Below are positions 1 through 36,012 of a DNA stretch of 36,012 nucleotides, piece by piece (the first letter of the stretch is position 1; the number at the start of each line of letters is the position of its first letter). Where the stretch lies: assembly GCF_001467625.1 (NCBI RefSeq), contig NZ_LNYB01000082.1, positions 88,771 to 124,782 on the forward strand, given 5' to 3'. Both the position numbers and the translations under genes were made by a program. The stretch is from Legionella feeleii. GTDB lineage: Bacteria > Pseudomonadota > Gammaproteobacteria > Legionellales > Legionellaceae. Under the pieces are notes generated by a model. The model searched no databases. It was not told where the DNA came from and was given only the letters and a program-made list of their open reading frames with translations.

Positions 1-1
1 T

Positions 2-545
2 CTTCCATTTCGCTAGCCTGAGTCGGTATGCTTTGATGTTTGAGCATCGCAGCGCAGCATACGTTTAAGTATGTAAGCAGCGAAGCGCTGGACACAGCCA
101 GATGATAGAAATGGAAGCCTGAGGAAAAAGAGGAGCTGCTTCCATTTCGCTAGCCTGAGTCGGTATGCTTTGATGTTTGAGCATCACAGCGCAGCATACG
201 TTTAAGTATGTGAGCAGCGAAGCGCAGGACACAGCCAGGGTGATAGAAATGGAAGCCTGAGGAAAAAGAGGAGCTGCTTCCATTTCGCTAGCCTGAGTCG
301 GTATGCTTTGATGTTTGAGCATCGCAGCGCAGCATACGTTTAAGTATGTGAGCAGCGAAGCGCGGGACACAGCCACGATGATAGAAATGGAGCCTGAGGA
401 AAAAGAGGAGCTGCTTCCATTTCGCTAGCCTGAGTCGGTATGCTTTGATGTTTGAGCATCGCAGCGCAGCATACGTTTAAGTATGTGAGCAGCGAAGCGC
501 AGAACATCAAAGCAGAACGACCAGGATAGTAGAAATGGAGCAGCT
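2..545. repeat. Four tandem copies of a ~137-bp repeat (family A)
   Basis: Four near-identical units begin at about 2, 139, 277 and 414, a period of 137-138 bp. Each unit starts with CTTCCATTTCGCTAGCCTGA and ends with a GATAGAAATGGA-type inverted copy of that start, so each unit has its own terminal inverted repeat. The middle holds an imperfect palindrome, CATAC-GTTTAA-GTATG, flanked by GCAGCG and AGCGAAGCGC. Units are joined by a short linker, CCTGAGGAAAAAGAGGAGCTG without its last base. The array may continue left of the window. Related single copies occur at 12226-12382 and 23683-23822. No transposase is encoded, so a MITE- or REP-like non-autonomous element is the likely class. An open frame crosses the array on the minus strand but is only a consequence of the repeat. 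Confidence 0.85.
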
Positions 546-550
546 CCGGC

Positions 551-1270
551 TTAGAAGGGGCAATCTGTTGGCATTACTACCAGATCCCTGATACAAATCC
601 TCTGCGGCAGTTTCCAGCAAAACATAATAATCTCCGCTAACTCTTCCGGCAGAAGGAAAGTAGGGTTACCCAATAATTCACAATAGTCAGCAAAACTGAC
701 CCCCATATTGGCATGGATATTTGTCTTAACAAGGCCTGGCGCAACATTGATAATACGAACGTTATTTTTAGCCTCGGCCATTTGCAAACTCTCAGCAATA
801 CTGCGTATTGCGTGTTTACTGGCATGATAACTCACAGCTGTCGGATAGGGTTTCCGATCTGCAATTGAGCTGATATTAATAATGGTGCCTGACTTTCTGG
901 CTGACATATCAGACAAAACAATTTTTATCCCATTGATCACCCCGTGGACCAACACTTCAACTTCATAATGAGTTTTCTCAATTGGGATATCTCTGAATTC
1001 ACCCACATTAACAAAACCAGCATTGTTAATCATACATTCGGTTTTACCGTATTTTTTTTCTGCATCGCGGACTGCTATTTCGAATCGCTCATAATCAGTA
1101 ATATCCAGTGGCGCATATATGACTGCACGCCCTTTTAATTCAGCAAGCGGTTCAATGTGGCGACTGATTAATAAACAGGGATAACCTTCATCCGTAAAAC
1201 GAATTGCCAACGCTTTACCGATGCCGGCACTTGCGCCAGTAATCACAACAAGCGATTTTTGATTAGTCAT
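551..1270 (-). CDS. SDR-family NAD(P)-dependent oxidoreductase
   Basis: A 239-residue classical short-chain dehydrogenase/reductase. The Rossmann cofactor motif TGASAGIG lies at residues 11-18, NNAG at 82-85, the catalytic serine in NISS at 132-135, and YHASK with Tyr148 and Lys152 as the proton-relay pair; PG at 178-179 follows as usual. Length fits the ~240-250 residue classical family. The substrate cannot be told from sequence. The start is an ATG preceded by AAGGGA about 8 bases upstream. It is a single gene: the next gene upstream (cold-shock) is divergent, and its 3' end abuts the family A repeat array at 545. Confidence 0.88.
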   Translation of the reverse strand: MTNQKSLVVITGASAGIGKALAIRFTDEGYPCLLISRHIEPLAELKGRAVIYAPLDITDYERFEIAVRDAEKKYGKTECMINNAGFVNVGEFRDIPIEKTHYEVEVLVHGVINGIKIVLSDMSARKSGTIINISSIADRKPYPTAVSYHASKHAIRSIAESLQMAEAKNNVRIINVAPGLVKTNIHANMGVSFADYCELLGNPTFLLPEELAEIIMFCWKLPQRICIRDLVVMPTDCPF

Positions 1271-1497
1271 GCTGTCATTCCCTTGATTACTCTATTAACT
1301 ATAGATTATTTTGTTGAGCCCCAAGTTTATTATTAAATTAGGTTTGCTAATGGAGTTCAATGGTATAAGCAAAAACTAAAATTTGCCTATACCTCAAAAA
1401 AGTAGTATTATAGAATCAGCTTGAAAATGTCTATTTTTATACTCTCCAAATCGTCGTTTTATTATTTATTTAATCCTTCGTACTGTAGTTTTTAATT

Positions 1498-1528
1498 TTG
1501 ACCTCTTCCCGCTAATTTCGCCTATATA
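1498..1528 (+). promoter_or_regulatory. Candidate sigma70 promoter of the first cold-shock gene
   Basis: TTGACC at 1498-1503 and TATATA at 1523-1528 are separated by 19 bases (18 if CTATAT at 1522-1527 is the -10). This would start a transcript near 1535 with a leader of only about 25 bases, shorter than typical cold-shock leaders. Placed by eye only. Confidence 0.4.
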
Positions 1529-1560
1529 GGTATCTTAAATAAAAACTTAAGGATTTATTC

Positions 1561-1770
1561 ATGTCTAAAACAGTAAATGGGGTTGTTAAATGGTTCAACG
1601 AAGCGAAAGGATTTGGTTTTATCGAGCAAGATTCTGGGCCGGATGTATTTGCCCACTTTAAAGAAATTTTGAGTTCCGGCTTTAAAACCCTTGCAGAGGG
1701 ACAGCGCGTACAATTCGTTGTAACGCAAGGAACAAAAGGTCTTCAAGCACAGAATATAACTGTCATTTAA
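1561..1770 (+). CDS. Cold-shock domain protein (CspA family)
   Basis: A 69-residue single cold-shock domain, the usual size for CspA-type RNA chaperones that bind single-stranded nucleic acid and melt mRNA structure. RNP1 is KGFGFI (residues 16-21) and RNP2 is VFAHF (29-33). The N-terminal [14 protein letters not shown] segment is canonical. The ribosome binding site AAGGA lies 8 bases before the ATG. Monocistronic: the SDR gene upstream is divergent and pyrB downstream is convergent. The window has a second paralogue at 15752. Which csp orthologue it is cannot be decided here. Confidence 0.95.
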
Positions 1771-1786
1771 ATTACGATATTCTCTT

Positions 1787-1818
1787 AACCACTATCTCTT
1801 GCTACAGGCATAGTGGTT
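1787..1818 (+). terminator. Hairpin after the cold-shock gene
   Basis: AACCACTAT (1787-1795) pairs perfectly with ATAGTGGTT (1810-1818) across a 14-base loop, 17 bases after the stop codon. The following TTATC is a weak U tract, so this could be a terminator or only a 3' stabilising hairpin. Confidence 0.4.
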
Positions 1819-2015
1819 TATCGCTTTCAAAGGCTTATGGCTTTGTATCAAAATCAGGTATCCCGCATTCAGCCGCAAGAATAATAAGATTGATGGACTA
1901 ATTTTTTTATCAACTCAAAATTAATAATCACTCAAAAACATCTTTCGTAAAATGAGCATTTTTCCTGGTTAGAGATTTCTATCCTGGTAACCTCAGTAGC
2001 TTGAACAAATACAGT

Positions 2016-2909
2016 CTAATCGTTGGCTAATGCTTCAAGGATTGCCATACGCATAAACACACCATTCTCAACCTGTTTTAAAATACAAGACTGTGGTCCA
2101 TCAGCAACTACGCTATCAATTTCGACACCGCGATTCATGGGACCGGGGTGCATCACTATTGCATCAGGTTTGGCGTATTTTAGGCTATCTTGAGTCAGTG
2201 CATATTCGGCACGGTATCGTGATAAATCGAGATGTTCATTTTCCAATAAGCGCTCACGCTGTACCCGCAAACAAACGATCACATCGGCTTCCTGGATACC
2301 GTCTCGCAGGGAAGACGTAACACGACCAAAATGCACCGTTTGAGGCTGCCAAATATCAGGGGCTACCAAAGTTAATTCCCCAACTCCCATGCTTTTACAA
2401 ACACATTGCAACGAATTTGCCACACGGGAATGAAAAATATTCCCCACAATAGCGATTTTTAGTTGATGGAGATTTGGTTTTCTTTCCACGATGGTCATTA
2501 GATCAAGCATCGCCTGGCTGGGATGGGCATGCTTCCCGTCACCTGCATTGGCAATATGAACCTGGTTTCCCAAGGCGTCTGCCAACTGCCGTTGTAATCT
2601 ATCCTGAGTATGCCTAATCACAAACAGCTTAATCCCCATTGCCGCCAACGTTTTGATGGTATCTTCAATAATTTCACCCTTGGCTTCGGATGAATTTTGT
2701 AAATCCAGGTTAATGACCGGCATAGATAATTGCTTTGCTGCCAATTCAAAACTGACCCGTGTGCGAGTGCTATTTTCATAAAAAAGATTCGCTACGCTGG
2801 TTTGGGCATAGGAAGGGTATTGCTTGTTGTGTTTAAAATAGAATGCTCTTTCTAAAAGCGAATCAATTTGAGAGCGGGAGAGCTGACTAATTTCTAAAAA
2901 ATGCTGCAT
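2016..2909 (-). CDS. pyrB: Aspartate carbamoyltransferase, catalytic chain
   Basis: Condenses carbamoyl phosphate with L-aspartate, the committed step of pyrimidine synthesis. From the ATG at 2909 the protein has 297 residues. The carbamoyl-phosphate loop ENSTRTR is at 45-51, the mobile SSEAKGE loop carries Lys77, HPSQ is at 129-132 and HPGPMNRG at 254-261, so all active-site segments are present. A GTG three codons earlier (2918) is an alternative start, but GTGAG before the ATG suits the shorter form. It is the last gene of yqgE-ruvX-pyrB, only 6-15 bases after ruvX. Pseudomonas has the same order but with pyrR inserted and an inactive pyrC-like gene after pyrB; neither is seen here, nor is a regulatory chain pyrI. 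Confidence 0.95.
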   Translation of the reverse strand: MQHFLEISQLSRSQIDSLLERAFYFKHNKQYPSYAQTSVANLFYENSTRTRVSFELAAKQLSMPVINLDLQNSSEAKGEIIEDTIKTLAAMGIKLFVIRHTQDRLQRQLADALGNQVHIANAGDGKHAHPSQAMLDLMTIVERKPNLHQLKIAIVGNIFHSRVANSLQCVCKSMGVGELTLVAPDIWQPQTVHFGRVTSSLRDGIQEADVIVCLRVQRERLLENEHLDLSRYRAEYALTQDSLKYAKPDAIVMHPGPMNRGVEIDSVVADGPQSCILKQVENGVFMRMAILEALAND

Positions 2910-2924
2910 GGTACTCACTGTCTG

Positions 2925-3341
2925 CTAAGAGTGTTGTAGCCACTGCTCAAGAATAACACAGGCGGCGACACTATCGACTTGGGATTGCTTTATTTTACGA
3001 TATCCACCTTCGGCAAACAACTGAGCACGCGCTTCAACGGTAGACAACCGCTCATCAACCAAATGTACTGGGAGTAAAAAACGCTTGCGCAGTTGACGCG
3101 CAAAACCGCGAGCAGCAGCGGTGGTGTACTGTTCACTATCATCGATACAAGTTGGCAACCCTACAATCAACGCCTGCGGACGCCATTCCGCGATTATTTT
3201 TTGCACTGCATCCCAATTGGGTATCCCCAGTTTTGCATCTAAGGTTGTTAAAGGCCGTGCACTACAGGTAATTTGCTGTCCTACCGCGACTCCAATTCGC
3301 TTATAACCAAAATCAAATCCTAAGTAAACGCCATCAGGCAT
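2925..3341 (-). CDS. ruvX: RuvX/YqgF-family putative pre-16S rRNA nuclease
   Basis: A 138-residue RNase H-fold protein of the YqgF/RuvX family, thought to process the 5' end of pre-16S rRNA and also described as a Holliday-junction resolvase homologue. The N-terminal LGFDFGYKRIGVA carries the first acidic residue (Asp10), VGLPTCIDD is the conserved second strand region, VDER at 95-98 supplies the second acid and Asp123 in the SQVDS motif the third. Length is typical. The ATG has GGAG about 9 bases upstream. It sits 34 bases after yqgE and just before pyrB, a conserved gammaproteobacterial trio. Confidence 0.93.
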   Translation of the reverse strand: MPDGVYLGFDFGYKRIGVAVGQQITCSARPLTTLDAKLGIPNWDAVQKIIAEWRPQALIVGLPTCIDDSEQYTTAAARGFARQLRKRFLLPVHLVDERLSTVEARAQLFAEGGYRKIKQSQVDSVAACVILEQWLQHS

Positions 3342-3375
3342 TGAGGAAACTCCGTACTAATACATATAAAATTAA

Positions 3376-3939
3376 TCACGCATGCCCTATGCTGGAAGTT
3401 AATTGGCCCATTTTGACGCCAATGGTCATTCCAGCATACTCCCAGCGCTCTGAAAAGGGCACTTCATAGAGTAACTCTGCGGAATAAGGGCAAACTAACC
3501 AAGCATTATCCATCACTTCTTGTTCCAATTGATTTTCACCCCAACCAGCATATCCTAAGGTAACTAGTGCATCTTTAGGACCTATATCAGCTGCTATTGC
3601 CCGAATGATATCATCGGAGGTAGTAACGGTCACGTCATCACGCAGCACCAAACTGGAGCGCCAGCCACCTAGCGGTCGATGAATGACAAAACCACGTTCC
3701 GGTTGAATTGGCCCTCCAAATAACAAAGGCTTTTGGTTTTGCTCAATTCGAATCGGTTCAATTTGCATTTGCTCAAAAACCATACCGAGGGGATATTGCA
3801 TCGGTCTATTAATAATCAATCCTACCGTACCTTGAATATGGTGTTCGCAAATGTAAATTACAGAACGTTCAAAATTGGGATCTTTAAGTGAGGGCATAGC
3901 TATCAGCAGATGATTGGCCAATGAAGTATTGATTGGCAT
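3376..3939 (-). CDS. yqgE: YqgE/AlgH family protein (UPF0301)
   Basis: A 187-residue protein of the YqgE/AlgH (DUF179) family, whose biochemical role is unknown; AlgH in Pseudomonas is linked to regulation of alginate. Recognisable family segments are MPSLKDPNFERSVIYICEH near residues 15-33, GTVGLIINRPM at 37-47, the LFGGPIQPERGFVIH stretch, and the YAGWGENQLEQE motif. Length matches the family. The ATG is preceded by a good GGAGG at 7 bases. It is the first gene of the yqgE-ruvX-pyrB run, so the operon promoter should lie in the A+T-rich 3940-4251 gap. Confidence 0.95.
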   Translation of the reverse strand: MPINTSLANHLLIAMPSLKDPNFERSVIYICEHHIQGTVGLIINRPMQYPLGMVFEQMQIEPIRIEQNQKPLLFGGPIQPERGFVIHRPLGGWRSSLVLRDDVTVTTSDDIIRAIAADIGPKDALVTLGYAGWGENQLEQEVMDNAWLVCPYSAELLYEVPFSERWEYAGMTIGVKMGQLTSSIGHA

Positions 3940-4251
3940 AGCACGCCTCCAATAATCCCTTTTAGTTAATTTAAGTATATACTAAATAAATCATTTATAT
4001 GGGAAAAAGACCTAGAATATTTTATGAACAATCAATAATTTTTTTGCTTTCTTTCCTTGCTTTTTTTAATCAAAACCTTGCTGTGCTTGCTTTATTCGTA
4101 GTTATTAAATTAAGAAAAAAATATGAAAACTTATTATTATTTGATTGATTGCTAACAAACCTTAAGTCATTACAACGAACTATTATTGAGAATCATGATA
4201 ATAAAAGGCATTATGCCCTTAGCCTACTGCCTTAAAGAAGATTTTTACAAA
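3940..4251. other. Non-coding gap between the cyclase gene and yqgE
   Basis: 312 bases, very A+T-rich, with T-rich runs near 4037-4070. It must hold the yqgE promoter (minus strand) and the 3' end of the cyclase transcript. A small GGCAT/ATGCC inverted repeat at 4207-4217, followed on the minus strand by TTTTATTAT, is a weak terminator candidate for the cyclase gene, but its loop is almost absent. No ORF or RNA gene is supported. Confidence 0.5.
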
Positions 4252-5658
4252 TTATCGACGCGATTTAAGAAAATAAGTGCACATCTTTCCCTTGCCTTTT
4301 ACTTCAATTTCGTCTCTTTTTTCAATGACAAACTGGTCTTCCAGAAGTAGTGCCATTTTTTCCGTAATCTGAATTTCTCCAGGAATATTGGTAGCTTCCA
4401 TCCGGCTTGCGATGTTAACCACGTCCCCCCAAACATCATAAATAAATCTTTTGTGTCCAATCACTCCGGCTATCACTGTTCCATAGGTCATTCCTATACG
4501 GGTTTGTAAGTCTATTGCATGAATTTGGGAAAATGTTTTGACTTTTTCTTTTATAGCCAGCGCAAAGTCAGCTATACGAAAGGCATGATCAGCTGCAGGC
4601 TCAGGAATTCCTGCAGCAGCCATATAAGAATCACCAATTGTTTTGATCTTTTCAACACCATATTTTTGTGCCAAATCATCAAAGTCATCAAAAAGACACC
4701 CTAAAATATCAAACATTTTGTTGGTGCCTATTTTCGCCATCATGGCAGTGAAACCTACGATATCACAGAAAAGAACGCTTGCCTGAGGGTACTCATCAGC
4801 AATAATTTTTTCACCTCGTTGAAGCCGCTCTGCGATGGATGATGGAAGGATGTTAAAAAGAAGAAGTTCATTTTCTTTCGCTGTTTTTGCAATTCGGTGT
4901 AAGGCTTTAATAATGGAAATCAACATAACAACAGTGGATAGCACTGAAAGAATGATAGCAATAGAAATAACCTGATTAATTTTGTGAGAAAGTTCCTTAT
5001 TTCTTTCAGTTGTTCTTGCCTTGATTTTTTCGAAAAACAACTGGATGGGAGCCATAATTTTTGCTTTTTCATCCATATATTTCTTGCCAAAAACCAAATC
5101 GATAGCAAGTTTTTTATTGGGTTCTCCCTGACTACTATATTGATCACTTCCGGTATCAAATTTTCCTTCAACAGCATTAATAGCCCTAAATTCAATGGCA
5201 GTCAGTGCATCACTCTTTTCTTGCGCTTGTCTTAGCAGCTCAAATTCCTGCAAAGAAAAACCCTGATCTATCATCATTTGAACTAATGATTTCGCCTTTT
5301 CATAGGGTCTTGGTCTTTTATCATCATCCAATACCAGATCCCAATAGACACTATCGTATTCTTTCGGACGTGGGCTTGTGCCGCTACGAATAGCAATGAT
5401 TTCGTTAAAATGATCAAGGTATTTTTTGTCTCCTGTTATCACGTAAAGACGAACCATCTTTGTCAAATCATCGGATGATATTCGGAGTTCTTGAGCGATA
5501 CGATAAGATTCGTAATGCCTGTTATTGCTTTGCTCCTGAAGAAAAGAGAGATGCTTCAACAAAAACAGACAACCAACCAGGGCAACAACAAGGATAATTA
5601 ATCCAACAAAGAAAGAAACCAACAAGTAATCTTGTTTGAAATGAAAACGATACATCAT
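4252..5658 (-). CDS. Membrane class III adenylate cyclase
   Basis: A 468-residue two-helix sensor cyclase that should convert ATP to cAMP. TM1 is about residues 12-34, then a ~195-residue likely periplasmic domain with no family I recognise, TM2 about 231-252, a short linker beginning with the LLFNILP segment typical of cyclases, then the catalytic domain at ~290-465. Metal-binding aspartates are Asp299 in FCDIVGFT and Asp343 in KTIGDSYM; transition-state residues are Asn415 and Arg419 in NIASR. Base selectors are Lys339 and Asp408 (YDVWGD), the adenine-type pair rather than the Glu/Cys pair of guanylate cyclases. No clear HAMP domain is seen. AAGGAAAGC directly precedes the ATG-ATG start. 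It stands alone, between yqgE and the HAD gene. Confidence 0.9.
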   Translation of the reverse strand: MMYRFHFKQDYLLVSFFVGLIILVVALVGCLFLLKHLSFLQEQSNNRHYESYRIAQELRISSDDLTKMVRLYVITGDKKYLDHFNEIIAIRSGTSPRPKEYDSVYWDLVLDDDKRPRPYEKAKSLVQMMIDQGFSLQEFELLRQAQEKSDALTAIEFRAINAVEGKFDTGSDQYSSQGEPNKKLAIDLVFGKKYMDEKAKIMAPIQLFFEKIKARTTERNKELSHKINQVISIAIILSVLSTVVMLISIIKALHRIAKTAKENELLLFNILPSSIAERLQRGEKIIADEYPQASVLFCDIVGFTAMMAKIGTNKMFDILGCLFDDFDDLAQKYGVEKIKTIGDSYMAAAGIPEPAADHAFRIADFALAIKEKVKTFSQIHAIDLQTRIGMTYGTVIAGVIGHKRFIYDVWGDVVNIASRMEATNIPGEIQITEKMALLLEDQFVIEKRDEIEVKGKGKMCTYFLKSRR

Positions 5659-5882
5659 GCTTTCCTTGAAGAGGAGAAGGAGCCTGATTAGTTAAAATTC
5701 AAAAAATAGTTATTATTAATTAGTTTATACTCATTTTCAGAACAGTACCAAATTCTTGCTAATAACGACTTAAACAGAATTTGTGTTATAAGTAACGACA
5801 ATGCTTGTTGCAGGCTGATTGCGACCAGGCTATCAAAACAAATCTATCAGGAATTTTATATTTTAAAGCGCACTAGTTAATT

Positions 5883-6602
5883 TCAGGGAACCGCTAGCTT
5901 ATTATCAGCTGAAATAGCCTTTTTTTGCCCCAACAGCAAAGTCTCGAGTTCCGCCAACGAAGAAACTTGGTATTTGGGTGTAAGACCCGGTGGGACAGGG
6001 TTATTATGTGCATTAAACCAACAAGTATCTAACCCTGCGTTCAACCCTCCCAGAATATCAGAATCTGGATTATCTCCCACCATTAATACTTGTCCACGCG
6101 CTGGATTTCCCATTAACGAAAGAGCATGTTCAAAAATACCCCTATGAGGCTTGGCAAAGCCTACCTGCTCTGATATTACCAATAGGTCGAAGTAAGCTTT
6201 AAATCCAGTTCGCTCGAGACGAATCTGTTGTAACTCCGTAAATCCGTTGGTAATAATCCCTAGCTTAACTCTCCCTTTCAAAGCAGTTAGTAAACTTAGT
6301 GCCCCTTCAATTGGCGTACAAATATCCGCCATAATGGCCATAAAAGTACTATGCAAAAACTGAGTAGAGACTTGGAGTTGGTCAGCCCAAATCGCAAACC
6401 GCTGATGTTGTAATTCTTGTGCAGTAATTGTACCGTTCTGATAATCTATCCACAACCCTTTATTGAAGACTTGATAAGTCTGGTAATCTTGTTGAGTAAA
6501 ATTGACTTCAAACCGGGAAAGCAGGCGTTGTAAACCAACAAAAGAATCGAAATTAAATAAGGTTTCATCCGCATCAAATAAAATCCACTCATAAGTCTTC
6601 AC
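5883..6602 (-). CDS. yjjG: YjjG-type HAD pyrimidine 5'-nucleotidase
   Basis: A 239-residue HAD-superfamily hydrolase. Motif I is [11 protein letters not shown] with nucleophile Asp10 and acid Asp12; the DADE/LFxFD form is characteristic of YjjG, which hydrolyses dUMP, dTMP and modified pyrimidine nucleotides (house-cleaning). Motif II is ITNG with Thr118, motif III is Lys151 in FAKPH, and motif IV is GDNPDSD at 176-182. A cap domain fills about 20-95. The start is GTG at 6602 (GAGAGA upstream); the nearest upstream ATG is out of frame and stops at once. The C-terminal ~15 residues look unstructured. Substrate choice is inferred from motif I only. Confidence 0.88.
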
Positions 6603-6789
6603 TGGATGTCTCTCATAACTAGTTGCTTCTCAGCAGGGAAGTTCCATTTTACTGTAAAAAGAATCAACAAACGATTGGTTTTGCCAAAAGAAGTCCAATT
6701 AGTGCTTTATTAAAGCAGAAATCAAATCTAAGCATCAAGATAAGAGAAATGTAACAGCCCTGGATTGAGGTAAACTCAATCGTCCCTCA

Positions 6790-7371
6790 TCACTGAAGGT
6801 TTTTATCCAACAAAGCTGCCGTTGTAGTAGTAGAAATTCTTGCCAATTGGCTAATGGCGTTTTCATGGACCCTTTGCTGCGCAGCACCACAGGCATCCTC
6901 TACGATAGTCACTTGATAATCACGATCATGGGCTTCACGCGCAGTGCTCTGGATAGCCATATCTGTTGAAACGCCAGTAAGAATCAGGGAGTCAATTTTC
7001 TGAGCATGTAAAATTGCTTCAATATTAGTTGCATAAAAAGCAGAAACACGCTTTTTAATTAAAATAAAATCATCTGGCTGTAGATCTATTTTTTCATGAA
7101 ATTCCGTACCCCAGGTTCCCAATTGCAGTGCCCCTGCTTGTTTCACCTTAGAAAAAAGCGGCGATTGTATGGGACATTCAATATAGGATGCACTAAACCC
7201 TATTTTAATATGGACTATAGGAAATTGAGCTTGCCGCGCCAATTTTATCACTTGATTCACCTGCTCAAGGACTTCACGATCTCGTATGAAAGCCGCACTT
7301 GCAGCAATTTTTCCCTGTGGATGCACAATGTCATTAACCAAGTCAATGACCAATAACGCGGTTTTTGCCAT
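6790..7371 (-). CDS. Isochorismatase-fold hydrolase lacking the usual cysteine
   Basis: A 193-residue cysteine-hydrolase/isochorismatase superfamily protein. Asp10 (VIDLVND) and Lys107 (KKRVSAF) occupy the first two positions of the Asp-Lys-Cys triad, and a cis-peptide region GVSTDMAIQSTA is present at 133-144. At the position of the nucleophilic cysteine (GVATDxC in nicotinamidase-like members) stands Ala139. True isochorismatases such as EntB and PhzD also lack this Cys, so catalysis through a vinyl-ether mechanism is possible, but no isochorismate pathway genes are nearby. The ATG follows a strong GAGGGGGG. Single gene between YjjG and the orphan membrane protein. Confidence 0.85.
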   Translation of the reverse strand: MAKTALLVIDLVNDIVHPQGKIAASAAFIRDREVLEQVNQVIKLARQAQFPIVHIKIGFSASYIECPIQSPLFSKVKQAGALQLGTWGTEFHEKIDLQPDDFILIKKRVSAFYATNIEAILHAQKIDSLILTGVSTDMAIQSTAREAHDRDYQVTIVEDACGAAQQRVHENAISQLARISTTTTAALLDKNLQ

Positions 7372-7541
7372 ACCCCCCTCGCTTTAGCTTGCCCCTGCTT
7401 CTTATCTTATCGTTCAAGCGTTCCTTATCACAACACCTTCGGTTAAAGAAAAGTGCTCTTATCAGAAGTAGAGAATCCTGTCAGGGGATTTGACTAGGCG
7501 TTATTGCTGGAGGAGAAACCTGTCGAGCCAGAAGCCCGACA

Positions 7542-8723
7542 TTAAAATATAAGAATTTCTTGAAGTTGAGAGGGAGGTGTGTCTGAAATCCCAATTGTCT
7601 CTAAAGTCGGATAAAAGCTGTAGCGATTATAAGCTTTCGGTTTTTCCGCTCCCTTTTCATCCCTAAGGAGGATCTTAGCGCCATTTTCGTCTGTTTTTGC
7701 TCTTTCAGTTGCCGCACCCTCACTACTTGCCCGAGTTTGCACATTGATGCTTGGATAAAGAGTTTTTATATGATCAAGTTCTTCCTGCAGCTGAACTCTG
7801 ATAGTTGCTTCATTTTCCTTATGCAAATAATATTTAATCGCAGCAAGAGAAATGTTGGTTACTACCGCAGTAACCGTAAGAAAAAGTCCACCTGGCAAAA
7901 AACACCAGGCTGCCATAACACCCGCTAAAGCAAGAGAAACAGAAACATCAATGGCTGCAGCATTTTTATTTTGCAAATATTGGTATTCACGCCGTGCATA
8001 CGTTTGATGAATATTTAAATTATTACTATCGTAGATTGGTGGTAGTGCTTCATGTTCTATCCAATACTGCGCCATGCAAAATAAATCTTTAATCACATTC
8101 ACTATTGAAGCAGCAACAAAGAGGGAACCTACCGTGGGGGACATTTCTCTTGCAGCCCAAATAGCATAGGCAGATAAATTATAAAAGGTATTCACCAGGA
8201 GGAAAGTATTGTCACGAAGGCGAATGTGATCTGCTTTTTTCGGATCATTGCTACTTTCATACAGACCCGAAACAGCAAATCCACTGGTGCTAATCATGCC
8301 TAAAATACCAGCCATTGCAGGTAGATAAGCGGACCCCGCTGAAAAAAGGCCTGCGACTAAGCAACCAAGAACAAATTTTGCCGTTGCCAAGGAAGTCTTT
8401 TCCTCTATCAAACTGAGTATATAATCGACTTGATAATGGCTGCCCTCTGTTTTTAATTTAATAAAAAAATCGTAAACAGTGAGATTTGCGTTTAAATATT
8501 GCGACCATTGGTTTTGCGGGATATTAAGGCTTTCCAAGATGTCTTGGACTTTTTTATAGACCTTCGGGTTATATATATCAATAGCCGTGGAATAAAAATT
8601 AACTCTTAATTGCTCTAATTCTTTATCATAAGATTTCATGTGTTCTTTAAGAGCCTCAGGGCTCTTGTTATCTGCTCGAATGTAAGCATTAAACACACGT
8701 AGAGTCTCAACTAATAATGGCAT
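7542..8723 (-). CDS. Orphan multi-membrane protein, effector-like
   Basis: I recognise no family. From the ATG at 8723, preferred because GGGGA lies 9 bases upstream, it has 393 residues; in-frame ATGs at 8753 and 8744 lack a binding site. An alpha-helical N-terminal half-domain (1-110) is followed by three hydrophobic regions at about 115-155, 173-215 and 256-298, each long enough for a helical hairpin, then a charged 80-residue tail rich in Glu/Lys (SSEGAATERAKTDENGAK region) ending in QLQEILIF. A hydrophilic head, membrane hairpins and a short hydrophobic C-terminus are common in Legionella Dot/Icm substrates, so an effector role is possible; this is inference from composition only. It could equally be a resident membrane protein. 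Confidence 0.75.
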   Translation of the reverse strand: MPLLVETLRVFNAYIRADNKSPEALKEHMKSYDKELEQLRVNFYSTAIDIYNPKVYKKVQDILESLNIPQNQWSQYLNANLTVYDFFIKLKTEGSHYQVDYILSLIEEKTSLATAKFVLGCLVAGLFSAGSAYLPAMAGILGMISTSGFAVSGLYESSNDPKKADHIRLRDNTFLLVNTFYNLSAYAIWAAREMSPTVGSLFVAASIVNVIKDLFCMAQYWIEHEALPPIYDSNNLNIHQTYARREYQYLQNKNAAAIDVSVSLALAGVMAAWCFLPGGLFLTVTAVVTNISLAAIKYYLHKENEATIRVQLQEELDHIKTLYPSINVQTRASSEGAATERAKTDENGAKILLRDEKGAEKPKAYNRYSFYPTLETIGISDTPPSQLQEILIF

Positions 8724-8753
8724 TTTATTGGATCCCCGCAACATAATGCGCAT

Positions 8754-9102
8754 AATATTAACATACTGACCTTAAGCAATCCTTAAGAACATTCTTTTTG
8801 AAGGAGTATGCACTCGCCCACTGCCTTGCAGTAAATTGTTAGGAATAACCGTATTTAAAATAATGGGCCCCACCTTAGACTGCCTTATTGATTGCAAAAT
8901 AAGGCTATTCTTGTCGCTATTAGGATGGCGGTAAATTCGAAGGACCGGCCCAAGCTTATACTAACCGTACTGGCTGATTAACTTCTGCAGAGGTTTAATA
9001 CACCGTCTAATTATCCTTTCTTGGAAGAAGGCCTACCTACAATCGGCTCCCCTTTACCACTGTTTTCGTAATAATCTTATTAGGTTTTTTCCTCTACGCA
9101 GA
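8754..9102. other. Gene-free gap with hairpin and peptide relic
   Basis: 349 bases. GCCTTATT (8882-8889) pairs perfectly with AATAAGGC (8898-8905) across an 8-base loop, without a T tract on either strand. On the minus strand, just before a stop near 9012, a 21-codon open stretch reads DYYENSGKGEPIVGRPSSKK-G with two stop codons directly upstream and no start; it resembles the tail of a broken gene, but I cannot identify the parent. The rest shows nothing recognisable. Confidence 0.4.
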
Positions 9103-9297
9103 TTACTTAAAAATTTTAACGGTCGGTAGCACTTTTTTTACTAGCCCTAAAAACTGCATAAGATAAATAACTAACGCTATTAGTAGAAAGAAATTAATCA
9201 CTAAATTAATAAAAGGATTCAGGAAGATAGATTGATTGACGGCCCACAATACTAATCCGGTAATAATAACCATAATCAACTGATTTAAACTTTCCAT
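9103..9297 (-). CDS. Small two-helix membrane protein, Thivi_2564-like
   Basis: A 64-residue protein made of two transmembrane helices, about residues 6-24 and 31-52, with a short basic tail. The INxxIxxFLLIxLVIYLxQFLG pattern resembles the small Thivi_2564-type membrane protein family, of unknown function; that match is from memory and tentative. The ATG at 9297 has AGGAAG 9 bases upstream, so it is preferred over the in-frame TTG at 9318. It follows the CBS-domain gene by about 45 bases on the same strand and may be co-transcribed with it. Confidence 0.7.
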   Translation of the reverse strand: MESLNQLIMVIITGLVLWAVNQSIFLNPFINLVINFFLLIALVIYLMQFLGLVKKVLPTVKIFK

Positions 9298-9341
9298 ATG
9301 ACCAGACTTCCTTTTCAACTTAGGGACAGAAATTGACTATC

Positions 9342-9812
9342 TCAATAATTTTTATTGCTTACATGATGATACATAAATTTTTTTATATTGGTTTGGCTAA
9401 GGGTCTTATGTTGTCGCTCACTATAAATTTTTTCTAAAAACAGGGTATGTCTAGCGAGGTTGGCTAAAGAAATTACTCCGGTAGGTGCTTTGTTTTGCTC
9501 ATTATTTAGTACTATTAAATTAGCGATCTGCAAATTACCCATCTTTTCTGCAACGAGCCTTAAATCGTCATTCTCATAACAACAATAAACCATTCTCTTC
9601 ATCAACTTACTTGCCGCCATGTTCCCAGTGACATCATTCTTTTGCAGATTTACTACAATGTCTCGTAGCGTAATAATTCCCAATAATCCCTCACTAGCAA
9701 CAATAGGCATAACCGCTATACGCAATTTTTCCATGAGTTTTGCAACATCAAAAATAGTATTGTCTGGAAGGCAATAAACCGAATTATCCCTCATGATTTC
9801 CCGGACTTTCAT
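9342..9812 (-). CDS. Tandem CBS-domain protein
   Basis: A 156-residue stand-alone CBS pair (Bateman module). CBS1 covers about residues 4-58 (VREIMRDNSVYCLPDNTI and GLLGIITLRDIV), CBS2 about 70-125 (MKRMVYCCYENDDLRLVAEK and APTGVISLANLARH). Such modules bind adenine nucleotides such as AMP, ATP or S-adenosylmethionine and act as energy or signal sensors. A basic C-terminal tail of about 25 residues follows. No catalytic domain is fused. The ATG has no clear ribosome binding site. A TATAAT on the minus strand at 9855-9850 is a possible -10, without a convincing -35. Confidence 0.88.
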   Translation of the reverse strand: MKVREIMRDNSVYCLPDNTIFDVAKLMEKLRIAVMPIVASEGLLGIITLRDIVVNLQKNDVTGNMAASKLMKRMVYCCYENDDLRLVAEKMGNLQIANLIVLNNEQNKAPTGVISLANLARHTLFLEKIYSERQHKTLSQTNIKKFMYHHVSNKNY

Positions 9813-10199
9813 TTAACTACCACATCGTTTTTAATTCCTTACTAGATAAATTATAGAACAATTTTGGAGTATTTATAGTCACTTCCTCTATTTGCCCACC
9901 ATTATGCGCAACGATTTTGGTTACTTTAAAAAGTAAAAATTTCGGTTGAAAATGGGAATAAAGTTTTATTATTTAAGCATAAGGGGTTGATTGGTTTCTT
10001 TTCTAAGCGCGTTTTCAGTCAAAGCAGGATAAAAATAGTGATTCAGCAAATGCTCCTACGCTTGCAATACGCCAAAGGGGTTTTTATGATGAATTGTACG
10101 ATTAACCTGTTATAGTGAAGCTATCGATTCATTGCAATCAAGCTTGCTGATTCAGTATGTGAATGGCAAATGACATTCTAGAGAAATAAGGATTTTATC
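9813..10199. other. Divergent gap upstream of CBS gene and GltB-like gene
   Basis: 387 bases between divergently transcribed genes; both promoters should be here. Apart from TATAAT (minus strand, 9855-9850) and the TAAGGA binding site near 10187-10192 for the plus-strand gene, I see no ORF, RNA gene or clear inverted repeat. Confidence 0.45.
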
Positions 10200-11723
10200 G
10201 TGGAATCAATTGAGATTAAGAAAAAAGATATATTTTTTCTACGTGCCTTGGAATTAGATGAGTTAATTATCATTGTTCTTGTTGTTAGTTTAATTACCTT
10301 GCTTATTTCAGTTTATCTCTGGGATAGACATCAAAAACAACATGCTGTTTTACGTAATTTTCCCATCGTAGGCCATTTTCGCTATTTTTTTGAATATTTA
10401 GGGGATTTTTTTCGTCAATATTTTTTTGCTAGCGATAGGGAGGAATTACCCTTTAACCGGGCTGAACGCTCTTGGGTATATCGAGCAGCTAAAAATGTTG
10501 ATACTACTATAGGATTCGGCTCAACACGTCCTCTACATAATACAGGAACTGTCTATTTTGTTAGCGCTCCTTTCCCCCCTCTCGCCACTAGCCAGGCAAC
10601 TATCAGACCAGTCACTATAGGACCTTATTGCGCTCACCCCTACACTTCAACTCATATTTTTAATATCTCTGCCATGAGTTACGGTGCCATTTCCAAACCG
10701 GCTATTCAAGCTTTAGCAAAAGGAGCTAAAAAAGCAGGCTGCTGGTTAAATACCGGGGAAGGAGGACTTTCACCCTATCATCTTGAGTATGGCTGCGATA
10801 TTGTCATGCAGATAGGAACAGCAAAATACGGCGTTCGTGATGCAGAGGGCCATCTATCCGATAAACGTCTGCGCGAGCTGGCTGCAGAAAAAAGTATTAA
10901 AATGTTTGAAATAAAACTCAGTCAAGGCGCCAAACCAGGTAAAGGGGGGATCCTACCCGCAGTGAAGGTGACTGATGAAGTAGCTAAAATAAGAGGTATT
11001 TTACCTCATGTTGATTCTATCAGTCCTAATCGACATGTTGATATCAGTAATGTCGAAGAGCTTTTGGACTCGATTGAGCATATTCGCCAAGTAACAGGTA
11101 AACCAGTTGGTTGCAAATTTGTATTAGGCAGTTATGAGTGGCTACATGACTTGTGCCTGGCTATTCATAAGCGCGGCAGTCAATTTGCCCCGGACTTTAT
11201 TACTTTGGACAGTGCTGATGGAGGTACTGGAGCCTCCCCGCAAGGCTTAATGGATTATATGGGTATCCCTATCCAAGAGGCGCTGCCTAATTTAGTCGAT
11301 ATTTTGGTGATGTACAATTTACGTGAACGCATCAAAGTAATTGCCAGCGGTAAACTGATTACCCCCTCTGGGGTCGCCTGGGCACTTTGTGCTGGCGCAG
11401 ATTTTGTGAACTCCGCACGCGGCTTCATGTTTGCTCTAGGTTGTATCCAGTCAATGCAATGTCATAAAAATACCTGTCCAACTGGGGTAGCAACCCATGA
11501 TCTCAGGCTGCAACGTGGATTAGTGGTCACCGATAAGGCAGAGCGAGTTTTTCATTATGCAAATAATATGGCACATGAAGTGGCTATCATCTGTCATTCC
11601 TGTGGTGTCGATGAGCCAAGACAATTACAACGCCTGCACGCCCGTGTTGTCAGAGAAGATGGTTTTTCTATTTCACTGGCTGAAATTTTCCCCAATAAAA
11701 AACCATTGCCCGAATATTTATGA
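10200..11723 (+). CDS. Membrane-anchored FMN-binding glutamate synthase family protein
   Basis: A 507-residue protein matching the FMN/Fe-S (GltB central and synthase) portion of glutamate synthase but without glutaminase domain. One N-terminal TM helix (about 22-41) should anchor it to the inner membrane. FMN-site segments are ISAMSYGAIS (156-165), QGAKPGKGG (242-250) and GGTGASP (341-347). Cys415, Cys421 and Cys426 (C-x5-C-x4-C in GCIQSMQCHKNTC) fit the 3Fe-4S cluster. Without the amidotransferase domain it cannot use glutamine in the normal way; the true reaction in this stand-alone family is not known to me. The start is GTG with TAAGGA 8 bases upstream. It converges on the HIT gene across a short family A hairpin. 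Confidence 0.88.
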   Translation: MESIEIKKKDIFFLRALELDELIIIVLVVSLITLLISVYLWDRHQKQHAVLRNFPIVGHFRYFFEYLGDFFRQYFFASDREELPFNRAERSWVYRAAKNVDTTIGFGSTRPLHNTGTVYFVSAPFPPLATSQATIRPVTIGPYCAHPYTSTHIFNISAMSYGAISKPAIQALAKGAKKAGCWLNTGEGGLSPYHLEYGCDIVMQIGTAKYGVRDAEGHLSDKRLRELAAEKSIKMFEIKLSQGAKPGKGGILPAVKVTDEVAKIRGILPHVDSISPNRHVDISNVEELLDSIEHIRQVTGKPVGCKFVLGSYEWLHDLCLAIHKRGSQFAPDFITLDSADGGTGASPQGLMDYMGIPIQEALPNLVDILVMYNLRERIKVIASGKLITPSGVAWALCAGADFVNSARGFMFALGCIQSMQCHKNTCPTGVATHDLRLQRGLVVTDKAERVFHYANNMAHEVAIICHSCGVDEPRQLQRLHARVVREDGFSISLAEIFPNKKPLPEYL

Positions 11724-11735
11724 CGCTAACCAGAA

Positions 11736-11795
11736 GGCTGTTCACATTTTGCGAATTTGGATGCTTGGGTCCTGATAATAGAAATGTCAGCAGCC
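11736..11795. repeat. Short hairpin derivative of family A repeat
   Basis: GGCTGTTCACATTTT (11736-11750) and GAAATGTCAGCAGCC (11781-11795) are inverted copies with 12 of 15 positions complementary. The right end, GATAATAGAAATGTCAGCAGCC, matches the right end of the 23683-23822 family A copy at about 19 of 22 bases. It lies between convergent genes, 12 bases after the GltB-like stop, and its right arm supplies the last codons and stop of the HIT gene. It may act as a two-way terminator. Confidence 0.6.
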
Positions 11796-12203
11796 GCTGG
11801 CTATTTTTGCTCTTAGCGAGGGAATCAATTCCTGCAAAACTTCGTTAGAATAAGGTGTGGCGGTCATTCCAGATTGCCAGATACCATGAGGCCACGCTTT
11901 ATCACCATTAAAGCGTGCAACAACATGGATATGGAGCTGGGAAACAATATTACCCAAAGCCCCAACATTCAATTTATCGGGCTTAAAATGAGTATTCACC
12001 AGATTGGATATCTGAGCGATTTCCTCTATTAATAGCTGGCGCTTTGTGGGTGATAACTGGTAAATCTCTTGAATGTTCTCTTCTCTGGGAACCAGAATAA
12101 ACCATGGAAAATCAGCTTCATTTTTTAGGTAGACTCTTGATAAAGATAAATCGTCTAACCAAATACTACTTGCTTGAATACGTTCATCCGTTACAAAACC
12201 CAT
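11787..12203 (-). CDS. HIT-domain protein
   Basis: A 138-residue histidine-triad superfamily protein, the class of nucleotide hydrolases and transferases. The active-site signature is QLHIHVVARF with His91 and His93; the third triad position is Val95 rather than His, as in the proteobacterial HIHVVARF-GD-AWP subgroup, so classical HINT activity should not be assumed. NVGALGN at 79-85 precedes it as expected, and GDKAWPHG follows. The ATG has GAGGT about 10 bases upstream. The last codons and the stop fall within the right arm of a family A hairpin, hinting that the C-terminus was trimmed or rewritten by that element. Single gene, convergent with the GltB-like gene. Confidence 0.88.
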   Translation of the reverse strand: MGFVTDERIQASSIWLDDLSLSRVYLKNEADFPWFILVPREENIQEIYQLSPTKRQLLIEEIAQISNLVNTHFKPDKLNVGALGNIVSQLHIHVVARFNGDKAWPHGIWQSGMTATPYSNEVLQELIPSLRAKIASGC

Positions 12204-12225
12204 TGGTTGGTGACCTCAATAAATG

Positions 12226-12382
12226 AGGGGCTGCTTACCTGTCGCTATCTTGAGCCACCTGGGTCGCGGCAGACATGCGCCCGATGATCAATGTGCTGTT
12301 GGGCGAAGCGCCTAAGCTATACCTCTGCTAAAGGTATGCTCCACTGCTGCCATAAACGCCAAGATAGCAGGTAAGCCTCCCC
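12226..12382. repeat. Family A-type inverted-repeat element
   Basis: The left end GGGGCTGCTTACCTGTCGC-TATCTTGAG and the right end CAAGATAGCAGGTAAGC-CTCCCC are inverted copies (GCTTACCTG...CTATCTTG). The interior again carries GCGAAGCGC and a TATACCT...AGGTATG palindrome like the 1-545 array. It fills most of the space between the HIT gene start and the fghA stop, and its right edge touches the fghA stop codon. No ORF inside. Confidence 0.7.
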
Positions 12383-13227
12383 TAGCTATATAACAACGAT
12401 GCGTGAAAGCGTAAATGATCTTCTATAAAACTGGCAATAAAATAATAACTGTGATCATAACCTTTTTGCATACGCAAATTTAACTGCACACCAGCTCGCA
12501 AACAGGCAGCCTGCAAAAGTTCTGGCTTTAACTGCTCCTGTAGAAAAGGATCTTGTAAACCTTGATCAATCAAAATGAAAGAGTGCGGCCACCCCATTTT
12601 TTCCACCAACTCAGTAGCATCATAATTTTTCCATGCTTCTTCATTCTGTCCTAGATATCCCGCAAACGCTTTTCTACCCCATGGGCACTGCATGGGAGCA
12701 CAAATTGGAGCAAAAGCAGAGACACTTCGATATTGCTGAGAGTTTTTAAGTGCCAAAACCAAAGCACCATGCCCACCCATGGAATGGCCAAAAATACCGG
12801 TACGCTCAGGATTCACAGGGAAATGTTGATTAATTAATTTAGGTAATTCATCACTGATATAGCAGGACATTTGATAATGTTTAGCCCAAGGATATTCAGT
12901 CGCATCGACATAAAAACCAGCACCGATGCCAAAATCATAACTTTCCCGATCACCGGGTATCTCAATACCACGAGGGCTAGTATCCGGTACGATCAATATT
13001 AATCCCAATTCAGCAGCCACCCGCTGAGCCCCTGCTTTGGTTATAAAATTTTGTTCATTGCAGGTTAACCCTGAAAGCCAGTAAAGAGCAGGAAGTTTTT
13101 TTGTTGAAGTCATTGCAGGCAAAAATACAGCAAAACGCATTAAGGAGTTGGTTAATGAGGATTGATGGCTATAGACTCCTTGTACCCCATTAAAGCACCG
13201 GTGTTCTTCAATCATTTCAATTGCCAT
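12382..13227 (-). CDS. fghA: S-formylglutathione hydrolase
   Basis: Hydrolyses S-formylglutathione to formate and glutathione, the second step of glutathione-dependent formaldehyde detoxification. An esterase D-type alpha/beta hydrolase of 281 residues. The nucleophile is Ser149 in GHSMGG (147-152), with Asp226 in DQGLQDPF and His259 in GYDHSYYFI completing the triad; WLSGLTC and PDTSPRG are also diagnostic. The ATG at 13227 is chosen because AGGGAG lies 7 bases before it, whereas the upstream ATG at 13233 is only 1 base from that site. It lies 110 bases downstream of adhC on the same strand, the usual functional pair. Confidence 0.95.
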   Translation of the reverse strand: MAIEMIEEHRCFNGVQGVYSHQSSLTNSLMRFAVFLPAMTSTKKLPALYWLSGLTCNEQNFITKAGAQRVAAELGLILIVPDTSPRGIEIPGDRESYDFGIGAGFYVDATEYPWAKHYQMSCYISDELPKLINQHFPVNPERTGIFGHSMGGHGALVLALKNSQQYRSVSAFAPICAPMQCPWGRKAFAGYLGQNEEAWKNYDATELVEKMGWPHSFILIDQGLQDPFLQEQLKPELLQAACLRAGVQLNLRMQKGYDHSYYFIASFIEDHLRFHASLLYS

Positions 13228-13258
13228 TGTCATGCTCCCTCTTGATATAAGTCTTGGG

Positions 13259-13341
13259 GCTTGTTAATTAATTCACTAAAAATAGAACAATGGCTGTTAT
13301 TGACGATCATTGCAGCGCAGTGTACATAGAATATAACAAGC
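13259..13341. repeat. Inverted repeat between adhC and fghA
   Basis: GCTTGTTA (13259-13266) and TAACAAGC (13334-13341) are perfect inverted copies separated by 67 bases, filling the adhC-fghA spacer. The interior contains GCAGCGCAG, also found in family A, so a decayed element is possible. It could reduce read-through into fghA. Confidence 0.35.
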
Positions 13342-13343
13342 TC

Positions 13344-14453
13344 TTAGAATGTTAGAACCGAACGTATTGATTCACCTGCATGCATCAATTCAAAGGCATC
13401 ATTGATTTGCTCGAGAGGTAAAACATGGGTAATCAAATCATCAATGTTGATTTTGCCCTCCATATACCAATCAACAATTTTAGGGACATCCGTTCGTCCG
13501 CGTGCACCACCAAAAGCAGACCCTTGCCATACTCGACCTGTTACCAATTGAAAAGGTCGCGTGGAAATTTCCTGGCCTGCACCGGCGACACCGATAATCG
13601 TGGAAATCCCCCAGCCTTTATGACAACACTCCAAAGCTTGTCGCATCAAAGTTACATTACCAACGCATTCAAAACTGTAATCCGCCCCACCATTCGTTAA
13701 TTCAACCAGATGAGCAACAAGATCCCCGGCGATCTCGTTAGGATTAACAAAATCAGTCATACCCATTTTTTTTGCTAAACTCTGACGCTGGGAATTAATA
13801 TCTACGCCAATAATCTGGTTGGCACCCACCATACGAGCGGCCTGAATCACATTCAGCCCTATTCCCCCTAAACCAAATACAACCACTGTGGAGCCAGGTT
13901 GAACTTTTGCTGTATAAATCACTGCGCCAATACCCGTGGTTACACCACAGCCGATATAACATACCTTTTCAAAAGGGGCATCGTTACGAATTTTTGCCAC
14001 CGCAATTTCGGGCAACACCGTATAATTGGCAAACGTTGAGGTGCCCATATAATGAAAGAGCGGCTTACCATTCAGACTAAAACGAGAGCTGCCATCGGGC
14101 ATTAAACCCTGCCCCTGCGTAGTACGAATGGCTTGACAAAGATTTGTTTTCTGAGAAAGACAATAAGCACATTGCCGACATTCAGGGGTATAAAGAGGAA
14201 TGACATGATCCCCGGGTTTGACTGAACTGACACCGGCTCCAACCTCAACAACAATGCCAGCACCTTCATGACCAAGAATCGCTGGAAAAATTCCTTCCGG
14301 ATCCTGCCCTGACAGGGTAAATGCATCCGTGTGGCATACACCTGTCGCTTTTATTTCAACAAGAACTTCACCTTGTTTAGGCCCTTCCAGATCGACCATC
14401 TCAACTGTTAATGGCTTGCCTGCCTGAAACGCTACAGCAGCTTTTACTCGCAT
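13344..14453 (-). CDS. adhC: S-(hydroxymethyl)glutathione dehydrogenase (class III ADH)
   Basis: Oxidises the formaldehyde-glutathione adduct to S-formylglutathione with NAD+. 369 residues, the standard class III length. Catalytic zinc ligands are Cys40, His62 with Glu63 and Cys169 (IGCGVTTG); structural zinc is bound by Cys92, Cys95, Cys98 and Cys106; the coenzyme motif is GLGGIG at 194-199 with Asp218 choosing NAD+ over NADP+. Everything needed for activity is present. The ATG has a GGAATCC-CTCC context on the minus strand with GAGGGA about 7 bases upstream. First gene of adhC-fghA; a LysR-type gene is divergent 162 bases away and may control the pair. Confidence 0.96.
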
Positions 14454-14498
14454 TGAGGAATCCCTCCCTGAAGATCCAATGAACTAACTATTAATTAC

Positions 14499-14533
14499 TG
14501 GCAATCAATAAATTTTTACTATTTTGGTTGCCA
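14499..14533. promoter_or_regulatory. Inverted repeat in the adhC/LysR intergenic region
   Basis: TGGCAA (14499-14504) and TTGCCA (14528-14533) are inverted copies 23 bases apart, inside the 162-base region between divergent adhC and the LysR-type gene. Spacing and location suit a regulator site, but the arms are short and do not by themselves fit the T-N11-A LysR rule. Confidence 0.3.
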
Positions 14534-14615
14534 TTTATAATTCCGGCGGTATCCAAGAAAACATTAAGCACTTTATTTTCAATCGATTATACTTAAATTA
14601 CTAAGCACTATATAT

Positions 14616-15503
14616 ATGCAACACAATATGGATCTAAATCAAATTCGTGCATTTATTGCTGCTGCTGATTTCCGTTCTTTCACTTTAGCAGCCGATTACC
14701 TGTATATCACCCAATCGGCAATGAGTAAGCGTATTGCGGCCCTTGAATCAGAAATTAAGACCTCTTTATTCATCAGAGAACATAACCGTCTAATTCTAAC
14801 CGAGACAGGAAAGATTTTCTTACCCTACGCTATCGAAATGTTGCAGACTATTCAATCAGGTATATCGTCTATTAATCATTTTATAGATAAACAAAAAAGC
14901 CCATTAAGAGTTGGAGTCGATTTTTTGATTGGTAGCTGGATGTTACCCGATTTTCTGGCTTCTTTTAGTCATGGACATCAGGATATCGAGTTTTCAGTCA
15001 GCTATTTATCACCACTGATGAGTTTTCGCGCCTTACGTAATCGTGAAATCGAGCTTTGTTTAAATTGCATTAGCGACAAGATCGCCCATGAATTTGAATT
15101 AATCCCTCTTTTTACGCTTCCGTATGTTATCAAGGTGGCTAGTAACCACCCTTTGGCTAAGAAAAAAAATCCGGCACTGGCAACTATTCTGGAGTACCCA
15201 GGGATTGTCATGCCTAAATATGCCCCTCCCCGCCAAACCCTGGAGAATTTTTTATTTAGAAAAAACCTTATATTACTTGCACAGCATGAAGCGGAACCTA
15301 TTTTTGCACTATTAAAACTTGCCAAACTAAGTTTAGGTTGGTGTTTTATACCCAAAAATGTCATTGATAGGAGCCTAATCACTATCTATGAACATTCAGC
15401 CTTACATATTGATTATTTCATCATTTATCGCAAAGGGCATAAACTCAGCGATGACGCCCAAAATTTCATTACCCACCTAAGGGAGATTCAATTCTTTGAA
15501 TAG
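14616..15503 (+). CDS. LysR-family transcriptional regulator
   Basis: A 295-residue LysR-type regulator. The winged helix-turn-helix is residues ~5-63, with the typical DLNQIRAFIAAADFRSFTLA opening and QSAMSKRIAALESE recognition helix. Residues ~95-290 form the periplasmic-binding-protein-like effector domain (LRVGVDFLIG start). The effector cannot be read from sequence. Divergent from adhC, which suggests but does not prove control of the formaldehyde genes in response to a small molecule. Two ATGs (14616, 14628) are possible starts; neither has a good ribosome binding site, so expression is probably low. Confidence 0.9.
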   Translation: MQHNMDLNQIRAFIAAADFRSFTLAADYLYITQSAMSKRIAALESEIKTSLFIREHNRLILTETGKIFLPYAIEMLQTIQSGISSINHFIDKQKSPLRVGVDFLIGSWMLPDFLASFSHGHQDIEFSVSYLSPLMSFRALRNREIELCLNCISDKIAHEFELIPLFTLPYVIKVASNHPLAKKKNPALATILEYPGIVMPKYAPPRQTLENFLFRKNLILLAQHEAEPIFALLKLAKLSLGWCFIPKNVIDRSLITIYEHSALHIDYFIIYRKGHKLSDDAQNFITHLREIQFFE

Positions 15504-15610
15504 ACCTTTACACCTGCCTGGCAGTGCCCAATTCTAAAACAAATAAAACAGATAATTGATAATTAGTTAACCGTATATGGCGTTAATTACACAATTTTTT
15601 AGTAAAACTA

Positions 15611-15640
15611 TTGTCACTACTCCCTATTTTACGTTATGTT
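15611..15640 (+). promoter_or_regulatory. Candidate promoter of second cold-shock gene
   Basis: TTGTCA (15611-15616) and TATGTT (15635-15640) with an 18-base spacer. It would give a leader of about 105 bases, in line with the long structured leaders of regulated csp genes. By eye only. Confidence 0.35.
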
Positions 15641-15703
15641 GAAATGCCCAGCACAAAAAATGGGTTATTTATAGTTATTACCATTTATAGCAAATACAAT
15701 TGC

Positions 15704-15727
15704 TCAATTGTTTTTTGAGACAATTGA
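15704..15727 (+). promoter_or_regulatory. Leader hairpin upstream of second cold-shock gene
   Basis: TCAATTGT (15704-15711) and ACAATTGA (15720-15727) form a perfect 8-bp stem with an 8-base loop, ending about 13 bases before the AGGAGG. An A+T-rich stem in a csp leader may melt with temperature or be a protein site; function not shown. Confidence 0.4.
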
Positions 15728-15751
15728 CCGGCTTTAACAAAAGGAGGAGTT

Positions 15752-15976
15752 ATGGCTACAGGTGAAGTAAAATGGTTTAATAATGCCAAAGGATGGGGTT
15801 TTATTATGCCAGAAGGCGGCGGCGAAGACATTTTTGTTCACTTCTCTGCTATTCATGGTACCGGCTATAAAACACTGGTTCCCGGGCAACAGGTAAGCTA
15901 TGACCTTGAGAAAGGCGAGCGCGGCTTGCATGCTTCTAACGTAATAGCACTGAACAGCGAAAACGTATCGGCTTAA
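15752..15976 (+). CDS. Cold-shock domain protein (CspA family)
   Basis: A 74-residue single cold-shock domain. RNP1 is KGWGFI (residues 13-18) and RNP2 is IFVHF (27-31); the loop EGGGED between them and the seven-residue C-terminal tail after VIAL set it apart from the paralogue at 1561, whose RNP1 is KGFGFI. It should bind single-stranded RNA or DNA. A very strong AAAGGAGGAG lies 2-8 bases before the ATG, so high expression is expected. A possible long leader with a hairpin precedes it. The gene after it is hemH, 85 bases on (from the preferred hemH start), with no strong terminator in between. Confidence 0.95.
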   Translation: MATGEVKWFNNAKGWGFIMPEGGGEDIFVHFSAIHGTGYKTLVPGQQVSYDLEKGERGLHASNVIALNSENVSA

Positions 15977-16061
15977 GTGTCTATTAGGTGCGCGGCAGCT
16001 TTTTGCTGCTGCGACGGTGCCGATGTTGTATTATGTGAATTTTCTCAGCGCGTTATTTAAA

Positions 16062-17069
16062 ATGAAGAATGGTTTACTATTAATCAACCTAGGCACACCA
16101 GAGGCACCTGACACTGTTGCCGTCCGAAAATATCTGCGAGAATTCTTAGCTGACAAGCGGGTTATTGACTTACCTGCACCGTTAAGGTATCTCTTGCTTT
16201 ATAGCATCATTTTACCTTTTCGCCCCAAACAATCAGCCCACGCTTATCAAGCGATTTGGAGCGAGGAAGGCTCGCCCCTGTTAATTCACAGCCGGCGTTT
16301 ACAAACCAAATTGCAAACGGCACTTGGAAGTAGTTGGCAAGTGAGCCTTGGGATGCGTTATGGCAACCCCTCTTTAATAAGCGCTTTAGAAGAACTACGC
16401 CATTGTACGCGTTTGACCATACTGCCTTTATATCCACAATACTCCTCTGCTGCTACTGGCTCATCCATTGAGAGGGTATTGCATTTATTAGCCTCTCAAC
16501 CTGTTTTCCCAACACTCACCATTATTCGTGATTTTCATGATTATCCAGGCTTCATTAACGCACAGGCAACACTGATCAAACCGTATGTTGCCGATCACGA
16601 TTATGTCTTATTCAGTTATCACGGGGTACCAGAGCGCCATCTGCTAAATACGGGTTGTAACAAAGTATGTGAGCAAAGTTGCCCACCCATTAATGAAAGT
16701 AATCAAGCTTGTTACAAAGCACAATGCTATGCAACGACTAATTCCCTGGTGAAAGCACTGAGTTTATCGACGGGAAAATATGGTGTCGCCTTTCAATCCA
16801 GATTGGGCAAAACCCCTTGGATAAAACCTTATCTTGATGAAGTATTACCTAAACTGGCTACGCAAGGAATTAAACGTCTCGCAGTCTCTTGCCCTTCTTT
16901 TGTCGCTGACTGTCTTGAAACGCTGGAGGAAGTCGGTATACGCGCACAAGAGCAATGGCAACAACTTGGTGGTGAAAAATTGACGCTTATTCCCTGTGTA
17001 AATGATAGTGAACTATGGATTACCGCGCTTGTTAATCTGATCACCAGCCCCGAAAATAGTAATAACTAG
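16062..17069 (+). CDS. hemH: Ferrochelatase
   Basis: Inserts ferrous iron into protoporphyrin IX, the last step of protoheme synthesis. From the ATG at 16062 it has 335 residues and begins MKNGLLLINLGTP, matching the family start; the frame is open to a GTG at 16017, and no start has a clear ribosome binding site. The catalytic His187 is in SYHGVPERH, and the conserved acids are Glu286 and Glu289 in the DCLETLEEV segment; SRLGKTPWIKPY is also typical. Between them lie Cys199, Cys203, Cys207, Cys217 and Cys222, a pattern recalling the internal 2Fe-2S ligands of some bacterial ferrochelatases. Heme made here would feed the ctaA/cyoE heme pathway 4 kb away. Confidence 0.95.
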   Translation: MKNGLLLINLGTPEAPDTVAVRKYLREFLADKRVIDLPAPLRYLLLYSIILPFRPKQSAHAYQAIWSEEGSPLLIHSRRLQTKLQTALGSSWQVSLGMRYGNPSLISALEELRHCTRLTILPLYPQYSSAATGSSIERVLHLLASQPVFPTLTIIRDFHDYPGFINAQATLIKPYVADHDYVLFSYHGVPERHLLNTGCNKVCEQSCPPINESNQACYKAQCYATTNSLVKALSLSTGKYGVAFQSRLGKTPWIKPYLDEVLPKLATQGIKRLAVSCPSFVADCLETLEEVGIRAQEQWQQLGGEKLTLIPCVNDSELWITALVNLITSPENSNN

Positions 17070-17091
17070 AATTCCCTTATTTAACAGAAGA

Positions 17092-17130
17092 CCTCTTTCC
17101 AAACTCGCCACAGTAGAGTTTGGAAAGAGG
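17092..17130. repeat. Hairpin derivative of family B; terminator-like
   Basis: A perfect 15-bp stem, CCTCTTTCCAAACTC (17092-17106) with GAGTTTGGAAAGAGG (17116-17130), around a 9-base loop, 23 bases after the hemH stop. The right arm read on the minus strand, CCTCTTTCCAAACTCTACTG, is identical over 20 bases to 24064-24083. No T tract follows, so termination would be weak by the intrinsic rule, but the stem is very stable. Confidence 0.7.
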
Positions 17131-17154
17131 GCTAAAGAATAACAGATAAAGTTA

Positions 17155-17493
17155 GTGGTTAAACGGGAATCTTCCCACAAAATTGCAAAACATTTTTTTT
17201 ATGCTATAGAACATAGAGACGAAGAATTTCTAACTGAGGTGAGCATGCATAGACATTTTGCCGAGCGTCTTAACAAAGAACTCGACGGTATTGGCGTACC
17301 GCCTCGGACTGATGAGCGAATTGAGGTTTTTGCCAAACTGATTAAAATACCAAAATTTAAGGCGGAAGCCTTTTTGAATGGTATTACCATTCCAGATCCC
17401 ACCCTACTTAACCTGATTGCCCAAGAATTGGAAGTTAATCCTGACTGGTTGATAGGAAAGAGCGAGCAACGTCAGAAAAAAACGCGCGCCTAG
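17155..17493 (+). CDS. Small helix-turn-helix (XRE-like) protein
   Basis: 112 residues from the GTG at 17155; an ATG at 17245 with GAGGTG just upstream gives an 82-residue form that starts directly at the fold and may be the real one. The segment FAERLNKELDGIGVPPRTDERIEVFAKL and following KFKAEAFLNGITIPDPTLLNLIAQELEV has the five-helix pattern of lambda-repressor-like domains found in small Legionella and phage regulators, ending WLIG and a basic tail. Targets are unknown. It lies between hemH and the convergent aspartoacylase gene, after a strong hairpin, so it is probably a separate transcript. No phage genes are near. Confidence 0.7.
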   Translation: MVKRESSHKIAKHFFYAIEHRDEEFLTEVSMHRHFAERLNKELDGIGVPPRTDERIEVFAKLIKIPKFKAEAFLNGITIPDPTLLNLIAQELEVNPDWLIGKSEQRQKKTRA

Positions 17494-17535
17494 AATATCC
17501 CTTGCTCTATATAGGTCTCTTCACATTGCTCAAGA

Positions 17536-18558
17536 TTACAACTCATCCCAGTTTTCTTGATTCTCAGCAAAAAGCTGTAAACTATCCCAGTCTTCAAATA
17601 AGGCCAAATGAAACAATGCATCACCCTCATTCACTAAAGGAATATTGGTTTTGCCAATCACCAAACCATCACAGGGAGAACAAATTTTTACTTTATTGGT
17701 GCCTAAGGGGTCTACAATCAAGCAAAGTAATTCATCTTTATGGATTTTCGTACCAAGCAATTTGCTTTCTATCACCATACCACTTTCCGCTGCCCTAACC
17801 CAAAACGTTGATTTTGCAACAGCGACTTCAGGCTGTGTTCTGGCAAGTGGCCTTCTTTGAGAAGGGGACAGCATTTCCAGGTAGGTCATCACTTTCAAGA
17901 TCCCCCGCACCCCTAGCTTAATAGACAACTCATCGAAACGTAACGCCTCACCCGCTTCATAAATAATCATCGGAATATCTAAATTATCTGTAGCGTGGCG
18001 CAGGGAGCCATCGCGCATGTTGGAAGGCACCATCACTGGTGCGGCGAACGCGTTGGCCAAAGCAGCAGATTGCGCGCACTGATGGCTGTATCTTGTCTGG
18101 GGATAATTACTGCGATGAATTGCACCAGTATGTAAATCAATACCATGTGTTGAGTGCTCGACGATTTCTGTCATAAGCAAATTAGCAAGTTTGGAAGCCA
18201 TGGAGCCTTGCTCACGCCCGGGAAATTGGCGATTCAAATCCCTCCGATCCGGCAAATAGCGCGAGTGAAGGATAAAACCATAAACATTAACCACAGGAAT
18301 TGTTAGCAGAGTACCTCGGATACGCTTCAGGAGTGGGGAGTGATGAAGCCTGCGAATGATTTCAACCCCATTAATCTCATCACCATGAATTGCTGCCGTT
18401 ACAAAAAGAACGGGGCCATCTTTCTTACCATGAAAAACATAAACCGGAACCTCAATGGGTGTCGAACTGTATAACATGGACAAAGAGAGTTTGACACAAC
18501 GGGATTGCCCCGCTTTGATAGACTCATTCGCAATGACAATTGGCTGTCTCGTAGTCAT
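17536..18558 (-). CDS. Succinylglutamate desuccinylase/aspartoacylase family hydrolase
   Basis: A 340-residue zinc hydrolase of the AstE/AspA branch of the M14 carboxypeptidase clan. Zinc ligands are His58 and Glu61 ([12 protein letters not shown]) and His143 (GIDLHTG); Glu201 in IIYEAGE is the likely general base; the RDLNR-FPG motif at 106-114 binds the substrate carboxylate. Residues ~245-325 form a beta-rich C-terminal domain. AstE itself hydrolyses N-succinylglutamate, but no arginine-catabolic ast genes are present. The ATG overlaps the rimK stop by four bases (ATGA), implying translational coupling, so a role linked to RimK products is more likely. Confidence 0.9.
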
Positions 18559-19463
18559 CCTTGGAACCGTCGGTTAATGCCTTTTGGCTTGGCATTTTTT
18601 TCAACATATTGAATAATTTTAGCAGCAATATTCACATGCGTCGCTTTTTCTATCCCTTCAAGCCCGGGAGATGAATTAATTTCCAATACCAAAGGGCCAT
18701 GTTTAGAGCGAATCAAATCAACCCCAGCCACTTTTAAACCCATCGCTTTTGCAGCAGCAATCGCGATAGCCCGTTCTTGTGGGTCTAATTTGACTTTAAC
18801 TGCTTTGCCACCCTGGTGCACATTAGCGCGAAAATCACCATCTTTAGCCTGGCGTTTGATGGCAGCCACCACTTTATCTCCAATGACAAAACAACGAATG
18901 TCCGTACCGCGTGATTCTTCAATAAACTCTTGCACCAAAATATTGGCTGACATTTCCTTAAAAGCATTGATAATACTTACTGCTGATTGATGGCTTTCTG
19001 CCAAAATTACCCCTTTTCCTTGAGTGCCCTCTAATAACTTAATAACTAATGGTGCCCCACCAACCATGCGAATTAAATCCTCAGTGTCATCGGGTGATTG
19101 TGCAAAACTGGTCAAGGGCATAGGAATCCCTTTACGTGCCAAAAGCTGTAAGGAACGAAATTTATCGCGCGAACGTGATATGGCTATTGATTCATTAAGT
19201 GTGTACATCCCCATGGTTTCCATGTGCCTTAACAAGGCTGTTCCATAAAAAGTAATTGATGCCCCAATACGAGGGATGACTGCATCAAATTGTGGCAAAG
19301 GGACACCACCACGGTAATGAACGTTAGGATTGGAAGCTGCTACGTTCATATAGCAATTAAGTGGGTTAATGATACTAACTTCATGATTGGCTTCTTCCCC
19401 AGCCTCTTTTAAACGCTGGTGTGAATATAACTGGGGATTTGTGGCCAATATCGCGATTTTCAT
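18555..19463 (-). CDS. rimK: RimK-family ATP-grasp glutamate ligase
   Basis: A 302-residue ATP-grasp ligase matching RimK, which adds glutamate residues to the C-terminus of ribosomal protein S6 and can also make poly-alpha-glutamate. N-terminal domain ~1-95, then the nucleotide loop [10 protein letters not shown] (143-152), the VQEFIEE hinge at 177-183, and metal/phosphate ligands Asp249 (GVDL), Glu261 and Asn263 ([13 protein letters not shown]). Length agrees with E. coli RimK. The ATG has AAGGAA about 10 bases upstream. First gene of a two-gene unit with the aspartoacylase-family hydrolase. S6 as substrate is inferred by family. Confidence 0.92.
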
Positions 19464-19805
19464 GAATAAATATTTCCTTGGTTATTTTTTTAATTTTATA
19501 TTGGTATAAGCAAAGCCTAGCTCATAATTGAAGCCTTGCATTAAACTTCTTTCGCAACTCTCTGCAGTGGAGTATTTGCTTCGTCGATACGGTACTGTGC
19601 TCCGTTTCTCCTTGCTCTACTTTCAGTACAACGCATTACGAAAGCAGCTCTATTTTTATTTTTGAGACGACGGACAATCTTCGTAGGAAATCAATTTCTA
19701 TAACAAGCCAGTAGCAGGAGCATAGCCTGGATAAAACTATCCAGACTAACCTGGCAGGAATATATGAATGCAACTACAGACTATTAACGTGCCTTCGCAA
19801 GTGTT
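19464..19805. other. Gap with decayed family B element and hairpin
   Basis: 342 bases between rimK and SCO. A degenerate family B copy (19546-19642) and a hairpin CTGGATA (19727-19733) / TATCCAG (19738-19744) with a 4-base loop lie here. The hairpin could end the SCO transcript on the minus strand, though no T tract follows. The rimK promoter should be close to 19464. No ORF supported. Confidence 0.5.
19546..19642. repeat. Degenerate copy of family B element
   Basis: The left end CTTCTTTCGCAACTC (from 19546) and the right end ending GCATTACGAAAGCAG are imperfect inverted copies (about 11 of 15). The interior TTGCTTCGTCGATACGGT (19576-19593) matches 24094-24111 at 17 of 18 bases, which ties it to the copy at 24064. 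No coding content. Confidence 0.6.
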
Positions 19806-20447
19806 CTAAGAAACTAATAATTGATAATCTTGAACCAAAAAATCAGCCTTGTGCGGTGTTGTAAAAAAAGCACTTAAACCACCCTGTGGATTAAACACCA
19901 TCACAGCCCCACTATGTTCTACCTCATAATCGTGAGCATTCTTGGCATTGGGATTTTCGACTTTCGCATAAGCGATACCCATTTCGCGAGTCATCTTTTT
20001 CACCATCTCATTATCGCCTCTAGCGCCATAAAAATGGGGATGAAAAGCTTTGACATAACGTCCAAGTTTATCCAGATCATCTCTTTCAGGATCAACAGAA
20101 ACCATGACAATCTTCGGTAAAGGCTCTACTTTTTGCTCTTCAAGCAAACGATACATTTTAGCCAGTTCTGCCATGGTAGTGGGACATACATACCCACAGC
20201 TAGTAAAACCAAAAAAAATCATAGTCCACTGTCCCTGCAAACTAGCGTTATTAAACGGTTTGTTATCAATCCCTGTTAAGTCAAATTGGTTAATTTCCCG
20301 CGGTTTCTGCAGTAAAGTTCCATTAAATTGCTCGACATCAATTTTCTTTTTAGTATGAATATGTTGCGAGACAAATAATCCAGTAATTAGTGCGACGAAG
20401 GCAAACAAAACAGCCACTGTCAAAGCAATATGATTTTTGGCAGGCAT
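19806..20447 (-). CDS. SCO1/SenC-family copper chaperone
   Basis: A 213-residue membrane-anchored thioredoxin-fold protein that delivers copper to, or reduces, the CuA centre of cytochrome c oxidase. TM anchor ~8-27, then the periplasmic domain. Copper ligands are Cys84 and Cys88 (TSCGYVCPTT, CXXXC) and His178 (VEHSGAVM); the VSVDPERDD segment is typical. All ligands are intact. The ATG has GAGGAGAT directly upstream and lies 9 bases after cyoE. Last gene of the SURF1-(CXXXC protein)-ctaA-cyoE-SCO operon on the minus strand. Confidence 0.95.
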   Translation of the reverse strand: MPAKNHIALTVAVLFAFVALITGLFVSQHIHTKKKIDVEQFNGTLLQKPREINQFDLTGIDNKPFNNASLQGQWTMIFFGFTSCGYVCPTTMAELAKMYRLLEEQKVEPLPKIVMVSVDPERDDLDKLGRYVKAFHPHFYGARGDNEMVKKMTREMGIAYAKVENPNAKNAHDYEVEHSGAVMVFNPQGGLSAFFTTPHKADFLVQDYQLLVS

Positions 20448-20456
20448 TTCATCTCC

Positions 20457-21341
20457 TCAGACATAATGATCAATCAATAAAAATACAAATAACATCATTA
20501 GATAAACAATAGAAAACCGAAAGGTACGCATAGCAACAACTGGTTGTCCATCACGGTACAGCGTAATTGCCCAATATAAAAAACGCAGGCCTAACAAAAT
20601 AGCACCAATAAGATATAGGTAACCGCTCATACCTACCACAAAAGGCAAAACACTTACCACCAGCAGGAGAATAGTATACAAAAGTACATTCAATTTGGTA
20701 AATGGAATACCATGCGTCACTGGTAACATAGGAATTTCCGCATGCTTATATTCTTCAAAACGATAAATAGCCAAGGCCCAAAAATGGGGTGGAGTCCACG
20801 TAAAAATAATGAGAACCAAAAGCAGTGCCTGGGGATCTAAATGGTTTGTGACAGCAGTCCAGCCCAACAAAGGAGGTGCCGCACCAGCTAACCCGCCAAT
20901 CACAATATTTTGGGGCGTCGCTCGCTTCAAATAGCCAGTGTATATTCCCGCATAACCTATTAAAGTTACAAAAGTGAGGACAGCAGTCAAGGTATTAACA
21001 AACAAAATGAGTATTCCCAAGCCCAGAACACCTAGCATCAGTGCAAAATACGAAGCTTGCTTCACCGAAACCTTGCCTTGTGCAACCGGTCTTTTTCGGG
21101 TACGGACCATGATGGCATCGATGCGTTTATCCACAAGATGATTAATCGCTGCTGCACTCCCCGCACACAAACCGATACCGACCAGAGAAGCCAATAAAAT
21201 TGGTAATGCTACCCAGCCGGGTGCCGCTAAATACATTCCAACAACAACAGTAAGCAACATGAGCGCAACCACCTTGGGTTTGCATAGCTCTAAATAATCT
21301 CGCCAATCAACATTTAGACGAGGTTCTGTTTTAATGCTCAT
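20457..21341 (-). CDS. cyoE: Protoheme IX farnesyltransferase (heme O synthase)
   Basis: Transfers a farnesyl group to protoheme to give heme O. A UbiA-superfamily prenyltransferase with about nine TM helices. The prenyl-diphosphate/Mg site is the [20 protein letters not shown] motif (Asp71, Asp75), and the LLGWTAVTN and [15 protein letters not shown] segments are diagnostic. The ATG at 21341 (294 residues) is preferred: AAGGAG lies 8 bases upstream, inside the ctaA 3' end, giving an 11-base overlap with ctaA. An in-frame TTG at 21374 gives a longer N-terminus with no such support. Next in the heme A pathway is ctaA. Confidence 0.95.
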
Positions 21342-22377
21342 CACCAAGTCTCCTTTGAATGGATTTCTTTCCAAACTCTACTGCGGTGGGAAGGGGTCTT
21401 ATAAGATAAAGCATCATCAATACCGTTGCCATTAACATTGCTGCCACTCCATTATGGGCAACAGCAACCCACAATGGAAGTAAGTAGATAACATTCATTA
21501 CCCCAAGAGCAAATTGCGTAATCACCAGAAAAATAGCTAGTAGAGTAATACGACGCAGATATCTGCTATTGGTTTTAAATAACAATAATAACGACAGGCT
21601 TAAAACATACACCGCGGTCAAGACAGCACCCAAACGGTGAATATATTGGATAGTTGTTCTAATCTCGCTGTCTAAAACACCGCCTTGATAATTTGCTCCT
21701 ACAGGTGCAAACAAATTAAATCCCTGCGAAAAATGTAATACAGGCCACCATTGTCCATTACACTGAGGGAAACCAATACAAGAAATCCCGGCATAATTTG
21801 AACTCACCCAACCACCCAAAGCAATTTGACAAAATACGATTACCACCGCCAGGCCTACCCAGAATCTCCACTGCGGTAACATGACAGGGGTAATTGGACT
21901 CAATTGCAAGCGAAATCGGCTTAAACAGGAAAAAATCAGTATACCACCTAATAAATGTCCCATCACAACAACCGGGAGCAGTTTTAATGTAACCGTCCAC
22001 ATCCCCAAGGCGGCCTGAAATAAAACTAAAAAGACCAAGGTTAACGGTAACTGCCAAGGTAAGCGCACACCCCGCAAACGGCGCCAAAGAACATTCGCCG
22101 CAATAAAAAGAATGAGTAGCCCTAAAGTACCTGCGGCATAGCGATGGGCCATTTCGGTCCAGGCTTTACGTGTTTCAATAGGACTGTAAGGATATTGATT
22201 CTGCGCTGACTCTAATGCTTTTTGTGCCTTGGGAAGCACCATATGACCATAACAGCCTGGCCAATCCGGGCAACCCAAACCGGCATCGGTCAAGCGTGTA
22301 TAAGCCCCCAACATAACAACAAACAAAGCCAGAATCACTGCGATTGTTGTTGCATAACGTACTGCTTTCAATTGCAT
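21331..22377 (-). CDS. ctaA: Heme A synthase (COX15/CtaA family)
   Basis: Oxidises the methyl group of heme O to heme A. An eight-helix protein, 348 residues from the ATG at 22377; a GTG at 22389 overlapping the previous gene is the alternative. The four heme-ligand histidines are His78 (AHRYAAG), His141 (GHLLGG), His247 (IHRLGA) and His308 (AHNG), two per symmetric half; extracytoplasmic cysteine pairs are Cys36/Cys42 and Cys200/Cys206. The C-terminal tail after the last helix, about [14 protein letters not shown], is encoded by DNA identical over 17 bases to the end of a family B element (21367-21383), so that tail seems to derive from a repeat insertion. Overlaps cyoE. Confidence 0.94.
21367..21383. 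repeat. Family B end embedded in the ctaA 3' coding tail
   Basis: CTTTCCAAACTCTACTG is identical to 24067-24083 and to the complement of part of 17111-17130. Here it lies inside the reading frame of ctaA, just upstream of the cyoE ribosome binding site. Only one end of the element is visible. Confidence 0.6.
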
Positions 22378-22381
22378 GCGT

Positions 22382-22927
22382 TTAACCACTCTTTTCTGCC
22401 GTACTCAATAACTGTTTAAGATCATGGAATATATCCTGAGAACTAGCAGTCAATGCATAGGATAACACTAAATAATTATCAGGATTTGCTATAAATACCC
22501 GTGGCTCAGGTTTCAAAATTGCCAAGGATTGTCGTTGCTCTTGGGACAGACGTAAGTAGTGGATGTCCTGTTCCTTAAAAGAAGCTATTAAAGACTCTGG
22601 TAATGCTTTGCTATTGTCTGCAAGAATCAACCACTGCTCTACTCCGTATAAACGTCGGCCTAAAGCCAGACGAATGCGTGCAAGTTTATCCAGTTGATTA
22701 AGACAAGTTACGCCACAATCCTCAGGGCTCCACAATAAGAGACGCCATTTATTATTACTACTCATTGCCGGCACAAGAACCGGGGGTTGCAATAATTCGC
22801 CCTTATTTGTCGTTGTGGTCCCTAGCCATTGTGGATGCCTATAATATAAATAAGCAGTTAACCCTGGCGTCATAAATATCAGCGCCAGCAGTACCAAAAC
22901 CATATAATTACGCTTGTTCATCTTCAT
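22382..22927 (-). CDS. Membrane-anchored thioredoxin-fold protein with CXXXC
   Basis: 181 residues, one TM anchor at ~8-28, then a likely periplasmic domain. WSPEDCGVTCLNQL (Cys71-x3-Cys75) sits in the same place as the copper site of SCO proteins, and VFIANPDNYLVLSY near 144-157 resembles the strand that in SCO carries the third ligand, but here there is no histidine. A short uncharacterised protein at this position, between SURF1 and ctaA, is found in many gammaproteobacterial oxidase clusters. A thiol-redox role in oxidase assembly is inferred. It overlaps SURF1 by 20 bases and the GTG form of ctaA by 8, so the genes are translationally coupled. Confidence 0.85.
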   Translation of the reverse strand: MKMNKRNYMVLVLLALIFMTPGLTAYLYYRHPQWLGTTTTNKGELLQPPVLVPAMSSNNKWRLLLWSPEDCGVTCLNQLDKLARIRLALGRRLYGVEQWLILADNSKALPESLIASFKEQDIHYLRLSQEQRQSLAILKPEPRVFIANPDNYLVLSYALTASSQDIFHDLKQLLSTAEKSG

Positions 22928-23639
22928 AGGTTTTCTTCAAATTTAAGGCAACAAATAAAATTAAAACAACAAAAGCAATGACAAACCATTGCAGAGCATA
23001 GGCATAATGTCGCTCAGGAGGCATTGCTACCACCGCCCATTCTCGCACATAGCCATCAGCTTCAGATTTATTGAGGCGAATAATAAACGGATAGACTGAT
23101 TTATGCAAAAATCGACCTATTAATTTTGTGTTTAATTGTTCAACAATGGTTATTTTGCCCTTTTTTTCTACAGAAGGCCCTAATACCCAATCCTTCCCTG
23201 CCGGATAATAGACACGGCCTGTCAAATGCGCAGGACTTGTAGGAATCTGGACCTGCGGCAAGGTTCGTCGCGTTACATCCCCTTTAATCCAGCCCCGATC
23301 GATTAAAATAAGGTTACCAGAATCAAGTTTAAACAGAGTCAGCACATTATAACCGAACTGATGCTGATAATGCTGATTATCCAGCAATAAGATATCCGGG
23401 AGATAATGACCTTTTATGCTTACCGGTTGATATTGCTGCGGGTTTACCATGCCTGGTTGCCAGAGCGTGGGACTTTGGCGGGCAAGCGCAGCCTCTGCCG
23501 CCAGCATTTGCTTTTTCTCTTCCGCCCGTGTCAATTGCCAAAAGCCAAGACGGACAAAAAGCAATATCGCTAGCAAAGCTAAAACCGTCATTCGCCAACC
23601 AGGCGTGAAACGGCGATTAAAACAGGTTAAACTGACCAT
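22908..23639 (-). CDS. SURF1-family cytochrome oxidase assembly protein
   Basis: A 243-residue SURF1/Shy1 homologue that helps insert heme A into oxidase subunit I. TM1 ~16-36 (ends RLGFWQL), an extracytoplasmic domain, then TM2 ~214-234. Family landmarks are the RLGFWQLxRAxEK start, the GYNVLTLF strand, LIDRGWI and the terminal HYAYALQWFVIA. Length fits the family. First gene of the operon; the ATG has only a weak AGAAG site. Its promoter must lie in the ~215-base gap shared with DUF2909, most of which is a family A element. Confidence 0.93.
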   Translation of the reverse strand: MVSLTCFNRRFTPGWRMTVLALLAILLFVRLGFWQLTRAEEKKQMLAAEAALARQSPTLWQPGMVNPQQYQPVSIKGHYLPDILLLDNQHYQHQFGYNVLTLFKLDSGNLILIDRGWIKGDVTRRTLPQVQIPTSPAHLTGRVYYPAGKDWVLGPSVEKKGKITIVEQLNTKLIGRFLHKSVYPFIIRLNKSEADGYVREWAVVAMPPERHYAYALQWFVIAFVVLILFVALNLKKTYEDEQA

Positions 23640-23682
23640 CGCTTACTTCTTCTTAAGAACTCAATTAAAATTTGGAAGGTTT

Positions 23683-23822
23683 GGGGGTTACTTACATGTC
23701 TCCAGCTTGAGTGTCTATGGGTTGATTTTCGAGCATCGCAGCGAATGCATACACGTTAGTATGTAAGCGAAACGCAGACAATCAAACCATAAGCGTCAAG
23801 ATAGTAGAAATGTAAACAGCCC
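23683..23822. repeat. Family A element between SURF1 and DUF2909 genes
   Basis: Left end near 23683-23711 (TTACATGTCTCCAGCTTGAG) and right end at 23796-23822 (CAAGATAGTAGAAATGTAAA) are imperfect inverted copies. The core GCATCGCAGCGAATGCATAC and AGTATGTAAGCGAAACGC parallel the 1-545 units. It sits in the shared promoter region of two divergent genes, so it could influence both. Confidence 0.7.
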
Positions 23823-23855
23823 TAATAAAGACCAAGCCATTGTGGAGTATAACAA

Positions 23856-24059
23856 ATGTTCACCAAAGCTATCATCCTTATTGTCATGCTGATTATTTTA
23901 GTCGCTTTAGGCAGTGGCCTTGTTTTTTTAGTGCGTGATGAGGGGAAAACAAAACGAACAGTCAAAGCGTTAACCTGGCGTATTGCTTTATCATTACTGT
24001 TATTCCTATTTTTATTTCTGGCCTTTAGTATGGGTTGGATTCAACCTCATGCCATTTAA
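23856..24059 (+). CDS. DUF2909 twin-transmembrane protein
   Basis: A 67-residue inner-membrane protein of two helices (about 4-26 and 40-60) joined by the basic loop VRDEGKTKRTVKAL, the pattern of the DUF2909 family. Members typically lie next to SURF1 in cytochrome oxidase clusters, divergent from it and converging on coxC, as here on one side. Function unknown; an accessory role in oxidase biogenesis is likely from context. The ATG has GTGGAG 8 bases upstream. Confidence 0.88.
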   Translation: MFTKAIILIVMLIILVALGSGLVFLVRDEGKTKRTVKALTWRIALSLLLFLFLFLAFSMGWIQPHAI

Positions 24060-24063
24060 TAAA

Positions 24064-24161
24064 CCTCTTTCCAAACTCTACTGGGAAGGCGACTTGCTTT
24101 GTCGATACGGTTATCCACTCCGCGTCCCGCAATTCACTTCCTCAGCGAGTTTCGAAAAAGG
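24064..24161. repeat. Family B element with 15-bp inverted ends
   Basis: CCTCTTTCCAAACTC (24064-24078) and GAGTTTCGAAAAAGG (24147-24161) are inverted copies with 13 of 15 matching. The 98-base element contains TTGCTTTGTCGATACGGT, shared with the copy at 19546. It begins 4 bases after the DUF2909 stop. Further on, ATCCAGG...CCTGGAT (24173-24207) forms another loose hairpin. No ORF. Confidence 0.7.
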
Positions 24162-24267
24162 CCTAATGACAAACTCTATCCAGGATAAGATAATTATTTA
24201 GCCTGGATTTATACTGAAGAGAGCCAAAAAATTTACACTTAATGCTTAACTAACTAAGGATAGAACC

Positions 24268-24888
24268 ATGTACACACTGTACTCAGCGGGAACTCCTAAT
24301 GGAATAAAACCAACCATTATGCTTGAAGAGTTAAAAGTCCCCTATGACATCAAGCGAGTCAATATCAGCGAAGGTGAACAGTTCAAACCTGAGTTTTTGA
24401 AAATCTCCCCTAATAATAAAATCCCGGTTATCTACGATCAAGAAAACGATTTTTATTTATTTGAGAGTGTCGCCATTCTTGAGTATTTGGCAGATAAACA
24501 TCAACAATTTTTGCCTAAAGATCTTAAACATCGATTTAATGTACTCAAATGGTGCTATTTCCAGGTAGGACATATAGGGCCTATGTTTGGTCAATATGGT
24601 CATTTTCACCGTTATGCACCAGAACAGGTGCCCTATGCTAAAAAGCGTTATGCTGATGAGGTTTTACGTTTAATCGCCGTCATGGATAAGGAATTAGTAC
24701 AACATGCTTATATTAGCGGTACAGAATATACTATCGCTGATATGGCTATCTGGCCCTGGCTTTATTGCTATGAGAACTTCTATAAAGCAACCATTGATGC
24801 CAAACAATTCCCTCATTTAATCCAATGGTATCAAATGATTGCACAACGCCCACAGGTCAAGGCAGCGCTGGCAGCCTATAAAGACTAA
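24268..24888 (+). CDS. Glutathione S-transferase (Nu/YfcG-like)
   Basis: A 206-residue soluble GST. Thioredoxin-fold domain 1-80: TPNGIKPTIMLEEL helix, the cis-proline at Pro53 in KIPVI and the glutathione gamma-glutamyl contact Glu66-Ser67 (FESVAI). The C-terminal helical domain 90-205 is complete. NISEGEQFKPEFLKISPNNK is characteristic of the YfcG/YghU group, which has disulfide-bond reductase activity toward 2-hydroxyethyl disulfide. Substrate in vivo unknown. AAGGATAG lies about 8 bases before the ATG. A strong hairpin follows, so it is monocistronic. Confidence 0.92.
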   Translation: MYTLYSAGTPNGIKPTIMLEELKVPYDIKRVNISEGEQFKPEFLKISPNNKIPVIYDQENDFYLFESVAILEYLADKHQQFLPKDLKHRFNVLKWCYFQVGHIGPMFGQYGHFHRYAPEQVPYAKKRYADEVLRLIAVMDKELVQHAYISGTEYTIADMAIWPWLYCYENFYKATIDAKQFPHLIQWYQMIAQRPQVKAALAAYKD

Positions 24889-24890
24889 AC

Positions 24891-24921
24891 ACAGCGCCGT
24901 ATTAACCTGATACGGCGCTGT
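24891..24921 (+). terminator. Hairpin terminator after the GST gene
   Basis: ACAGCGCCGTAT (24891-24902) pairs perfectly with ATACGGCGCTGT (24910-24921) around a 7-base loop, 2 bases after the stop. The 12-bp G+C-rich stem is strong; the TCATCCTTC tail is only partly T-rich. Confidence 0.6.
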
Positions 24922-25070
24922 TCATCCTTCAAATAATGGTTATTGTGAGCGGGGGGAAAGAAACCCAGTCAGTTTCAACGGTGTGCAGATTAACTATGAA
25001 AAAATTTTAGGAAGATTGCCAGACAATTGCCTCTTTGCTCATTTACAGAACGCCGTTTTAAATCTATCAT

Positions 25071-25092
25071 TTGATTAATGTACATTAATCAA
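25071..25092. promoter_or_regulatory. Perfect 22-bp palindrome at the umuD start
   Basis: TTGATTAATGT (25071-25081) is followed directly by ACATTAATCAA (25082-25092), a perfect palindrome with no spacer, ending one base before the first ATG of umuD. It does not contain the CTGT-N8-ACAG LexA consensus. Position and symmetry point to an operator for a dimeric repressor, possibly the UmuD-family product itself. Confidence 0.65.
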
Positions 25093-25108
25093 TATGAGAA
25101 AAATGACG

Positions 25109-25633
25109 ATGGCACAGGGCGGCAAGCGGGCGGGAGCCGGGCGACCAAAAGGTTCCAATATTTGGGGCGAACCCACAAAAGCGGTACGTATTCCTCTTTC
25201 ACGGATAAATGGCGTTAGACAGTTTCTTGAAACGGGTAATATAAGCTGCGCCCTGCCTCTTTATTCAAGCACTGTAAGAGCAGGATTCCCCTCTCCTGCA
25301 GATGACCACATTGAATCTTTTCTCGATTTAAACAGTCATTTGATTAAACATCCAGCGGCAACTTTTTTTGTCATTGCTTCAGGAGATTCGATGCAAAATG
25401 CGGGTATTCAATCGGGTGACTTGTTGATCGTTGATAAAAGTTTGGAAGCAACTCATGGAAAAATTGTTATTGCCGCTATTGACGGGGAGTTAACCGTTAA
25501 ACGGCTTTCACGTCTGGCTAATCGAGTCCAATTGCTACCTGAAAATGAGGGCTATCAAGCGATTGATATCACTAACGAACAAGAGCTTGTCATCTGGGGT
25601 GTAGTGACTCACGTTATACATCAAGCAGGTTAA
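25109..25633 (+). CDS. umuD: UmuD-family S24 protease with N-terminal extension
   Basis: A LexA-like self-cleaving protein; the cleaved form partners UmuC in DNA polymerase V. From the ATG at 25109 it has 174 residues, against about 139 in E. coli; upstream ATGs at 25094 and 25103 are possible but the first abuts a palindrome. The self-cleavage site is Ala58-Gly59 (VRAGFPSP), the catalytic pair Ser94 (SGDSMQNAG) and Lys131 (LTVKRLS). The extra ~40 N-terminal residues (GGKRAGAGRPKGSN... TKAVRIPLSRI) are basic and resemble extensions on UmuD proteins that act as DNA-damage regulators, such as that of Acinetobacter. umuC starts one base after its stop. Confidence 0.93.
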   Translation: MAQGGKRAGAGRPKGSNIWGEPTKAVRIPLSRINGVRQFLETGNISCALPLYSSTVRAGFPSPADDHIESFLDLNSHLIKHPAATFFVIASGDSMQNAGIQSGDLLIVDKSLEATHGKIVIAAIDGELTVKRLSRLANRVQLLPENEGYQAIDITNEQELVIWGVVTHVIHQAG

Positions 25634-25634
25634 T

Positions 25635-26888
25635 ATGTATGCTCTGATTGACTGTAATAATTTTTATGCCTCCTGCGAGCGTCTATTCAGGCCCGACTTG
25701 CATAACAAGCCTATCGTTATTCTCTCCAATAACGATGGGGCAATTATCTCGCGTTCGAACGAAGCCAAAGCGTTAGGAATCAAAATGGGAGAACCTTACT
25801 TTAAAGTCAAAGGATTTTGTAAACAGCATAAAGTTCATGTTTTTTCCTCAAATTACACGCTCTATAGAGATCTGTCACAACGAGTCATGTCTGTCATTGA
25901 AGAGTTTTGGCAAGATATGGAAATTTACTCTATTGATGAAGCATTTTTAGATTTAAGCACCATGCCACCCTCTCTGCATGATAACTTCTGCATCACCCTT
26001 CAAAAACGCATTTTGCAATACACCGGAATTCCTACTTCTATAGGTATCGGTAGTACAAAAACGCTAGCAAAAATAGCCAATCATATTTGTAAGACAGAAC
26101 TCAAAATTGCAGTTTTTAATGTCAGCAGACAACAAGATTGGCTTAAGAAAATTAATGTTGGGGAGGTTTGGGGCATTGGGCGGCAATGGCAGAAAAAGCT
26201 AATACAACGAGGGATTCATACTGCCTATGACTTGGCAAGTACAAATGTCCATTTGCTCAGAAAACAATACAATGTCATCCTTATGCGAACAGCAATGGAA
26301 TTGCAAGGAATTTCTTGTTTAAGCCTGGAAGAAGCTGAACCCAGGCACTCTATTCTTTCTTCACGTTCCTTTGGCAGCATGCAGACTGGCTTCGAGCCTC
26401 TTGCTCAAGCAATTAGTAGCCATTGCGCCATTGCCTGTGAGAAATTACGCCGACAGCATTTGCTAGTGCAATCGCTATCCATCTTTGTAAAAACAAACCG
26501 TTTTCGTGCTGATTTAGCCCAATACCATCAATCTATAACTCTAAAACTGGAGATGCCAACGGATGATTTACGCTTAATTACCCATTATGGTAAAGAAGGG
26601 TTGCGTCAAATATACAAAGCGGGTTTCCAATATAAAAAAGTGGGCATTTGCTTAGAGGAACTCATCAGTAAAGAGCATCTGCAACTGGATATTTTTCACC
26701 AGCCGCAAAAGAAATTTGAAAAAACAGAGCAAATTATGACAGTACTTGAGGCGATTAATCACAAATACGGTCGCCATTCTATTAAACTGGCTGCAGAAGG
26801 TTACTCGAAAACCTGGGCTATGAAATCGGAATTAAGATCACCAGCCTACACAACCCGTTGGTCCGACTTAGCCAAAGTTAAAAGCTAA
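25635..26888 (+). CDS. umuC: DNA polymerase V subunit UmuC
   Basis: A 417-residue Y-family translesion polymerase. Metal ligands are Asp6 (YALIDCNNFY) and Asp101-Glu102 (YSIDEAFLD); the dNTP-binding loop SNNDGAIISRSNEAK is at 31-45 and the helix-hairpin-helix VWGIGRQWQKKL at 178-189. A sliding-clamp motif QLDIF is at 350-354, matching QLxLF. All catalytic elements are intact. It directly follows umuD with overlapping translation signals (TAATATG), so the two form one operon. Whether damage-induced depends on the palindrome upstream of umuD. Confidence 0.96.
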   Translation: MYALIDCNNFYASCERLFRPDLHNKPIVILSNNDGAIISRSNEAKALGIKMGEPYFKVKGFCKQHKVHVFSSNYTLYRDLSQRVMSVIEEFWQDMEIYSIDEAFLDLSTMPPSLHDNFCITLQKRILQYTGIPTSIGIGSTKTLAKIANHICKTELKIAVFNVSRQQDWLKKINVGEVWGIGRQWQKKLIQRGIHTAYDLASTNVHLLRKQYNVILMRTAMELQGISCLSLEEAEPRHSILSSRSFGSMQTGFEPLAQAISSHCAIACEKLRRQHLLVQSLSIFVKTNRFRADLAQYHQSITLKLEMPTDDLRLITHYGKEGLRQIYKAGFQYKKVGICLEELISKEHLQLDIFHQPQKKFEKTEQIMTVLEAINHKYGRHSIKLAAEGYSKTWAMKSELRSPAYTTRWSDLAKVKS

Positions 26889-27013
26889 ATTTTATTGGCT
26901 GTACATCAACAATTATCTATTTAAAATCGCCCGATTTACTTGACAGTATTAATTTTTACTATCTACACTATTGAGTGCTGAAAGTGGGATTATTAAGGCA
27001 CAGCTTAACCGCT

Positions 27014-27019
27014 TATAAT
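27014..27019 (+). promoter_or_regulatory. Candidate -10 box of the bufferin operon
   Basis: A consensus TATAAT 34 bases before the precursor ATG. The best -35 (TTAAGG, 26993-26998) is poor and at 15 bases, so an alternative sigma factor or activator may be involved. Confidence 0.35.
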
Positions 27020-27052
27020 AATATATTATCCATTGATTAAAAAGGAATTTTT

Positions 27053-27322
27053 ATGAAAAAAGTAACTGGTACCGCATTAGCATTCGGCGCAGCAGCTATA
27101 TTCTCTGTAGCTCCTGTCTTCGCATCATCTGCTTCTGATGCTCCTATGGTTCAGTGCAAAGGCGTTAATGCTTGCAAAGGCCAAAGCGCTTGCAAAACTG
27201 CTAACAATTCTTGTAAAGGTCAAAACGCCTGTAAAGGTCAAGGTGTTACTATGATGACCCAAGATGCGTGCCAAAAAGCTGGCGGCACAACAGATGCTGG
27301 CAACTCTACAACTCAGCAATAA
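27053..27322 (+). CDS. bufA: Bufferin-type cysteine-rich precursor peptide
   Basis: 89 residues. A Sec signal peptide (residues 1-24, MKKVTGTALAFGAAAIFSV then APVFA before the cut) is followed by a cysteine-rich core: Cys35, 41, 47, 54, 60 and 73, with repeated CKG/ACKGQ motifs. The layout matches bufferins, periplasmic ribosomally made metallophores whose cysteines are modified to thiooxazoles by an MNIO enzyme so that they chelate copper. The CKGxNACKGQ pattern differs from the DUF2282 BufA1 type and is closer to what I recall of BufA2-like peptides; subclass is uncertain. The ATG has GGA about 7 bases upstream. bufB follows across a hairpin. Confidence 0.85.
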   Translation: MKKVTGTALAFGAAAIFSVAPVFASSASDAPMVQCKGVNACKGQSACKTANNSCKGQNACKGQGVTMMTQDACQKAGGTTDAGNSTTQQ

Positions 27323-27331
27323 TTAATTATT

Positions 27332-27357
27332 ACCAGGCATGTTTTTGCATGCCTGGT
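27332..27357 (+). terminator. Hairpin between bufferin precursor and maturase
   Basis: ACCAGGCATG (27332-27341) pairs perfectly with CATGCCTGGT (27348-27357) around a 6-base loop, 9 bases after the precursor stop, then TTCTTATC. Within an operon it may act as a partial terminator or mRNA-end protector, so that more precursor than maturase is made. Confidence 0.6.
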
Positions 27358-27375
27358 TCTTATCAATAAGTCGTT

Positions 27376-28236
27376 ATGAATTCTATTCTCAAAGAGCCGC
27401 AAAAAATGCCCTACCTCGGGTTTGGTTTGGGGTTACGTCCTGAGCATTATGAAGAAATACTACAACAAAAACCGTCTCTGGATTGGCTTGAGATCATTAC
27501 TGAGAATTATTTAATACCCGGCGGTAAGCCGCTCTATTATCTGGATAAAATTCGCCAGGATTACCCTCTTGTGATGCATGGCGTGTCACTATCTCTTGGC
27601 AGTACAGATCCGCTCGATAAAACTTATCTCAAAGAAGTAAAATTACTGGCCGAACGTATTGAACCTGTTTGGATTTCTGATCATCTATGCTGGACAGGCA
27701 TTCATGGGCTGAATATGCACGATTTATTGCCCCTGCCCTATACCGAGGAAGCCATTAAGCATATCGCTTCTCGCATTATTGAAATACAGGATTATTTAGG
27801 TCGGCAAATTCTTATTGAGAATGTTTCCAGCTACCTCACATTCCTCCAATCAGAACTCACCGAATGGGAATTCATTACAGAAATTTCCAATCGCGCCGAT
27901 TGCTATATTTTATGTGATGTCAATAACATCTATGTCAGTTCAGTTAATCATCATTTTAATGCCCTTGATTACATTCATGGCATACCACCCCGACGCGTAG
28001 CCCAGATTCATCTTGCCGGCCACTCCGACCATGGTGATTACATCATTGATACTCATGATGCCCCAATAGTCGAAGCGGTGTGGGATTTATATGCCAAGAC
28101 TATTGAACGTTTGGGACCGGTTTCAACGATGATAGAGCGGGATGACAATATTCCTCCCTTATCGGATTTATTAATTGAATTAAATCAAGCCAGAAAAATT
28201 GCAAACAACCTTTCCATGAAGGAGTTAGCAATATGA
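27376..28236 (+). CDS. bufB: MNIO-family (DUF692) bufferin maturase
   Basis: A 286-residue TIM-barrel enzyme of the DUF692/MNIO family, multinuclear non-heme iron oxidases that modify cysteines in RiPP precursors. Expected metal ligands are seen in order: His68 (MHGVSLS), His103 (SDHLCW), Glu148 (IENVSSY), Asp181 with Asn183 (CDVNN), His212 and His216 (HLAGH), Asp225 or His227 (DTHD) and Glu254 (MIERDD). GLGLR and TEN near the N-terminus are also typical. Start: ATG 27376, or ATG 27406; neither has a strong ribosome binding site. The stop overlaps the next gene by four bases. It should act in the cytosol on the precursor before export. Confidence 0.93.
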   Translation: MNSILKEPQKMPYLGFGLGLRPEHYEEILQQKPSLDWLEIITENYLIPGGKPLYYLDKIRQDYPLVMHGVSLSLGSTDPLDKTYLKEVKLLAERIEPVWISDHLCWTGIHGLNMHDLLPLPYTEEAIKHIASRIIEIQDYLGRQILIENVSSYLTFLQSELTEWEFITEISNRADCYILCDVNNIYVSSVNHHFNALDYIHGIPPRRVAQIHLAGHSDHGDYIIDTHDAPIVEAVWDLYAKTIERLGPVSTMIERDDNIPPLSDLLIELNQARKIANNLSMKELAI

Positions 28237-29018
28237 TTGACTTACATCACTTACAAGATAGCTTACAAAACTACTTACTCAAGAACCCAAGCGATATTCA
28301 AACAGCGATTGTAACCAGCGATAAAGTACCTGCAGCCAAGCGTCTGGGTATTTATGGAGATGCTTATCGTCTCCGCCTTCTTGAAGCATTGGCTGCTAAT
28401 TACCCTATTCTCAAACACCACCTGGGCGAAGATGCCTTTCAGGAAATAGGCGAGAACTATATTCATAGTCACCCCTCCTGTTATCGTTCAATTCGTTGGT
28501 TTGGTGATAAATTTGCTGAGTATCTAGCAGGCGACAAAAATAGTAATTATCCTTATCTAGCGGAACTTGCCCAATTTGAATGGCATATGACGCTAGCCTT
28601 TGATGCTGCGGATACCAGGCTAGTCAATATTGAAGATATGGCGACCCTGGCACCAGAATCTTGGCCTACTATGCAGTTTCTTACTCATCCATCTTTACAC
28701 CGCCTCAATTTTGTGTGGAATGTTGTCACTCTCTGGCAAGCTCTGGCAAATGAACAACCCTTCACTGAGAAAGAGCTGGTAATGAATAGTAACCCATTGC
28801 CATGGGTTGTTTGGCGTCATGATTATACCATTCGGTTTTATGCCTTAGCCGAGGACGAAGCCTGGGCTCTTGATGCCCTAATCCAAGGACTGAGTTTTGG
28901 TGAATTATGTGCAGGGCTCTGTGAATGGATAGAGGAACAAGAGGTAGGCATGCGAGCTGCCTCATTATTGAAAAGCTGGATACAATCAGGTTTATTGGCA
29001 GAAATAAAACTCAATTAA
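28233..29018 (+). CDS. bufC: DUF2063 (HvfC/BufC-like) RiPP partner protein
   Basis: 261 residues. The N-terminal DUF2063 domain (~1-105) carries the recognised RLGIYGDAYRLRLLEALAANYP segment and the IRWFGDKFAEYL motif; the C-terminal half is the second domain usual in this family. Members accompany MNIO enzymes in bufferin and Hvf clusters and are thought to present the precursor peptide. The start codon overlaps the maturase stop (ATGA), so the two are translationally coupled. Old annotations as DNA-binding rest on weak similarity. A short family A hairpin follows its stop. Confidence 0.92.
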   Translation: MIDLHHLQDSLQNYLLKNPSDIQTAIVTSDKVPAAKRLGIYGDAYRLRLLEALAANYPILKHHLGEDAFQEIGENYIHSHPSCYRSIRWFGDKFAEYLAGDKNSNYPYLAELAQFEWHMTLAFDAADTRLVNIEDMATLAPESWPTMQFLTHPSLHRLNFVWNVVTLWQALANEQPFTEKELVMNSNPLPWVVWRHDYTIRFYALAEDEAWALDALIQGLSFGELCAGLCEWIEEQEVGMRAASLLKSWIQSGLLAEIKLN

Positions 29019-29024
29019 AGACTG

Positions 29025-29071
29025 GGGTCTGTTGACATTTCGCTAGCTTGAGTCGAAACGTCAACAGGCCC
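29025..29071. repeat. Short hairpin derivative of family A after bufC
   Basis: GGGTCTGTTGAC (29025-29036) and GTCAACAGGCCC (29060-29071) pair at 11 of 12; inside, TTTCG and CGAAA extend the stem, leaving an 11-base loop CTAGCTTGAGT. The interior CATTTCGCTAGCTTGAGTCG is the left end of the family A units at 1-545. Just after the bufC stop, so it may end or process the buf transcript. Confidence 0.7.
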
Positions 29072-29124
29072 TACCAATTAATAAAAAATTTGAGCCCAGC
29101 ATCATGCCGCGCTAAGGTTTTTCT

Positions 29125-30783
29125 ATGCAACTTGATTTTCTGGATATTATCCTGGGCTTTTTTGAAGGCTTCGCCTTAATTATTTCACCTTGTATTCTGC
29201 CTATTTTGCCTATTATTCTTGCCGGTTCTTTCTCAGGTAGCAAGAAACGTCCGATAGGGATTATTATAGGTTTTGTTATAACGTTTACCCTCTTCGCATT
29301 TTTTTCACGTCAATTGGTTCAATACTCTGGTATCGATCTCAATATCATTCGTCATTTTTCTTACGGCATACTACTGTTATTAGGCATTATTATGCTCTCA
29401 ACTTATCTCACAGAAAAATTTAGCCATCTAACGCAGCGCCTGGTTGGAGTAAGTTCAGCCTTCTCTGCCGCAGCCAATCCACAAGGCGGGTTGATAAGTG
29501 GTTTTTTCTTTGGCGCTTTGGTCGCAATTATCTGGACACCCTGTGCAGGCCCTATCCTTGCAGCAATTATCGTCCAAACAGTGATCCAGCAAACAACTAT
29601 CATCAGTTTTCTAACTCTCCTGGCTTTTAGCCTGGGAGCCGCCATACCGATGCTAATCATCGCACTTTATGGCATAACCATCATGGATAAATTCACTTTT
29701 TTCAAAACAAGGACATCTCTTTTTCGCAAAATTCTAGGACTAATCATTATCGCAAGTGTTGCTTATATGATTTATCAAGAACGAGGAGAGGCCACTTCCA
29801 CAACAACAGCCAAGACAAGTATTCAAACCGCTACGACATTGCAAAATGGTTTATGGCTTCCTTACAAAGCACCTGCAATAAGCAGTATAGAAGCCTGGAT
29901 AAACTCAGCTCCTTTGCAATTGACTAATCTAAAAGGCAAAGTCATTCTCGTTGATTTTTGGACCTATTCTTGTATTAATTGTGTCCGTACCCTACCTTAT
30001 CTTAAAAACTGGTATGACAACTATCACGATAAAGGCTTGGTTATTATCGGTGTACATAGTCCCGAATTTGATTTTGAAAAAAATCTGGACAATGTTAAAA
30101 ATGCGGTGAAACGTAACGGCATTAAATACCCGGTCGCACTCGACAATCAATTTGTAACCTGGCGCAATTTTAATAATCATTATTGGCCTGCTCATTATTT
30201 AATTAATAAAGAAGGGGAGGTTGTCTATAAGCATTTGGGTGAAGGGGACTATGAGATCACAGAAAACAACATCCGCTTTCTATTGGGGATCGGCGGGATT
30301 GCCATGCCTACTGAGGCCAGCACCGATCATCCATCACTCGCTGAAACACCAGAAACCTATTTGGGTTATGCACGCGCAGACAGGAATGCCAGCCCCTATC
30401 CCTTAATTCATGATAAACCCGCGCAGTATAGCTTCCCAGAACAATTAGCCTCCAATAGCTGGGCTTTACAAGGACTGTGGCAGGTGATGCCTGATAAAAT
30501 TATCTCCATGCAAGCCAATGCAGCTATACAAATTCAATTTAATGCCCGTAAAGTTTTTGTAGTAATGGGGAATACTTCCTCAAAACCGATTCAGGTGAAA
30601 CTACTTCTAGATGGTCGAAGGATCACGACAGAGAAAGGTAAAGATGTGATTAACAGCAGCATTAACGTCAATAAACATTCTATTTATGAGCTGGTCGTTT
30701 TACCTCATTTTGCCGACGGTATTTTACAAATAACAGCGACTGAACCGGGGCTTGCTATCTATACTTTTACCTTTGGCAGTTAA
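29125..30783 (+). CDS. CcdA-TlpA-like fused thiol-disulfide carrier (DipZ-like)
   Basis: 552 residues in three parts. Residues 1-218 are a CcdA-type membrane domain of about six helices with redox Cys23 (SPCILPILP) and Cys140 (TPCAGPI). Residues ~245-400 are a periplasmic TlpA-like thioredoxin domain with CINC at 283-286 (FWTYSCINCVRTLPYL). Residues ~410-550 form a beta-rich domain seen at the C-terminus of mycobacterial DipZ-like proteins. It should carry electrons from cytoplasmic thioredoxin to periplasmic thiols. AAGG lies about 8 bases upstream of the ATG. It follows the bufferin genes on the same strand after 106 bases; a link (keeping precursor cysteines or SCO-type sites reduced) is inferred from context. 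Confidence 0.9.
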   Translation: MQLDFLDIILGFFEGFALIISPCILPILPIILAGSFSGSKKRPIGIIIGFVITFTLFAFFSRQLVQYSGIDLNIIRHFSYGILLLLGIIMLSTYLTEKFSHLTQRLVGVSSAFSAAANPQGGLISGFFFGALVAIIWTPCAGPILAAIIVQTVIQQTTIISFLTLLAFSLGAAIPMLIIALYGITIMDKFTFFKTRTSLFRKILGLIIIASVAYMIYQERGEATSTTTAKTSIQTATTLQNGLWLPYKAPAISSIEAWINSAPLQLTNLKGKVILVDFWTYSCINCVRTLPYLKNWYDNYHDKGLVIIGVHSPEFDFEKNLDNVKNAVKRNGIKYPVALDNQFVTWRNFNNHYWPAHYLINKEGEVVYKHLGEGDYEITENNIRFLLGIGGIAMPTEASTDHPSLAETPETYLGYARADRNASPYPLIHDKPAQYSFPEQLASNSWALQGLWQVMPDKIISMQANAAIQIQFNARKVFVVMGNTSSKPIQVKLLLDGRRITTEKGKDVINSSINVNKHSIYELVVLPHFADGILQITATEPGLAIYTFTFGS

Positions 30784-30807
30784 GGTTCCTAACTCGTTTT
30801 GCTGGAC

Positions 30808-30856
30808 AGCTGCCACAGCGGAAAGACAGTTTGCCTTTCCTATACTGGCGGCAGCT
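30808..30856. terminator. Nested hairpin between convergent genes
   Basis: AGCTGCC (30808-30814) pairs with GGCAGCT (30850-30856), CAG with CTG inside it, and GGAAAG (30820-30825) with CTTTCC (30835-30840) at the tip. Lying between the DipZ-like gene and the convergent BON gene, it probably terminates both ways; no long T tract. Confidence 0.5.
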
Positions 30857-30872
30857 ACCAACTTATTAATAT

Positions 30873-31181
30873 TTATTTCCGCACAATCAAATTATTTTCC
30901 ACACCTTTAACACCATTGACTTTACTCGCTACATCTCCTGCCGTATCACTTTGGCGAATGGTCTTCACATAACCGCTTAGTAATACAATACCATTATGTG
31001 CTTCCACATGAATACGGACTGGAGCAAGTTCAGGCGTGTTTATGAAGGCTGTATTGACCGATGCAGTCAATGATTCATCAGAAAGGCGTGGCTGGAACAA
31101 ATTTCCTCCACTAAACATTTGACAACCGGTTAAGAGTGAAAAACCCAGAGCAATTAACATACCTTGATAATATTTTCTCAT
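30873..31181 (-). CDS. BON-domain lipoprotein
   Basis: 102 residues from the ATG at 31181, chosen because AGGGGA lies 4-5 bases upstream; in-frame ATGs at 31184 and 31208 exist. A lipoprotein signal peptide ends in LLTGC with Cys20 as the lipidated residue. One BON domain covers ~35-100, with SVNTAFINTPELAPVRIHVE, the central GIVLLSGYVKT turn and the GVKGVENNL end. BON proteins bind membrane phospholipid and protect the envelope (OsmY, DolP family). It lies 23 to 50 bases downstream of cbpM on the same strand. Confidence 0.88.
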   Translation of the reverse strand: MRKYYQGMLIALGFSLLTGCQMFSGGNLFQPRLSDESLTASVNTAFINTPELAPVRIHVEAHNGIVLLSGYVKTIRQSDTAGDVASKVNGVKGVENNLIVRK

Positions 31182-31231
31182 CATTTCCCCTTTTTTATTT
31201 TTATTCATGCTCCAAGATCACATGAGTTGTT

Positions 31232-31555
31232 TTAATTCTTTCCAAATAGCCCTTCTTTATTAGCAAGAAGCATGCGTAAATGATCAATTTCTTTGAGTAA
31301 TTCAAGTGCAAGCCCAGCACCAGCGACATTAATACCTAAATCTCTGTTTAATTGTAATACAGTACGAATGCAACGCAAGGCTTCATTATCAAATTGCCAT
31401 TCATCTTTTTCATTTTTATGGATACTAATAATGCCTTCATCGATAATTTCCATAATGATTTCTCTTGGTACCCCCAAGGAAGAAGTAATCTCATGCAAAG
31501 ACAAATAAAACCATTCTTCACAAGTTTCAGTGGGTGCTTTTTTAGACTCAGTCAT
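31232..31555 (-). CDS. cbpM: CbpA modulator CbpM
   Basis: 107 residues of the CbpM/MerR-like family that binds the J domain of CbpA and blocks its chaperone and DNA-binding activity. The [21 protein letters not shown]-terminal helix pair and the later [25 protein letters not shown] segment are characteristic; a predicted coiled coil ends the protein. Its start overlaps the cbpA stop by eight bases, so it is made with its target. Identification rests on both sequence pattern and the cbpA neighbour. Confidence 0.92.
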
Positions 31556-32483
31556 TACTAACTCCCAATTTTTCTCGTGGATTAAATTTTGTGCTACCTG
31601 CCATTTGCTGATATAGGCTGGTCAATTGCTCATTCTCTTCGTTAGGAATAACTATTTGTAGAATGACATATTGATCCCCTGGAGGATTACCCGGCAAACC
31701 TCTTCCCTTAAGACGCATTTGTTTTCCGGCTTGCGTTAATTTAGGAATTTTTAAATTGACCGGCCCTGCCAGTGTTGGAACTTTGATTGAAGCGCCGAGT
31801 GCTGCTTCCCAGGGAGTAACAGGGACTTGTAAATGAATGTCTTTTTTCTGTAAGTGAAACCAGGGATGAGGGGCAATATGAATTTCAATGTATAAATCAC
31901 CCGCTTGCTGGCCAGCTCCTTTGCCGCCTTGGCCTTTTAATCGTATCTGTTGTTTATTACCAATACCTGGAGGGATTTTTACTTTAATAGCTCTTAGTTG
32001 ATAATCCATGAATCCTTGATTATTAATCACTGGCATTTGTAATTGCAGCGTTTTTTCAGCGCCGTTAAAACTATCTTCGAGACTAATTGTTAATTTGGCA
32101 TGCACATCACGCCCCTGGTCATAATAGGAAGCATGTTGTTGCTGCTGACGTTCACGAAAAATGCTATTGATAAAATCCTCAAAGTCAGCCGTATTGCCTT
32201 CGTTAAAGTGATAATACCCACCCTGCTCCGATTGCGGCCTATAGGCTTGTCCCTGTGCTTGCTCTTTCCAATATTGGCCATACTGATCGTATTTAGCGCG
32301 TTTCTCTGGATCGCTCAAAACACTATAAGCCTCACCCAATTCTTTAAACTTGGCTTCAGCATCAGCCTCTTTGCTGACATCAGGATGGTATTTGCGCGCA
32401 AGTTTTCGATAAACGCGCTTAATATCTTCTTGGCTGGCACTACGTTCAAGTCCCATTATCTGGTAATAGTCTTTATATTCCAT
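31548..32483 (-). CDS. cbpA: Curved DNA-binding protein / DnaJ-class co-chaperone CbpA
   Basis: 311 residues, the usual CbpA length. J domain ~1-70 with HPD at 33-35 ([20 protein letters not shown]), a Gly/Gln-rich linker, and C-terminal substrate domains I and II from ~115 ([20 protein letters not shown], later [13 protein letters not shown]). No cysteine zinc finger, which separates it from DnaJ. It stimulates DnaK and binds curved DNA in starved cells. First gene of cbpA-cbpM, with the BON lipoprotein downstream. Confidence 0.95.
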
Positions 32484-32570
32484 AACCCTGGTTAGTAAAT
32501 GATTTTCTTCATTTTTAGCGACGGGCTACAGCTTGTCAATTTTTTTAGAGCTAACAGCGATGAAAAAGAT

Positions 32571-32604
32571 AAAAATAGAAAAACGGTGAGAATAATTCTC
32601 ACCG
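32571..32604 (-). terminator. Rho-independent terminator of the long coiled-coil gene
   Basis: On the minus strand CGGTGAGAA and TTCTCACCG form a perfect 9-bp stem with a 3-base loop (32584-32604), followed by TTTTTCTATTTTT (32583-32571). It begins 5 bases after the gene's stop codon and is the clearest intrinsic terminator in the window. Confidence 0.8.
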
Positions 32605-32609
32605 CTTTC

Positions 32610-35600
32610 TTATCTACCAAATATTTCGGGGCCTTTGTCTTGATTCTCCCTTAACTCATCCATTGTTTGCTTAAAGGTACTCTTATAAGCAGAACTAATA
32701 GACGTCGCGAGTTTGTCTGCCTTTTCCAAGGTTTTTTGATGAATGACTCTTTCTGCACAAGCTTCTTTAATGCCTTTAAGCAAATTATCCACATAGCCCT
32801 TGTGAGGCTTGAAAAGCGCCTCCTGATAGGAGCTACTGCTATAACCATAGAATGTACCGAGTTCATTGGCTGGCTTGAACGTTGGGCTTATCACATTAAT
32901 TGCTTTATGATTAAATTGCATGGACGGTATCTCACTACCCAGTGTCATCAAGGCTGTCCATATATAACCCATTTCTTTTTCTTCAAAGCCACGCAATATA
33001 ACTTGGTTACTGGCTGTAGGCGGCTCACTGAAGGCACTTAATAGGGTCACTGCACAAGCGAAAGCAAAATGTATTCTATCTTCAACCAGCTGAGGATCAT
33101 CTTCCGGGACTCCATGAGGAGCCTCAGGAAATTTAGTTATGGTCAACTTAAGATCAGATAGATACTCGCTTGCATTGGCAAGACTGGTACGATAACTCGA
33201 TGCTCTCTCTTCAATATAAGATCCAGAATATCGACCGGTGCGTGCCGCATCGGGATTAATAGTATGTTCTCTAAAATGCCCTGCTTTAAAGGCATCACCA
33301 GCCGCATATCGGGCTTGGTGAGCCCCCAAGCCTAAGGTCGTCGATCTGGCACTGACTGTTGTGGCACTCGATGTATAGCCCGCTCTAAAATGGGCAGCCC
33401 TTTCGTCCATCGGGTGATCTGTAGCAGCACTCTTGAAAGGAAAGACCTCAAGAGCGCCCTCATCTGTTTTTGCCCGGCGAATGGTTTCTAATATGCCGTC
33501 CTTCGACACCGGATCGACCGCTCTCGGATCACCGTACAATTGCGTATATACTGGTTTATAGAGCGCCAATTCCGTTTCTACTTTTCTCAAATAGGTAGTT
33601 AAGAGAGCCTTACGGTCTTGAAGTGCCTTCTTCTGCGGTTCAGTGAATCCATCCATATTAACCGGAATGCTGTTTATTTGCTCAAATAATTCATTACGAA
33701 GTGGAACCAGATAATCCACAATCACTTTACAAGTGGTTGCCAACTCAGTGAAATGAGCTTCCATTGCTATTGCATTTTTCTTGGCGGCGCCCCGGAAAGC
33801 AGGGCTAAACCAATGCATAGGATTCATAGCCCCTAATTGGCGTAATTCACTACGAACCTTGTCATCAACGGTACCAATCGCACCTACACGTCTATTGATA
33901 CCGGTTAATGTAGTTCTATCAGCCGCTAACGTTGCGGCGTATCGACCGGGATCTGAATAAGCATCGCGCTTTTCATTACGCTCATCACGAAGAGCAACGA
34001 TCCGCCTGCTCGCCGCTTCACGAACCCGCAGATAGGCATCATCTTGCACTAAAGCCTGAATATTCCGTAGATTAAGCTCATCAACTTGATGCCAGTTGTG
34101 ATTTAATGCTGCATTGCTATTAGCGGTGGAAATCTCAGTTAGCAGCTCCTTATCCTTACTGACAGCTATTTCTCGTTGCAAAGCATGAATAGCCTTTTCC
34201 TGCGCGATGATCCTTGGATCAGGTTCGTCTGGACGACGATGCCTTGCAGCATCTAAAACAAGTAAACGTGCCCTTGCCAAATCAGCAAATTGAGTATGAG
34301 CATCGTCTTTAATCAGCGCTCGTAAATGCTCTGCATTCCCTTTACGAAACATTCTAAAAGTTACTTCTAAAAACTCATTTGTTCTAGCTTCCCCGCTAAC
34401 AGCTTCCAAAAATCGTGCATCGTCGCATCCATTAATGAAATCGGTTAGGGCAACAATAGCGGCTTGGTTAGCATCCAAGCGAGCTTGAGCTCTGGCTTTA
34501 ATGTCCCGAAAAGCATCTACACTAGTCAAAGCAGCCACATGCCCGGCATTTAAATCACCCAATCCATCATTTGCCACAACAGCAGCTACTCGAGTTAATA
34601 ACTCGACATCGTGACTACCATTAACTTCGGCTATCAGGGCTGCCTTTGCTTCCAGTTCCAAAGCACCTAAACGAGCTATTGCCTCGTCCCTGATTCCTTC
34701 AAAAGCAGTAGGTCCATGCAAAGCGTTTACAGAGTCATCAAAACCACGCCCTAATAAGGCAGCGTTACGATCTGCGGCAGCTACCGCGCGTAAAACCACC
34801 AAATCCCTACTACCTCGGATTGTGCCTTTTAAAGTATTCGTTGCTTCTAAGCTTAGAGCGACCAATCGAGCTCCGGCTTCATCTCTAATTCCTTCATAAG
34901 CAGTAGCACCTCGCAAAAATCCTACATGCTCATTAAAGCCAACCCCTACCCGCAAGTCACCATTGCCTGCAGCAGCAGCAATCGCACGCAAAGCGGCCAA
35001 ATCTCTGCTATCCCGGATTGTGGCTTTTAATGCATTACTTGCTTGTTGACTTAGAGCTGTCAGACGTTCATCGGCAGCTGTTTGAATTTGTGCTTGCCAT
35101 ACAATGACTCCAATCGCACGAACAGAAGCGACTTGCTCAACATGGGCACCATCATTCCACCCGATATCATCCAAATTTAAACCAGCTGGATTATTAGCAC
35201 TATAGATAGCAGTTAATAAAGCTACATTATCACTCTCTTTAATAAGAGGTTTGAGCACAAGTAGTGCTTTTTGCTCGGCAACTTCGGCTAATTGACGAAC
35301 TAATTGCTCAATTTCGGCTTGTTTTAGTAGAGCACTCTGTCTTTCTCTGGCTTCAGCTTCGCGTGCACGTAATATTTCTTGTTCTCTCTCTCGGGCAACG
35401 GCTTCAAGTTCGCTTATCTTATCTGAAAGTTTATTATTCGCACCATCAAGCTCATCAACCTGCTGTTGTAACAAGCGGTTGCTGGCTTCTGCTTGCTCTA
35501 ATGTTTTGGCCGTACTTGACGCTAATTGCTCAGCTTTGACCAGTGCAATCTGTTGCTCTGATAATTGGCCGCGTAACTCTTCCTGCGCTTCATGGTTTAA

Positions 35601-36012
35601 GCGACCACTCTCTTCCAATTGATGCGTTAACTCCTTAGCCTGAGAAGTTAAACTGGACACATCCTCTTTCAAACCATCAATCGTCGTTTGACGCGTCCTT
35701 AGCTCTTCTTCATGACGCTCAATCGTTGAACTTAAATCGCTTACCCGATCCTCTGAAACCTTTAACTGACTTTGCAAGCCACTAAGCGCTTTCTCATGAT
35801 TGATACGCGCTGTTTCAAGCTCTCGCTGCAACTCACCTGTAAGGTCTTCTCCTCGTTTAATGCGCTCTTCTAACGATTTAACCTGCTTCACATGAGCCTG
35901 CGCCGATGCGTCGATCTCTTTCTCTAAGCGACTTGACTTCTCAACCTCAGATTGCAAGGCTAGCTTGGTACTTGATACTTCAGCCACCGCGGATTCCGCC
36001 CGCAGCGTCTCT
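32610..36012 (-). CDS. Long coiled-coil repeat protein, effector candidate (5' end outside window)
   Basis: At least 1133 residues; the frame stays open to the right edge, so the true start is outside (a GTG at 35987 is only internal). Residues below are counted from that GTG. 1-240: continuous charged heptads (Leu/Glu/Gln/Lys-rich coiled coil). 245-669: about six repeats of 63-73 residues (245-316, 317-382, 383-447, 448-510, 511-583, 599-669), pattern L..xI..S.DL..LR.IA........L...HV..L....AYEGIRDEA..RL.AL. 670-1125: a mixed domain without recognised motifs, with a Ser/Thr/Arg-rich stretch near 865-935. No signal peptide or membrane helix is seen in this part. Long soluble coiled-coil proteins of this type in Legionella are often Dot/Icm substrates; that is inference. 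A strong terminator follows. Confidence 0.85.
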   Translation of the reverse strand, partial: ETLRAESAVAEVSSTKLALQSEVEKSSRLEKEIDASAQAHVKQVKSLEERIKRGEDLTGELQRELETARINHEKALSGLQSQLKVSEDRVSDLSSTIERHEEELRTRQTTIDGLKEDVSSLTSQAKELTHQLEESGRLNHEAQEELRGQLSEQQIALVKAEQLASSTAKTLEQAEASNRLLQQQVDELDGANNKLSDKISELEAVAREREQEILRAREAEARERQSALLKQAEIEQLVRQLAEVAEQKALLVLKPLIKESDNVALLTAIYSANNPAGLNLDDIGWNDGAHVEQVASVRAIGVIVWQAQIQTAADERLTALSQQASNALKATIRDSRDLAALRAIAAAAGNGDLRVGVGFNEHVGFLRGATAYEGIRDEAGARLVALSLEATNTLKGTIRGSRDLVVLRAVAAADRNAALLGRGFDDSVNALHGPTAFEGIRDEAIARLGALELEAKAALIAEVNGSHDVELLTRVAAVVANDGLGDLNAGHVAALTSVDAFRDIKARAQARLDANQAAIVALTDFINGCDDARFLEAVSGEARTNEFLEVTFRMFRKGNAEHLRALIKDDAHTQFADLARARLLVLDAARHRRPDEPDPRIIAQEKAIHALQREIAVSKDKELLTEISTANSNAALNHNWHQVDELNLRNIQALVQDDAYLRVREAASRRIVALRDERNEKRDAYSDPGRYAATLAADRTTLTGINRRVGAIGTVDDKVRSELRQLGAMNPMHWFSPAFRGAAKKNAIAMEAHFTELATTCKVIVDYLVPLRNELFEQINSIPVNMDGFTEPQKKALQDRKALLTTYLRKVETELALYKPVYTQLYGDPRAVDPVSKDGILETIRRAKTDEGALEVFPFKSAATDHPMDERAAHFRAGYTSSATTVSARSTTLGLGAHQARYAAGDAFKAGHFREHTINPDAARTGRYSGSYIEERASSYRTSLANASEYLSDLKLTITKFPEAPHGVPEDDPQLVEDRIHFAFACAVTLLSAFSEPPTASNQVILRGFEEKEMGYIWTALMTLGSEIPSMQFNHKAINVISPTFKPANELGTFYGYSSSSYQEALFKPHKGYVDNLLKGIKEACAERVIHQKTLEKADKLATSISSAYKSTFKQTMDELRENQDKGPEIFGR

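What the first reader, a model, noticed from the sequence alone, without database searches (positions are those of the whole stretch)
27053..29018. Bufferin-type RiPP metallophore cluster with a CKG-repeat precursor
A signal-peptide-bearing, six-cysteine precursor, an MNIO (DUF692) enzyme with all expected metal ligands and a DUF2063 partner are adjacent and coupled. The precursor core carries repeated CKGxNAC/CKGQ units with 6-residue spacing at Cys35-41-47 and 54-60, unlike the DUF2282 type. The regular spacing suggests several cysteines may be modified in series, giving a multi-site copper chelator. The product and its metal are not known for this lineage as far as I can tell.
Basis: partly seen in the sequence, partly recalled or inferred. 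Interest (0 to 1): 0.75.

Follow-up and report, generated by a model that had tools for sequence, protein, structure and literature searches.

The report
BufA2-type copper-buffering peptide operon
A Legionella-group bacterium carries an intact but ordinary member of a recently described family of small exported peptides whose cysteines are probably modified by an iron enzyme so that the peptide can soak up toxic copper outside the cytoplasm.

Summary
In detail: a precursor gene (27053-27322), an MNIO/DUF692 gene (27376-28236) and a DUF2063 gene (28233-29018) are intact, co-directional and closely spaced; the precursor has a signal-peptide-like start and Cys 35/41/47/54/60/73. The class call (bufferin) is right, but the "CKG-repeat" precursor is not new: it passes the curated BufA2 model (89.1 bits, cut-off 60), and 56 of 56 six-Cys precursors of this motif near related loci, the window's included, share its Cys spacing. 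The MNIO passes the BufB model and reads IERDD, as reported for Cys-Lys captophorin enzymes. Buf2, including a Legionella one, is in print (PMC12452194).

Beyond the finding: this genome has one MNIO but also an unlinked DUF2282 (Buf1) precursor; in five congeners read, both precursors flank one MNIO. Of 112 Legionellaceae genomes, 23 have one full-length MNIO, beside bufA2, plus a DUF2282 gene. So one maturase may serve both families, or Buf1 works unmodified. Congeners also have MNIO-linked CKS-hexapeptide precursors with up to 24 evenly spaced Cys. Modification, metal and phenotype are inferred, not shown.

The parts
26940..26969 (+). probable sigma-70-type promoter of bufA2: TTGACA - 18 nt - TACACT
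   Evidence: best promoter hit of the region, 10 of 12 matches (9 hits found, 5.9 expected, so the scan alone is weak); CTTGACAG and TCTACACTA are invariant in all 8 aligned Legionella upstream regions
27053..27322 (+). bufA2: 89-aa precursor with signal-peptide-like start, 6 Cys, five of them in CK motifs
   Evidence: NCBIfam NF050166 89.1 bits, cut-off 60; spacing 6-6-7-6-13; no Pfam match
27376..28236 (+). bufB: MNIO (DUF692) bufferin maturase, IERDD motif
   Evidence: NF050167 386.3 bits, cut-off 310; PF05114; alignment A2; 3BWW homologue
28233..29018 (+). bufC: DUF2063 partner protein (PME-type 1), C-terminal half RRE-like by model coverage
   Evidence: PF09836 70.5 bits; HvfC model matched over residues 34-256 but at 54.2 bits, below cut-off 142
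29014..29082 (.). imperfect inverted repeat whose core is dispersed in the genome, at the place where some congeners have bufA1-yceI-cytb561-yceI
   Evidence: arms 76% complementary; 26 further matches in the own genome to parts of the 115-base query
29125..30783 (+). DipZ-like CcdA/DsbD-thioredoxin protein; accessory role possible, not shown
   Evidence: Pfam DsbD_TM, Redoxin, Thioredoxin_10; downstream of bufC in several congeners, absent from the stretches of others such as G009

Best explanation
A Buf2 bufferin (captophorin) operon. BufA2 is made with a Sec signal peptide and presented by BufC (DUF2063 plus RRE-like part) to BufB, an iron MNIO, which oxidises several of the five Cys in CK motifs, most likely to 5-thiooxazoles. 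The peptide is then exported, cleaved near residue 24 and buffers excess copper in the periplasm. Shown here: gene content, family membership, conserved Cys grid, enzyme motifs, purifying selection, a conserved promoter-like block. Inferred from relatives: the presentation by BufC, the chemistry, the number of sites modified, copper as the metal, the protective role.
For: Curated BufA2 and BufB models passed; bufA-bufB-bufC order; HvfC-like partner over most of its length; Cys grid shared by 56 of 56 six-Cys precursors that fit my motif (the motif itself fixes the first spacing); IERDD as in the reported Cys-Lys signature (PMC13097082 section 14); 50 of 50 Legionellaceae genomes with an above-cut-off BufA2 also have a full-length MNIO; reported mass loss, 305 nm absorbance and copper role of C. 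vibrioides Buf2 (PMC12452194 Discussion); low dN/dS.
Against: The Buf2 modification has not been identified, by the authors' own statement. No DoxX gene among the neighbours scanned. BufC falls below the HvfC equivalog cut-off and neither it nor its 16-row profile has a significant sequence match in the PDB, 3DEE included. No copper-operator-like dyad was seen by eye upstream. The signal peptide was not scored.
Confidence: 0.88

Rival explanations
1. The BufB/BufC pair is a shared maturase: it modifies BufA2 in its own operon and also, in trans, the unlinked DUF2282 (Buf1) precursor of the same genome, and possibly a small 12-Cys CxG peptide. The operon is one half of a split two-precursor cluster. 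(This extends the best explanation rather than excluding it.)
For: One MNIO and one DUF2063 gene in a 99.89% complete genome that also has a DUF2282 gene at G000:C81:251153. Congeners G002, G003, G007, G008, G009 have bufA2-bufB-bufC-bufA1-yceI-cytb561-yceI in one run (in G002 an opposite-strand ORF lies between bufA1 and yceI). 3 of 80 loci (L038, L059, L086; MAGs named only as Gammaproteobacteria) have bufA2-bufB-bufC-bufA1. Of 56 Legionellaceae genomes with DUF2282 and a full-length MNIO, 29 have exactly one full-length MNIO with no DUF2282 within 400 nt, and in 23 of the 29 it is beside bufA2. The 11 DUF2282 proteins aligned that are not next to an MNIO start keep four Cys (11 plus 2 MNIO-adjacent of the 20 rows). 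The orphan bufA1 has dN/dS about 0.06.
Against: No biochemical evidence. The two DUF2282-adjacent MNIOs of the genus that I checked read IEWDK, not IERDD, and published work places the groups in separate areas of the network. Sharing was already suggested in general terms. G094 keeps a DUF2282 gene with no MNIO found.
Confidence: 0.4
2. The orphan DUF2282 peptide acts unmodified as a thiol or disulphide protein in the YceI/cytochrome b561 operon, and BufB modifies only BufA2.
For: DUF2282 sits before yceI-cytb561-yceI away from any MNIO in the window's genome and in G004; stand-alone precursor genes are reported.
Against: 56 of 57 DUF2282-positive Legionellaceae genomes also have a full-length MNIO, whereas only 1 of 46 without one has DUF2282 (not corrected for ancestry).
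Confidence: 0.4
3. The operon handles another metal or an oxidant (gold, mercury, hypochlorite) rather than copper.
For: A gold response of a Legionella Buf1-type promoter (PMC5413113) and MerC-Buf2 fusions are in print; a thiol-redox neighbour here.
Against: Characterised relatives bind copper (abstract of PMC13097082; PMC12452194).
Confidence: 0.12

Closest known systems
Buf2 / BufA2 bufferins (Caulobacter vibrioides Buf2; L. pneumophila Buf2 named in the Fig. 3 legend of PMC12452194)
   Same: curated model passed, six Cys with the family grid, signal-peptide-like start, bufA-bufB-bufC order, DUF2063 partner
   Different: no DoxX gene among the neighbours scanned; followed by a DipZ-like gene
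Buf1 (DUF2282) bufferins, including the L. pneumophila GIG operon (PMC5413113)
   Same: MNIO plus DUF2063, signal-peptide Cys precursor
   Different: four Cys without CKG motifs; two linked MNIOs checked here read IEWDK rather than IERDD; the window precursor has no DUF2282 match
Lys-Cys captophorins: oxazolin (HvfA), fontiphorin, gonophorin (PMC13097082)
   Same: MNIO-PME1, 5-thiooxazole, copper
   Different: EGKCG repeats; FonBC does not process an NACKG substrate
Methanobactin (MbnA/MbnBC)
   Same: MNIO family and Cys oxidation
   Different: no signal peptide, other partner (MbnC), copper acquisition; MbnB model scores 55.3 against a cut-off of 325

Membership tests
Buf2/BufA2 bufferin | precursor passes the curated BufA2 profile | tested here: met
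   NF050166 89.1 bits, cut-off 60
Buf2/BufA2 bufferin | six conserved Cys with family spacing | tested here: met
   6-6-7-6-13; of 56 six-Cys precursors fitting my motif (window included) 52 identical, 4 with 14 at the end; the motif fixes the first spacing
Buf2/BufA2 bufferin | Sec signal peptide | tested here: inconclusive
   clear by eye and conserved in alignments; no predictor run
Buf2/BufA2 bufferin | MNIO of the bufferin type, directly downstream | tested here: met
   NF050167 386.3 bits, cut-off 310; gap 53 nt
Buf2/BufA2 bufferin | PME-type 1 partner: DUF2063 plus RRE-type domain | tested here: inconclusive
   DUF2063 met; C-terminal part matched only by the HvfC model, 54.2 bits against 142 (all 16 aligned partners match that model at E up to 0.001); no significant PDB sequence match; structure prediction not accepted
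Buf2/BufA2 bufferin | Cys modified by BufB/BufC, copper binding, copper phenotype | not testable with these tools
   needs mass spectrometry and growth tests
Captophorin, Cys-Lys group | multiple Cys-Lys motifs; Asp after the catalytic Asp of the MNIO | tested here: met
   five CK motifs; IERDD against the published description
Buf1 (DUF2282) bufferin | DUF2282 domain in the precursor | tested here: not met
   no Pfam match for the window precursor; the genome's DUF2282 gene lies on another contig
Methanobactin | MbnB-type MNIO | tested here: not met
   TIGR04159 55.3 bits, cut-off 325

The most novel reading that the evidence does not exclude
In Legionellaceae a single Buf2-type maturase pair serves two different precursor families, its own BufA2 and a DUF2282 Buf1 peptide that is often unlinked, and its natural recognition unit is the CKxxNx hexapeptide, which congeners have expanded into exported arrays of up to 24 evenly spaced Cys.
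Probability: 0.35. Interest if true: 0.5.

Novelty: new member of a known kind. Interest (0 to 1): 0.28.

Why it matters
As a single locus it adds one conserved Buf2 operon in the Legionella lineage, whose members live in man-made water systems and amoebae (general knowledge; the first also in the abstract of PMC5413113). The wider pattern matters more: genomes with two precursor families and one MNIO make the open question of whether one maturase accepts several precursor classes directly testable, and the CKS-hexapeptide arrays offer natural long substrates for asking how an MNIO works along repeats.

Tried and rejected
Considered and rejected: a new precursor family (it passes the BufA2 model); DUF2282 type; methanobactin; an anti-phage role (no PADLOC hit for bufB or bufC). 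A copper-operator dyad was looked for by eye in the upstream alignment and none was conserved. PDB sequence searches for BufC gave no significant hit. A CKS-repeat query found no confirmed relative in viral contigs and another none in plasmids. Text searches for MNIO with hexapeptide repeat and for MNIO, copper, precursor, DUF2282 and orphan together found no paper; these are narrow searches. PMC12538549 was seen only as outline and abstract and is not used.

Weaknesses of my own counts. The motif fixes the first Cys spacing at 6. The motif script used ATG starts only and so missed two TTG/GTG-started DUF2282-adjacent MNIOs, which were checked; its loose 'B1' label is unreliable for 12-Cys Buf2 precursors and was used only for L038, L059 and L086, where one search agrees. 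L032 has bufA1 and yceI upstream of bufB and a bufA2-like hit on the other strand, and L065 has a second MNIO beside its bufA1; neither is counted as a mixed operon. The 80 loci were found partly with a pattern holding ERDD, so the frequency of that motif among them is circular and is not used as evidence.

Rows dropped: six partial rows of 113 (G079 two, G110 two, G045, G012), so 66 rather than 67 genomes count as having a full-length MNIO, and G012 and G110 count as having one; only the 55 rows above cut-off were used. The 112 genomes are a draw from a larger group with completeness at least 90.

Full report
What is there. Three intact genes on the + strand: 27053-27322, 27376-28236 and 28233-29018. 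The first encodes 89 residues with a signal-peptide-like start and Cys at 35, 41, 47, 54, 60 and 73. Shuffling residues 25-89 shows that the even spacing and the CK pairing are not chance (203 and 1 of 100,000). The second is an MNIO (PF05114, 374 bits) and the third a DUF2063 protein (70.5 bits).

What family. The precursor matches NCBIfam BufA2 at 89.1 bits (cut-off 60) and the enzyme matches BufB at 386.3 (cut-off 310); the partner matches HvfC over residues 34-256 at 54.2, below cut-off 142, and all 16 aligned partners match that model at E up to 0.001. In the window and the 80 genome loci, 75 precursors fit my motif (C.G.N.C, which fixes the first spacing), 56 of them, the window's included, with exactly six Cys; the spacing is 6-6-7-6-13 in 52 and 6-6-7-6-14 in 4. 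The 'CKG-repeat' is therefore the hallmark of Buf2. PMC12452194 (Introduction, parts 1 and 2 of Results, sections 18-20 and Discussion seen) describes Buf2 as 6- or 12-Cys precursors, models a Legionella one, and says that preliminary work on C. [quoted passage not shown] PMC13097082 (abstract, sections 13-15 and passages) calls the wider class captophorins, with a Cys-Lys group whose MNIOs have Asp after the catalytic Asp; the window enzyme reads IERDD there, whereas the two DUF2282-adjacent enzymes of the genus that I checked read IEWDK.

How it probably works. BufC presents the precursor to BufB, which oxidises CK-motif cysteines, probably to 5-thiooxazoles; the peptide is then exported and chelates copper. 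The site-3 residues needed for activity in HvfB (PMC13419390 section 23) appear to fall in motifs present here (DVNN, DTH; mapped by motif). An invariant CTTGACAG / TCTACACTA pair precedes bufA2 in 8 of 8 aligned Legionella upstream regions. Selection against G004 is purifying on all three genes. None of the chemistry or metal binding is shown here.

Genome context. The genome (90 contigs, 99.89% complete) is Legionella-like: its BufB is 94% identical to that of L. tunisiensis. It holds one MNIO, one DUF2063 gene, one BufA2 above cut-off and one DUF2282 gene on another contig, followed by yceI, cytochrome b561 and yceI genes. In G002, G003, G007, G008 and G009 the order is bufA2-bufB-bufC-bufA1-yceI-cytb561-yceI in one run (in G002 with an opposite-strand ORF between bufA1 and yceI); dipZ follows in the G002 and G007 stretches, a BON gene in G009, other genes in G003 and G008. 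G001 fits by distance only. In the window bufC is followed by a dispersed-repeat hairpin and then dipZ. I read this as a split of a two-precursor cluster; the direction of change is inferred.

Family survey. In 112 Legionellaceae genomes drawn at completeness 90 or more (tallied) DUF2282 is in 57, a full-length MNIO in 66 and above-cut-off BufA2 in 50. All 50 BufA2 genomes and 56 of 57 DUF2282 genomes have a full-length MNIO; G094 is the exception. In 47 of the 56 no MNIO has a DUF2282 gene within 400 nt; 29 of these have exactly one full-length MNIO, and in 23 of the 29 it lies beside bufA2, with DUF2282 about 0.9 kb away in 8 and elsewhere in 15. Either the Buf2 maturase also handles Buf1, or Buf1 works unmodified. 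Ancestry was not corrected for, and some assemblies are fragmented. Sharing of one maturase by several precursors was already proposed in general.

Repeat-expanded relatives. Outside the window, MNIO loci of congeners have signal-peptide-like precursors made of CKSxNx hexapeptides: 18 Cys with 17 successive spacings of six (L144:1305-1859), 24 Cys with 23 (L150:2781-3440), 15 and 13 Cys (L148), 12 and 14 (L151), 14 and 7 (L143). Those of L144, L150 and one each of L148 and L151 end within 75 nt of the MNIO start; those of L143 lie downstream, 3 kb or more away. The BufA2 model reaches L148:330-737 at 32.9 bits and does not match L143:5344-5871; the genes of L144 and L151 appear at 26.6 and 25.1 bits, all below the cut-off of 60.

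Verdict. A sound observation, a correct class, an ordinary member of a known family; the one-maturase pattern and the hexapeptide arrays are the parts worth following.

Noticed in passing
L144:1305-1859, L150:2781-3440, L148:330-737 and 860-1471, L151:2012-2353 and 4168-4797, L143:5344-5871 and 6061-6279: Signal-peptide-like precursors with CKSxNx hexapeptide arrays (7 to 24 Cys, mostly at 6-residue spacing) at MNIO loci of congeneric genomes; four of the eight end within 75 nt of the MNIO start. Below the BufA2 cut-off or unmatched where seen.
   Followed up: partly
L103:2707-2928 (-), also L156 and L157: Orphan 73-aa peptide with signal-peptide-like start and 12 Cys as consecutive CxG units, found at high identity only in the window's genome, G004 and G021 of 22 genomes (11 to 13 Cys); a possible further MNIO substrate or a metallothionein-like peptide.
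   Followed up: partly
L102:3034-5084 (+): Orphan DUF2282 precursor followed by yceI, cytochrome b561 and yceI, without an MNIO in the stretch read.
   Followed up: yes
L147:552-1955 (G021:C101): MNIO and DUF2063 domains in one 467-aa frame, an apparent natural BufB-BufC type fusion.
   Followed up: no
window 25094-26888: umuD/umuC-like genes sit between a GST gene (24268-24888) and bufA2; umuC also precedes bufA2 in L. tunisiensis (L022) and G004 (L107), whereas gst adjoins bufA2 in other congeners such as L105 and L106.
   Followed up: partly
window 29014-29082 and 2-506: Inverted repeat with a dispersed core (26 further matches in the genome); a similar CATTTCGCTAGC-TGAGTCG stretch recurs by eye in a 137-bp tandem array at the window start.
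   Followed up: partly
window 19806-23639 (-): Cytochrome oxidase assembly genes (SCO1, UbiA-type, COX15/CtaA, SURF1) a few kb from the bufferin operon; copper-related neighbours, possibly coincidence.
   Followed up: no
window 32610-35987 (-): 1125-aa open frame, coiled-coil-like by eye, with no Pfam match.
   Followed up: no
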